From Typhlomys cinereus (lineage: Eukaryota > Chordata > Mammalia > Rodentia > Platacanthomyidae): a DNA stretch of 64,000 bases. Under the pieces are notes generated by a model, which saw only the letters and a program-made list of their open reading frames with translations, was not told the DNA's origin and ran no database searches. This document shows, piece after piece, positions 1 to 64,000 of this stretch (positions within the stretch are counted from its first letter, which is position 1; every line of letters begins with the position of its first letter). Where the stretch lies: positions 248,001 to 312,000 of the forward strand of contig JALPQD010000825.1 in assembly GCA_023101885.1 (NCBI GenBank). The letters are read 5' to 3'. Both the position numbers and the translations under genes were made by a program.

Positions 1-51
1 TTCTCTTTCTCATAAATAAATAAATTTAAAAGTTTAAAAATAAAATGAATT

Positions 52-263
52 GGGCTGGAGAGGTGGCTCAGGGGTTAAGCCTCCGCCTTGCAGGCGGAAG
101 GTCCTGAGTTCGGATTCCAGATCCCACGTATAGACGCCAGGCGGAAGCAGGGCGGCCTGTGCTTCTGGTCCTGGTAGGGCGGAGCCTGTGAATCCCGGGG
201 CAGAAGGAGGTGGAGGCGTCCATGGTGGTTCGCGAATTCGTCCGTGGTTCTACACATACACAG

Positions 264-295
<32 letters not shown>

Positions 296-390
296 GCACA
301 TACACATGCATATGCACACAGTTGAATAAAATAATAATAATAATAATAAAAATTTTTAAAAAAATTTTAAAAAAATAAAATGAATTAGTT
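52..390 (+). repeat. tRNA-derived SINE (B2/ID-like, geomyoid type), near full length
   Basis: Begins GGGCTGGAGAGGTGGCTCAG with a pol III A-box-like head and a B-box-like segment (CTGAGTTCGGATTCC), followed by a unique body, a (CA)n stretch and an A/T-rich AATAATAAT tail. Three other near-identical copies lie at 1746-2066, 38653-38937 and, reversed, 44972-45266, so the family was recently active. This copy sits in a TMPRSS9 intron downstream of the last visible exon. Confidence 0.85.
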
Positions 391-563
391 CTTTTCATTC
401 ACTGGGACCCCTCAGGACCAAAAATGAATGAAATTAGATCCAGGGTAGGAGGCGACCCGTGCGCAGCCCCTTCTAGAAAGAGCAGCCAGGGGTCCCAGGG
501 ATCCCAGAGATCTGACATTCCGTGCAATCTGGTTCCCCGCGTCGGGGGTCCCCGAGGGCTCAC

Positions 564-1975
564 CTATAAGCTCCGCTGACTCGATGGTGCCATGGGCAGC
601 CACGGGGATGCCACCCCCCCGCAGCTGAGCCTGGAGGCCCCTCTGCAGGAGCGACTCTTCCAGATCTAGGCTCAGGGACTGCAACGCACGCAGCAAGAAG
701 TGCAGGCGGAAGTGCACCAGGACGCTGCCGTTCCCGTCTCTGCTAGCAGGAGGAGACGGTCAGAACCTTCTGGAAGGTTCCAAAAGCCGCTAGCGTTTCT
801 CAAACAGCTACCAAAGTTCCCGAGGCCACACACATGTCGGCGCTCACCGGTAGCCCAGCACGGTGCAGCCCACGCAGCTCGCCTCCAACTCTGTCTGCTG
901 GAAGCTGCTGATGAACTGCGACAGAAACATGGGAGGGGGTGGATAAGAGGGTGGGGAGAGGTTAGGTGGGTGGACAGGAAGATGGATGGGTGGGTGGACA
1001 GACAGGTGGGTTGTGGACACTCACCAGTGTCTGCAGGGTGGTGGTGAGCACACAGTAATAATCTGACGTTTCCCTCCCCAGTGAGCTGGTGAACGGGATT
1101 CCCATCAGCTCCATGCTGTGCTCCACGTGGACTCCCTGCGTGGACAGGAAGGCTGGAGAAGAGACAGCACCCCCCTGTGAGCTTGGGCCCCCTTGGCGGC
1201 CGACTTCTTAACAGCGACTCTGCATGAAGTTTCTTTGGAGATTGAGTCTAGCATCTCCCATGGGACCCACAGGTGTGACGGGAAGCTGATAATGGTCATG
1301 TGACCTCCCATGTCCTCAAGGTTGACCTTGTGGGCACTGGATAGCCAAGGGCTCCCTCCTCCTGGGAGGCAGAAGCTACTGCAGGGCTGGGAGCACAGGA
1401 GGTAACCAAAGGACCTTTGGACAGCTGCTCCCGGGGCCCATGGTCCAGGATATCTGCTGCTCTCTCTCTCTCTTTCATTTAACACTGTTAGGGTTGGGAC
1501 CATGGCTCAGCAGACAGTGCCCCACACCTGCCCAGCACCCACAAGGACCTGGGCTCCATCCCCAGCATCCCAGAAACTGGATGAAGTGATGCATAGCTGT
1601 CACCCCAGCACTTGGGAGGGTCAGGAGCTCAGGGTCAGCCTAGGCTACACAGGAAGATGCAGGACAGCCTGGGCTTCAGGAGACCCTGGCTTGAGCATTT
1701 CTGCATGCTGCGTATTTTTTATTTGAGGATTTAAAAAGGAGTTTGCGGGCTGGAGAGGTGGCTCAGGGGTTAAGCCTCCGCCTTGCAGTTAGAGGTCCTG
1801 AGTTCGGATCCCAGATCCCACATATAGACGCCAGGCGGAAGTGGGGGCGGCCTGCACTTCTGGTCCTGGTAGGGCGGAGCCTGTGAATCCTGGGGCAGGA
1901 GGAGGTGGAGGCGTCCATGGTGGTTCGCGAATTCGTCCGTGGTTCTATACATACACAGACACACACACATACACA

Positions 1976-2023
<48 letters not shown>

Positions 2024-2322
2024 TGCGCACAGTTGAATAAATAATAAAAAAAAATAAAAAAAAAAAGGAGTTTGCATGTGCTGAGCCTGCTCTGGATTCC
2101 AAACTTGTTTGCAGAGGTCTGAAATCACTGCTCTGGGAATGTACACGGGTGCACACACACATGCACACATGCATGCATGCACACACATGCATACATGCAT
2201 GCACACACCCACACGCAAATTAAGGACGGGGTGGCAAGGGGGTTCAGTGTGTCAGACACCTGCACACAAACCTGGCAACCTGAGTTAAATCCCTGCAAGT
2301 CCACATGGTGGAAGAAAACTGA

Positions 2323-2358
<36 letters not shown>

Positions 2359-2916
2359 TCCCTCCCTCCTCCCTCCCTCTCTCCCTCTCAGATACATTAA
2401 CAAATAAGTTAATCTACAGGTTTCCCCGGGGCTTTCCTTAGCTATTAATTCTTCACAAGTGCACCCAAAGGCTCATCCAATGATCAAACTGACACAATTT
2501 TATGACTCCAGAGCTGGACGCAGCTGACTGTCGTCCCCTAGAGGCGGGGCTTGTCTATTTCAGTGTGATTTGGATGCTTTCTCTGTGTGCCCACATGGGT
2601 AGGTGTGTGCTATGTGCATGTGTGTGCATTGCATGTGCACGTGTGTGACAGCCTGTCACTCTGCCCAGGCTAGCTCGGCACTCCCCCATCCCCTGCCCAG
2701 GCCCACTTTGGGGGTCCTGAGCCCCTCTAGCTTGGGAAGCTGCCCCGGCTCTGGTCACTTACCGAGAAGGACCCCCAGGGCAAGGAGGAGGGTGCCGGTG
2801 GCTGTGGCTGCGGTGAGGGCCGCTGGGCAGCAGCCGGGGGCCGCGGGGGTCGCAGGGACGGGAACCTCCTTTGTCGTCTTGGGAGCCAGCTGCAAGTCAG
2901 AGGCGCTGGGCTCCAT
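564..2916 (-). CDS. TMPRSS9: TMPRSS9 (polyserase-1), first four coding exons, partial
   Basis: Type II membrane serine protease carrying several tandem protease domains; only the N-terminal part lies in the window. Coding exons: 2763-2916 (ATG at 2916), 1025-1152, 848-915 and 564-739; phases agree and the next exon is beyond the left edge. The first exon gives a short cytosolic tail starting [10 protein letters not shown] and an Ala/Thr/Leu-rich membrane anchor. The next exons give the SEA-type stem with [22 protein letters not shown] and [17 protein letters not shown], which match my recollection of human TMPRSS9 closely. The LDLRa and protease domains are not present here. Its position next to SPPL2B agrees with the human order. 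Gene identity is an inference from remembered family sequence, but several independent exons agree. Confidence 0.9.
1746..2066 (+). repeat. tRNA-derived SINE (B2/ID-like, geomyoid type)
   Basis: Same family as the copy at 52-390: GGGCTGGAGAGGTGGCTCAG head, a long shared body, an expanded (CA)n block around 1957-2018 and an A-rich tail. It lies in TMPRSS9 intron 1. Confidence 0.85.
2324..2400. repeat. (TC)n microsatellite with pyrimidine-rich extension
   Basis: A run of CT dinucleotides followed by TTCCCTCCCTCC-type sequence, at the 3' end of an older tRNA-derived SINE. Confidence 0.9.
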
Positions 2917-3109
2917 GACAGGGCAGGAGACCTGTGTGGATGGGGCGAGGGCTGGTCACCCGCCGTCTTTCCCGGCCAGGCTCGTCCCCCCCCATATCCA
3001 TATCCCCAGAGCACGCTGCAGGGGGCTGCGGGAGGAGACCATGGGCCTGGTCCATGACTGTGACAAGTGCGTCTGAGTTTCTAACAGCCGTCATAAACAG
3101 TCGTCCATC

Positions 3110-3352
3110 CTTTCGGGGTTCAGGCCTCTTATGTGGGGGTCCCCAGCTCAGGCCTCCACTACCTGAATGCTACCTGACAGGTGTGTATACCTTGTGCTTT
3201 GCTCTGGGGTTTCCCAGGCTCCTCCCACCATGGCCGGAAGTAGAGGCCACTGCCATTTCCTCCCACCCCTTTTTGTCTAGGATTTGGGATTTGAACTCGG
3301 ATCCTTCTGCTTGCAAGGCAGAGAGGCTCAACCCCTGAGCCATCTCTCAGCC
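3110..3352 (-). repeat. Older copy of the tRNA-derived SINE, reversed
   Basis: Ends in GGCTCAACCCCTGAGCCATC, the reverse complement of the SINE head, with TTTGAACTCGGATCC as the reversed B-box region. It is more diverged than the copies at 52 and 1746. Confidence 0.7.
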
Positions 3353-4317
3353 GCCCCCCTTTTTAGAGATGGGGTCTCGTGCAGCTCAGGCTGGCCTCCA
3401 ACTCACTACACAGTTCCGACCCTCTGGACCCCGCCCTAAGAATGCTGGGGTGCCAGGTGCAGGAAGCTGAGACAGGAGGATGGCTGAGTGCAAGGACAGC
3501 TGGGCATGTGCAGGTGTGTTGGCACCCATCGCCAAGTGTGGGGAGTCGGGAGGGGGGTCCCATGCCACCGCTCCCAGCTTGCGCGATTTGATTTTCTATG
3601 CTGTGTGGGGGTATGTGTGTGCATGTGTGTATGTGAGCGTATTGGCATGTATTGTGTGTGTGTTTACAGGCGTGCATTCCAGTGTGTGTGCTGTGGAGGC
3701 CCACGGGTGATGTTGGGAACCCCCTCCATTGCTCTTCCACCTCCCTGCTGTGAGCCTGGGTCTCTCATGAACCCCAGAGGAGACATGAGGGCTCCACTGG
3801 TCACCAGCTTGCTCTGGGGGCTCCCGGGCTCTGCCTCCCAGGGCTAGAATGACACGCGCCTGACATGTTTACATGGTGTCTGGGATTCGAACTCAGGTCC
3901 CTTTGCTTGTGAGACAGAGGTTCTGAGTATCTCCAGCCCCACATGACTTAGGTTTATTCCAGTTCCCAGACTCATCCTGTTGATGAGGACAATGGCCGGG
4001 GGGGGGGGGTGTTCTGTCCCAGGGCGTTTGCTGCATTGTGGCTGACTGAAGATAAAAGGCTACATGTGTCTCCTCCTGTGTCACGTGTGATTCCCACAGA
4101 TAAAAATGCTACCCACGGCCGCAAAGCCTGCTTCACTGCAAGGCAGGGGGAATGTCACTGTGAGGATCAATCAGGGGATTCAAGATGGAGGTATCAGGCA
4201 CCTTGGCTACCCCAAAAATCAAGCCATCAGAGATTATAGGATGCGTACTTAAACTTTACACAGATATGGGATGGTTGAGAAGGATACCACAAAACAATAG
4301 GTGGAACTTTTTTAAAA

Positions 4318-4402
4318 AAGGAAGGAAAGGAAGGGAAGAGAAGGGAGGGGAGGGGAAAGGAGGGAAGGGGAGGAAAGGGGAGGGGAGGGGAGGGAAGAGA
4401 GC
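4318..4402 (+). repeat. GA-rich polypurine tract
   Basis: About 85 bases of GGAAAGG/GGGAGGGG-type sequence with almost no pyrimidines, following an A-rich SINE-like segment. Confidence 0.85.
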
Positions 4403-5792
4403 CAGTGAGAGGGCTCAGTGGCCAAGGAGTCTGTGCCTAAACGTACCCTAACCAGTCTTTTTAGGGAGAGATAAGCTGGAGGATCAGGATTCGGGGCTAT
4501 CCTCGGCTACATAGTGAGTTGGAGGCCAGCCTGGGCTATGTGAGATCTTGTTTCAAAACAAAACAAGAAAGAGAAAAGGATTTAGCTGGACAGGACCAGC
4601 TGACTCAGAGCCTAGCCAGAGGAGCCGCCTACCCGGGGTCGTGCCCGCCCGGGGATCCCAACCGGATCAGCACTGAGCAGATGGAGACCGGCCGGCTCCA
4701 TCCAGCTGGGCCTTCCTTTCAAAGAGAGGCTCGGGGCAGAAGGTTCTGGAAGATCCTTCGCCGATAATCTCAGAATACCGAATGTTGTTTGGGGTCGGTT
4801 TGCTTCTCACTTGTTTTGCAGGGAAAGTGGAAAAGAAAGAAAGGCTGTGGGCTGTGGGGGGGGAGGGGGGGAAGCAGGCACTCAGAGCCCACCTGGGTGT
4901 GTTTTTCTCTTTCCCTGTTTCTCGCCCTAGGGGGTAAGCACGTATCAGCCTGGGACTGGGGCAACACACACACACACACACATACACATGAGATAAACGC
5001 ATAAAAACATGATTCCAGTCATGTGCGAGGGGTAACACTGGGTGTTTAGTTGCCTTCTGGGGCCCCCAGTTACTCCAGGTGACCCACGACTGTCTGCAAG
5101 TCAGGACATCTGGTCAACCTTCTCTTCCCCTTTCTGGGGTCAGTTCTTTGGGGTTCCCTGCGGGAAGCTAGAGGTCTGTGTCCGAGTCCCCGCCGCCCTC
5201 TGGGTCAAGCGAGGAGAGTATCGGCTTCCCGCCAGCTATGTCCTCCCCTCTGTTGTCCCCTGGGCAGCCTTAGTCCTGCCTGCAGCCAGGAAAGTGGGGC
5301 AGAGGGCCAGAGCAGGCCGGGCACCAGCTAGGGGCAAGATGAGGTGAGACAGGCCTCTGCACACGAGGCTGAGTTTGGGAGGCAGCTCGGTGGGTAAAAT
5401 CACTTGTTCTCAAATATTGAGGACCTCAGTTCAAATCCTCCCAACCCACAGATGAAAACACTGTATGGGCCGTGCACATGCCTGGAGCCTCAATGCGGGG
5501 AAGAGGAGGCGGGTGGCTCAGCTTCCGGCTCAGCAGGAGAGACCCTCAGCAGGAGAATACAGCGGAGGGGGGGAGTAGTGAGGGGGGTAGGAGGGGGGGG
5601 AGGGGCAGCGAGAGGGTTCAGTGGATGAGGTCTTGGCGCCCACATCTGTGACCTGAGTTTGATCCCCGGAAGCCCACATAGTTGTCCTCTCACCTCCACC
5701 ACGGCCTGCCTGAGCTCTCTCTTCTCTCTAATAAATGAGTTAAAATCATTTTAAAAAACAGAATAAGGCGAGCGATGGAGAAAGACATCACT

Positions 5793-5887
5793 GAGGATGC
5801 TGGGCTGTCACTCTCCCTCTGAGCCCCGCCCCCAACCCTCACTGCAGGATGCTGGGCTGTCACTCTCCCTCGGAGCCCCGCCCCCGG
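5793..5887 (-). repeat. Two tandem copies of an ID-SINE-head unit
   Basis: Two copies of a roughly 50-base unit with the core ATGCTGGGCTGTCACTCTCC and GAGCCCCGCCCCC. The reverse complement reads GGGCGGGGCTCAGAGGGAGAGTGACAG (split here as GGGCGGGGCTCAG plus AGGGAGAGTGACAG), which resembles the A-box half of ID elements. The same unit recurs at 26240-26460 and 33868-34090. Confidence 0.75.
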
Positions 5888-6333
5888 CCGGCCCTCCTTT
5901 CACACGTTCTTTTGATCCCCACCCTCGGTCTGAATTCCAGATCCTCTTTGGACCTCTGATCCGCTGATCCCCCTGCCTCTGCCTCAGGTGTTGCGCTGCT
6001 GGCCGGCCTGCCCCCAGTTCCCCTCCCCACCCGCCCCAAGTTCGTGAACTAAATGGCTGGGCCGGCGGGCAGGGAAGATGATAGGGTCCCTCCCCGCTTC
6101 GTCCCCAACTTTTGTGAGGTTCCAGGGAGCAGAGACGCAAGTGATGACATGACGGCTTTTCAGCCCGCGATGCGCCCGGTGGGAGCAGGGGTCATGTGGC
6201 CGGGAGGGACGGGCCGGACACTGCTGCCGTCGCTCGGGGCAAACGGGGTACACCAGCGGAGCTCAGAGAAGTTGGCGGGTCAGCGATGCTGCACCGTCTC
6301 TCCTTCCCCCTCCCCCCAATCTGCGCTGCATTC

Positions 6334-6570
6334 GGGGGCTGAGCTTCGGCCTCACAAGCAGAAGGACCTGAGTTAGATCTCCAGATTTCATGTAAAAATG
6401 TAGGGTTGATACAGCGATGGTCTTGCACTTCAGGCTCCGGTGGGCGGAGCCTGGGAAACACCTGAGCAAAGCCATAAGAAGGTAGAAGCAATCCGGGGTG
6501 ATTCCCGAAGTCACCCTCGGGCCTCCCCAGGGACACACAGTGCGCCCACACACACACGCACACACGCAAG
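6334..6570 (+). repeat. Older tRNA-derived SINE with CA tail
   Basis: Recognised by GGACCTGAGTTAGATCTCCAG, which corresponds to the B-box region, followed by the family body with GTGGGCGGAGCCTGGGAAAC and a CA-rich tail. Confidence 0.65.
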
Positions 6571-9500
6571 TTAAAGAATCACACAAGACCAACCAGTCAC
6601 AGACTTGTTAGAGGTGTTGGGGGTGTGGAGTGCGGGTTCTAGGAAGTGGAAGATACCTGTATTCGCCCCTCACCCCTCCACCATCCCCCACTCCCGCCCC
6701 ATCAGTCCTGGGTTGGGGGGGACGGGTGTTTCCAGCCTGCAGGGGTCTGCGATGCCTTATCAGCAAACTCAAGGGTGTCCGCTTGATCAGACTAGGCTAA
6801 CGCCCACTTCCCCTGTCCCATACAGTCTCCTGTCAGGACACGGAGCCCCCCGGGAAATAAGCTCCCCCCAGTTGCCACAGCCTGTTTCCACAAACATCCC
6901 AGGCTGAAGTCAAGGATTGTGGCTGCTGAAACTCGGGGTGTCGACCTGCGGCCCCCCAACCCTTGCTGGCTTCTGGCCCCACGGTCCTCCTGCCTCAGCC
7001 CCCAACCGGACCAGTTTCCTGGTGTGGGGGGGTTAACTTTCAACCACAGGGGTTGACTCGCTGGTGGAGACGGAGGGCATTAACCGGAAGCCGGGGTGGC
7101 GACCCCTCGCTGCCCCACGGCTCTCCCCGCGTCCCACACACAGGGGTTCAGCCACGGTCATGGACAGAGAGCAGAAAACAGGTGGGGATGGGAAGGGTTG
7201 GGGAGGATTCTGGTCCTGGTCCCTGGTTGAGACCACCCTGTCAGGCTCCAAGCCCGAGCCATGCCCTCTACACAGGTGCATCTATCTACAAAGCACGTCC
7301 CCCACCTTTCCCACACCGGCAGATCACCCCGACTCACCCCTGCTCCGGCCAAGGTGGATGAGGCTAAGCCGGCCACGGGGATCCTCCCGGAGCCAGAGCG
7401 GGGGATGGGAGGGGCGGGGCCTCCAGGGGGCGTTCCCTTACTTGAGTTGGGGGCGCGGCTCTCTTCCCCAGTCCTCTGATGGTTCCCCGAACCCCTTTAT
7501 CTCTGAGATGGAGAGTCTGCCCCACCCAATGAGTTTGGGGTCCAGAGAGAGGAAGGGAAGGACAGAGGGGACTCACGCCCAGGGGGCGATGGGTCCTGGT
7601 GCACGGGCAGGACTGTGGGCTCTGGGCCGCGAACAAGGGAGCCGACTGGGCGAAGGAGGCACAGACCATTCCCTGCGGACAGCCGAGCGGGGAGCTCTTT
7701 AGGCACAAGGCACAGCTTGCTGCAATTTAAACTGAAGCAAGGTCGGATGTAGCCCAGGCTAGCCCTCAACTTGTGATGCTCAGGCCTCCACCTGCTGAGC
7801 ATTGGGGTACCAGGGGGCCCTGGCAGGAGCCAAAGCTTAGCTCTCAAATGTTATTAATATTCCTTTCTTTCTTCCAGCGTTCCTCTCTCTCGTCTTTCAA
7901 ACCTGTTCTCACTCCGTAACCAGGTTAACCATCCAGAGAGAGGAAGAGAGGTGGGAGGGAGAAGATATTGAGGGGACAGAGCTTGACTTCAGGTTGCCAG
8001 ATTTGTATGCAGACCCCTTTAGCCAAGGAGCCAGCCCCCACCCCTGAGTCTTCACACCTGTTCGCTGTGCTTCCATCTCTCAGCTCTGAGGGAGGGGGGG
8101 CGGCAGCTGTGTCCTCTTTGAATTTTCCTGCCTTCAGCCTTCAGGGGTGGGTCACATTCTGGCACCTTCCATTGCGGTTATACTTCGTGGGGAAGTGGGA
8201 GCATGGAGGCAGGAACACCAGGGTGGGGGGGCATCACGTGCCCACCTGACCCCAGCCAAGAACCTGGGGCCCCCAGGTTGTTACAGTAAGGGTGTGTGTG
8301 CCGTGTCCTGAGCAGAGATTGCCATGACCTGGGGGTGGTAGCTGTCACCCACTATTTTCTTCTTCGTGGGTGAGAGAAGGGGGGGTGGACGTATGCACAT
8401 GAGCGTGTGTGCCTGTGGAAGCCCATAGGAGACATCAGTGACCACCCTCGGGCGCTCTGCCCCTCACTGCTGTGAGCTGGGCCTCTGGAGTAACCCAGAG
8501 CAGCGGCGGGGTTCCCAGGCTCCGCCTCCCAGGGCTGGTGTGACAGGCAGCACCCACTCCTGCCTGCTGGCTTCCCATGGGATCTGTGGTGGAGATGGAT
8601 GGATGCACGCCAATCTGAGTCACAGGACGGTCTGACACCCACCTGCAGCGAGTCCCCTTCCTCCTGCGCCCCCCTCTCCCCTTGTCACTGCCTCTGTCAT
8701 GGTCCCCCATACACAGGCCAGGAGTCCCCGCCTGCCTGCCTGCCTGCCTGCGAGGGTCTCCAGAATCCCACCCGGTGTTCTGCCCTCTGGCTGGCTGGAT
8801 ATACAGGCTGAGCATGTCTGGGACCCGGCTGGGCCTGTGACTTGAGAGTTCATGTAGTCCATACCCCTGGAGAAGCACCGCAGAAGAGAAGAATCTTTTC
8901 TTTGAAGCGATTTTCTGTAGCCCAGGATGACCCTGAGGTGACCCCCACTATGCCAGGTTTCTGGGGTGCGGATGGAGGGTGGGGAAGAGTGCTAATACGA
9001 GTCTGGCTACCCTCAGCCCCGGCTCCTGGGGCTACCCAGGGCACCCAGGCCTCCAGAGGGGCTGTGCGCTCAGATGTGGTGGGGCAAGCATGCCGCAGGG
9101 ATGCCACGGGGTGCACACCGGATCTGGGGCCCAGGGCAATAGAGAAGCGGGGCACACGCAGGAAGGAGGCCCAGGGCAGTATAAAAGCCGTTTAATGTCA
9201 GGCTAGACCGGGCCACCTGGCCGCGCCCGGCCTCCTCCCAGCGGACCCCTCAGGCAGTCACCCAAAAAATGGCTTAAGGTGAGGTGCGGCCGCCTGTGGA
9301 CCGTGCCCAGAGCAGGGTTGGGGGGCAGGGGGAGTTCGGGGCTCCTCCCGGGGGCTCCAGATCCTCCCAGGGCCCCACCCGCAGGTACTGCACAGTCCCC
9401 AGCACAGGGTGGCCTGGGTCATATGCAGTGTGGTGTGAGGGGACAGAGCGCTGGGCGCCCTCTGCGCGGGCACGAGGGCCCCATGGTGAGGTAGACAGCA

Positions 9501-9593
9501 CGGGGGAGGGGCAGCACCCCTGCCCAGGACCTGCCTGTGCCACCGCGTGCACGCGGGACGGGGCCACAGGGACAGAGCCTCAAGCTGTGGGTG

Positions 9594-9599
9594 TTTATT
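9594..9599 (-). terminator. SPPL2B poly(A) signal
   Basis: TTTATT on the plus strand is AATAAA on the minus strand, about 255 bases beyond the SPPL2B stop codon. It is the first canonical hexamer downstream. Confidence 0.75.
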
Positions 9600-9852
9600 A
9601 GCGTGGCCCTGGGTCTGGTGGACCGCGTGCTGGGCGTCCTGGGCAAGGCGGCAGGGGACCCCAAGCGAAGCGAGGCACGGCACAGCACCAAGGGCCCGGA
9701 AGACTTGGAGCTGGGGAGCAGCGGGTGGGGCCTCAGGGCAGAGCACCTAGGTGGGCAGGGTGCAGTGCAGAGGCGGCTCGCAGGCAGCATTGTCCTTCCC
9801 TGGCCTGCATCTGGCCGCTCACAGGGGCTGTCTCGGGGGCCCCCTCCTCTTC

Positions 9853-12800
9853 TTAGGTGGAGGACCCCAGCTGGGGCTGGTCCTTGCCAGCGGGCTCTGG
9901 GGTGCGGCTGGCTGCTGGGCTGCTGGGTTCGGGGGCTGCATCATCTGCTTCAGGCGGGACCGGTTTCTCCCCTGCAGGCTGCTGGCTCAGGGGGGCCTCG
10001 GACACCTGCTGGGGCTGGAGCCCCTCGGCTGGCGCCCAGGAAGTCTGAGGTAGGTCCTTCTGCAGAAGAGAGGGTTCCGTGAGACCAGAGCGCCCAGGAT
10101 CCCAGGTACCCTTGCTGTGGGGCGGGCAGCCCCCCCATAGTAGCACAGCCCCCCACCAGTATAGTCCCCCCAGTGTAGCTCCCACCCCCAGCACAAACAC
10201 GGGCACAGCCAACCCTGGCCTTCTAGCTCAGAGGCAGCGAGCTCAAGAGCTGCTGTGGGGAGCCCTTGCTGTCCTGCACATCTCTGCCCTCCAGGAAACC
10301 CTTCGACCAGGGCCCTGAAGTGCCAGGAGCCCTGCCAGGGTACCCAGCCCGCCCTTGCTTGGCAGCCTGAGGACCCCAGTCATCTACACAAAGGCATCAT
10401 GAAAGCTGGTGAAAGCTGCCTCAACTTTAGGGTCCCAGGAGGCCTGATGTGGACAGAGGTGCGTGGGGGGCAGAGCCTGGGGGAGGCACCCCCTTTTGCC
10501 CCGCCCCTCCCAGTCCTCGCAGAGGCCTTTGTCCACTGGTTGCTGCTCAGCACACAGCCAGGAGCATGTCTGGCCTCGGGTGTGCCATGGGCATGTGCGG
10601 GGAGACCCTCCCAAAGCGGGGACCTCCCCCAAAACAGATCCCGGCAAGGTTGGGCTGGCGGGAGCAGAGGTCAGACTCAACTCGACCTGGCCAGTGGGGC
10701 AGAGCTAGCACCACAACTGGAGCAAACTGGTATTCACCGCAAAGCCTCTGCCGGTCCAGAAAGCGCCAAGCTCGCGGCGCCAGAGCGCCACCCCGCAGCT
10801 GGTCAGCAATGTGCAGGGCACCAGGTAGAGCAGGGCAGGCTGGCCGCGCTGCATAAACACCAGCGCCATGAAGGTCACCAGCAGACCCAGGCCATAGGCT
10901 GCGGGGAGAGAGGCCGCTGGAGGAGGCGGCCAGGGTGAGCGGACAAGGGGGCACAGGGACAAGGGCAGGGAGGGCCGCAGTTGCAGGGGGGGGGGGAGTC
11001 CTAGGCCAGCCTGGGCAAGGACAGAGGCGCAGGTGGCTGTGGGCAGCACAGGGGAGCGCTAGCCTTCTGGGGTCCAGGGCTCAGGCCAGGTGAGGGCTAA
11101 CCCTGGCTGCCCAGCCTGGCTGGGGAAGATTGAACGTGGTGTGGTCGTTTGCCTGCCTGGCAAACATGCAGGGTGGAGGAACGGGTGTGGGGATCCCCAT
11201 CCCAGGGGTTCCGAAAGGGTGGGGTCCGCGTCCAGAGGAGGGGGAATCCGTGTCCCAGGGGAATCCGCGTCCCAGGGGCCTGGCGGCCACCTACCAACAG
11301 TGCAAGCCATGAAGTACACCCTGGAGGACTGCACTTGGACGTCGAACCTGTGGCAGTATGCCACCAGCAGTCCTGCGGAGCACAGGACGGTCACCGGCAG
11401 GCGGCGCCCCAGAACAGAGCTGGCCTCTCACACACGCTTTAGCCTGTCCCCACACTGAACGCGACCCAGAGGTGACGAGGCCTAGAACACTCTGCCAAGG
11501 CGACCAGCAGCAGCAAAGAGCTGTGGCCCTGCGGCAGCAGAGCCTGTGGGCATGGCCACAGCCAGGTAGCAAGGACTGGCACATACCTGGCACCAAGATG
11601 TCCCCGAAGCCCAGCAGGGAGAAGGGCCGGTCACAGAGGGCCAGCGGTGAGGTGTTCAGCCGAGGGACCTTCAGCACCATGGGCAACTGTGGGCACAGCT
11701 GGGTGAGGCCTGCACCCCTGGGCCACACCCACCTCGTACCCAGGCATGCGCCCTCCAAGGACCATGCCCACCGTGTGCCTGGGTGACTTACCTTCTCCTG
11801 GGTGGCCGAGTCCGAGGGTCCCGTGGCGACTTCCACCATGATGCTGTCCCCACTCTGGGTGGAGTGGGGTCATGGGGTCAGAAGCAGGAGGGAGATGGAG
11901 GGGTAAGGAGTGGGGAGGTGGGCAGTGAGGGGGTACCTTGGTCAGGAAGGGCGTGATGAAGACGAAGAACACGTCATAGATGAAGAGCACCATCAGCAGC
12001 AGAGTGCAAGCCTGTGGGGGAGACCCCAGATCTGCACCTGGGACCCCTGCTATTCCCAGGGCTTGCAGAAGGGGTGGGGAACTCCAGCCCTGCCTGGGGC
12101 CTGCCCAGGCAAGACCTGCCCACTCACCTTGAAGGTGGGCAGGCGGATGGTCTTCAGCATGTGCAGGCAGAAGGCGATGCCCAGCAGGTCCTGCAGGACC
12201 CACGCCCACCTGCGAGAGGGCAGGACTCAGCTCCAGGCAGGCACACAGCAGCCCGGAGCTGAACACCAGCCTGTGTGAGCTGATAGCCCATGGAGGGGTC
12301 TCGTGGGACATGCAGGGAGGTGCCCCACGGGCAGCAGAGCTGCTGCTTCCAAAGCACAATTTGTTAAGAGCGCGGCTGTGCCAGGTTCCAGGGTGCTCAG
12401 CTTGGGATCGCCAGAGGCAGCCACCACGGGGAGGGTCTTTTCCAAGGTTGAGCCAGCGCCAGGCAAGATCTCGGCCATGTGGCGGGCACCTGGGGACATG
12501 AGCTTCCCCACTCGGGGCCGTGGAGTGCCTGTGACTTTCCTCCCGCTGAACCTGTGCTGCGCGCTAGGCAGCAGGAGACACAGGGGATGAAGGGACGCAA
12601 CCGGTAGCCAGGTGGGGACAGGCCAGCCGGGTCTCCAGGTCATGGCGCCAGGCGCTCTGCCCCGCGGGGGAGGGGACACCACAGTCTGTGGGAAGACAGT
12701 GGGGGGCAGCCCGGGCATTGGCGCATCCCGCCCACGTGGGGAGGAGGGGAGGGGGTGTGGCTCCCGGCCAGGTGGAACAGGGCTGGGGGCGGCTGGTCAT

Positions 12801-15800
12801 GCAGATCCCATCAGCCTGGGCGCCAGGCCAGACCCCGAGGAACAGGCGGGCGGTGCTGTGCCCTGGGGGCACTTGAGGACGGCGCGGAGGGGGCACTCAC
12901 TGGTCCTCGTTGCGGAAGACACCCCACACCACGCTCACAACCACACACAGCAGTGCCAGCAGCAGCATGCGGACCTGCGGGCGCTTGCGGAAGTACGGCA
13001 AGTCGTTGTCGGGGACCCTGGGGGGGGCTGCCCGTCAGCACCCCTCCCAAACATCCCTGCCCCCCGCACCACAGTAGCGGCTCTTGAAAGTGGCCGTACC
13101 CGCGCGACCCCTCGCCCCTGCCCAGCAGGTTGCCCAGCGTCCACAGGCCTGGCCTCTGATCCATTGGCTGTCCCCCCCCCTGCCCAGCCTGTCCCCCCAT
13201 ATGTTGCAGTCTGGGACACCTGAGGCAGGGCACACAGAGAAGGAATCCCACCCAGGGCTACAGGTCCAGGGGAGGGAGACCCAAAACCTTCTCAGAGGCC
13301 CCATTTGGCTCCTGGCACTGTTCGGCTCCTGGCTGTCAGTGCAGAGCACCCAGGTGGGGGCTGTGGGCCAGGGGTCTCACCTGCACCAGCAGAAGGGCAG
13401 CCTGCACACCAGGGGCACCAGGCAGCTGTAGAGGCCTGTGGAAGAGGCCAGGCAGAAGATCCCGATGATCACGTACACTGTGGGGACAGGTCAGTGAGCC
13501 TCGGCCTGGAGAGAGGGGGTGACAGGGAGGGGAGGGGAGAGGAGGGGAGGGCAGGGAGAGGGGAACAGGGAAGGGAGGGATGGGGAGAACAGGGGGAACA
13601 GGGAGGGGAGGGGGAACAGGGAGGGAAGGGCAGGGGTCTAGCAGCTGCTTTGACAGCTCAGCTCCTGGGCTCAGGTAGATTCTGGGGGGGGAATGGGGGG
13701 TGGAGCCTGTTTCTCCTCTGGGGACCTCTCCTATGTCTCCCCTGTGACCCACCCAGGTGGTCGTAGAAGTAGTAGAGCAGCACCAGCATCACGCAGCACA
13801 TGACCACGAACACGCAGATCATGACAGGCGTCACGTCCACCGCCTCGTCCTCTGGCTTGTGGGCCCCGTCCTCACGCTTGTGCTTTGTGTACCTTCTTGA
13901 GAACAGGCGGGGTCACCCGGGGCTGGGCCAGACACCTCCGCCGCCTGCCAGCCCTTCTTCTGTGGGTCCCACAGACTCACTTTTTTAGGTCTCGGCTCCC
14001 GGCCCAGTACCCCCCGAGGGCCACGGTGCCCACGGCCATGAGGAAGATGATGACCATGTTGTAGTCCAGCACCGGCTCGCTGGGGGCATAGAGCGCCACC
14101 CGCACGGCGTGGCCAAAGCGCTGTCAGGAAAGTGGCGCTCAGCCGGGCGCAGTGTCAGGCACTCACATCCAGCTCCCACACGCCCCACGGTGCCCATTCC
14201 ACCCCCAGCCCCTGCCCACCTTGAAAATGTCCAGCGAGTCCTTGTGGCTCAGCAGGGCTACAGGGATGCCGATCTCCTCGTACTGTGACTTGTTGCCCCC
14301 TGGGGGGACCTGTCAGATAAGTGGGAATCACACAGCCCCCCCCCATTCCATACCATGCTCTGGTTTGCAGAAGAGCAGCGAGGTCAGGGCTCGGGCCCAC
14401 CCTGCACCCCGAAGTCAGGAGTGTGAGGTCTGCCAGGCGCTGGGTGCCCAGCCAGCGATGGTCCTCTTCCCCCCTTGCTTCTACTTGGTCCTCAGCTAAT
14501 CTGCCGTGCATCCCAATCACAACCATGAACCCCTGGGTCCTTGGCCGCCCCTGCCTGCGGCTTCTCCAGCGGCCCCACAGACATGCTGAGCCAGGGCTCC
14601 CCAACCTGCCCCACGGCTTTTCCGTTCCCATACCAGCTTCTCCTTGCTGACCACCACCAGCCCGCGAGCCCCGCTGCCCTGGGCCAGGCGCACTTTCTCG
14701 TAAAAGGTGCAGTTCCCGCGGGACACCAGGGCGATCTGGTCATTGAAGCCCCCGGCTGGCAGGTCGCTGGGGGCACACAGCAGGGAGGAGGTCCAGTCGC
14801 GCAGCTGCAGGTGAGACTGGGGGGTGGGGCAGCGTCAGAGCGGCTCCTGGGTCACGGGGTCACTGTCCACCCCAAAGCAGGACAGGGAGCCTGGCCCCAC
14901 CCACCCGGAAGGGCAGTGGCCAGCAGAACCCACGCATAGTGCTAGCCTATCAAGGGCTTCCCACACTACCTGGAGCCCCTGCCATTGCGGCTTACAGTCT
15001 GCTGTACCCCAAATCTGTTTTCCCAAGGGCAGTGCCACACAAGACACACATGCACACACACACACAGGCACGTGTGCCGCCTGAGACGTGCGGGCCATGG
15101 CCTGTCACTCTGAAGGCACCTCTGTCCTGACCCACCAGCCCCTGGTGTGGAGGGGCACTGCACCCCACCATGCCTGTCACCCGCCACAGGGCCATCTGCC
15201 AACCAGTTTTCATTCAAAGCAGGGGTACTGGGCAGCATCCACACTCACCACCTTGCCCAGGTCCTGTGACAGCTGCGCCCACTGTGGGTTGTACAGGATG
15301 CAGTAGTCCTTGCCCTGGCCCACGCCACTCTCAGGCACTGCGTGCAGCATGCCGTACTCACCTGCCACCTGCAAGACAAGTGGGTGGCAGACCCTGAGGA
15401 GGGCAGCCCCAAGGGAAGGGGCGCTCGCGGGCAGGCACCAGGGAGGACGCCTGCTCTTCTGGGGGGGGGGGCTTGTTCTCCTGGGGGGTTCATGGGGCAT
15501 CCGCAGCAGGGATACACCACCATGGCCTTTGGCATGCCGGGCGAGCGCACAGCATTGAGCTGGGGTGCTGTGGAAGGCCGCCTGGCATGTGCAGCCCACA
15601 GACCCCAATAGAGACGTGCCCCCTGGAGTAGAGGAGAGCTGTGTAGATGTGGGGAACCCACATGGCCCTCTCTGTGGGCGTTACCAAAGCCACTCACTGG
15701 GAAAGGGGGCTCTCCCTGCCTGTGTGGGCTCCAGGGTTGCAGGCGCCTGAGTGGCCCTGAGGCCCATCCCTCATGCCCACCAGCCCTGAGTGGAAAGGCA

Positions 15801-18800
15801 GCCCTGCGAATGTCCCTGGGGACGGATGTCTGCTTCTGTGTCCCCCATGATTCCTACACTTGGGCTCTACTCCTCCCTCGGGACAGGGATACCGGGTCTG
15901 TCCCCTGGCAACCCGCCAAGCAAAGAGGTGGGTTGACAACGGCGGCTGGACCACCGTGGACAGAGGCTACCTGCAGGACTGTGCCGCTGAGCACCTTAGT
16001 GGGGTCCCACCTGGCCTGAGAGCCTCCTGTTGGAGGACCCCCAGCTCTGGGTGGGCTGTCCCCGTAGGGCTGGGCCTGACACCAGCTGTCCCCGTGACAA
16101 CGGGCTGACCTTCCTAGTGTCCCGAGAGGTCCCTGGCCACAGGAGGATCAGAATCCACAGTCCAAATTGACCTTTGACTATTTAAAAAAAAAAACTTTAT
16201 TAGTAAACAAGCGGGCCCTGTCAGGGGACGGGGCCTTGTCCAGGCAGGGGAGCGGCGATGCCCGCCCCGTGCTGGCACGCACCGCCAGACCCGGCTGGCA
16301 CACACTGCTGGCCCCATGAAAAGCAGCTTTTGTGGGAAACGGAAAAGTGATCAAAGTGCTTCTGCAAAGCGCCGGTTAAGAGCACAACAGCCCATTCACA
16401 GCGCGCTCAGGCTCGCAAACCACCTGGCCTGTCCCCAGCGGGACCGGAGCCGAGCCATGGACCAACCCCGCCTAGAAGGACAGACCACTGACACCCCAGA
16501 CCTGCCAGGCTCACAGAGAAGCTTCCAGACGGCGCTGGCTGCATTCCCTCGAGCAGGACACTGAACCCGTGGCTCCTGGGGTGAAGGGGGGGCATCCCTG
16601 CCAGAGGCCCCCAGGCTCCAGCAGAAGCCCAGGCTGCCTGGGATGCCATTCTTCTCCTGAGAATGTGGGCATGAGGTTAGAATGGGGTGGGACTGTTGTT
16701 GCCTCCCATTCACACCACTCTGAGATACTGACCCTGTAAAACCGCCCCTGCCAAAAATGCTGCTCCTATCTCCATTTCCCCACCAGGCCTGGACAGCTGC
16801 TCAAGTCCAGGCGGACGGACACCTGCGTGAGGTGAAGTCCTGGAGCCTCTGCTTCCCCTGCCCTGCCTGCCCCCCCACCCCAGGCCTCATGCCATGCCTC
16901 TGCCCTCTAATCCCCAGGGAAATCTCTGCGTGAACAGTCATCCTGGACAGGGTCAGAAACACCACAGCCCTTGCGCCCTGGCGGGCCCCTGCTACCCCCA
17001 AGGCCCTGCCCCTCTTGCCCCTATGTGGCCAACTCCTACCCACCCTTCAGAACCCTCCCGGAGCACCACCACTTCCCAAGAGCCTTCCCAGCCCTCCCCT
17101 CCCCCCGTATACACACATACACAGACACACAGACACTGACACACACACACGGCATTCTTTCCATCTGAACCACAGGGCAAGTTCAGCGTGTCTGACCGTC
17201 GACCAGGGAGGAACATTCTGGAACAGAGAAGTCCGGGCAGCAGAGGCCAGCAGGGAACGCCTGCCTTCCCCGAGGGCCCAGAAGCCGCCATTACACGGGA
17301 GACGAGGGGTCACCAACAGGATGTGCGTGGCACAAACCTGCTCGCGGGCCAAGAAACTGGGGACCAGGCATCAAAGGTTGTGGCAACAAGCAGAGCCATG
17401 GGGGGCTGTGAACCTCGGTGGGACATGCCTTCATCACTAATCCCCAGTTTGCACCCAAACTCAGGAGTATGAAGCAGAAGGCTCACGAGTTTGACATCTG
17501 CCCCCCTAAACTCGAAGAGAACAGAACCCACGAGCAAAGGAAAAAAATAATTGGAGTGAAAGCATACTCCTGACACTGGCCGCCCAAGAAACCTCAGGTC
17601 CTCAGAGACGAGCTGGGGAATGGCTGTTAACCCATCTCTGAGGAGCACACTTGGGGGCTCTTGGGCAAGCCCGGCAGCTCACACTGTCAGTCAAGAGCTG
17701 GGGTGCAGAAGGCAGAGGCCCACCCAGCGCTCTGGGCTACAGAGGGGGTCCGGGCTTGCCTGACTTACAAAGTACAACAGGAGAAGGCTGAGTCCCCTCG
17801 TGCAACGCACCCCACATGCTGTGGCAACTGGGGGAAGCGGGGTTCCCTGCTTGCCCAAGGGTAGAAAAATAGGGCTGTGGGTCCACTATTACACAGGGGG
17901 AGACAGAAGCGGGGCAGGTGGGCAGTGCGGTGGAGGTCGGGGTGCAGTGTGGAGGGGAAGCATGAAAGGAAAAAAATCTTAAAGTCTTAAAATGAAATTT
18001 CTTAGGCCAGGGAAATTGCAGGCAGGCAATAAAAACGCCCACTCTCCTACTCTTCTCCAAAATTCCCCTCTGGAATGCCATTTGGCCAGAGGGCCTGCAA
18101 GAAGCCTGCATGCTAATAAGACTAACACTGCTGGCTAAACTGCTTTGGTGGGGCTTGCAACCTCCTTTGTCCCTTGAGTATAAAAACTGTGTGGAGATGT
18201 AATTCAGGGCTGCACACACATCACCCTGCCCGTGTGTGTAAGCCCTAGTACCAGTCTCTCTTTCTCATAAAGACTCTCAGTTGCACTCATGGTTGACATT
18301 TTCTCTGTTCAACGGTGCACCCCAGCATGCTGGATTGAATAAAACGCTCTTGCTTTTGCATACGCGTCTTTGTTGGGTTTTTGAGAGATATCGGACCATA
18401 ACATCTGGGGGCTCATCCAGGATCTTTACAAAGACCCTTCAGCGCATGAGCATCACCTGTGGCCTGCCCATAATTGAGTGCTCAAAGGTGTCTGAATATT
18501 GTTTGTCACTGTCACTGTCTTGTTGAACAGCATTTTGGGAGGTCCAGGACGCCAGGCAGACGCGCTAGTAGCTCCCCGCATCACATGGACTCAGAGAAGT
18601 CCCTGTTCCACTCAGGATTTAAAGAGGTATAGGTTAGGGGACTTTTATATCCAAAAAAGCCCCAAAACGCAAGGCTGGTAATAGCAACTCATGAGTGCCT
18701 TGGGTTTAGCATGCAAATGGGAAGCTATTTTGTTCCTCTGTTAATAGACAAGGGAGCACGAAATTTTGGTGCTCAACTTCCTTCCTAGGCTTTTGTCAAC

Positions 18801-20979
18801 CTCTGATTTAAGCAGAACTGTTAAGATCAGGGAAATGACAGGTTTAGCAAAGTCACTATTGTAGTTCCTCATATACTTAATGGTATGGCTTTCAGGTATT
18901 CCTTTGTTTACATGGCCAAACAGCCTAGGTTTAGACTTAATGTAATATTTTGGCACTGTTATGAAGTTATCCATGTAGTTCTGGTTTTAGAGGCATCGAA
19001 GATGCTAGAGAAAAAAAAGTCACAGATTTCTGAGAGTGATGGAATTGAACAACACATAGCAGAAAGCTTGCAGTTTAGAGGCCCAAGAAAGACAGTTTGT
19101 GCTGTAGAGTTAAAGCTAGAGACATGTCGGTGGAAAGTTTAGTAAAGTTTCACCTTTCTCCTAAAAGCTTGCCTGAAGTTAAGCTTAGTACTTGGCAGAA
19201 GAAAATGGCATTGGCAAACTTAATTAAACCAGGAAGAAACAGAGAACAAAATTGTTGTTAAACAGACTAGCTCCACTGACAAATCAAAGCTGGCTCTTCA
19301 CTTAGATCAGAGGAGTGGTTCTAAGACAATATTCAGAGATCTGTAGAACTTTCCATGTGAGGAAACAATGGCCCACGTATGTATTCTTTTACATTCCCTT
19401 GGTATCAAAAAGACCTGTGGTGCTTTGCTTTCAAGAATCCAGAAGGAAGAGGAAAACTAATTTAGATTGTTTTGCCCAAAGATTCAGAGAGTTTACATAA
19501 CTTTTTTTTTTTGGACAGGCCTTAGAATGTGACCTTGAGATTTACAGCTGCCAGAGGAGAAAGGTCTCCTCCAATATGTAAATTACTTACCAGACAAAGG
19601 TAGTGCCTATTTCAGGCAAGGTAACAAGTTTTCTTTACTAACTCTTGCCTGTACCCACAGTAAGACTGCTGAGCTTGTTTGGTGTATCACATGTGCCTTC
19701 CAAATTAATGGTTTAATCTTTGTGTAGGTCTTGGAGGCTTAATTTACCTATTTTGTCTCTTTTAGATGGACCTTAAAGTAATAAAGTCATCCATCAAAGA
19801 CCTCTAGACCATCCCAGCACTTCATAGATGAGATCATCAGACTGCTCATACTTCCTTTACCCTAACTCAGCAGGAAGTAGTCTAAGCGGTCGTCACTCCT
19901 CATTCCTTGAGCAGTCTGGGTCCTCAGAAGATTAAGGGGTACAGAAGGCAGGTCTAGGAATGCCCATGCTGGGACAGTCTCTAAGGTCTTTGAAATTCCT
20001 GAAGGCCATCCCCCACTTCTGGGATCACCCTGAAGACACACCTGTTAAGGAACTGACTCCAATCCTCCCAGAGATAAGACAGAAGGATATGGAGATAAGC
20101 TCTCCATATCAAACAAACAGCTGATCTCTAGTCCCAATTGGGACCAAGATCAATTGGGTTGGCCCCCAAGGTGAGCCCACCCTTTGCTAGGAAAAGCCAG
20201 TTCACCCTAGGCTCACCTAAATAGAGATCTTTGCTTAACTCTTTATCCAGGTATATTAATTCCCACCTGGGATTCAACAAGATGAAGGTGATCAAATCTC
20301 AATATAAACAAGTGCTTATGATCCACACAAAGATTTGTAGATCGTATGCACAAGAAAAGAAGGGGGGAATGTGGAGGGGAAGCATAAAAAGAAAAGTCTT
20401 AAAATGAAATTTCTTCGGCCTGGGAAATTGCTGGCAGGCAATAAAATGCCTGCTCCACTACTGTTCTCCGAAATTCCCCTCTGGAATGCCATTTGGCCAG
20501 AGGGCCTTCAAGAAGCCTGGAATGCCGGTTGGCCGGAAAGAAACCGGCATGCCCATAAGACTGAAAAACACGGGGCTTGCAATCTCCTTTGTCCCTTGTG
20601 TATAAAAATTGTGTGGAGATGTAATTCGGGGCTGCACACACATCACCCTGCCCGTGTGTAAGCCCTGGTACCAGTCTCTCTCTCTCTCTCTGTCTCTCTC
20701 TAATAAAGCCTCTCAGTTCAACGGTGGATCCCAGCATGCTGGATTGAATAAAACGCTCTTGCTTTTGCATCCCTGTCTTGGCTGGTTTTCGAGAGATCGG
20801 ACCCTAACATGCAGAAGAAGCTGGGCTTTTAGAGTTCGGACCCTAATATGCAGAAGGGGACACCGGGGCAGCGCGGCCGCGGGCCCGCCCAGGGCGCCCG
20901 GGCGCGGGACCCCGGCGCTCACCTGAGCCGCGAGCAGCGGCAGCAACAGCAACGCCGCCCGCCCCGCCAGCGCCGCCAT
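9853..20979 (-). CDS. SPPL2B: SPPL2B, signal peptide peptidase-like 2B
   Basis: Intramembrane aspartyl protease of the GxGD class, acting on type II membrane stubs in endosomal, lysosomal and surface membranes (family knowledge). Fifteen coding exons: 20923-20979, 15249-15368, 14634-14816, 14220-14309, 13981-14120, 13753-13895, 13381-13477, 12901-13017, 12128-12209, 11937-12011, 11792-11854, 11587-11686, 11295-11372, 10738-10898, 9853-10059. Phases add up to 570 codons plus stop (human about 592). Exon 1 is a hydrophobic signal peptide; exons 2-4 form the lumenal protease-associated domain with RGNCTFYEKVRLAQGSGARG. The catalytic pair is visible as YDVFF (exon 10) and GFGD (exon 12), with the PAL motif in QPALLYLVP (exon 14). 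The proline-rich tail is shorter than in human. Intron 1 (5.5 kb) holds a retroelement. The start is fixed by the signal peptide and the shared promoter with LSM7. Confidence 0.97.
13524..13635 (+). repeat. G/A-rich polypurine minisatellite in SPPL2B intron 6
   Basis: More than 100 bases built of GGGAGGGGAGAGG and GGGAACAGGGA variants. On the transcribed minus-strand gene it is a pyrimidine tract between exons 6 and 7. Confidence 0.8.
15369..17947. other. SPPL2B intron 1, proximal part, without recognised features
   Basis: Mostly unique intronic sequence with a poly(A) run near 16181-16196 and a CA-rich patch near 17108-17150. I see no exon, RNA gene or clear transposon until the LTR at 17948. 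Confidence 0.6.
17948..18403 (+). repeat. 5' LTR of the intronic retroelement
   Basis: Begins TGTGGAGGGG and ends CCATAACA, with the TG...CA borders typical of LTRs. It carries a TATA-like GTATAAAAACTG, and AATAAA in the stretch GATTGAATAAAACGCTC near its 3' end. It differs from the 3' LTR by many substitutions and indels, so the insertion is not recent. Confidence 0.88.
20370..20809 (+). repeat. 3' LTR of the intronic retroelement
   Basis: Begins TGTGGAGGGG after the polypurine tract and ends CCCTAACA. It carries GTATAAAAATTG and GATTGAATAAAACGCTC like the 5' LTR. Its U3 contains an inverted repeat at 20522-20550 (arms ATGCCGGTT and AACCGGCAT) that the 5' LTR lacks. It points toward the SPPL2B/LSM7 promoter on the LSM7 strand. 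Confidence 0.88.
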
Positions 20980-21098
20980 GTCCGCCGCGCCCGTCGCTCC
21001 CTCAGGTTTCCCAGCAACGCCCGCGCGGCACCGGCGCAAACAGGCCGCGGCGCGGAAGGGGCGGGGCCGCGCCTGCGCAGAGCGGCCTGGCTGGCAGC
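20980..21098. promoter_or_regulatory. Bidirectional CpG-rich promoter of SPPL2B (-) and LSM7 (+)
   Basis: Only 119 bases separate the two start codons. The stretch is CpG-rich, has a GC box (GGGGCGGGGCC) near 21058-21068 and an NRF1-type palindrome GCGCCTGCGCA at 21069-21079. No TATA box is visible, as expected for a housekeeping bidirectional promoter. Both 5' UTRs must be very short or start inside it. Confidence 0.8.
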
Positions 21099-23336
21099 AT
21101 GGCGGTGAGCGCGGCGGGAGCGCGGGGAGGTGGAGGAGGAGAAGGAGGAAGAGGAGGGGGCACTTGGCTGGGGAGCGGGACATGGGGGCCACGCGGGAGC
21201 GTGCAGACCTGGAGGACACGGGGGGAGGGTGCAGACCCGGGGGTGACGGGGTGCAGACATGGGGACGCGGATGTGCAATCGGGGCGCTCGGTGTGTGCAG
21301 ACGGGGACGCGAGGGGCGAGTTGCATGCATGGGGACGCGGGGGGTGCAGACATGGGGACTTGTAGACCAGGGGGGCAGGGGGCGTGCAGGCCGGGCACTG
21401 TGAGGGGTGGTTCAGACTCGGGGGCGTGACAGGTGTAGACTCGGGCATTAGAGGGGTACAGACCGGGAAACACGGGGCGTGCAGATCGAAGGACACGCCG
21501 TGGGCGAGTCGCGCACAGGGACACGGTGGGGGGCTGCTTGCCAACCAGGGGCCCCGTGGGTGCAGACCAGGGGGTGGGGAATACTGGTTTAGGTACTGTG
21601 GGACGGGATGGGGACCTGGAGGCGGGCGTGTGGGGAGGAGCCACCGCGAGGGGGCCTGGGGTCAGGAACCTGGCTGTGCCTCCCCCGCTGGCGGAGCTCC
21701 CTCCCGCAGGACAAAGAAAAGAAGAAGAAGGAGAGCATATTAGATCTGTCCAAGTACATCGACAAGACCATCCGCGTCAAGTTCCAGGGAGGCCGAGAGG
21801 GTGAGTGCGGGGCCGAGGCGGGGGCACCACCTTCCCTGTCAGTGACTCAGGAGTGGGCATAGGTCGTGGTAGCACCCCCCACCCTCATTAGAACTGCGAG
21901 TCTCGGGCGAGCCATCAGGAGTGCGGAATCGATCTGTCTCTGCCGCCTGAGGCCTTGCCGGTCTGGGGATTTCCCATGTACACCCTACCATCAGATGGTG
22001 CAGCATCCCTGGCCCCTCACTCCCTTTGTGGGGGGGGATTCCGGCTAGTCAGAATAGCTGCAGGTGGCCCCTACATGATATGGAGAGGTGTGGGAATGAT
22101 GTCACTCCTTCCTGCTTGAACCCACCACGCGGCCAGGTTCTAGCAGCAGGCGTGGTTTGGGTCTGCAATATTCTTAGCAGGCGGCTCCAGGAGTCCCCGT
22201 TTGCTGTGTCACAGCTGCCCAGGGACCCACCGACTCCTGGGTTGTGTGTCTGTGGCTCTGTCTGGTCAGCGTGTGACAGAGGCCCGTCTCACTGCCCCCC
22301 CAAGTCCCCACTTACACCCGGTGTGGGCCATGCCCAGTCCCTGGCTGGGGGCGGGGGCAGAGTGACAGGGCCCCCCACCAGTGTAACATTTGTGCGCAAG
22401 ATCTGAACTCGGGTCCCTTTGCTCGTGAGGCTTCAGCCTCCACCACTCCTGGAGCTGTGGAAACCGCCCATGGCCCCTCCATGGGGAGTGACCCATGGGG
22501 GGGAACACTAGACTCCGCAGTGACCATCCCCAAGTGTCCCCTGGGGAGGTGGTACTCACAGAGGTCTGCAGGGTGGGACAGCGCCCCGACCCCAGGGCCC
22601 CCTCACCCCGATGCCCTTTGCTCTCTCAAGTCAGTGGGATCCTGAAGGGCTTCGACCCTCTGCTCAACCTGGTGCTGGATGGGACCATCGAGTACATGCG
22701 TGGTAAGCCTGGCCATCCACAGCGGGCACGAGGGGCTCTGGGCCATGCTCCTAAGAGAGTCCAGGTTCCCCCCACTGAGATGCTGGGAACACGGCTCCAG
22801 GAGATGGGGTGCTTGCTCTGGCCAGCATGTGCTTTGCCCCACCTCCTGGTCTGTCCCGCCTCCCTGTGGGGTTTAAGCCCGCCCTGTCACCTGCTGAACC
22901 CTCCACCCCCCTGCCCCCAGGCCAGCAGAAGGCAGGGCACCCGCTCTAGAGGCCCTGAGCTGCCTCTACCTGACTCCCCAGAACCCAGAGGGTGAGCGTC
23001 ACCTCCAGGGCTGTGGGGCCCTGGTAACTGACCAGTTTGCCTGCATGGGCGAAACCCAGGCAGCTGAGCCCAGGATCTGTGATCTGGGGGGTCCCCAACT
23101 GCCCCTGGGACAGTGTGTAGGGCTCCACGTGGCACACGGCCGTGCCAGGTCCTGACCACGGAGACGCCCCCCCTGGGGCCCTCTGTGCCACAGACCCCGA
23201 TGACCAGTACAAACTGACGGAGGACACGCGGCAGCTGGGGCTGGTGGTGTGCCGCGGGACTTCGGTGGTCCTCATCTGCCCGCAGGACGGCATGGAGGCC
23301 ATTCCCAACCCTTTCGTGCAGCAGCAGGACACCTAG
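21099..23336 (+). CDS. LSM7: LSM7, U6 snRNA-associated Sm-like protein
   Basis: Subunit of the LSm2-8 ring that binds the U6 snRNA 3' end in the nucleus and of the LSm1-7 ring in mRNA decay. Coding exons: 21099-21104 (only ATG GCG), 21710-21800, 22631-22702, 23194-23336. They add up to 103 codons plus stop, the same length as human. A lysine-rich N-terminus (KEKKKKES) precedes the Sm fold; Sm1 is seen in DKTIRVKFQGGRE...GILKGFDPLLNLVLD, and Sm2 in LGLVVCRGTSVVLI. The C-terminus ends QQQDT. An AATAAA follows at 23430. The residue after GGRE is Val here where I recall Ala in human, a small change created at the exon 2/3 junction. Confidence 0.98.
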
Positions 23337-23429
23337 CTCGCAGGATGCCACGCTCAGCGCCCTCTGTCCACCAGCGCCTTCCCGTGTGGCCCACCGGGTT
23401 TGTGGGCATCTCCTCTTTGTGTGTTTTCT

Positions 23430-23435
23430 AATAAA
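23430..23435 (+). terminator. LSM7 poly(A) signal
   Basis: AATAAA within TTTTCTAATAAAACTGCC, about 94 bases after the LSM7 stop. Confidence 0.88.
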
Positions 23436-26239
23436 ACTGCCAAACTCCAGTCTCATGCCTTGGGCTGCTTGGGGGGGCATGGGTCATCCCAGGACCCCTC
23501 AAAGCCTGGCACCCCAGCACCCCAAGCCTGGCCTTCCTGGGCCTGCCCAGACACAGGTGGCCTTGTTCCAGCTGGCCAGTGGGTCTGACCCAGGCTCAGG
23601 CCACAGAGAGAAGGTGGTGGGGCCAGGGTGGGGTCTGCGGCCCCAAGCACCGCCTCCCACCTGGGGTGGACCCCCAGGGCAGCTCAGCCTCAGAGTGGAC
23701 AGAATGCTCCGTTCTGGGGTCACAGAGATCTGGGGGAGGGGCGCAGATGTGCCCCAGGGAACCAGATTGAATTAGTTTTGGTCCTGCTCAGCCCTGGGGC
23801 TGCTCCCGCCATCTGGCCAGACCCTCAGCCCCAGATGGGAGACCAAACTGGGCTGGGTCAGGCCTGGCGGCCACAGGCTACAAAAAAGGTTAGCCAGAGC
23901 CAGGGCACAGGATGACGTTCACCCTCACACCCAGCCCTCCTGGGTTAGATAAACACCCAGCCTAGCAGGCCCCCTTGAGTCAAGAGATAGTGCCAAGAGC
24001 CCCCTCCAGACTTCTTCCTAGCAACCTCCCCTCGCCATCCACACCCCACAGGGCCTCTAGTCTTCTGTGTGCTGTGCCGCTCTGGGCAAGCCTCCGCTTT
24101 GAGCTGTGACCATCTGGGGTTAGGGGACCCCGAGGAGCCTCCTGGGCCTCAGACACTTGGCATGAGGCCAAAGACCCGAAGGAGGAAGACAGCAGCTTCC
24201 GGGCGATTCTGCATACCTCTTCAGAAAAGATCAAAAAATGAACCAGGTTCAGGGGTCACCGTGACCTTGGCCCTGCTGGAAATGTGACAAGAGTGAGTGA
24301 TAAGGGAAGCAGGGATCTTGTGTGCACACACACACGTGTCCCAGCTAAAAGATCCCACGAAGCTGCAGAAGGAAACCCCCATCTCAACAAAATAAAAATA
24401 AGATGGCAAGATCATTACCATGAATAAAAAAAGGTCAGGCAGCCTAGGCAAGACAGGCAGAGGGACTTCCAGGCCAATCCACAGACTCGTGAAATGGTGA
24501 CTTGTCACCCCATAATGTCCCTAGGATGTCCCGTCTCCCCTCACCCCAAGTCTGTGGTGACAGGTGTACTTTTTACATGGGTTCCGGGGATTCAAATTCA
24601 GGTCTTTAGGCTAGAGCTTCTCCAGGGTCTTTTCTGAGACGGAGTATCCACAGCCCAGGCTGGTCTTCCACTCCCCATGCACCCAAGACTTGATCTTCCC
24701 ACCTCCACCCCCTCCCAATGCTGGGGTGACACATTTGTGCCACCAGGTGGGACAATAATTCTCCAGAGGACGAGGTCACGAGGAACGTGACCTCCAGAAT
24801 GTCACACACATAAAGCATTCTGAGATGATTTTGTTATTTTTAATCTGTCATTCAGCCCCTTCATGGGGGGGCCTTTCGGACCCTGTGGCCACGCTAGCCA
24901 GGTCGACGGCTGCTTGGAAACCCAAGAAAGGGTGTGTGTGGCTGGGGCCAGGTGCGGTGAAACCCAGTTCCCACGACTTTAATATTTTAAGAGGTGAAAC
25001 TTAATATTTAATGTTTGCAAATTTAGTATCTTTCCAGAAGTCAAAGAGAGGTAGAATCAGAAGGGGGCAGAGATTTAGCAGGGACACCACGGTCATCTGG
25101 GACACTGGGTCCCTGCCCCCCCTTCCCTGCTGTCCCACCTGGATCCCACCCTTCCAGCTCCCCAGTGAGTGCTGAAGATGTGGAAGGACACATGGTCCTG
25201 GGATGCCCCAGGACACCGTCCCACAGCAGTTTCTAGAAGGTTCTGAAGGTAGACAAGATCTAAGGGTGCCTGAGCCAGCCTGCCACTTGCTCCCCCCTCC
25301 CCCCCACTCAACTGCCTGGTCTGAGAAGAGCTTTGGCTGGTGCCTACGGCAGCTGAGGCACAAAGATGGAGAGCAACCGACCCGGGATCACAGCCCCCCT
25401 TTCCCTGCAGCTCCCATCGCCCCTAGCTGTGGCATGGAGACAGAATGAGGTTCACATCTGACGGGGGTGGGGGGTGGGGGAGTAGGGGGCAAAGGTCCTG
25501 GACTCTGGCCCCAGCACTGTGGAATCTGGGTGTGTGGCCTGTCACCCCAGCACTGGAGAGGTGGAGGCGGAAGGGTCAGAAGCTCAGGGTCAGTCTGGCT
25601 ACAGGGAAGGAAAGAAAGGGAGGGAGGGAGGAAAGAGGGGAGACAGGGGGGACAGGAACAGAAGGGTCCAGTCTTCTTTCTCACAGCCCAGTCCCTGCCT
25701 GTCCGGGGCAGCCAAAAGGTGGCCTCAGGGAACCCCAAGAAGCACCAGGGGAGCCACGCAGACCGGGATCCTCTGCCACTGGAGCTGGTGGGAGATGTTT
25801 CTGGAGGGGTGGACAGGAGTGGGAGAGGGGCGGCGCCTGAAGCTGGGGATCCCCTCAGAAAGACAGAGCTGAGCCAAGGCACCCCAGGGTACCCAGTCCC
25901 ACAACTCAGCTGGGACCCTTCTTCCCTCCCCGACTCCCTGTCTACACTGGTCAGTCTGAAAGCTTCCAGAACACAGGATGGGGGATCTTGGTCTCACACA
26001 ATAAATGACCTGAGCCCCTCCCACCTGAATCTTCTCAGGGTGTCTGTTCAGGGTCCTGGTCAGTAGCCCCAGGTCCCTCCACTTGATCACCCTCCTCGGG
26101 TGGACCTGACCAACAGGACCCATGACTATCCCAGGTGCAAAGGTCCTATGGTCACCAAGCAAAAGACAAGAGCGGGGCTCAAGGATGAACGTAGATGATC
26201 TGGGGTGACGAGGTAGGGACACCAAACCTAACCCAAGAC

Positions 26240-26460
26240 AGGGAGGGCTGGGGGCGGGGCTCAGAGGGAGAGTGACAGCCCAGCATCCTCATGACTGGGG
26301 CAGGGCTTGGCGAGAGAGTGACAGCAGCATTCTCAGGGAGGGCTGGGGGCAGGGGTCAGAGGGAGTGACAGCCCGGAGTCCTCAGGGAGGGCTGGGGACG
26401 GGGCTCCGAGGGAGAGTGACAGCCTGGCGTCCTCAGGGAGGGCTGGGGCGGGTTTCCCCA
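26240..26460 (+). repeat. Tandem array of ID-SINE-head units, about four to five copies
   Basis: Units of roughly 40-55 bases built on GGGCTGGGGGCGGGGCTCAG then AGGGAGAGTGACAGCCCAGC and ATCCTCAGGGAG. The wording parallels the A-box half of ID elements (GGCTCAGTGGTAGAGTG...GCCTAGCAT). The second unit is the most altered. Confidence 0.8.
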
Positions 26461-26957
26461 GCACCACCAAGCACAGAACGGAGGGAAAGAAATCAATGCA
26501 CAGGGAAGTTTTCCGGGAATGCAGACGAGCAAATGCCCCAAGAACCACAGGGAGAAGGAGGCGCCAACCCCAAGGCCATCAGATACCCCCTGAGCTACGG
26601 AACTGTACAGAGCCCCGTCAGGGTCCCTCGGGGGCCAGAGGGCGAGCCTGCCCCACACTGCAATAGAGAGGGGGATATATACAGGGAGGGCGAGAGGGCT
26701 TGGCGGCTTAGGTGTCTGTGTCCAAACCTAGAGCCCCGAGTTCGATCCTCAGGAGCCCCATGATGAGGCTCACTTCTGAAAGTGTCCTCTGTGCACATAT
26801 GAGACCCCCTCCTTCCTTTCCTTCTTAACAGGGTCTCATGTCACCCAGGCCAGCCTGGATCCCCTAATCTGCTGCCTCCACCTCCCCAATGCTGGGGTGA
26901 CAGGCCTGCACCTTGATGACTGGGTTAGAACCTATTTCTTTAAGTTTTTTTAAGTTA

Positions 26958-27130
26958 TGGGACTGGGGAGGTGGCTCAGAAGTTAAGCCTCTGCCACAAG
27001 AGGCAAAGGACCTGAGTTCAAATCCCAGATCCCAGGTAAAAATGCTGGACGGAAATAGCAGCGGCCAGCACTTCCTGCCCTAGTGGGCAGAGCCTGGGGA
27101 AACCCAGAGGGAAACAAAAAGACCCACAGG
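26958..27130 (+). repeat. Older tRNA-derived SINE
   Basis: Head GACTGGGGAGGTGGCTCAGA, B-box region GGACCTGAGTTCAAATCCCA, then the family body with GGGCAGAGCCTGGGGAAACC. Confidence 0.75.
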
Positions 27131-28129
27131 TCTCCTCCGCTTCTAGAATGGGGGGAGGAGCCACGGGGGGGCACCACCCGATGTCTCCTACCCGCTGCCA
27201 GAGTAGCAGGCAGAAGCTTTTCACGGTGAGTCATTCTGTCACAGGGAGGTCTGCTGAGGGATGCAGCATGGGGACTCCCTTAGCCTGCACCCCTCCCACT
27301 TCCCTCCCAGACAAGCAGCTCTGGGTGATGAGTCCTGCCAGGCAGCCCCTTCCTCCTGCCCCCAGCCCCCCCATTTCCCAGTCACAGGATCCACTCAGGT
27401 GGTCCGTCTTCATGGTAACATCCATCACTCTGCAGTCGTAACCTTGGTAACCAGGTGTCACCAGAAAGGCTGTGACCCTCCCCGGCCCTCTACCTTGTGC
27501 CCCCCCACCAAGACAGTGCCCCAGAAATGCCGAGTGGGACTCACAGGAGAGGGAGCAGTGGCTGGGCCCAGAAGAGGCAAGGGATCATTCTGGGGTCACA
27601 CAGGACAAATGCACAGACTCCTTCATACACACCCCACAGGTCTCCGACCCCCCTCCCGCCGCTTACTAAACACCTGGTGTACAAAGGAAGCCAGTAAAGA
27701 AGGTCTTGGGGGCGGGGAGCTCCCCATGGGTCTCTGCTCAGATGGGGGTCTCAAAAATAAACTCCATCCCAGCCCCCCCCCCCAGCTGCTCCGGAGAGAG
27801 GAATTGTCCCAGGCAATCACAGAATATCTCAGGAGGCAGCAGGGGAGGGGACACCGGTGGGGCAGAGGGCAGGAACTGCCCGTGCAAAGGTCCTGAGGTA
27901 CTAGCTGGTGTGGCCCCCGAATTCTGCTCTGCCCTCTGGTATCTTTCTGCAGATAGATGGAGCCCCCCACTGCCCTGCCATGTCCTCTGGGTCAACTCAG
28001 AAAGCTTCAGATCCCGTTTGCAGAGAACTCTGAGTCCAGACTTGACCAGCACAGGGCAGTGGCCTGGTGTACTGGGGTCTGTCTGCCCCCCACCCGCCCC
28101 CCAGAGAAGACCCATGGTCCTCGTAGCAT

Positions 28130-28175
28130 TATTACTTATATTGGCTTTGTACACAGTAGGTGCTCAATAAATCCC
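28130..28175 (+). repeat. MIR SINE 3' part
   Basis: ACACAGTAGGTGCTCAATAA is the conserved 3' end of mammalian MIR elements. The AATAAA in it is therefore probably not a gene's poly(A) signal. Further MIR-like pieces lie near 30495-30525 (TTCCCATCTGTAGAATGGGG) and 31665-31690 (GGAGCCCAGTAAATGCTAGG). Confidence 0.7.
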
Positions 28176-29089
28176 TCTCTGCCCAGAGTTATCACAGCCC
28201 TAGAGGGTGAGAGAGGGGGGACCGCCCGCCTGGGGTCCGGCGGGTGTGGCTAGCTGTGACGGCAGTGTTGGGGACCGCCGAGGGGGCGTTGCCCCCTCAC
28301 CCCAGCCTGAAAGGGAACCGCCCACCGCTCTGCTGCGTCCCCCTGGGACATGGTTTCTGGGCTTCTGGCCAACGCGACAGGCTGGGCACGGAGCCTGTTT
28401 GAGTCACAGGTGGCAGCTCGGGCCGCGCCGAAGCGGCCAGAGGACATTGAGGGCGGGGGACCGGGCGGCGCCCCGCACCCGGGCCTGGATGGCTCACCCC
28501 TCGCGGGGACACATACAACTGCAGGCCTCCAGCATCCACTTTGCGACAGTGAGGACGGAACCAGGTCCAGAGGTCATCGCCGAGGTCTCCGCACTACATG
28601 CGGTGAATGCCCCGCCCACGGTACCTGGGGGCCTCCTCTGGCCCTCTATCCTCTCTCCTCTCCCACAGCAAGAGTCCCTTAAGCAGGGCGGCTCCGAGGC
28701 TGGGCAAGGATTCTGCCCTAACTCCTTCCCCCACACACAAAGGGCGCCCAGGTTCCTCGCTCTGAGCCAGCAGCCAGGCAGAGTGGGGCCCCCTCTTGTC
28801 TTGGGGTCCCTGCGCCCCTGTTCTCTATGGACTGGGAGTACCGTTAGGAAGAGAAACTGAGTCAGGGAGAGTGGGATTGAGGACTTGATGGGGCCCAGGG
28901 TCCCTGGGGAGATGGGAGGCGGAGGTCGGGTTGGCGGGATCCCCAAGGCAGTGGGGAGCACTTGGGAATGGGCAGAGCTGGTCTGGCCTAGTACAGGTCA
29001 GCAGGCCGCAGAGCAGGGGGCGGCTTTGGGAAGCTTCCACCTGGTGGTCAGTCACCCTTCGGGGAGCCCCCCACAGCCCTCCTCATGCC

Positions 29090-29350
29090 ATTTCGTGGGG
29101 TCCACCCCCAACGCCCCGCGGCCCCCCTCTCCGCCCCTCCCCGCTTCGCGCAGCCGCGGGGTCCTGCGCTTCCCCCACCTGCGCGCACGTGGCTCGCGCC
29201 ACCTGCGGCCCCGCCGCGCGCGGCGGCCGCGCGTCCTCACGGAGCGTCGGGGACGCGCACGGGGCGCGCACGGCGGAGCCCGGGAGGCGGCGGCGGCTCG
29301 TGTCGCTCTGCGCGCCGCAGCCCGCGCCGTGTCCGCGGCGGAGCCGCCAG
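29090..29350 (+). promoter_or_regulatory. LINGO3: CpG island with probable LINGO3 promoter and non-coding first exon
   Basis: Very CpG-rich sequence ending in a strong splice donor at 29350 (GCCGCCAG followed by GTGAGTG). The LINGO3 coding exon at 35464 begins with an acceptor 14 bases before its ATG, so an upstream non-coding exon must exist. This is the only strong CpG-island plus donor on the correct strand between LSM7 and LINGO3. The link is an inference; the open frames here are a by-product of base composition. Confidence 0.55.
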
Positions 29351-32300
29351 GTGAGTGACCCCGGGGACCCCCGAGCACCCCGCTGCGTCCGCCCCGGGTC
29401 TCTGCGCACGGCTCCCCGACAAACTTCGGAGGTCCCTCTGCCCCGCCCCCGGAGTGTTGAGCTGCGGGGACGCGGGAGACGCAGGGCGCGGGTGTGGGTG
29501 GGGGAGATCCGGGGGCGCAGTTCAGGGCGCCCCCTTGTTGCGCGCACGCGGGAAGGGGACGTGCGCTGCGGCGGGGGCAGAGGGGGAGCGCCGCGGATGA
29601 AGCCGCAGCCCCGCGCCCTGCCGGCCCGGCCCCCGCAGCACACGGGGGCGTTTGGGGTCCCCACTGGGATTCCCACGCATCCTCGCGGTCCGGGTCCCGT
29701 GGGGGAGGGACTCGGAGTGCCGTCCCAACCTCCTCCCCATCACCCCGCGGTCCTGTGTCCCGGCATCACCCAGCATGGCGGGGGCGTCCGTCCATCCCAG
29801 CCAGTCCTAAGGTCGGGCCTGGTGTCCCTCGGACGCCGAGGCCAGGCCGGGAAGAAGACCTCCCCAAAGCCTCATTCAACAAGTTGAGGGGGACAGCGCT
29901 TGAGTCCAGTCCGTTTCAAGAAAGCATCCCAGGGGGCTCCCACGACACAGGTGTCCCGGGAGCCCTTCCCCTTGGTGGGGAAGAGTCAGAATTCAGTGGT
30001 CTCACATCCTTGGAATGTACTGGAGAGAACCATCTTGTGTCTGGTGTGGGGGGGTACAGAGTGGGAGGTCGAAGCCCACGGGTGGCAGAGGCTGTGTGGG
30101 GAACCTTCTGGGCAAGGTGGACTCTCCAGCCCCAGCACAACCCAGGAGGGCTCCTGGGAGGAGGCTGCCAGGCCAGCTATGACAGTCGAGTGAGATCTTC
30201 AGTCTCGAATCCTGCTGGGGTGACCCGGGTTCAATATCTCGGACATCCTCCCCCAGGGGCATCTAGGGGAAACAGGACCCCCCCCCCCAGAACACCAAGC
30301 TCCACATGTCAAGGGGCAACCAGGGTGGATGAGACCCTCTGGCACCCCGGTTCCTTCTGGCAGTTGGTGACCCACTCAGCAGTAGTGCCCCCCACAGCAA
30401 CACCCCTCCCACATCAAGCTAATCCTAACTCTAACTCTGGGGATCCAACACAGCCTTGGGTGGTGCTTACTGGTGCCCCAAGCACGCTCCCACCACGGCT
30501 CAGTGTTCCCATCTGTAGAATGGGGGTGGCCGCTGCCATCCGCCCCTGATGCAGCCCTCTCTCCTCGCCATCGCTCCCTGCCGCCCCTGACTCATCCGCC
30601 TAGTCACCAGGTAGAAAGTCTTTCTGGAAGAACACTTCCTTGCAGGCCTGGTCTCCGGGTGGGCACCTAGGGTGAGCCGCCCACCACCTTATGCATCAAT
30701 CTGGAGCCTTGGAGGGGAAGGAAAAAAAAGAACTAATACACTGGTTCCCATGGTGAGCGGGGGACCACTGTGACCCTCAGTCTCCTTTTCCCAAGGATGA
30801 TGCCATTCTTCCCACCCTCTGGGCTATAAAAGTGTCCAGAGCTAAAGCTTTCTCCCCTTCCCCAGTCGAGACCCCCCCCTTCCCCTGGGCACAGGTTGGT
30901 AAAGTGGGTCAGGAGCCCACCCCCACCCCAACCCCGTTCCCAAAAAGATGGTGGACAGGGTCTCCTGGCAGGTGGGACAAACACTAATTAGGACGGTAAG
31001 TGATTAAAAGCCCTGGGGGGGGCCTCAGATCTAGGACAGAAGATGCGTCGCTCTTGGGGGGGGCTGACAGTGTCCCCAAATGTAGAATTCAGAGAGAGGA
31101 AGGCAGGCGTGGGACCCACGACACCTGTCTGTGATAAAGGCAGGAGCGGGGTGCTTCTTGCTCAGATACAGGCCCAGATTGTGGGAGTCAGAGGACGGGA
31201 GGCTGCCGAGGGCTGGGGCCCCTAATTCTCGTGGGGTCACCCTCCAGACATGTGTCCGCTGTGGCCTCCCTGCAGCCTGGGAGGGACCGTGGCACCATCT
31301 TGGACTGCGCCCAGAACCCACAGCTAGAATGCCAGAGGAAGAGAACCGCACTTTCCAGATGCACCACGGGGGGCAGATCTGGGTTGGGGGAGGTGGCAGC
31401 GACCTGCCTTGTGGCTGAGGAGATGTCAGTCAGAGCCTGGGGGGAGCTGAGCCCCTTCTGTCTCCCCAGAAACGGGAATCGGGCTGGGGAGGAGGCTCAG
31501 TGCACCCTCCCAGTTCCTGCCGGGCAGACGTCCCAAATGAGGGACTGAGCAGTCACCCTTCGGCTTGCAAACAACTCCCTGGCCAGGTGCAAGGTGGGCT
31601 GGCTTCTCCCTGCACCTCCATAGAGCACCCGGTCTCCGCACTTGGTATACAGCCGCACTTGGTATACAGCCGGAGCCCAGTAAATGCTAGGAGGAAGGGA
31701 GGGGCAGGACCCAGATAGATCAGGGCTGCACACGAAGCACGTCCAACCCAGGCAGCACATGGTAGAATCTTCTAGAAGAGACCACTGCCCCAAAGCCTGC
31801 GGGTCTATCTGCCTCTCACCCCAGCGTGGGGAGCTGAGGGCGGGATGGGGGGGCAAGCTCTGGAAAGGGGGGAGTACATGGGGTCCCTGTGTGTTGTAAC
31901 ATACATTCCCAAGGTTGCTGTCAAGTATATTTCTTTTTTTTTTTTAATGTTTCCTTAATTTATTTATCCGAAAGGGAAACTAGGTGCAGAGAGGGGTACA
32001 GGTCAGAGGTCAACTTTCAGAAGTCAGTTCTCTCCTTCCACCTTGCGGGCTTCCAGGCATCGAACTCAGGACTCCAGGTTTGCATGCAGTCACCTGATCT
32101 GCTGAGCCATGTCGCTGGCCCCTGTGGTTCTTAGACCCACTGAACAATACCTCAACCCAAGTCCAGTGGTGTGTTTGACCCTTCCTGACTGCAAGTCCCA
32201 CCTACCCCTTAAATTGAGTCACCCCGCTGTGTATCTGCCCCTTGGAGAGGTCTTGCCCGCATCCTACCCCACATGCTTTCTCACACCCAGAACTCCATTC

Positions 32301-33867
32301 CCTGGTTCTCTGGTTCCTGTGTCCACCTGTCCAGGGACGGGGCTGGGGTGACTTGATCCCACCCCTCCCAGGCCATGGGGGGAGCTGAGCGCTTGCCTTT
32401 CCCAGCACTGTGGCCCCATTTGCTTTCTCCCGGAAGTACCTCCAAACCAGGGGTCAATTCATTTCTTTGCTTTTCTTTCCTGTGTCTTCAGACCTGGAAG
32501 CCACATGGCGTGGGATGCTGTGGTGGGAAATGTCCAGGACAGGAAGTGGATCAGAGGGTGTCGGGGTGCTAAGGAGAGGGTGGGTGACTGCTCATGGGGC
32601 TTCCTTCTGAGGTGGCAGAATGTTCTAGAAGCAATAGTCACTTATGTCTGTGAACACACTAAAGGCACGAGGTGAACGGGTGGTGTCACAGCCTTTAGCT
32701 CAGGGCGGTTGCCAGGCAGGGGCTGGGAGGGCTGGACAGGAGTCTTTGGGCAGGGTGGGTGGGTCACCCCAGAACTCTCAGTGCCAGGCTGCCTGGCTCT
32801 CCATGCACTGTCCTTTGGGTCTAGCCTCAGACACAGCTCTCGGTGGCTAGCGATCAGCTTAATTGACCCCGGCAAAGCCCTGGCATGGGCTGGGACAGAA
32901 GGTTCCAGAATGGAACCCCAACTCCACATCAGAGCTGGTGAAAGGCAGGTTCCCAAGGTGGGGTGCACAGCTGCGGAGGGACAGACCCGCAGATAGCTGG
33001 GAGGGTCTCTCGATGGATCCCCCCAGGCTGGCTGTATGTCCAGACAGCTGCGTGTTCCCCCCCATACACCGCGCAGAGGGGATGAGTGGGGCGGGTCTGT
33101 GGGAGGGGTTGGGGTTGACAGATCTGGGTCACCCCTGGAGTGACCCCTGCCGGGCAGCCTCAGGAGAGGCTCCGACCCGCGTGGCGGGAGTAATTATAGC
33201 CACAGCGCTCCCGGGCACACGACAGGGATTTTTCTCCCGTGCTCCGGCAGGGACAGCCAGAGGGGCGCGGGTTCTATCGGGGTCACACAGCAAGGGACCG
33301 CCCGAGTTTTTCAGAAGCTGTGAGCCGGCCACTCCCGGCCTGTCAGGACTAGACAGCGCCCATGGCCTCTCGTGGCGTGGACCAGAAGCCACTCAGAGGA
33401 CCTTTTGTGCAGCTCATCTGCAGGGATTCAGAGGTTGAAGGCCAGCCTGAGCTTTGGGAGCCCCTGTTTCTAAGAATATACCCGGGCCGGCAAGACGGCT
33501 CTGCAAGACAAGAGGCTTGCAGCCAGGCTTGGTGACCTGAGTTCCATTCCTGGAACAGGGTGGTTGGTACCGGGAAGAATCAAGGAGCTGGGGGTGATAG
33601 GTAGTCAAAGTGCTTAGGGGGCAGCATGAGGTCCCTGGAGCCCACAGAGAGGGCAGAGAGGGCGATGTGTGTGTCTCACCCCAGAGCTGGGGGGAGACAG
33701 GGAGGGGGAGACAGAAGAATCTCGGGGACTCGTGTCAGTCAACTGATGGGGGTTTAGGGGAGAGGAAGACACCGAGGTTGACCTCTGGCCTCCACAACGC
33801 CGTGAACCGGTGAAAACACACACCAGAGAAAGAGAGGAGGAGAGAGGGAAGATAGGAAAGTGGTAGG

Positions 33868-34090
33868 CCACGCCCCCAGCCCTCCCCGAGGGCGCTGGGC
33901 TGTCACTCTCCTTCTGAGCCCTGCCCCCAGCCCACACTGCAGAATGCTGGGCTGTCACTTTCCTCTGAGCCCCGCCTCCAGCCCTCACTGGAGGATGCTG
34001 GGCTGTCACTCTCCCTCTGAGCCCCGCCCCCAGCCCTCACTGAGGCTGCGGGGCTATCAGTCTCCCTCTGAGCCCTGCCCCTGGCCCCAG
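33868..34090 (-). repeat. Tandem array of ID-SINE-head units, four copies
   Basis: Four units of about 55 bases sharing ATGCTGGGCTGTCACTCTCC and CTCTGAGCCCCGCCCCCAG. They are the reverse complement of the array at 26240-26460 and match the pair at 5793-5887. Each unit carries a GC-box-like CCCCGCCCCC or CCCTGCCCCC. Confidence 0.82.
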
Positions 34091-34519
34091 TGCTCTTCCC
34101 TCCTACCTAAGCCCACAAAATCCTACTGAGTAGGTGGCCCCCCCATAGTTGATCTCTGACACAGGAAACCATCCGGCTGGCAGGATGGAGGGGAGCTGGG
34201 GGCTGCCCCCCGGGGGGGGGGGGCTTCAGCTGCTAAGATGCCTAAAATATCTCAGTGGCAGATGGACGTGCTGTGGCAGGAGGGGCTGGCTCCTGGGCTG
34301 GCTGCCGCCCATGCCCTTCCCCCATCTTGACCCCGAGGGTCTAGGCTACAACCAGGCAGAGTAAACTCTGGGGGAGTAAGGGGAGGGGGTCCGGGGAGAC
34401 GTGCACTGTAGGGTGTTTCAGACCACAGCGGGTTCAAAGCCAGGTCACGAAGGAGGTGTGGGGGGAGCGGTGCCCCATCCAGTATGTCACTGGCACGTGC
34501 CTGACGTTCACAGGCCTGT

Positions 34520-34770
34520 CAGGCCCCCCAAGACAGTCCTTCCTGCCTCAGGGACCCCCAAGACTGTCCTTCCTGCCTTCACAGCCCCCCAAGACAGTCC
34601 TTCCTGCCTCAGGGACCCCCAAGACTGTCCTTCCTGCCTTCACAGCCCCCCAAGACTGTCCTTCCTGCCTCTAGGGTCCCCCAAGACCATTCTTCCCACC
34701 TCCAGGGCCCCCAAGACTGTCCTTCCTGCCTCAGGGTCCCCCAAGACTGTCCTTCCTGGCTCTCCCAAAC
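34520..34770 (+). repeat. Minisatellite with about 30-base unit
   Basis: About eight copies of CCCCCAAGACTGTCCTTCCT followed by GCCT plus a variable CAGGGA or TCACAG linker, alternating ACTGTCC and ACAGTCC versions. It lies in the probable LINGO3 intron. Confidence 0.88.
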
Positions 34771-35277
34771 TCTGGTGCTCTTGAAGTGTCTGGGCCTTTC
34801 CTCTTGCTCCCCGTAGATCTGGCCATTGTCACCTGGCTTGTCATCCTCTGCACGCGCTTGTGAGGGGGCCTCCTGTAGCCCTGCCCACGTTGTAGCCGAG
34901 GCTAACCCTAAACTCCTGTTCCCCGGGCCCCTACCTCCCAAGTGCCAGGGTGACTAGTGTTTGATGTGTTTGAGAGAGTCTCATGTAGCTCAGGCTGGAC
35001 TTGGACCCCGTGTAGCCAAGGATGACCCTGAACTCACACAAAACTGGTGCTTTTAAAATACACAACTCAGTGTGTTTTGGTACCTGACCATCATCACTAA
35101 TTCCAGAACATTCCATCACAACAAAGAAAGTCAGCGTGAGCCATCATCCCCATCCCCAACCCCCATGACTCCACCTCCCATCTCTGGATTCTCCTGTTCT
35201 GGAACTTTCCTGTCATCTTGGTGAGCATGGTGGCCTCCAGCCCCCCCCACGCTGTGGCCTGTGGCAAGGTGTTGGAG

Positions 35278-35280
<3 letters not shown>

Positions 35281-35310
<30 letters not shown>

Positions 35311-35336
35311 TGTGTGTGTGTAGTGCGTGTGTGTGT
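35281..35336 (+). repeat. (GT)n microsatellite
   Basis: GT dinucleotides interrupted by TAG and TAGTGC, about 140 bases upstream of the LINGO3 coding exon. Confidence 0.95.
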
Positions 35337-35477
35337 AGATCCCCAAGGGGGTCCGGTGGTTTGAATCTCCCCGTGGGTGTGGCTCATTGTGCCACAGTGA
35401 GCGGGGTTGGGGTGGGGATGGGGGGCGTGATGCTGTGCTGATGTCCCCCACGTGCCCGCCCAGGTGCCCCCAGCATC

Positions 35478-37250
35478 ATGACCTGTCTGCTGCGCGTGCT
35501 CAGCCTGCACCTTCTGCTGCTGCCCACTGCCACGCCCCCGGCAGGGGGCTGCCCGTCGCGCTGCGAGTGCTCGGCGCCCACCCGCGCCGTAGCCTGCAGC
35601 CGGCGCCGCCTAACCTCCGTCCCCGACGGCATCCCGGCCGAGACGCGCCTGCTGGAGCTGAGCCGCAACCGCATCCGCTGCCTGAACCCGGGTGACCTGG
35701 CCTCGCTGCCCGCCCTGGAGGAGCTGGACCTCAGCCACAACGTCATCGCGCATGTGGAGCCCGGCGCCTTTGCCGACCTGCCGCGCCTGCATGTGCTTAG
35801 TCTCCGCGGCAACCAGCTGAAGCTCATCCCGCCCGGCGTCTTCACGCGCCTGGACAACCTGACCCTGCTGGACCTGAGCGACAACAAGCTGGTCATCCTC
35901 CTGGACTACACGTTTCAGGACCTGCGCGGCCTGCGGCGGCTGGATGTAGGCAACAACAACCTGGTGTTCATCTCGCGCAGGGCCTTCGCAGGGCTGCTGG
36001 CCCTGGACGAGCTGACCCTGGAGCGCTGCAACCTCACCTCGCTGTCGGCCGAGTCCCTGGGTCACCTGCGCGGCCTGGGCGCCCTGCGCCTGCGCCACCT
36101 GGCCATTGCCGCCCTGGAGGATCGAAACTTCCAGAAGCTCCCGGGACTCCTGCACCTGGAGATTGACCACTGGCCGCTGCTGGAGGAGGTGGCGGCTGGC
36201 AGCCTGCAGGGCCTCAACCTGACATCGCTGTCTGTCACGCACACCAACATCACTGCCGTGCCGGCTGCCGCACTTCGACACCAGACGCACCTGACCAGCC
36301 TCAATCTGTCCCACAACCCTATCAGCACGGTGCCCCGCGGGTCCTTCCGAGACCTGGTGCGGCTGCGGGAGCTGCACCTGGCGGGGGCGCTGCTGGCCGT
36401 GGTGGAACCCCAGGCATTCCTGGGGCTGCGGCAGATCCGGCTGCTCAACGTGTCCGACAACCTGCTGTCCACTCTGGAGGAGGGCACCTTCCACTCCGTC
36501 AACACGCTGGAGACCCTGCGCGTGGATGGAAACCCACTGGCCTGTGACTGTCGCCTGCTGTGGATCGTGCAGAGGCGCAAGACCCTCAACTTCGACGGGC
36601 GCCTGCCGGCCTGTGCCACGCCCACCGAGGTGCGCGGCGACGCCCTCCGGAACCTGCCCGACTCTGTCCTCTTCGAATACTTCGTGTGTCGCAAGCCCAA
36701 GATCCGGGAGCGCAGGCTGCAGCAGATGGCTGCCACCGCGGGGGATAACGTGCGCTTCCTGTGCCGCGCCGAAGGCGAGCCTGCGCCCACCGTATCCTGG
36801 GTGACGCCCCAGCACCACACGGTGACAGCCAGCAGCGAGGGCCGGGCGCGCGTGCTGCCCACCGGCACCCTGCTCATCTCGGATGCTCAGCCCCAGGACA
36901 CGGGCACCTACACGTGCGTGGCCAGCAATGCCGGGGGCAATGACACCTATTTCGCCACGTTGACCGTGCGGCCGGCCGCCAACCGGACCCAGGGCGAGGG
37001 TCACAACGAGACGCTGGTGGGTGTCCGCTTCCCACTGGATCTGACCACCATCCTGGTGTCCACTGCTATGGGCTGCATCACTTTCCTGGGCGTGGTCCTC
37101 TTCTGCTTCCTCCTGCTGTTCGTGTGGAGCCGGGGCCGCGGCCAGCACAAGAACCACTTCTCCGTGGAATATTCCTTCCGCAAGGTGGACGGCCCTGTGG
37201 CTGCGGCCAGCCAGGGGGGGGCGCGCAAGTTCAACATGAAAATGATCTGA
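35478..37250 (+). CDS. LINGO3: LINGO3, LRR and Ig domain-containing Nogo-receptor-interacting protein 3
   Basis: Single-exon reading frame of 590 codons (human about 592) for a type I membrane protein of the neuronal LINGO family. A signal peptide (about residues 1-23) is followed by the LRR N-cap with CPSRCEC, about a dozen leucine-rich repeats (LEELDLSHNVIAHVEPGAF type), and the C-cap with NPLACDCRLLWIVQRRK. An I-set Ig domain follows (CRAEGEPAP...DTGTYTCVASNAGGNDTYF), then a membrane helix around residues 518-550 (STAMGCITFLGVVLFCF). A short cytosolic tail ends KFNMKMI. The start is fixed by the signal peptide and an acceptor at 35463, so 14 bases of 5' UTR lie in this exon. Position beside LSM7 matches human. 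Confidence 0.98.
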   Translation: MTCLLRVLSLHLLLLPTATPPAGGCPSRCECSAPTRAVACSRRRLTSVPDGIPAETRLLELSRNRIRCLNPGDLASLPALEELDLSHNVIAHVEPGAFADLPRLHVLSLRGNQLKLIPPGVFTRLDNLTLLDLSDNKLVILLDYTFQDLRGLRRLDVGNNNLVFISRRAFAGLLALDELTLERCNLTSLSAESLGHLRGLGALRLRHLAIAALEDRNFQKLPGLLHLEIDHWPLLEEVAAGSLQGLNLTSLSVTHTNITAVPAAALRHQTHLTSLNLSHNPISTVPRGSFRDLVRLRELHLAGALLAVVEPQAFLGLRQIRLLNVSDNLLSTLEEGTFHSVNTLETLRVDGNPLACDCRLLWIVQRRKTLNFDGRLPACATPTEVRGDALRNLPDSVLFEYFVCRKPKIRERRLQQMAATAGDNVRFLCRAEGEPAPTVSWVTPQHHTVTASSEGRARVLPTGTLLISDAQPQDTGTYTCVASNAGGNDTYFATLTVRPAANRTQGEGHNETLVGVRFPLDLTTILVSTAMGCITFLGVVLFCFLLLFVWSRGRGQHKNHFSVEYSFRKVDGPVAAASQGGARKFNMKMI

Positions 37251-38640
37251 GGGTGCTGGGGATGGAGCAACCCGTCCACGCCGGGTTGGCATCCATCTGG
37301 TTTGTTCCCTGAGGGGCTCGGCAGCCACTTCAAGTCAGCTCACTGGCAGAACTTCCCATGTTTTGTAGATGGATGCGCCACCCCGCCGGTGGGACCTGTT
37401 TTTATGATTCTTTTGCAGTTTCTGACATGTTTTATAAAAGTTTTCACCTCTCTGCCCACCCCTGCCTGGGACTGGCTGGGACAGAGGGGAGTTTGGGGGA
37501 CGCGGGGCCTGAGGTGCTCGTTGGTGGGGGGGCTCGCAAGCTGCTGCTCTTGGACACCGCCAACCTTCTCCCTCCCCACCCAGCTGCCACATCCCCAAGA
37601 TGCTTTTAGTGGGGACCCCCCAGAGGCACAGGCTGGCCACCTCACCACAGGAGGGAGGGACCCACGGGGAACATGGCTCACAGTTGATGGGGTCGGTTCC
37701 CCCCACGTCACCACATCCCACGGACCACTCGGGGATTGGGGGCGCTGCCTGCAATCATGCGCACCCGAGCACCCCAAGGACCAGCACATACCAATGCATC
37801 CCACCTGCCACCTGCTGTCCAGCCAGAGAATAGCCATGTTCCCCCTGGCTTTCCTCCACAGGAGGGGGGGAGGTGGGACCCGTCCTCTCCCAGACTCAGC
37901 TGTCCTGGAGTCTTGGGTGACCCCGGGACAGGCCTGCTGCCTCCACAGCTGCAGGCAATGAGCTCACTGGCACCCTGAGGTAAGCAAGGTGTCAGTTCCT
38001 GACTGATCATCCACATCTGCTCAGGGGGAAGGGCCCTGGGTGATGGGGAGTGGGTCAGGCACCCCGAGGGCACGAGGTCCTTGCAGAGGTTGTAAAAGGG
38101 GCTCCAAGCCATCTCCACTCCTTCCTGCCAAGCTGGGAGATCCAAGGCCCACTGGGACTCCGAGTCTTCTTCCAACAGGCAGCCCTAGCATCCGGCCCCT
38201 GCCCCATGTCCTGAGGCCCATGAGAGCGGATTCCTGTGGCCAAGCTTGGATCTGGCTTGGCCGGGACCCCCCAAGGCTGTGGCTGGGAACATGGGGATCC
38301 TGGGTCCTTCCCCCACCCTTGTGTCCTGTACATACTGATTGTGAGCTGGTTGCAGACGGTGGTTCCACACTGCACCCCAGAACCGGGCAGCAGTGACCAC
38401 GTGGGGTCCTCCAGCGGGTTCCTGGCCCCGGTTACCATAACAACACAGAGGACCTTTACACAAACAAGACATCCAAGTGCCTTTGACTCACTAGAAGACA
38501 GGAGGCGGGCTGCATCGTCTGCAGTGGGGGTACATTTCCCGGGGTTTACCGGCCGCCTCCCCTCTCCCCTCCATCTCTTCCCACCCCACCCAGCTGTTTG
38601 GTTGGAATCCAATAAAACAACCTATTTAATAACGGTTTAA
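37251..38640 (+). other. LINGO3: LINGO3 3' UTR
   Basis: No other feature is seen between the LINGO3 stop and the AATAAA at 38611. The sequence is mostly unique, with GC-rich patches. It ends just before a SINE at 38653. Confidence 0.7.
38611..38616 (+). terminator. LINGO3 poly(A) signal
   Basis: AATAAA in GGAATCCAATAAAACAACC, about 1.36 kb after the stop codon; the only plus-strand canonical hexamer before the SINE. Confidence 0.75.
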
Positions 38641-38652
38641 AAGAATAGTATT

Positions 38653-38937
38653 TGGGGCTGGAGAGGTGGCTCAGGGGTTAAGCCTCTGCCTTGCAGGCAG
38701 AAGGTCCCGAGTTATGATCCTAGGCCCACATAGACGCCAGGCAGAAGCAGGGGCGGCCTGCGTTTCTGGTCCTGGTAGGGTGGAGCCTGTGAATCCCCGG
38801 GCAGAGTAAACAGGAGGTGGAGGCGGTCCATGGTGGTTCCCGAATTCGTCCGTGGTTCTACACACACACACATACATACACACACACGCATACACACAAT
38901 TGAATAATTAATAAATAAAAAAAAATTCTAAGAAACA
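38653..38937 (+). repeat. tRNA-derived SINE (geomyoid type), near full length
   Basis: GGGGCTGGAGAGGTGGCTCA head, the same body and CA/A-rich tail as the copies at 52 and 1746. It lies directly downstream of the LINGO3 poly(A) signal. Confidence 0.85.
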
Positions 38938-40530
38938 AAAAGCATTTATTCCAATTGGGGGGGTGGAGGAGGGTTGGTTGGGAGACCCCATCTTGAGGGG
39001 CTGGTGCCGGTGGTGGCTTTGATGTCAGAAGTCACATTTCAGTAGTCAGGATGTGGGGGCACCACCTGTCACCCCAGAACTTTGGAGACAGAAGCAGGAG
39101 GATGAGGATTTCAAGGGTCAGCCTAGGCTACCTTGGCAATTTTAGGCCAGCCTGGGATACAGGAGATCCAGCCTGAAAAGGAAAAAGTCACAGTTTATAA
39201 GCCAATGGACTCACGCCCAGCCCTGCTCAGAGAGTGCTGGCCCAGCACATGGGAGCTCCGGGGCCCGACCTCCACAGAGCAGAAACCAGATGGAGCCTTG
39301 GGGAAACTGAGGCTGGGGCCTTGGAGGTCAAGGCTAGCCTGCGCCAGGAATGAAATAAGCCACAAAGGTGTGGGCAGGTGACCCCAAGGCACAGAAGGGG
39401 CATCCAATCAAGACCAGATTGGAGCCTCATTCCGCAGTCCTGGGGGTTCCCTGGAAGCACCCCCACATATGTCAAGTTGCCCCCTTCATACTCCCTTTAG
39501 TCTGACCCCCACTGGAAAGCACCCCCCACTGTGGGCGGGGCTCCCACATCAGCTAAACCAGCTGCTGTAGGCTTGCTCAAGCCTTAGGTGTCAGTTCACG
39601 TCTGCAGCTGTCTGGTTGACGCCCACCATGAAGGCACGCACAGGGGCTCCCAGCATGTCGGGAGTGGAGCCCCGGAACCCCGCTCTCCATTGTACCCACA
39701 ACATCGACGTCCATGTGGGCAGCTAGCCAGCCACGGGGCTGATCCCAGCTGTAGTGCCATGGGGGGGGGACAGTAGGGGGCGACAACTACCCCATCTGCT
39801 GAGTATAGAAGGCTAGCCCTTTCACCATGTGGACAGCTGTGGCCACCCTGAGTAGGGGGCTCCCCTCAATCTCAATCTCCTGTAGGGCACTGAGGTGCAG
39901 GGTGACCTGGCTAGGCAAGGTCCCCACCTTGGGGATGGAGAGGGTGCACCCAGCATGGGAGCACAGGAGGATGGGCTCCAGGCTAGCCTGGGCTAAGTGG
40001 TGGTCCGTCTCAGACTCCAGTCCCAGGTGTACCCCATGTGCCCAGGATAGGGGGGCTACTGCTGCCTCAAACCTGAGATTCAGCTGAGAAAGGCCCAGGC
40101 CAGCTCCTGAGGCAGCTGGACCCTCCAGCCCCCTAGAGCTGTGTACCCCTCCTCGTGCTCCTCTTCAAAGGCCGCCCACCAGGTCCCAGCACCTATGTGC
40201 TCCCTGGGGCCTGCATGGGGTCCTACAGTCAGGGACCAGGGCTTTAGCCCCTGCCCTGTCTGCTCCCCAGTGCCTGGGCACCTGCCTGTTCCTCAGTCTG
40301 CAGCACAAGGACATGCGCTGCTCTCAGTGCCCATCCAGGGTGCGGTTAGACCACCTGCTGCAGGCCTCCTCAAGGCCTTAGGTATCAGTTCTTCGCAGCC
40401 GGGCTCCGGCTCAGTCTGCAGCTGTGTGGCGAAGCCCAAATATCAGGGTCCCCAGCCCGGCAGCCAGAGGCCAGGGCTTCACTTTGGGCACGAGGGGAGG
40501 CGAGCTGTCCGGCAAGAAGTAAAATAGAAA
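38938..40530. other. LINGO3-OAZ1 interval; place of human PEAK3, not recognised here
   Basis: Human has PEAK3 here, transcribed like LINGO3 (gene-order knowledge). I could not assemble a pseudokinase reading frame on the plus strand. The stretch has a B1-like fragment (about 39060-39360), a pair of related segments (39558-39625 and 40349-40438) and an unassigned minus-strand open frame at 39787-40161. Either PEAK3 is lost or decayed here, or it is too diverged to see by eye. Confidence 0.45.
39787..40161 (-). other. Unidentified open frame, possibly exon or pseudogene fragment
   Basis: A minus-strand frame of about 124 codons runs from a TGA near 40162 to a TAG at 39787-39789. It has no ATG near its start but protein-like composition: LSQLNLRFEAAVAPLSWAHG, LEPILLCSHAGCTLSIPKVG, LHLSALQEIEIEG and AVHMVKGLAFYTQQMG. 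A second frame just upstream (TWWAAFEEEHEEGYTALGGW) overlaps and could join by a one-base shift. I do not recognise the family. It could be a frameshifted pseudogene, an exon of an unknown gene or chance. It is antisense to the direction expected for PEAK3. Confidence 0.35.
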
Positions 40531-40532
40531 CC

Positions 40533-40538
40533 TTTATT
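40533..40538 (-). terminator. Second OAZ1 poly(A) signal
   Basis: TTTATT on the plus strand (AATAAA on the minus), in TTCTAATAAAGG. It corresponds to the distal hexamer of human OAZ1 as I recall its 3' UTR (TTCTAAATAAAAATTT). Confidence 0.7.
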
Positions 40539-40594
40539 AGAATCCAACACTGAGCGTCACACACAGGCTTTCAGGAAATACCCGCGGAGGGAGC

Positions 40595-40600
40595 TTTATT
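40595..40600 (-). terminator. First OAZ1 poly(A) signal, overlapping the stop codon
   Basis: AATAAA on the minus strand in GCGAATAAAGC. The reading frame's stop TAA (40596-40598) is part of this hexamer. It aligns with the proximal human OAZ1 hexamer context (GCAAATAAACGCTC), which in human lies well after the stop. Confidence 0.75.
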
Positions 40601-42889
40601 CGCAGTCAGGACAGGGCACAGTATGGGGGGCAGCACACTGCCCCCCCTCCTTGGCCTCTCTCTCCAGAGTGTAGGCCATGAAGCAAGCGTCGGGTCTCTT
40701 GGGGATGAGGGGATGCCCCGGTCTCACAATCTCAAAGCCCAGAAAGCTGAAGGTCCGGAGCAGGGCGGCTGTGGGGACAGGGGTGTCAATCAGCATGTGG
40801 GAGCCCTGCCTGCCTGTGTGGCCCCTCCACAGTGCACTCACCTCTGTCCTCGCGGTTCTTGTGGAAGCAGATGAAGACGTGGTCAGCCTGCAAGCGCTCC
40901 TCGGCGAACTCTAGCAGAGCTGCAAAACTGAGCAGGGAAAGGGGGTTCACGGGAGAAAACCTGGGGTCCCAGGGCACCCGGGCACAGGTAGAAGCACTCA
41001 CCTGTCCTTGCTGCCCTCGGGCAGGGGTCCACCCGGGAGCTCAATGTAGAGGCCGCTGCCACTCCACACCGCCCGCCAGGTGACCTGCTTGGCCTCCGAG
41101 AGCAGCGACTGGATGGTGAGGACCCTGGTCTTGTCACTGGACGTGGGCTCCTCTGTCACAATCAGCCGCTCATCCTGCAGAGCCCACGGTGAGAACCCCC
41201 GCACCCCCTGCACCCCACCCCCACTCCCCACCCCCGTGCCAGGCACTCACGGCGTAGAGCAGGCTGGCTGCAAGATCGTGATCCCGCTGGCTGTCCCCTC
41301 GCCCACCTGGGATCCTCAGGGGTGGGTGAGGGGCATCAGGAGCACCACCGAGGCCCCGGACCCGGGTGACCACAGCAGTGCAGGGCGGTCCTGGAGCTGT
41401 GGGACAGTGCTAGGTCAGGGACCCTTGGGCCCAGGCCTCCCCCCAACCCGCCCTCCTCCAGCTAAGCCTCGGGGCACCGCCTCCTGCCGGCCTCACCAGG
41501 GCGATTGCATCACCCCATCTGCTGCGCTCCGCCAGGCTGTGGCCAGCAGCTGCATGTCCCGACAATCCTGAGTGAGCCCCACTGACCCCCTTCAAGATCC
41601 TCCTCAAGCTTGCTCACCAGGATGGTGTGCCCCCAAACTGCCCTCTACAGAGTGCTAACCCCCAACCCGCAACTGCCAAATGACCTGAGCCCCCTGCACC
41701 CCCCAAAGACTCTCCTCCAAACCCAAACACTACCCTGCACCCCCAACCGGCCTACCCCAATCCAAATCTTCACCCACCACTCATTATCAAGTCTTGCTTC
41801 CTTTGATCTACTACTCAACCACTCCCCAAAAAATCTGACCAAGACCCTCCCCAATCCCATCCAAGTCCAATTTGAACCATGCTGACCATACCACAAATCC
41901 TCCAACCAGGCACCCCCCAAATGCAACAGGATCCTCCCCATGACACCCCAAACCTGAGCCACAAACCCACAACACCCATAAACCAACAGGAGCCTCCACA
42001 ACACACGGAAGCCTAGCTGATAGCCTCTACTTGAGAATCACCACCCCACTACCCTCCAAATCCAAGTCTTCAAGTTACAACCCCCAAAATTGCCCCCAGC
42101 CCCTCCCCCACAACAACCCAAACAAAACCTAAACCTCTTGCCACTGGGCAGCAAATCTCCCACCGTGCCATTTCTAAATACACCCTCCAAATCCACAGAC
42201 TGAACCCCAAAAACCCAAGTTCTCAACTCCATCCTAAGGCCCTCCTCTGCTACACCTCCAAGTCTGAGTCCAGAAGCCATAACCCCAAATGAACCCTAAA
42301 TCCATTCTGAGTGCATTCCAAGTCTAAGAGCCCCAAAATGAATCTCAAATCCCTGAACGCTGGATCCCAGGTCCAATAGTCATAAATACTCCAAGTCTTC
42401 ATTGCTACATCCCAAATCCAAGTCCAGAAACGGGTGATCCTTCTCCGAATGAACCCTTCCCACTGTACCCCAAAACCCCAGCGAGTCCCGAACCTGCGGC
42501 TTCCCTAAAGGAAGCCTAAATCGCCCCCTGAAGGACTCCAAGCCCCCCAAGCAAGCCGTAGCCCTTCTTTCCCACCACACCCTGGGGCCCAGTCCCTCTA
42601 GTGGGCTCTACCCCCTCCCCCGCCGCACCCTAAACCCCGGCGGCCCCGCCCCGCGCGATTGTGGTGGCCACAAAGGGGCGGACCGAGCCCCCGCAGGTGC
42701 GGGCGGCGGCGCTTCTGGAAGCTTCGGCGGCGGCGGCGCTGACCTCTCGCCGCTGCGGCCGCCGCGACTGCGCAGGCTGAGGAGCGGCATGGTGCGGCTG
42801 GTGGGCGGCGCGGCGCTGGGTTTATCCCCCTCTTTCTCCCGGGCGAAGCAGTGGCTGTTGAGGATCCGCTGCAGGGAGGATTTCACCAT
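40596..42889 (-). CDS. OAZ1: OAZ1, ornithine decarboxylase antizyme 1 (+1 frameshift gene)
   Basis: Binds ornithine decarboxylase and sends it to the proteasome without ubiquitin, and blocks polyamine uptake. Coding exons: 42744-42889, 41251-41396, 41002-41174, 40842-40927, 40596-40768. The first frame stops at TGA 41336-41338 after 68 codons (WCS stop). A polyamine-stimulated +1 shift at TCC_TGA enters the main frame ([12 protein letters not shown]). The second in-frame Met (RTMPLL, codon 34) is the known alternative start. The main frame shows [32 protein letters not shown] and [15 protein letters not shown]. With the shift the product is 240 residues (human 228); the extra twelve come from a new C-terminus ([10 protein letters not shown]...PCPDCE) replacing the acidic ERESSGEEEE-type end. 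The start follows a TATA box at 42981. Confidence 0.97.
41336..41341 (-). promoter_or_regulatory. OAZ1: OAZ1 programmed +1 ribosomal frameshift site
   Basis: Minus-strand sequence TGG TGC TCC TGA TGC. At the TCC_TGA junction the ribosome skips one base when polyamines are high, reading GAT next. The UCC-UGA-U context is that of vertebrate antizymes. A 3' stimulatory pseudoknot is expected within about 50 bases downstream (toward 41280), but I did not fold it. Confidence 0.95.
41640..42560 (-). repeat. Strand-asymmetric C/A-rich (G/T-rich on OAZ1 sense) tract, decayed short repeat
   Basis: For about 0.9 kb the plus strand is very poor in G and rich in CCCAAA, CCAAGTCC and AACCCTAAA words, looking like a decayed minisatellite. 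On the transcribed strand of OAZ1 it reads as GGGGTTTGG/GGACTTGG-type sequence. It fills OAZ1 intron 1 just downstream of the CpG island. Confidence 0.75.
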
Positions 42890-42980
42890 CCGGCCGCTAG
42901 GGTCCGAGACCAGGAAACCTCCGCTGCGCGCCGCTGCCGCCGCTCGCCCTTCGCAAAATGGCGCCGCCGCCGCCGCCCGC

Positions 42981-42987
42981 TTTTATA
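42981..42987 (-). promoter_or_regulatory. OAZ1: OAZ1 TATA box
   Basis: TTTTATA on the plus strand, TATAAAA on the minus strand, about 92-98 bases upstream of the OAZ1 ATG. Confidence 0.85.
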
Positions 42988-43306
42988 GGCGCTGCCGCGC
43001 CGGGCCACGCCCCCCGCACCGCGCAGGCGCAGAAGCGAGCGAAGGCGGAGCTGGCGAGCCGCCGGAAGGACCAGGCCGCGCCCCGCCGCCGCCGCCGTCG
43101 CCTCCTGATTGGCGTGAGCGAGAAGCAGCCGGAAGTGCTCTCGCGGACGTGTGGTCGGCGCTCCGAGGAGCGCGGACGTCGCTCGGGGGCGGGGCCTCGG
43201 GGCGGGCTGCCCGTTACGCTTGGCCCCGCCCCGCCCCGCCCCGCCCCGGTCCGCGCAGACAGGCCTGGGCGCGATGGCGCCGCGCTCTGCCGAGTGAACG
43301 GGGCCG

Positions 43307-43314
43307 TGACGTCA
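43307..43314. promoter_or_regulatory. CRE palindrome TGACGTCA
   Basis: A perfect CREB/ATF full site at the outer edge of the OAZ1 CpG island, about 320 bases upstream of the TATA box. Binding is inferred from the motif alone. Confidence 0.55.
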
Positions 43315-44971
43315 CTCCACGTTGCGCGTGTCGAGAAATGCGGGATTTCCGGGCGTCGGTCCCCACGGCACAGTTGTTCTTTCTGACGACCCTGTAATAT
43401 TCCGCAGTTTTAGGGCGCTCCGCTTCAGGACAACGCAGCAAACGACACACGATTAAAAAAAAAAAATAGCAACGTGGGGGGCGAGATCGCGGCGCGCTTG
43501 GCCCGCGGAACAAGTGCTTCCGAGTGTGTGCGGGTGTCGCGCGTGCTGCGGGTCCCTGTGGAAACCCAGGGGTGACCGGGAAGCACCCTGCATTGCTTCC
43601 ACCTCCTTATTGCTTTGCTCTGGGCTTTGCGAGGCTCCGCCTTCCAGGGCCGGAAATGCCGGCCGCCCGCATTTCTACCTGGAGCTTTTCCACGGGATCT
43701 GGGACCCAAATTCATGACTTTTCTACTGATGAGGCAGAGTCTTAACCCCCTAACGGTGGCCGCTGCGGCAGGACCGTGGCTGTGAGTTACAAGCCAGAAC
43801 AAACTCCAGAAAATGCTCTTATCTCAAAACAAAAAAACATTCAAACGTCAACGAAGATTGGATTTAGCAAGCAAGTAAATGGAGGTTTGTAGGTGATGTT
43901 TCGCAGGCTGGATCCCAAGTCCCTAGGTAGCCCAGGCTGGCCCTGATCCAACCCACAGCTCATCAGCGGCTGCATCCGGAGTTTGAGTCTAGCCTGTGTT
44001 CCCTGGGACCTTAGGAAAGGCCCACTTTCTCTAGATATAAGGGACCCTCTGAACCAGAAGACACGAGGGAGACAGGATGGAAAGAAAATGGTCATCGAAG
44101 GGGCTGGTATTAGCTGATGCAAAAGAAGAGGGTGTAAATGCCATACATGAGGTCCTCAGATGTGGCGCGTGTGCATGTGCATGTCTGTGTCAGAGGCCAC
44201 TTGCATGTCTCCGGAGACCCAAGAAAAGTATTTTGTAAAAAAGGAAGTGTGGGCTGTGGGATTCTTGTTCTTGTTCTCTTTTAAACATTTTTGGGAAGCT
44301 GGCTTTGCCCTTCCGGCCTTCAAAGACAGAGCCTGGGAAAGTCCAGAGCAAAGCAAAAAGGAGGTGGAAGCCATCCATGTGATTCCCAATGTCACCTTTG
44401 GGCCGCCACAAATTAAAAACTGAGAAGGGAAGCATAGAAACATAGCCAGGCCTGTATTTGCCTACCACAGCTGTTGGCTGTTGCTGGCCTCTGACACCTC
44501 TGGCTTTTATCAGGGGCAGGAGGCATGGTGGGTGGGGGATTGGTAGCAGCTCCAAAGTTCTGGATGTTTCTGTCTTGGTCCTCTAGGCCCTCAGTGAGGC
44601 TGAGCTGAGACCCCTCCTCTCCTTGGCCCCCTCTTTTCTTCTTGGTATTTCTGAATTAGTGTCTCAAGTGTAGCCCAAGCTGACCTCAAATTTACAGCAA
44701 TCCTCCTGTCTCTGGGCTGGAGCCCTGGGTGGGGGTTCTTGAAGCTGTTCAGCACTCATTGCACTGTGATTGGTGGGCACAGCACTCACCCCACAACCAC
44801 ATGCAGCACCCCAGTCACCCCAGCACAGGGGTGGGGGAAGTGGGGGGGTGGGGGCCGGAGAAGGAGAAGCCCAGGGGCAGCCTGGGGTGGGGGCCGGAGA
44901 AGGAGAAGCCCAGGGGCAGCCTGGGCTATGGGACATCATGACCAAAAAAAGCATCAGCTAAGGAAGTTGTT

Positions 44972-45024
44972 TCTTTTTTTTAATTATTTATTCAATTGTG
45001 CGTGTGTGCGTATGTACGTGCGCA

Positions 45025-45060
<36 letters not shown>

Positions 45061-45266
45061 ACCACGGACAAATTCGGAAACCACCATGGACCGCCTCCAC
45101 CTCCTTGTTTACTCTACCCCGGATTCACAGGCTCCGCCCTACCAGGATCAGAAGCACAGGCTGCCCCAGCTTCCGCCTGGCATCTATACGTGGGATCTGG
45201 GATCCAAACTCAGGGCCTTCCGCCTGCAAGGCAGAGGCTTAACCCCTGAGCCACCTCTCCAGCCCG
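44972..45266 (-). repeat. tRNA-derived SINE (geomyoid type), reversed
   Basis: Plus strand runs from a (GT)n block to CCTGAGCCACCTCTCCAGCC, the reverse complement of the SINE head; body identical in layout to the copies at 52, 1746 and 38653. Confidence 0.85.
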
Positions 45267-45599
45267 GAAGTTGTTTCTTGAAGCCCACTACATCTATCCC
45301 AGAACAGACTTCTGAGCCTGCCCCCTGTCTCCCGAGTCAACAAAGTGTTTTGTAAATAGTAATCATATTTTTATTTTAAATGTACATCAGAGGGTACTGT
45401 GGAGGCCCAAGAGTGGCATCAGGAATCACCCCGATTGTTCTGCCTCCTCATTGCTCTGCTCTGAGGTTTCCAAGTTCTGCTTTACTGGGTCAGAAGGACA
45501 CGTCAGGGCCATGTGCACCTGGTGCGTTTTACATGTGATTTCGGATGGGAATTGGGGCTCTTCTGTTCGCCAGGCAGAGAAGTTAAACAAGCTGAAGGG

Positions 45600-45870
45600 G
45601 GTTAGAGAGCCGGCTCAGGGCTTAAAATACTCCATCTGGTGGGGGGGGGAAGACACTCCAGGCAGAACCTGGAGTGGACTGCACTTCCAGCCCTGATAGT
45701 TGGAGCCTGGGAGATCCCAGAGCAAATCAGATCCGAGGTAGAAGCAATCTGGGGTGATTCCCAAAGTTACTGTTGGTCCTCCACGGGAACACACAGTGTA
45801 TGTGACACACACACATACTACACACATACGCACACACATGTACTATAAATAAATAAATAAATAATAAAAT
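45600..45870 (+). repeat. Older tRNA-derived SINE with CA and AAATA tail
   Basis: Head GAGAGCCGGCTCAGGGCTTA, then a body with TGGAGCCTGGGAGATCCCAG and GAAGCAATCTGGGGTGATTC, a CA-rich stretch and an AAATAAATAAATAA tail. Confidence 0.7.
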
Positions 45871-46719
45871 ATTTCAATAAACAGATGAGGGGCAGGCTGT
45901 GTTTGCCTAGAAATGAGGCGCTTCCTGCTCCTGCCCCACATCCCTCTGGTACCCCAGCTTTTTGTTTTCTGCAGCTGTTGTCTGTCCTTTGAAGGGGTCA
46001 CAGTTGGCTTTGAACTTCTGCCAAAACTTCTACCTCATACTTCTTGGTTTCTGCGATCAACATACGCACTGAGGTTTTCTCTCTCTCCATCCATCATTTC
46101 TTTCTTTTCTTTCTTCTGATGTCTGCCGAAGCTGACTTCTGAACTCCTGATCCTCCTGCCTCTACTTCTTGAACACTGAGGTAACCCTGTTTCAAAAACA
46201 ATAAAAGTCAAAGGACCCCCCAAAGGCTTGAGACCAAGCCCTGTTAGCAGAATGACTCCTGTGCCAGCCAAGACCATCTATTATAGATGCATGTGTCAGC
46301 CTGACCACAGAGTGCTGAGCCTTTAGGCACACCTATGAAGAATTTAATGGATGCAAGTCTGTGTGGAATTATTGATCAATGCGGGAAGTCCTGGCCCCCA
46401 CAGTGGATGGGATTATTCTCCGGGCAGGCTTGCTCAGGGTTACCGACTGTGAACAAATGTGCCCAGAACTCAGCCTCCCGTTGTCCTGTTGACACCCGTA
46501 GCCAACTGCCTCACGGGGTCTGAGGGTTTCAGCCCACTCTGGTGGATGTGACTTGGTGGGGCGGCCACGTCCACCAAGGTGGGAATGTGCTGCCAGGAAT
46601 GTTCACATTCTGGAGGACCAGGACATGGGGAGAGGGAGGAACCCCAGGCAGATGTGAGGCTTAATGCCCCATCCTGCAGTGATCAGCTTCCTCCACCCAG
46701 GCCCCCCCTATGTCTACCA

Positions 46720-47124
46720 GTGCCTCCTGCTGGCAGGTCAAAACAATAGCGCCCCGACATCGCCACCTGCTGGGTATTAGAGCAGAAGCAGAGTCTCAAT
46801 ACTGCCACCTACTGGGTGTTCAAAACTCAAATAGAACCTCAATAGCGCCACCTTCTGGGCATTTAAAGACAAACAGAGTCTCAATAGCGTCACCTGCTGG
46901 CTTTTAGACAGAATCTCAATAGCGCCACCTGCTGGGCATTTAAAGACAACAGTCTTGATAGCATCATCTGCTGGGCATTTAAACAAAGTCTCAATAGCAT
47001 CGCCTGCTGGGCATTTCAAGACAGTCTCAATAGCGCCACCTGCTGGGCACTCAAAACTCAAACAGGACCTCAGCAGCGCCACCTACAGGGCATTTAAACA
47101 AGTCTCATTAGCACCACCTGCTGG
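46720..47124 (-). repeat. Tandem array of eleven CTCF-like motifs
   Basis: An unusual minisatellite with unit length 35-43 bases. Each unit carries a 14-base word close to GCGCCACCTGCTGG, starting at 46720, 46760, 46802, 46845, 46887, 46922, 46961, 46997, 47033, 47076 and 47111. The reverse complement CCAGCAGGTGGCGC fits the CTCF core consensus CCASYAGRKGGCRS exactly in the units at 46802, 46922 and 47033; the others differ by one to three or so bases. All eleven point the same way (core motif on the minus strand). Linkers vary (GGCATTTAAA, AGTCTCAATA). Occupancy by CTCF is inferred from motif match only. Confidence 0.88.
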
Positions 47125-47475
47125 GTGCCTAAAACATGAGTTCCCCCCCCCTCCTCCCAGGGCTGGAGAGATTGCCCAGGGGTTAAGATTCTACCTCCCA
47201 AACAGAAGGTCCTGAGTTTGGATCGCAGGTCTCATGTAAAATTGCCAGATGGAAATGGCCACAGCCTGCACTTCAGTGAGAGGGTCCAGCTGGTCAGGAG
47301 CTGGTTCACAAAAACCCGGTGATCCGAGTCCAATCCCGTGTGTGTGTGTGTGTGTGTGTGTATCAGAGGACACTGTGTGTCCTTGTGGAGGACTAAGGTT
47401 GTCTTCAGGAATCATCCTGGATTGTTTCTACCTCCTTTCTGCTGAAGCTAAATTGGAAAAAAAAATATATATAAA

Positions 47476-47590
47476 GGTGTCTGGGATGTGACTCAGAGGG
47501 AGAATGACAGCCCAGCATCCTTTCGTGGGGCCCGGAGGTGTGGTTTAGAGCATGTAGGAGGTCTTGGGTTCAGTTCACAGCACTATAGAC
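47476..47590 (+). repeat. ID-like SINE, near complete
   Basis: Reads GTGACTCAGAGGGAGAATGA then CAGCCCAGCATCC, and ends AGGTCTTGGGTTCAGTTCAC plus AGCAC, giving both A-box and B-box halves of an ID element. Its left half is the same as the tandem units at 5793, 26240 and 33868, which ties those arrays to ID heads. Confidence 0.65.
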
Positions 47591-48479
47591 AGAACAAGCC
47601 TCATAAGCTGAGGCTCTGCCTAGACATCTGCACACAGTAGGGCAGGTTCGAAGCCCAGCACATGATAACTGCTTCATAAACATTTGCTTTGGAATCCCAG
47701 ACAGTGGTTGGGTGGTTTCAGAGACCTGCCTCTGGGACCGGCAGTTACCCCCTGTGGTTGCTGGGAGCTGCTGGGGGCGGGAGCAGAAATTTTCACCCCT
47801 GGGTTCCAAGCCCCATGCCAGTGTTGGGGGTAGGGGACATGCTGACAGTAACTTCGTTCCCTGCTCCGTCCCTGGCTGCCTGGTTCTTGCTGATTGGTCC
47901 CCTTCCAGCTGTCCCTGGCCACCTGCTGCGTCCTGTCTTGGCACACCTCTTCAAACTCAATCCTGTTTGCTGGGCCCAGCTGGGACACTGTGTGGTAAGA
48001 GGGGCCAGGGCCACACCTGGGCAGAGGTAGGGGTCCTAAGAACCTTGGGGGAATCACTGAAGCTCAAAGAGGTCCCCCAGTACCCTGGCCACTGCCCACC
48101 CACAACCCTTGAGGCCAGCACTTCTTGCCTCCCTCCCCTCCCCTCCTCCCATGCCTGGGCCTCCCCCCGTGGCCTCAAAGCCTGTCTGTTGGGGCTTGGT
48201 GATCTCGGAGACACCCCCTTCCCAAAAAAAGGCCAAAGATTGGGTCTGACCCTAAGCTTGGCACAGCCTTGATCCCAGTGTCTGGGGAAATAGGGGGGAA
48301 GGGCCAGGTGGTCTCCCCTGACATCCCCAGTCATGGTGAGGGCCAGGATCCCATGCTGTGGTCTGGAATCAACAGTGACTTCTGTGCCAGTCACCCTGGC
48401 CAAGGGTGGGGGCCTGTGGGACCCTCTGAAGGAAAGGGCCCGGGAGAGGCCAGGAGGTCTTGCTGGACTCAGACATCGG

Positions 48480-48542
48480 ATAAAAATAGTTGGTGTGTCA
48501 GAGGACATGAGCTGCGAAGTGTGGGCTCCCCCTCTTCAGCTG
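48480..48542 (+). promoter_or_regulatory. JSRP1: Candidate JSRP1 muscle promoter motifs
   Basis: A MEF2-like A/T box ATAAAAATAG (48480-48489) and a CAGCTG E-box (48537-48542) lie 280-340 bases upstream of the JSRP1 ATG. JSRP1 is a skeletal-muscle gene, so MEF2 plus E-box sites would be expected. An acceptor (TTCCAG at about 48791-48796) before the coding start implies an upstream non-coding exon in this stretch. Confidence 0.4.
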
Positions 48543-48818
48543 TGTGGCCCCAGGCAGGCTCCAGGCCTTTCTGGGCTCCTGTGGCCAGCAGGTGGAACTA
48601 CACTGAGGGGCACTGGGGGTCTTCAGTGTACTGGGCAGGGGGACAGGGATATAGGTGGGCCTGGGGGCAGAGAGGGCCTAGGTGTGTAAGGGAACCTAGT
48701 AAAGGGAGGGAGGGAGGAAGGAAGAGAGGGAGAAGAGGAGGGAGGGAGGGAGAGAGGCAGAGCAAGCCTGGTAATGTCTGCCCCCCCATCTTCCAGTCCA
48801 GGGGCTCCAGCTGTCTCC

Positions 48819-51468
48819 ATGTCAACCAGAGACTTGGATGATCTGGACGGTGGCCTGGGCAGCTGCCTGCCCAATGACAACTTCCTGCTGGAGGAGCCCA
48901 GCCCAAGCCAACGGCCCGAGCACAAGGCTCAAGGTACCCCGCTCTGCTTTAGAGCCTTGTGGCTCGGCTTCAGAGACCATAGTACTCTCTGCATTTGCAA
49001 ATTTGCTTTGTAGGTCTGCAGGAAGCCCCAGAAGAAACACGGGGGGGAGGGAGGTTCAGTCACACTGACCTGAGTTCGAATCTCTTCCTACCACAGAAGT
49101 CTTGTGTTTGTCTTTGAAATGGGAGTTACACCCCCCTTTCCCGTAGTATGGGGCTGGAGAGTAGGGTGGGGCTGGTGTTGGGGGACAGGCTGTCCCGCCT
49201 TGATTCTCCCTCCGTTCCACCCGCAGGAACACCTAGGCTGGCATACTCTAGCAGCTGGCCCTCTGTAAGTAGCTCCGGTCCCGGGAAGGTCCTTTCCTCT
49301 CCCTTTCTCTTCCTCCCCTTCCCGGGTAGCCCAGGCTGGCGTCAAACTCACTAGGTTCCCAGGTGACCCAGATGCTGTCTGCATGGCTGGGGTGACAGGT
49401 GCTTCAGCCACCATGCAAGCAGGGCAAGTGTTACACTTTGGACCCCATCCAGCCTCCCCCTCACTGGGTAGCCCAAGCTAGCCTCGGGCTACAGTTCCCA
49501 AGTCCTGGGATTGACAGGCACCAGCCGAAGCACCCTGGAGGGTGCTCTAAAGCTGGAAGCACCCCCCATGTCTCCTGAACAACCCCCCACCAGGGTTCTG
49601 AGAGAGTCGTCATTACGGACGGCAGACCCAGGATAACAGAGAAGGAGCAGGTGGTCAAAGGGGCCCCAGGACCCAGCAAGGAGTCAAAACCTGAAACTGC
49701 AAGTGCGTTTGCAACAGGACGGTGGGGGTGGGTGGCTGGGCTCAGGGAATAGGTTTGTGGGTCGGAGCACTGGGGGACAGCGTAAGTGGGTCTTCCCAGA
49801 CTGGGAGGCCATAGGTGTGGTGCTGCAGGTGGGTGGGAGCAGGGTGCAACCAGGGGTGCCTCTGCATTCCCTAGCTGCACACTGGACCCTGCAGGTCTGC
49901 GGATCGTCCCAGTGCACAAAAAGTCGCACCTGGCATCACCTCCAGGCCTGAGCCAGGACCTGTCCTAGAGGGACATGACCCTCAAGTGTGTGATACTGGC
50001 CACACTGGTGGCCCTCCTGGGCTCTGCGGTCCAGCTGTGTTGGGGTGAGCCTGGGGCTCCAGGGAAGGGAACCAGGAGTCCAAAGTCTGCCCCCCATCCC
50101 CCAACTCCCCATCTTCCCCACCCCCCCACTGGGAGGATGTTGGATGTTGGGAGTCCTCTCTTGGCCAGCATGCCCCAGTGATCCCCCTTGTCAGCCTCCC
50201 ATCTCCCACACAGCCCAGTTGAGAGGTGCGTAGCTACACCCAGTTTTTCAACAGGGTGGTGAGATTCAAACTCTGGTCCCTGGGATTGTGTAGCCATTGC
50301 CCCAGCCTGTTTGTTTTGGGGCACAGTGTCCTGGAACCCAGGCTGGCTTGGAACTTCCTATGTGGCTAAGGGGGATTTATTTTCCTCCCCCTCTCACTCC
50401 CTGGGGTTACAAGAGGGTACCACTGGCCCGGGTTAATTTTATTTTACTGTGAGCCAGAGCCGTGCTCTGTAGCCCAGGCTAGCCCCAGCTGGCCCCAACC
50501 GTTTTGCCCCAGTCCTCTGCTGGTGGAGTGTGTATGTGGAGGGATGTTCTCCCAGAGAAGGTCTCAACCTACACTGGACACCCCCAAGGACTCCTGACTC
50601 CCCACTTCCTCCTTCAGCTCTAGGAAACACAGCTATAGGACAAAGGGGGGGGGTCCCCTTGGAGAGCTCTGCCCTGCAGCCACTGGGAGAGGTGGAGCCC
50701 CCATGGTGGGAACTGTAAGGAGACAGAGAAGGGGGCCATGGGGTTGATTCCTCGGCTCGAACCTACTTTCCCGCGGGGTCCAGACGCTGTGATAGGAGAA
50801 ACAACTGTACCAGCAGCTGCCCCTCAGGGGTGGAAGCCCCCCAGCTCGCCGCCCAAGAAGCCGCAGGCGGCCCCAGTAAGTACCCCTTCCCAGAAAACGT
50901 GGCACGGTGGGAGGCTGGGAGGTCAGCTGGGTAGACGCGACTCCAGGATACACTCCTGTGTGTCGCTGTTCTGCAGTCTAAGCCCGCGGTCTCCAGGCCC
51001 TCATCAGGCCCCTCCGCACCCCAGGCGGGGCCCCCCACACCCGAGGCAGGGACGGAAGACAGGTTTGACGTTCCCCAGAGCCAGGAGGCTACGGAAAACG
51101 TCCAGGGGGAGTCTGGGGAAGCCAGCGGAGAAGTGGCGTCCGAAGAGCGCCCAGCGAGAGACCACCGAAGAGAGCCCAGGGAGAGACCATCGAAGGCGGC
51201 GAAGCAGGGGAAGGATGAGAGGCGGAGAGAGCGACCGCGGAAGGAGGAGAGGCTGCGGAAAGAGGAGAGGCCGTGGCTCTCCAGGGAGCCCGGGGAAGCT
51301 CTGCCCCGACGCTGGGAGGCACCGAAAGGAAGCCGCGGTCCGTGGGCGCGGGACCCCAGGAGCCCTGAGCCCAGGAAGGGGCCCACTTGGGTTTCCCCAG
51401 GATGCCGCCACCAAAGCAACCGGTCTCCTGGGAAACAGAAGCCCCGCGGGGGCAAGGGGCGGGACTGA
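48819..51468 (+). CDS. JSRP1: JSRP1 (JP-45), junctional sarcoplasmic reticulum protein 1, with in-frame stop
   Basis: Skeletal-muscle triad protein that links the Cav1.1 channel and calsequestrin in excitation-contraction coupling. Exons: 48819-48933, 49227-49264, 49594-49702, 49895-50044, 50784-50875, 50977-51468; phases agree and the sum is 331 codons plus stop, the same length as human as I recall it. Visible: an acidic N-terminus (DLDDLDGGLGSC), the membrane helix (KCVILATLVALLGSAVQLC), then a Lys/Arg/Glu-rich lumenal part with RKEERLRKEERP repeats ending GGKGRD. Codon 112 (49966-49968) is TAG in DLS-stop-RDMTLKC, where the family has Trp (human ELPWGDLSLNKC). The frame stays open on both sides and all splice sites look good. 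So this is either a very young nonsense allele or pseudogene, or a base error. Confidence 0.92.
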
Positions 51469-51669
51469 AGCGGGCCTGGGCTTGTGCACCCGGGGTACCA
51501 AATGCAGCTACCTGCACCCTGCGCCTGGGCCCTGGGGTCTAAGCGACCCGAAGGCTGGCCACAGTGACACTTACCTGCCCCGGAGCGGGAATGAGGGTCG
51601 ATCAGGCCAGTGAGGTGAGGGGAGACCACCCTTCCCCACATGGACACCCCCAATTAATGTTTGCCGCTC

Positions 51670-51675
51670 TTTATT
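51670..51675 (-). terminator. AMH poly(A) signal
   Basis: TTTATT on plus, AATAAA on minus, only 26-31 bases beyond the AMH stop codon; the AMH 3' UTR is therefore very short. Confidence 0.85.
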
Positions 51676-51686
51676 GGGGGGCTCTG

Positions 51687-51692
51687 AATAAA
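51687..51692 (+). terminator. JSRP1 poly(A) signal
   Basis: AATAAA in TCTGAATAAATTGG, about 219 bases after the JSRP1 stop and inside the AMH 3' UTR region on the other strand. Confidence 0.75.
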
Positions 51693-51700
51693 TTGGAGGG

Positions 51701-53891
51701 TCACCGGCAGCCGCACTCAGTGGCCACCATGTTGGGGACGTGGTGCGCACTAATGCGCTCCTCTGACAGTGTGATAAGGAGCTTGGCGGCGTAGGCGGTA
51801 GGCACGCAGCAGGGCGCACGCGCCAAGGGGGTCCCCCGCGCCTGCATCTTCAGCAGCAGCACCACGTGGTTCCCGTAGTGCGGGTTGCGGTCCGACTGCG
51901 GCCAGGCGCACGTGCCCTGGCAGTTGTTGGCGCGGTAGGTGTCGGGGATGAGCACGGAGCGCTCTGCGCGCAGATTCACGTTGAGCTCGCGCAGCGCGCA
52001 GGGCCCTTCGGCCGCGCCCCCCGCGCTGCGCTGCGGCCGGGACAGTGTCCCTGGAGCCCTGCTGCGCCGCTCGGCGCACAGCCCCTGCAACGCCTTCAGC
52101 AGCAGCAGGGCGCGCAGCGGGTCCCCGGGGCGGCCCAAATCCCCTGGGCACAGCGCCAGCAGGCGCGCCAGCAGCGGCAGCGCGGTGGGAGGCAGGGCCG
52201 GGAAACCCCGCAGCTCAGCGGCCGCCGCCCGCAGCTCCACGGCCACCCTGCGTGCCAGGCTCTCGGCCCAGGGCACCGACCCCGGGCCTGGAGGGGACGC
52301 TGAGGCCCCGGGGGCCCCCTTGGCTGGCTCCATCAGGAGCAGCAGCGGCTCCTCCCCATGGAGAAGGCGCTCCAGCGCCGCGGGGTCCGACAGGTTGACT
52401 AGACCTTGCGGGGAGCTGGCCAGGGCGCCAGGGTCCAGGGCCAGGCCCGCGCTCCAGTGCAGAGCGGGGGATCCCCGCAGCGTCCGCACCAAGTGCGTGA
52501 GCGTTCCCAGGAAGGGGTCCGTGCTGCGGGGCGGCTCCTCCTCAGGCCCCCTGAACACCCTGGAAGTAGAGCCCGCCAGAAGCTGTGAGCGCCTGAGACC
52601 CTCGCCGCTGCCCCCCTTCCGGGCCTCCTGAGCCTACCTGGCTGTTGGGAAGGGCATGGTGTCCAGCTGGCCCTGTGCAGGCTGCGGCCCAGGTCGGGGT
52701 GGGGGCAGCAGGAGCAGGGTTGGGGTCATCCGCGTGAAGCAGCGGGGCTCAGAGCCGAACAGCAGGGCCTGCAGCTGAGGGGTGCTCGGGGGGCCTGCTG
52801 GGAGCCCCGAGTCAGCCGCTGCGAGAGCAGCCACGGGCCGCGCCCCCCCTCTTGTCCTTCCCCTGGAGTCACCTACCGTCCCTGCGGGCCTGAAGGGTGA
52901 GCGTCAGCCCGGGCCGACTCCAGGCCTCGGCTGGGCGGTCCACGGCTAGCACCAGATAGCGGGTGTCTCTAGTGGGGCACAGGCTCTGCAGAGATGAGGG
53001 CGAAGGTGGCCAAGGTACATGCATCGGCCCCAGCCCCCTCCCGGGTCTGTTACGACTTACATGCGTCATTCCTCCCCTGCACCTGCCCTCCCCCCCAGCC
53101 CCACTCTTTGTAGTGCTCCCCAGCACGCACCTGCCCATCTGGGAGCCCAGCCCCGGTAACGGTGAGCTCGGGGCCAGGCCCAGGGTACAGCACCAGCAGC
53201 GCCTGACCCCCGGAACTGGCTCCTTCCCACGGGGGCTCATGGAACCTCAGCGAGATGGCCGGCTCCCACGTCACTGCACAGACAGGACAAAGGGGACGCC
53301 TGAGAGCCCGAGCCCGGCCCCAAAACACCCTCTGCTGGGAAAGCCCTCTGCAGGCAGAAACTTCCAGAGCCCTCACGGGGTCCGCAGCCCTGAGGGGACC
53401 CTTTCTGTGGCCAGGAAGAAGGGGTCCCAGGGAAGGCTTCCAGTGATGAGGGACGGGCCTCCTGGGAGACCCTTGGAGGTGGGGCCTACGGCTAGGTTGG
53501 ACCCCAGAGCTCTCTGCCCCCACCTACCTTCAGCCAGGTGCAGAGCAAGCAGCTGCTGCCCACCAGACTCCCTCAGCCAGGCCCCCAGATGCCGCAGGGC
53601 CCCCAGAACTGCCTTCGAGTTGGAACTGCAGACCCCGAAGGTGGGCAAGTCTTGCGGTCCCCAGTGGGAGCTCTGCACTGCCCCCAGGAAGTCATGCTCA
53701 TAGCTGCCCAGGCCCCCTATTACCCTCAGGGGGGCTCTGCTCATGTTGCCCCCCCTTGGTGCCACCAGACACAGGGGCTCGCCCCCATCCTTGAGGAAGA
53801 TGAGCCCCCCATGGCCAGCGGCCGGCTCTCCCGCGGAGGCTGCAGCCCCCACGGTCACTAGCAGCAGCAGCTGAGTGGGCCGCCCCTGCAT
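51701..53891 (-). CDS. AMH: AMH, anti-Mullerian hormone
   Basis: Secreted TGF-beta family hormone that causes regression of the Mullerian ducts in males and restrains follicle recruitment in ovary. Exons: 53528-53891, 53131-53273, 52877-52985, 52638-52797, 51701-52559; phases agree and give 544 residues (human 560). A signal peptide starts [16 protein letters not shown]. The pro-region has [33 protein letters not shown] and [21 protein letters not shown] processing site RPQR/SAGG precedes a 108-residue C-terminal domain with the seven-cysteine knot ([23 protein letters not shown]). The exon 4 acceptor could be three bases later (52794) without changing the frame. The gene lies directly downstream of SF3A2 and its 3' end faces JSRP1. 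Confidence 0.98.
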
Positions 53892-53950
53892 GGTGCTGTG
53901 CGGCACTGGGTGGCCCGGGTTTGTGTGTGTCCCATGCCTGTTGGGAGAGA

Positions 53951-53977
53951 CCCCTATCAGCGCGCAGCTGACCTTGG
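53951..53977 (-). promoter_or_regulatory. AMH: AMH proximal promoter: GATA and SF-1 sites
   Basis: On the minus strand an SF-1/NR5A1 site CCAAGGTCA lies at 53969-53977 and a GATA motif (CTGATAGGGG) at 53951-53960, 60-86 bases before the AMH ATG. Adjacent SF-1 and GATA4 sites are the known core of mammalian AMH promoters. The whole promoter must fit within about 310 bases before the SF3A2 poly(A) signal. Confidence 0.75.
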
Positions 53978-54203
53978 AGGACAGTCTCCTGTCCCCGCTG
54001 GAGTCCAGGGGAGGGATGTGGCTCAAAGGGCCTCTGTCCCAGCTGCCACCTGTCCTTGAGGCGGAGGAAGGACCGGAGGTCTCCCCTTCTGACTCCGGGG
54101 GGCCTGGGGCACAGCTGTCAGCAGCTACCCAAGGCGCCTAGGTCACGCGACCCACAGAAAGGAGAGCAGCCGCCACAACAGTGACCGCAGACGCGGGGGA
54201 GAG

Positions 54204-54209
54204 TTTAAT
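54204..54209 (-). terminator. SF3A2 poly(A) signal (ATTAAA variant)
   Basis: TTTAAT on plus is ATTAAA on minus, 62-67 bases after the SF3A2 stop and about 310 bases upstream of the AMH start. Confidence 0.7.
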
Positions 54210-54270
54210 GGGGTGAAGGCAGAGCAGACACAAAACCCGACTGTGGCCGGAGCTGGAGCCTGGCAGTGGC

Positions 54271-56961
54271 TCAGTTGCCAGGGGGAGGGGGAGGAATGTT
54301 CCCAGGGCCCTCGGAAGGGAGAGGGGGTCTCAGCATCGGGGGCATAGGAGCTGGGTGCACCCCAGGATTTGGGGGATGAACCCCTGGAGGCTGGGGGTGG
54401 ACCACGGGAGCAGCAGGATGAACCCCAGGAGGAGGCTGAGGGTGCACCCCTGGGGCCTGGGGGTGAATGCCGGGGGCAGCGGGGTGAACCCCTGGGGCCT
54501 GGGGGTGGACTGCAGGAGTCGGTGGGTGCACTCCTGGGGCCTGGGGGTGCACCCCTGCTGATGGGGGAGGATGGACGCCCGGGGCTGGTGGGTGGACACC
54601 CGGGGCAGGGGGGTGGACCCCAGATGTTGGTGGGTGGACCACTGGTGTTGGTGGGTGTACCCCAGGAGCTGGAGGGTGCACCCCAGGAGCTGGGGGGTGC
54701 ACCACTGGGGCTGGGGGGTGTACCCCAGGAGCTGGCGGGGGCATCTGGGGAGGTGCAGGAGGTCCTGAGGGAGCAGGCCCCGTGGGGGGCATCGGGGGCA
54801 ATGGCAGGCCTCCGGGTGGGGGTGGGGGCAAGGCATCAGGCAGCGGAGGCCGCTGGGGAAGGCCGTTCATCAGGGGGGGTGGGGGCCGCTTCACTCCTGG
54901 GGGTCCAGCAGGGAGGGCAGGTGGTGCTGGGGGCTTCTCCATCTTGAAATGGAACTGGAGAAAAAACTGCAGAGGAGGGTGTGTCAGGGGACTTGTGGGG
55001 GCCTCGTGGGGGACACTGAGGCTGCCCCGCCCAGGACGCCCCTGGCCACACCTGCTTGGTCTCTCGGTTCCAGTGGGTCCAGAACTTGCCCTCAGCCTTG
55101 TCGATCTCCCTGCTGGGAACCTGGGGAGGGGGGAGGAAGAGGTGCTGAGACCCGGGCTGCAGGAAGGCACTGCCTGAGGTCTCCCTGGCCGCCCACTACC
55201 TTGAAGGCGATGGTCTCATAGGGCTCGGCGGCCATCAGCAGGTACTGCCAGCGCCGGTCGGGCGGCTCGATCCTCTGTTCATAGGCCGACATGAAGCGGT
55301 GCCGGGGCATGATGCCCTCAGCAATCTCAGGGTAGTCGATCTGCAGGGCAGGGACTATGGCAGCACTGCCCAAGCCTGCCTGCCCACCTGTTCCCCCTCA
55401 CCAGGAACAGGAGGCTCCGCCCACCTGCCCCCCTCACCTGGAACAGGAGGCTCTGCTGGCCCATCTCAGTGTCCCTCTGCTTGGTCACTGCAAGGAAAAG
55501 GGATGTGGGGGGGGGTCCTCCCTGGTGCTGGGGGTGGCCTGCCACCCACTGAGCAGCACAGAGAAGGGGGCTTGGGATTCATGAATGTGTGGACCAAGCT
55601 GCTCAGGGGGTGCATGGGTGGTGCTTCTGTCCCTGCAGCAGGGTCCCAATATGGTGCTAGGACCCTGGCGAGGGTGACTGGTCCTCAGGCCGGCAGCCCT
55701 CCTCTCCCCTCCCAGCCCGAGTCACCAAGGAACATGGTTCCCTGCCCGCCCTGCCCCCAGGACCAGTCTTCTGACCAGGTCCCCTCAGACCTCTGCTGAG
55801 GGGGCGCCCCTCTCCAGTCCTTCCTTCTCTAGGTCAGCACCTAGGAAGTGCTGGGGCTTATCAGCCACCTGTAGGCCTCTGGGGATGGTGCTGGGCAGTG
55901 CGGAGGCCACAGGACAGAGAGCTGCGTGTAGCTGTTCACCCCGCAGCTGTGCGCACACACCCACCTTTGTAGCCAGGACGGCCGATCTTCACGAACTTCT
56001 TGACTTCCACCTTGACCTTTTCGGGTGCTGGCTGTGCGGGAGCTTCCTTGGCCTCCTTGGCGGCTCGCCGGGCCCTGTGGGCAACAGATGCTGAGGTCCT
56101 GGTCCCCCCCCCCCAGCTCCCAGGCCACAGCCCGGTGCTAGAGTCCCACAGCAGGGTGAGGGAAATTCAGGGGTTTGGGGGTCCCAAAGCAGCAGGAGCA
56201 GAGACGGCAAAAGGAAAAGCACCCCACACAATGTTGGGGAGCCCCCCAGAGCTCCACAGATTTTGTTCTCTTCAGAGTCACAGGGTTCAATGCAGGGCAG
56301 CCCACAACCCCTAAACAAAGAAAGGCCTGGGGCTCCCGGGCACTCACAGGTTGGTCTGATGCTTCTTGCCCTGAGTGTGGGCCAGGTAGCTCCCCTGCAA
56401 AAAGCACACATGCACTCAGGGCTGGTCACTCAGGCTGAGCAGCTGGCCGTCCCTGCCCAGGCCTCAGCTGTGCACAGGAGGGAGGGGAGCAGGGTGGTCC
56501 TGATGAGACCATCCCCCCAACCCCAGAGCAAGGTGGAGCACATGAACCCGGCTATCCTGGGAACAGCTGTGACACATACATCCACCCCTGGCTGGGACCA
56601 ACATGCCCCAAGGGAGATGCCTGGGGACATGCAGCGCGGGCAGGTACCTCATTGTTGTGCAGGGTCAGGCACAGCTTGCACTCATAGGATCCCAGGTGGT
56701 TTTTCATGAAGTATGGATCCTGAGAGGGAACAATCCCACAGGTCAGCCCAGAAAGAGCCCCGTGGTCAGGGCGCCCAATGGGGCTGCAGGACTCTGCAGG
56801 CATGGGAAGGATCTCCCTTCAGCTAGTCAGCCCACCTTGTTGATGTCAATGGTCTCTAGGGCCAGCTGCCGCAGACGCTCTCGCCGGTCACGGTTGCTCT
56901 CAGAGGAGGAGGCCACGCCCCCGCTCCCCGTCTTGCCGCCGGGGCGATGCTGGAAGTCCAT
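54271..56961 (-). CDS. SF3A2: SF3A2 (SAP62/SF3a66), splicing factor 3A subunit 2
   Basis: U2 snRNP component needed for prespliceosome assembly. Coding exons: 56836-56961, 56648-56719, 56348-56394, 55965-56074, 55438-55487, 55200-55340, 55052-55120, 54271-54966; phases agree and give 436 residues (human 464). The N-terminus [15 protein letters not shown], the C2H2 zinc finger (C56, C59, H72, H78: CKLC...HTQGKKH) and the SF3A2 core ([40 protein letters not shown]) are all clear. The C-terminal half is proline-rich with about eighteen GVHPPAP-type heptads, fewer than human, which explains the shorter length. Exon 1 is non-coding: a donor at about 58463 in the CpG island (CCTTCCCG then GTGAGC) fits its end. 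Confidence 0.98.
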
Positions 56962-58462
56962 GATGAAGGTCTAGTGGTGTTAGTGGACAGAGAGAAACCT
57001 GGAGGAGACCAAGAGGTGTGGGGCTGAAGGCACAGACACCCACAGCTGTAAGGGGGAACACAGGCCCTGCCTGCGAGCTTCCTCTGCCCTTCACCCAATC
57101 CCCAGCTGGCCTGAGGGCCGGGGGCAGGTGCCCTGGTCAGGGGATGCCTGCAAGTGACCAGGGTGTGAGGGGAGGTCACTGTACTCCAGAGCCTGCAGCA
57201 GGCACGCGACCACAAGCGCCAAGGACCAGGGAATCCGTCTCCTCAGCCACCCTACACCAGGTACGACAGCTTTTCCTTCTGAGACCTTCTCACGTTGCCC
57301 ATCACCAGTTCCTGCTTCTCCAGGCGCTGTGCCTGAGGACATGCCCACCCCTGACCTCTGCAGGTCCTTCGACAGGAGGAGCGGGAGGGCAGGGTCTCGG
57401 CGGCCCAGGTCTGGTCTCCAACTCCAGGCAACTACGGGTCGGCCTCGCTGCCGAGCCTGGCAACCTTAACTTGAATCCTACTCCCCAAAGCCGTTCTGAC
57501 CCCCATCTGTGCACTCAACACACCTGTGTAAGCCCTTTTCCCACACATTTTTTGAAAAAGAAAGTGTTGGGGCTGTAGGTATGAGCCATCACACCAAGGC
57601 GCGCCCACCAGGGTCCACTCAGGACTCAGCTCCCACTTCCCGGCTTGCTGTGAACTTGCTGGAGGCCACAGGGTCACCTGTGTTTGGACTGGCATGTCCG
57701 ACACCTAACACATTCAAGGGTGCTCTCCCATGGCTCTCTGCTCACTAACACTCCGACTGTCCCAATAAGAGAAGGGTGTTCCCAGGGGCCATGGGGAAGA
57801 ACCAGCGGGGGGTCCCATCTTAAACCTGGCCGAGCCTCTCCGCCAGCAGTGAGCCCAACGCTTAACAATACCGTCACGTTTCGGACGGGTCAGCTGAGGG
57901 CCGCTGCGTCCCCTAAGGTGATGCAGGACGATTTGGGAAGTGCAGGGAGGGGCTGGGGACCCAACGCCCTGGCACAGCGCCTGCTGGCCGCTCCCAAGCC
58001 CCTAGATTCCATCTTCCGTGCAAGAAACCGGGGAGGGGCAGCCTGAGCTAAAAAAATGATACAAAGTGACCTTCGGGCTTTTATCTTCCAATACAGGGGC
58101 TTGCTAGGGGCAGGCACGCCTCCTCGGCCTCACCGAACCACCGAATGTAGTGGCAAAGCTCACCTTGTCGATGGGTACTGGGGGGGGGGCTGATGCAGGA
58201 GGATGAACCCGAGTTGAAGGATAGGCTGGGCGGATGCCTAGTGAGACCTTCAGAAAGGCCTCGATGAACCTTCTGAAAGGTGAGGCTAGGGAGGGAGCAC
58301 CGACTACGAGGGGCCACCCACCAACTACGCGCTAAAAATCAGGCTCGATCCGTCGAGAACTGTTACTGCACAGGCAACGGTGACCCGGGCAGGGAACTCC
58401 CGCGGCTCAGAGGTGCAAAGTCTGCGATCTCATACGTTGCGCACCCCGTAGCCCCGGCTCAC

Positions 58463-59319
58463 CGGGAAGGAAACTGAGGCAGCCGCGGGAGAGGGCTGGA
58501 GGCTCGAAATCGAGACGACCAGGTGGGGCTCACGAGCACCCGGGGGGGAGGGAGGGGGCAACCGAGGCAACCTGCGGCGCGCGTTCCCTCGCGGCGCCAA
58601 CGGGCGTGGCGGAAACGCACCTCCGGGGCTCAACGGGAACGCGCGACCCGCCCCGCCCCGCCCGCAGCGTCCCGGAGACCCGCGGCAGGACCCAGCCGCG
58701 CAGCCCGCGTCTCTCCTCACCCACGCCCGAAGCCGCGCTGCTCGGGCCCAGCTCGGACGACGAAGCCTCGACTTCGCGGTGCGCGAGCGCCGAGGCGGCC
58801 GGCGCAATCACTTCTGAGAGCGCGCCCTTGAGTGAGGCGAATGCGCCTGTGCGGCCCACGCGCTGACCCGGAAGGAGATTCGGGAGGCGGGAAAGAGAAG
58901 CGTGCGCGTGCGTACAATCCTCGCCAGACCGCGCTCGAAGTCCGTTCTAAATCTCGCACCGCTGACTCTCGCGAGATGCGTCCTGGACGTCTGGTTGTCT
59001 GGAGCAGGGGATGCGCTGTGATTGTAACCACACGTCAAATACAACGTCCTAAGTTTAGAACATTTCTAGGTTCCGTGAGGGCGGCCGGGACACTCCCCCC
59101 GCAGCCCGGGGTCCCTTCTGCGCAGCCCACGCAGGGCAGCGTCCCGCAGCGGCGGAAGGCAGGATGGCAAGGCCCATGGTGCGCAGGCGCAGCAGCCCCG
59201 GAGGCGCTTCCGGGGAGACGCTTCGGGACCTTTGTGGCGCTGTCCGCGGCCAGAGGCTGAACGGAGGCCGGGAAGGCGGGTGCGGCCCTCGTTCTGTGTC
59301 GCAGATCGCGACGGCGCCG
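58463..59319. promoter_or_regulatory. SF3A2 (-) / PLEKHJ1 (+) bidirectional CpG-island promoter
   Basis: CpG-rich sequence between two divergent genes. It includes the probable SF3A2 non-coding exon 1 (about 58463-58860), a perfect TCTCGCGAGA palindrome at 58967-58976 (BANP/Kaiso-type motif of CpG-island promoters) and an NRF1-type TGCGCAGGCGCA at 59180-59191. No TATA box is evident. Exact start sites cannot be read from sequence. Confidence 0.75.
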
Positions 59320-60637
59320 ATGCGGTACAACGAGAAGGAGCTGCGGGAGCTGTCTCGGCAGCCGGCCGAGATGGCGGCAGAGCTGGGCATGCGGGGTCCC
59401 AAGAAGGGAAGCGGTGAGCGGGCCGGGGCCGGGCGCGCTGGGGACACGGGGTGTCGCGGGACGCCCGAGCCCTGAAGCTTCTACCCCCTCCTCCCCGTGC
59501 CACAGTGACTAAGCGGCGGCTGGTGAAGCTGGTGGCCAACTTCCTCTTCTACTTCCGCCCGGAGGAGACCGAGGTAGGGGCGTGGGGGGCGCGGGGAGCC
59601 CGCGCGCACCGGCGCCTGGCACTCACCGCCGTGTCTTGCGCAGCCCCTCGGAGCCCTGCTGCTGGAGCGCTGCACAGTGGCCCAGGAGGAGCCCGGCGCC
59701 TTCGCCATCAGTAAGTGCACCTCGCCCCGCGCCTCTCGCTGCGTCCTGATTGTGTCCCGGGACGCCGGCCCAGCTGTCAGTCACAGGGCCGCGCCCGGGG
59801 CGAGCGAGCCGGGTACTGGGGATTCCCAAGGGTTTCCAGGGGTTGATGTTGCCAGCTGGTGTCGGGGAGGGTCAGGTGCCTCCTAGGTGCCTATACCCGC
59901 GGGTTTGAGTGGCAGTGTCTACTCAGGTTTGCTTTCTGCTCCGAGGCAGGGAGGCAGCCCCGTCTTCATTTCCCCCCCTCAAAGATTTGGGCTCCTCTCT
60001 CCGTGGTCCCTGGGGCGCTCTTTCTAATGGGACCCACCCCAGTGACCTCATTCACCCCCGCAACTACACCCACAAGGTTTTCCCTGGAGTCACGGGGCAG
60101 AGGACTCTGTTGGAGGCAGATGATGGGCTGGTGTTGGGGCCCAGGAGGGAGTTGGCACTCGGGACGGGCAGGGTGCCGGCCCATGAGAACCCACCCGAGA
60201 TGGTCCTGGCTGTGGGTTCCGGCAGGCTTTGCGGAAGACCCCGAGAGGAAATACCACTTTGAGTGCTGTAGCCCCGAGCAGTGTCAGGAGTGGATGGACG
60301 CCCTGCAGCGGGCCAGGTGGGGACCACGGGGACCCCCGGGAGGCAGGGGACACCTGGAGCCAGGTGGGAAGGTGGCTGATCAGACCAACAGACCTGGCCC
60401 TTTCTCCCAGTTATGAGTACATGCGCCAGAGTCTTGCCTTCTACAGGACGGAGATTCAGAAGATGACGGGAAAGGTATGGGGGCCAGAGGCTGGGGGAGG
60501 GGCACCCCTGCTAGACTACAGCACTCCTCTGAGGACCCTCACAGGCCCCTGCTAAGACCTTATGCTCCCCACAGGACCCCCTGGAGCAGTTCGGGATCTC
60601 GGAGGAGACCAGATTCCAACTCAACTGGCCTGCCTAG
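59320..60637 (+). CDS. PLEKHJ1: PLEKHJ1, pleckstrin homology domain-containing J1
   Basis: Small single-PH-domain protein (GNRPX); its role is poorly known. Exons: 59320-59413, 59506-59573, 59644-59710, 60226-60316, 60411-60474, 60575-60637; phases agree and give 148 residues (human about 149). It begins MRYNEKELRELSRQPAEMAA; the PH fold is seen in KRRLVKLVANFLFYFRPEE, LGALLLERCTVAQEE, DPERKYHFECCSPEQCQEWM and the closing helix to TGKDPLEQFGISEE. I chose the conserved MRYNEKEL start, but an in-frame ATG at 59164 would add 52 residues. The gene is divergent from SF3A2 and converges on DOT1L. Confidence 0.97.
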
Positions 60638-60924
60638 GGACGGGCAGGCCGCTTACGTCAGCTCCCAGACCGAAGCTCAAGACTGACCCTTGGGGGAGGC
60701 TGAACCTTTTAATGGGGGGGTGCTCAGGTTGGTGGGCAGGGGCTGTGGTTTTAGACCAGAAGGTCCAGTCGGGACCCTCTTCTGCCGCCATCGGAGCGGC
60801 TCCCAGGTGAATGTATTCATTGTTGAAGCTGTGAATGGCGAGGGTTCCCTCTTGGCTGGCTGTGAACCCCACTCATGCTGAAAGGGCAGACCTGGTGCTG
60901 GCCCTCAGGCACCACCTGCTCTTT

Positions 60925-60930
60925 AATAAA
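60925..60930 (+). terminator. PLEKHJ1 poly(A) signal
   Basis: AATAAA in CTCTTTAATAAAAGG, about 288 bases after the stop. Confidence 0.85.
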
Positions 60931-61133
60931 AGGTACCTCTTTTCCAAAAGTGCATCCTGAATAGGGAGAGGTGGGGACCCAGGGAGAACAAGCCCCCTGC
61001 AGTCAGGACATGGTAGACAAGGAGCGGGCCCCTCACTGTGTACAGTCAGCACACAAGGGAAGGTGGATGGCAGTGGGGTTCCCCCACCTGGGGAGGCCAC
61101 AGAAACAAGACATTGGTCCAGGTGGAAACAGCT

Positions 61134-61139
61134 TTTATT
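61134..61139 (-). terminator. DOT1L poly(A) signal
   Basis: TTTATT on plus (AATAAA on minus) about 2 kb beyond the DOT1L stop at 63141 and about 200 bases from the PLEKHJ1 signal on the other strand. Confidence 0.6.
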
Positions 61140-63140
61140 GTGGTGCGGGGACTGGCACGGGGCAGTGTTGCCCTGGGACCAGGACAGAACAGTTAGGTAC
61201 AGAGGTGATCATAGGACAGAGAGAAGTCGAGCATTACAAACAGGCAGGGGGTGGAGGGAGCTCTGTGTGGTCTCAATCTGTCCCCTAGGACCTGACGTCA
61301 AGAATGCGGAGGACCAAGTTCCAGTCCCTAGGACCTTCTTAACAGTTCCTGAGCTAGATCCATGGCAGCCCCCCAACTTTCCCTGGGTGGTCCCAGTTCA
61401 CAGCAGCACAGCCCCGAGCTGGACCACCGAGGCAACCTGGGTACCCAGGGGCACATGGTCAGCGTTTTGTGGGTCCCGCCTGACTCCCGTGGGCTTGTGC
61501 CCAGAGCACCAGTGTGGGCACCTGGCAAACTTCAAAGCCTCAAGTAGATGGAGGTGGTTGGCCCCCACCCACGGCCCCCCTGAGCAGGAGCCACCTGGAG
61601 GCCAGGGCCTACAGTGTTTGCTTAGCATCTGAGTGACTTCCAGCGAGTTCGCTCGGCAAGGCCCCTGCAGCGCCCAGAGGAGCGATGGTGGGCTCAGACC
61701 TGCCGGCTCAGCCCAGAGCACCAAGGAGGGTGGGGAGGACCACCAGCACCATCTTTGGGACAGGCCGGTTCGACCTGTCCGCACCCCAACTGGAAGCAAC
61801 AGGTGGGAGGTAAGACCAGACCTGCGCAGCAAGCCCAGCCCCTCCTGCCCCTGTGGGCACCCTGCTGGGACAGTGACCAGAATGTGGGCACCTGGGTCTC
61901 GCTTGTGCATTTGAATAAATAAAGGATCTCTCTCTCAGCTCACTGTACATATGCAATCTAAAAATAGACCAGCAAGTCTGAGGTTTATAAATTCTCATCT
62001 CTACAAAATACTGCCACTCATGACTCTTATACACAGGGGTGGGGCTGCTGCTGGCCACTCCTGCCACCAGGCCTGACCTGTAGCCAGCAAAGCCAAGGAA
62101 TACAAAAGTAAATGCACTTGTCGCTGGGCCCACAGGCCCTGCATCGCACACTCAGCACCACTGGACCCGGCGCCCTCATGCATCGTGCAGTGACGGGCCT
62201 GGGCAGGAGCTGGAGTCGCTCCTGAGATGGGTTGGTGGTGGTGAGCATCAGCAGCGCCCAGGCGAGGCGGGCACAGGGTTAGCACCTGGCGGGTGGCAAG
62301 GTCCTATCTCAGACACTTGGGCTTCTGCTCCGATGGAATGAAACAGGTCAGAGTTGCTTATACTTTTTAAAAAAACGATAAATACTTTATCTAAAACTAT
62401 CCAGTCACACGGTGCGGCTCAGCACTTCCTGCGGTGCAGCCATTCAGATTCACAGTGGGGCGTCCGGCCGTCCCTGTGGGCAGCAGGCGGTGGGCCGCAC
62501 CATCCTTGCATAGGTCGCGGTTGAGGTAGAAGTCCTAGGTACCTGTGGGCACACAAGGGAGCCGCAGTGAGGTGGGGGAAAGGAAGCTGGCACAGCCGCG
62601 TCTGCATACACCCACTGTGGCGCCCCACTCCTCAGGACAGATCCCTAGAGGCAGCTCTGTAGAGGCAGCTGTCACACCTGACCACATGGTGGCCAAAGAC
62701 CAAACAGCCTGCCCACCCACGGCTGCCAGCTGCTTCGCCAGCAGCACAAAACCCAAACCAGGCAAGACTCAGCCTCACCCAGGGAGGTGTGAACAGGCCT
62801 TGCTCAAGGCTGGGGGCCACTCGTAGCCCCTGCCTCACGCTCGTGCGTCTGTCCACTTGGGGCCATGGCCCAGGCCTGGCCACTGCCATCCCTGACTCAC
62901 CTGGGTAGCTCCCCTGCTGCCCTGGGCAGGTGGGCTGGAGGGAGAGGGCTCCCTCAGTCAGGATGCTGGCAGTTATGGCCCAGCCTCCCTAAGCCCCACC
63001 CTCCCACTCCAAGGTGAAGACCCAGCCTCAGACGAGCCTGCTGCTGTCTCCTGGGCAGGAGGAGGGACGGGGGTCTCCCCAGTGAGTCCTTTGGCTCTGG
63101 CCTTACCTTACAGAACAGAACTGCTAGCTAAGCAAGGTCT
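61140..63140 (-). other. DOT1L: DOT1L 3' UTR (probable)
   Basis: A stretch of 2 kb without recognisable coding exons between the DOT1L stop and its poly(A) signal. An A/T-rich segment (about 61905-62000 and 62340-62400) may hold regulatory or alternative 3' end signals. Short open frames here are not conserved as far as I can tell. An alternative 3' coding exon cannot be excluded. Confidence 0.55.
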
Positions 63141-64000
63141 TTATCGAGGCTTAACCCCCGCAAGGTGCGCGGCATAGGAAGGCGGCATGCCAAGGGAAAC
63201 CCACACAGCAGTCGACCCCGCAGAGCTGGCCTGTGGGGTGGCGGGCGCGGCCTGCGCCAGGGCCAGCCGGGGCAGGGGCTGGTGGTGCACGGTGAAGGAG
63301 GGGCGGGAGACCTTGTGCGGGAGGGAGGCGAGCTTGACAGACAGAGAGGCGTTAGCAGGCTGCAGGGAGGCGGCAGAGTTGGGGGGTAAGAAAGCTTTGT
63401 TAGCAGGTAGGGAGGTGAGGAGCACGGACTCCGAGCTACAGGCCAGCAGCGCGGGAGGAGGAGGCAAGGCAGCGTTAGGTGGAGGGGGAGCATGGAGGGT
63501 GGGGGGCCCCGAGGGGGGCCGGCCCAGCTGCTGAGGAGGAAGGAGATGAGGCGGAGGGGGCAGCCGGGTCTCAGCTGAGGCCGCGGCCTGAAAGGAAGAG
63601 GCCGAGGTGCTGGCCGCCTGCAGCGGGCTCAGACCCAACGTGGTGCTGCTACACACAGCCTGGCTGCCGGCACCAGCTCCAAACGCGTGAGCAGAGGCGG
63701 AAGGCACCGCGGGGTTAAAGATACCTGCAAACAGGAGAGAAACGTAGCTTCACCAGGCGGCACATCCAAGCGTGGCACAGGCCACCACAGGCAGAAGCAG
63801 GCAGAGAGGCGGCATCGGCGCAGGCAGAAGCAGGTGGACAGGCGGCATTGGCACAGGCAGAAGCAGGCACAGTGAGGACACTTACCAGCTGAGGCCCCAC
63901 CCCTCGGGCCCACCTGCCCGCCCCTGCCCCGCCACAGGGCATATGGGTGGTCACCTCAAAGGAGCCGCCCCAGCAGGCCCTAGTTAAGTACGTGGTCTTC
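63141..64000 (-). CDS. DOT1L: DOT1L, histone H3K79 methyltransferase, C-terminal end, partial
   Basis: Only the non-catalytic C-terminal part of this nuclear enzyme is present. The last coding exon is 63141-63724 (194 full codons including the stop TAA at 63141-63143), starting GIFNPAVPSAS. It contains SLSVKLASLPHKVSRPSFTV, HHQPLPRLALAQAAP and the terminal VWVSLGMPPSYAAHLAGVKP plus R, which match DOT1L as I know it. A strong donor at 63886 (CAGCTG then GTAAGTG) marks the end of the preceding exon, whose last codons read GGASAG across the junction; I could not fix its start. The methyltransferase domain is beyond the right edge. Confidence 0.92.

Follow-up and report, generated by a model that had tools for sequence, protein, structure and literature searches.

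The window, meaning the whole stretch of DNA analysed here, comprises 64,000 nucleotides of the Typhlomys cinereus contig JALPQD010000825.1 (C825:248001-312000); genome-wide searches covered 2.68 Gb in 1235 contigs. Genes were located by protein and domain matches, and a minisatellite of eleven CTCF-motif units lies between two of them:

21710-23333, plus strand: LSM7 (protein matches)
35442-37247, plus strand: gene with LRR and Ig domains (domain matches), which we take to be LINGO3
40653..42889, minus strand: OAZ1 coding matches (tblastn with the human protein; the ODC_AZ match, in one exon, is below the Pfam cut-off)
46718..47127, minus strand, pointing to lower coordinates: minisatellite, eleven CTCF-motif units (repeat calls, matrix scores, alignment)
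48582..48600, plus strand: lone strong CTCF motif in opposite orientation, 21.6 bits (matrix), roughly 220 bases ahead of the putative start codon of JSRP1
48819..50869, plus strand: JSRP1, at least this far (start codon assigned by reading, at 48819; the Pfam JSRP match at about 50774-50869 is weak and below the curated cut-off)
51704..53705, minus strand: AMH (bounded by the TGF_beta domain and the first AMH_N match)
54943-56961, minus strand: SF3A2 (protein matches)

The array is located between divergent genes and upstream of both, 3.8 kb from the start of OAZ1 and 1.7 kb from that of JSRP1. A preliminary description of this DNA had placed it between OAZ1 and JSRP1/AMH, which the tblastn and Pfam matches bear out. 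OAZ1 is transcribed away from the array and has a CpG-rich region at about 42500-43500. The OAZ1-JSRP1 block is presumably autosomal in human and mouse. A search of the open literature revealed no paper joining JSRP1, OAZ1 and CTCF and none on CTCF at the locus; Jsrp1, Oaz1 and Amh occur together in a paper on copy number and stroke.

Tandem repeats are frequent in the window, where Tandem Repeats Finder reported 52 rows, some of them overlapping. Three short tandem arrays, at 5788-5885, 26239-26452 and 33867-34081, are built from a unit of about 50 bases (GGGAGAGTGACAGCCCAGCATCCT...) that may belong to an ID-like SINE; a single copy of this unit is present near 47492-47521. Another minisatellite (54349-54743), with a period of 21, 42 or 63 bases, lies just past the 54943 end of the SF3A2 matches and may represent a 3' region of SF3A2 that is rich in repeats. 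The CTCF-motif array itself is directly followed by a SINE that, we presume, resembles B2/B3 and has matches to its first bases at many places of the genome.

Motif content and layout of the array

The array units share a word near GCGCCACCTGCTGG, with starts at 46720, 46760, 46802, 46845, 46887, 46922, 46961, 46997, 47033, 47076 and 47111, corresponding to unit-to-unit spacings of 40, 42, 43, 42, 35, 39, 36, 36, 43 and 35 bases. Word search and alignment confirm the previously described eleven same-strand words at 35-43-base spacing. The core CCASYAGRKGGCRS (IUPAC) is perfect in three units and has one mismatch in six, two in one and three in one, in agreement with the earlier count of three perfect cores and one to three mismatches in most others. 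Tandem Repeats Finder called the region in three rows (46761-47100, 46838-47125 and 46838-47046) with periods of 36 and 75.

Both strands of the window were scored with a reconstruction of the 19-position CTCF matrix JASPAR MA0139.1. The resemblance to CTCF, until then noticed for the word, extends over all 19 positions of this matrix in a single orientation. The preliminary description had proposed a weight-matrix check, and all units scored above threshold with a uniform background (p < 1e-4 in 11 of 11, p < 1e-5 in ten, p < 1e-6 in eight). With window composition as background, p < 1e-4 was obtained for ten units, the exception being 46995. The motifs, all on the minus strand, are as follows:

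46718..46736: 19.4 bits; edge unit, one flank non-repeat (matrix, alignment)
46758..46776: 17.2 bits (matrix)
46800..46818: 18.2 bits, IUPAC core perfect (matrix, word search)
46843..46861: 19.7 bits (matrix)
46885..46903: 17.4 bits (matrix)
46920..46938: 21.7 bits, IUPAC core perfect (matrix, word search)
46959..46977: weaker motif, 13.7 bits (matrix)
46995..47013: weakest motif, 9.7 bits, p 5.6e-5 with uniform background and 1.1e-4 with window composition (matrix)
47031..47049: 21.7 bits, IUPAC core perfect (matrix, word search)
47074..47092: 17.7 bits (matrix)
47109..47127: 16.3 bits (matrix)

The best two units reach p 2.2e-8, while units 46959 and 46995 are decayed by their matrix scores. 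In the ranking with uniform background, the six top-scoring sites of the window are five array units and the site at 48582-48600; rank seven is a minus-strand site at 29032-29050 (17.9 bits), and ranks eight to eleven are again array units. The site at 48582-48600 is the only one outside the array of equal strength, and it is on the opposite strand. An opposite-facing partner near JSRP1 had been noticed before at about 48586; its word is present at 48585-48598, one base off.

When the window was shuffled 100 times with its dinucleotides preserved, the maximum of same-strand sites per 420 bases was three at p < 1e-4 (in 8 of the 100) and two at p < 1e-5 (in 4 of the 100), compared with ten observed at each threshold. 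Chance clustering of CTCF motifs is ruled out by these shuffles. The region holds several full-length motifs close together, in excess of composition-matched chance, as in a CTCF site cluster. As a sequence element, the array is a real CTCF-motif minisatellite, beyond chance.

The scan was widened to 264 kb of the 513-kb contig, consisting of the window and 200 kb of flanks. It contains 17 sites with p < 1e-6, eight of which are within the array. The others, in contig coordinates, are 172350 (plus), 211684 (minus), 277032 (minus), 296582 (plus; window 48582), 347396 (minus), 364177 (plus), 390476 (plus), 405662 (plus) and 409202 (minus). Nowhere else in the 264 kb did three or more sites of one strand (p < 1e-5) fall within 450 bases. 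Exact motifs number four there, three of them array units, against no reversed controls, counts too small to use.

Divergence of the copies

Mean pairwise column identity reaches 0.805 for the 14 bases of the core, compared with 0.573 in the other columns (permutation p 0.0004, 11 units). This corroborates the earlier impression that the linkers drift more than the word, although the difference is weaker without the edge unit 46720 (0.813 versus 0.673, p 0.034; p 0.074 when the whole 19-base motif is taken). Motif positions 4, 5, 7, 9, 10, 13 and 18 are invariant in all eleven units. Column conservation tracks CTCF information content, with a Spearman correlation of 0.61 (permutation p 0.004, 11 units) that becomes 0.56 (p 0.007, 10 units) when 46720 is left out.

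The placement of substitutions was compared with a random null in which the numbers of transitions and transversions were kept and CpG sites were weighted tenfold. The 31 substitutions cost 46.1 bits in total, against 91.4 +/- 14.7 at random placement (p 0.0007), and for the 17 distinct changes the two figures are 27.5 and 58.6 +/- 10.6 (p 0.0013); without 46720 the values are p 0.0125 for all and 0.0021 for distinct substitutions. As copies within one array are related, these permutation p-values are too optimistic. The sparing of CTCF-critical bases is evidence, from copies that are not independent, that CTCF binding may have been retained during copy divergence.

With 46720 set aside, the remaining ten units are 53 to 96% identical to one another, so that most copies are not fresh. 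The alignment further reveals two linker types, one of which is common to 46845 and 47076 (83% identity), indicating growth of the array by block duplication. Five of the 11 units have lost the CpG that the consensus has in its core (GGCGC), and the 19-mer is CpG-free in four. Some of these changes resemble CpG decay and thereby hint at methylation in the germline, if only part of the time. The array contains nine CpG and has a CpG observed/expected ratio of 0.37; the flanks are lower (0.23 and 0.13).

CTCF-motif repeats elsewhere in the genome

When the array was used as a query against its own genome (E up to 10), only the array itself was recovered (one candidate), in a search that may skip very common words. 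With a query extending into the SINE, 39 of the 40 matches that were scored, among 257 candidates, fell on query bases 504-551, which are the SINE. A transposon origin, for which we had considered what we presume to be a rodent B2-like SINE, predicts dispersed copies; it was rejected as no other array copy turned up in the genome, very common words possibly having been skipped.

A strict pattern of exact tandem motif pairs gave at least 41 matches in the genome, against at least 3 for the reversed control, raw counts that are not adjusted for single-motif frequency. The 41 matches listed are spread over 12 contigs. The array of the window is missing from this list because no two adjacent units are both perfect. 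More than two copies in a row are found on C312 and C873 (units of 30/36 bases, alike), C531 (38), C506 (41), C802 (37-55), and C279 and C98 (17). The linkers of the arrays on other contigs differ, by eye, from those of the window array. Locus L041 on C312 has 12 plus-strand sites with p < 1e-5, and 15.4 copies of a 36-base unit.

Several of these loci deserve separate description. C312:26244-26628 and C873:80054-80432 are very similar, with eleven perfect CTCF cores each in the pair list; they could represent a single locus, duplicated segmentally or present as two haplotypes. Locus L033 on C62 carries a 44-45-base unit with the CTCF core CCAGCAGAGGGCGC in two short arrays, at L033:814-963 and 1444-1575, and an additional strong CTCF site at L033:1911. 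At C279:981551-981666 and C98:5206502-5206549 the CTCF consensus recurs every 17 bases, in contrast to the 35-43 bases of the window array. Since this period is shorter than the 19-base motif, adjacent copies there should not be bound at once.

With a loose three-unit CTCF-like pattern, at least 369 matches were obtained against at least 641 for the reversed control, overlapping matches being counted. The loose pattern was rarer than its control: finding loose CTCF-like words within repeats is nothing unusual, and a general enrichment of CTCF-like repeats was not supported with this pattern. The preliminary description implied more singularity than the array has: minisatellites with CTCF units occur elsewhere in the genome as well. 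We consider it possible, but rather unlikely, that CTCF minisatellites are made again and again in this genome out of unrelated sequences, in several cases with units of about one footprint (30-45 bases), and that selection preserves the CTCF bases; at the present locus this would provide a tunable, copy-number-dependent boundary between housekeeping OAZ1 and tissue-restricted JSRP1/AMH.

Interpretation and comparison with known systems

A unit of 35-43 bases is about the size of one CTCF footprint, so that several CTCF molecules could sit side by side, facing one way. The array would have been born in place, by repeated tandem duplication of such a unit with its CTCF site. With motifs on the minus strand, the convergent rule predicts that it should stop cohesin coming from the OAZ1/LINGO3 side, while the plus-strand site at 48582 would stop cohesin arriving from the JSRP1/AMH side. 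The strong sites are divergent and 1.5 kb apart, and together they would make a divergent boundary of the form '<<<<<<<<<<< >' between OAZ1 and JSRP1/AMH. From this orientation, loops are predicted leftward from the array and rightward from 48582. Candidate convergent partners are the plus site 172350 for the array and the minus sites 347396 and 409202 for 48582 (contig coordinates); such sites are common, and partners possibly within reach are weak evidence. An enrichment of CTCF clusters with divergent orientation has been described for the domain boundaries of human cells (PMC7422557). We favour, with a probability of about 0.6, the reading of the array as a locally born CTCF minisatellite that serves as a left-facing loop anchor and forms part of a divergent boundary between OAZ1 and JSRP1/AMH; binding, cohesin stalling and insulation are what we infer from the motifs. 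Counting against it are the two decayed units, the loss of the core CpG in five units, the weaker contrast between core and linkers once the edge unit is left out, the loose pattern being rarer than its control, and arrays elsewhere in the genome that arise without proof of use.

The same features might belong to a neutral minisatellite, in which a stretch with a single CTCF-like or CTCF-bound site was expanded by slippage or unequal crossing-over, the extra copies adding little and having no boundary role. Such an origin would fit the frequency of CTCF-like words in repeats found with the loose pattern and the many other tandem repeats of the window, and the two linker types with the 75-base period would be ordinary block duplication. 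Species-specific loss of CTCF binding at boundaries was, in addition, reported to have no detectable effect on expression (PMC6945661). We nevertheless regard this explanation as rather unlikely, although possible: substitutions avoid the CTCF-critical positions, the strict pair pattern exceeds its reversed control (in raw counts without adjustment for single-motif frequency), and a separate, opposite-facing site of equal strength is present 1.5 kb off.

Two further explanations keep a function for the array and change the protein or its role. bHLH, SNAI and ZEB proteins prefer E-boxes, and CAGGTG occurs in 5 of the 11 unit cores (CANNTG in six) at a distance of 1.7 kb from the presumed start codon of the muscle gene JSRP1, which would allow for an enhancer or silencer of this gene. 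CANNTG is, however, broken in five units, whereas all eleven have a CTCF motif at p < 1e-4 (uniform background), and the invariant columns are both inside and outside the E-box, tracking CTCF information content. With CAGGTG kept in only five units, the E-box array was rejected as the main reading and we consider it very improbable. The array could also be a BORIS/CTCF cluster site that acts chiefly as a testis-specific alternative promoter rather than as a boundary. BORIS was found to turn clustered CTCF sites into transcription starts (PMC10832218), and simple tandem repeats are the main sites co-bound by CTCF and BORIS (PMC5007689); the array, on the other hand, is no CpG island at its observed/expected ratio of 0.37, even if this is above that of the flanks. 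A chiefly promoter-like role appears improbable to us. The boundary reading leaves room for a contribution of the paralogue: in male germ cells the stacked CTCF might be mixed with BORIS/CTCFL, and in testis the array may additionally serve as a cluster site of CTCF and BORIS.

If bound, the array would offer a compact natural test of how the number of CTCF sites and their stacking in the same direction relate to boundary strength. It combines eleven graded sites in 410 bases with an opposite site 1.5 kb off and divergent genes on the flanks. Differences in copy number between individuals or species, if existing, would be natural dose variants.

Repeats with CTCF sites have been described in several systems. 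In human K562 cells, 171 repeats strongly bound by both CTCF and BORIS were validated by ChIP (PMC5007689). Like the present array, these are mostly uncharacterised simple tandem repeats in which a CTCF site per unit leads to a cluster site; the sites there are shorter and staggered (CTS'), whereas each unit here, in another species, has a match to the full 19-base motif. Adjacent motifs have been termed 2xCTS (two or more CTCF motifs), with double DNase footprints at same-strand pairs (PMC4562119), and the array, like the CTCF/BORIS repeats, also has more than one CTCF motif within a short stretch. The pair of the mouse Tsp50 promoter is 33 bp apart, close to the 35-43 bases of the array. The array differs in having eleven motifs, with 16-24 bases between the 19-mers, tighter than the 30-40-bp linker class of that study (PMC4562119).

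Larger repeats with CTCF binding are also known. DXZ4/Dxz4 is a tandem repeat with conserved CTCF binding that is implicated in chromosome folding (PMC3491370); it is X-linked and made of kilobase units, the mouse array being about 35 kb, in contrast to 35-43-base units in 410 bases here, recognized by their motifs. The tRNA-gene VNTR of human 1q23.3 is likewise a repeat with a CTCF site and was proposed as a boundary, with human-mouse conservation described only in the tRNA genes and a 24-bp CTCF site; its units are 7.3 kb long and thus unlike those of a minisatellite (PMC4041453). The clustered boundaries of Pcdh and HOXD share with the OAZ1-JSRP1 array several CTCF sites of defined orientation, but they are mixed-orientation clusters and not copies of one short repeat unit (PMC10703910). 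Boundary clusters of CTCF sites are also reported to gain species-specific sites (PMC6945661). CTCF-site repeats are thus already known, and the OAZ1-JSRP1 array looks like a further example.
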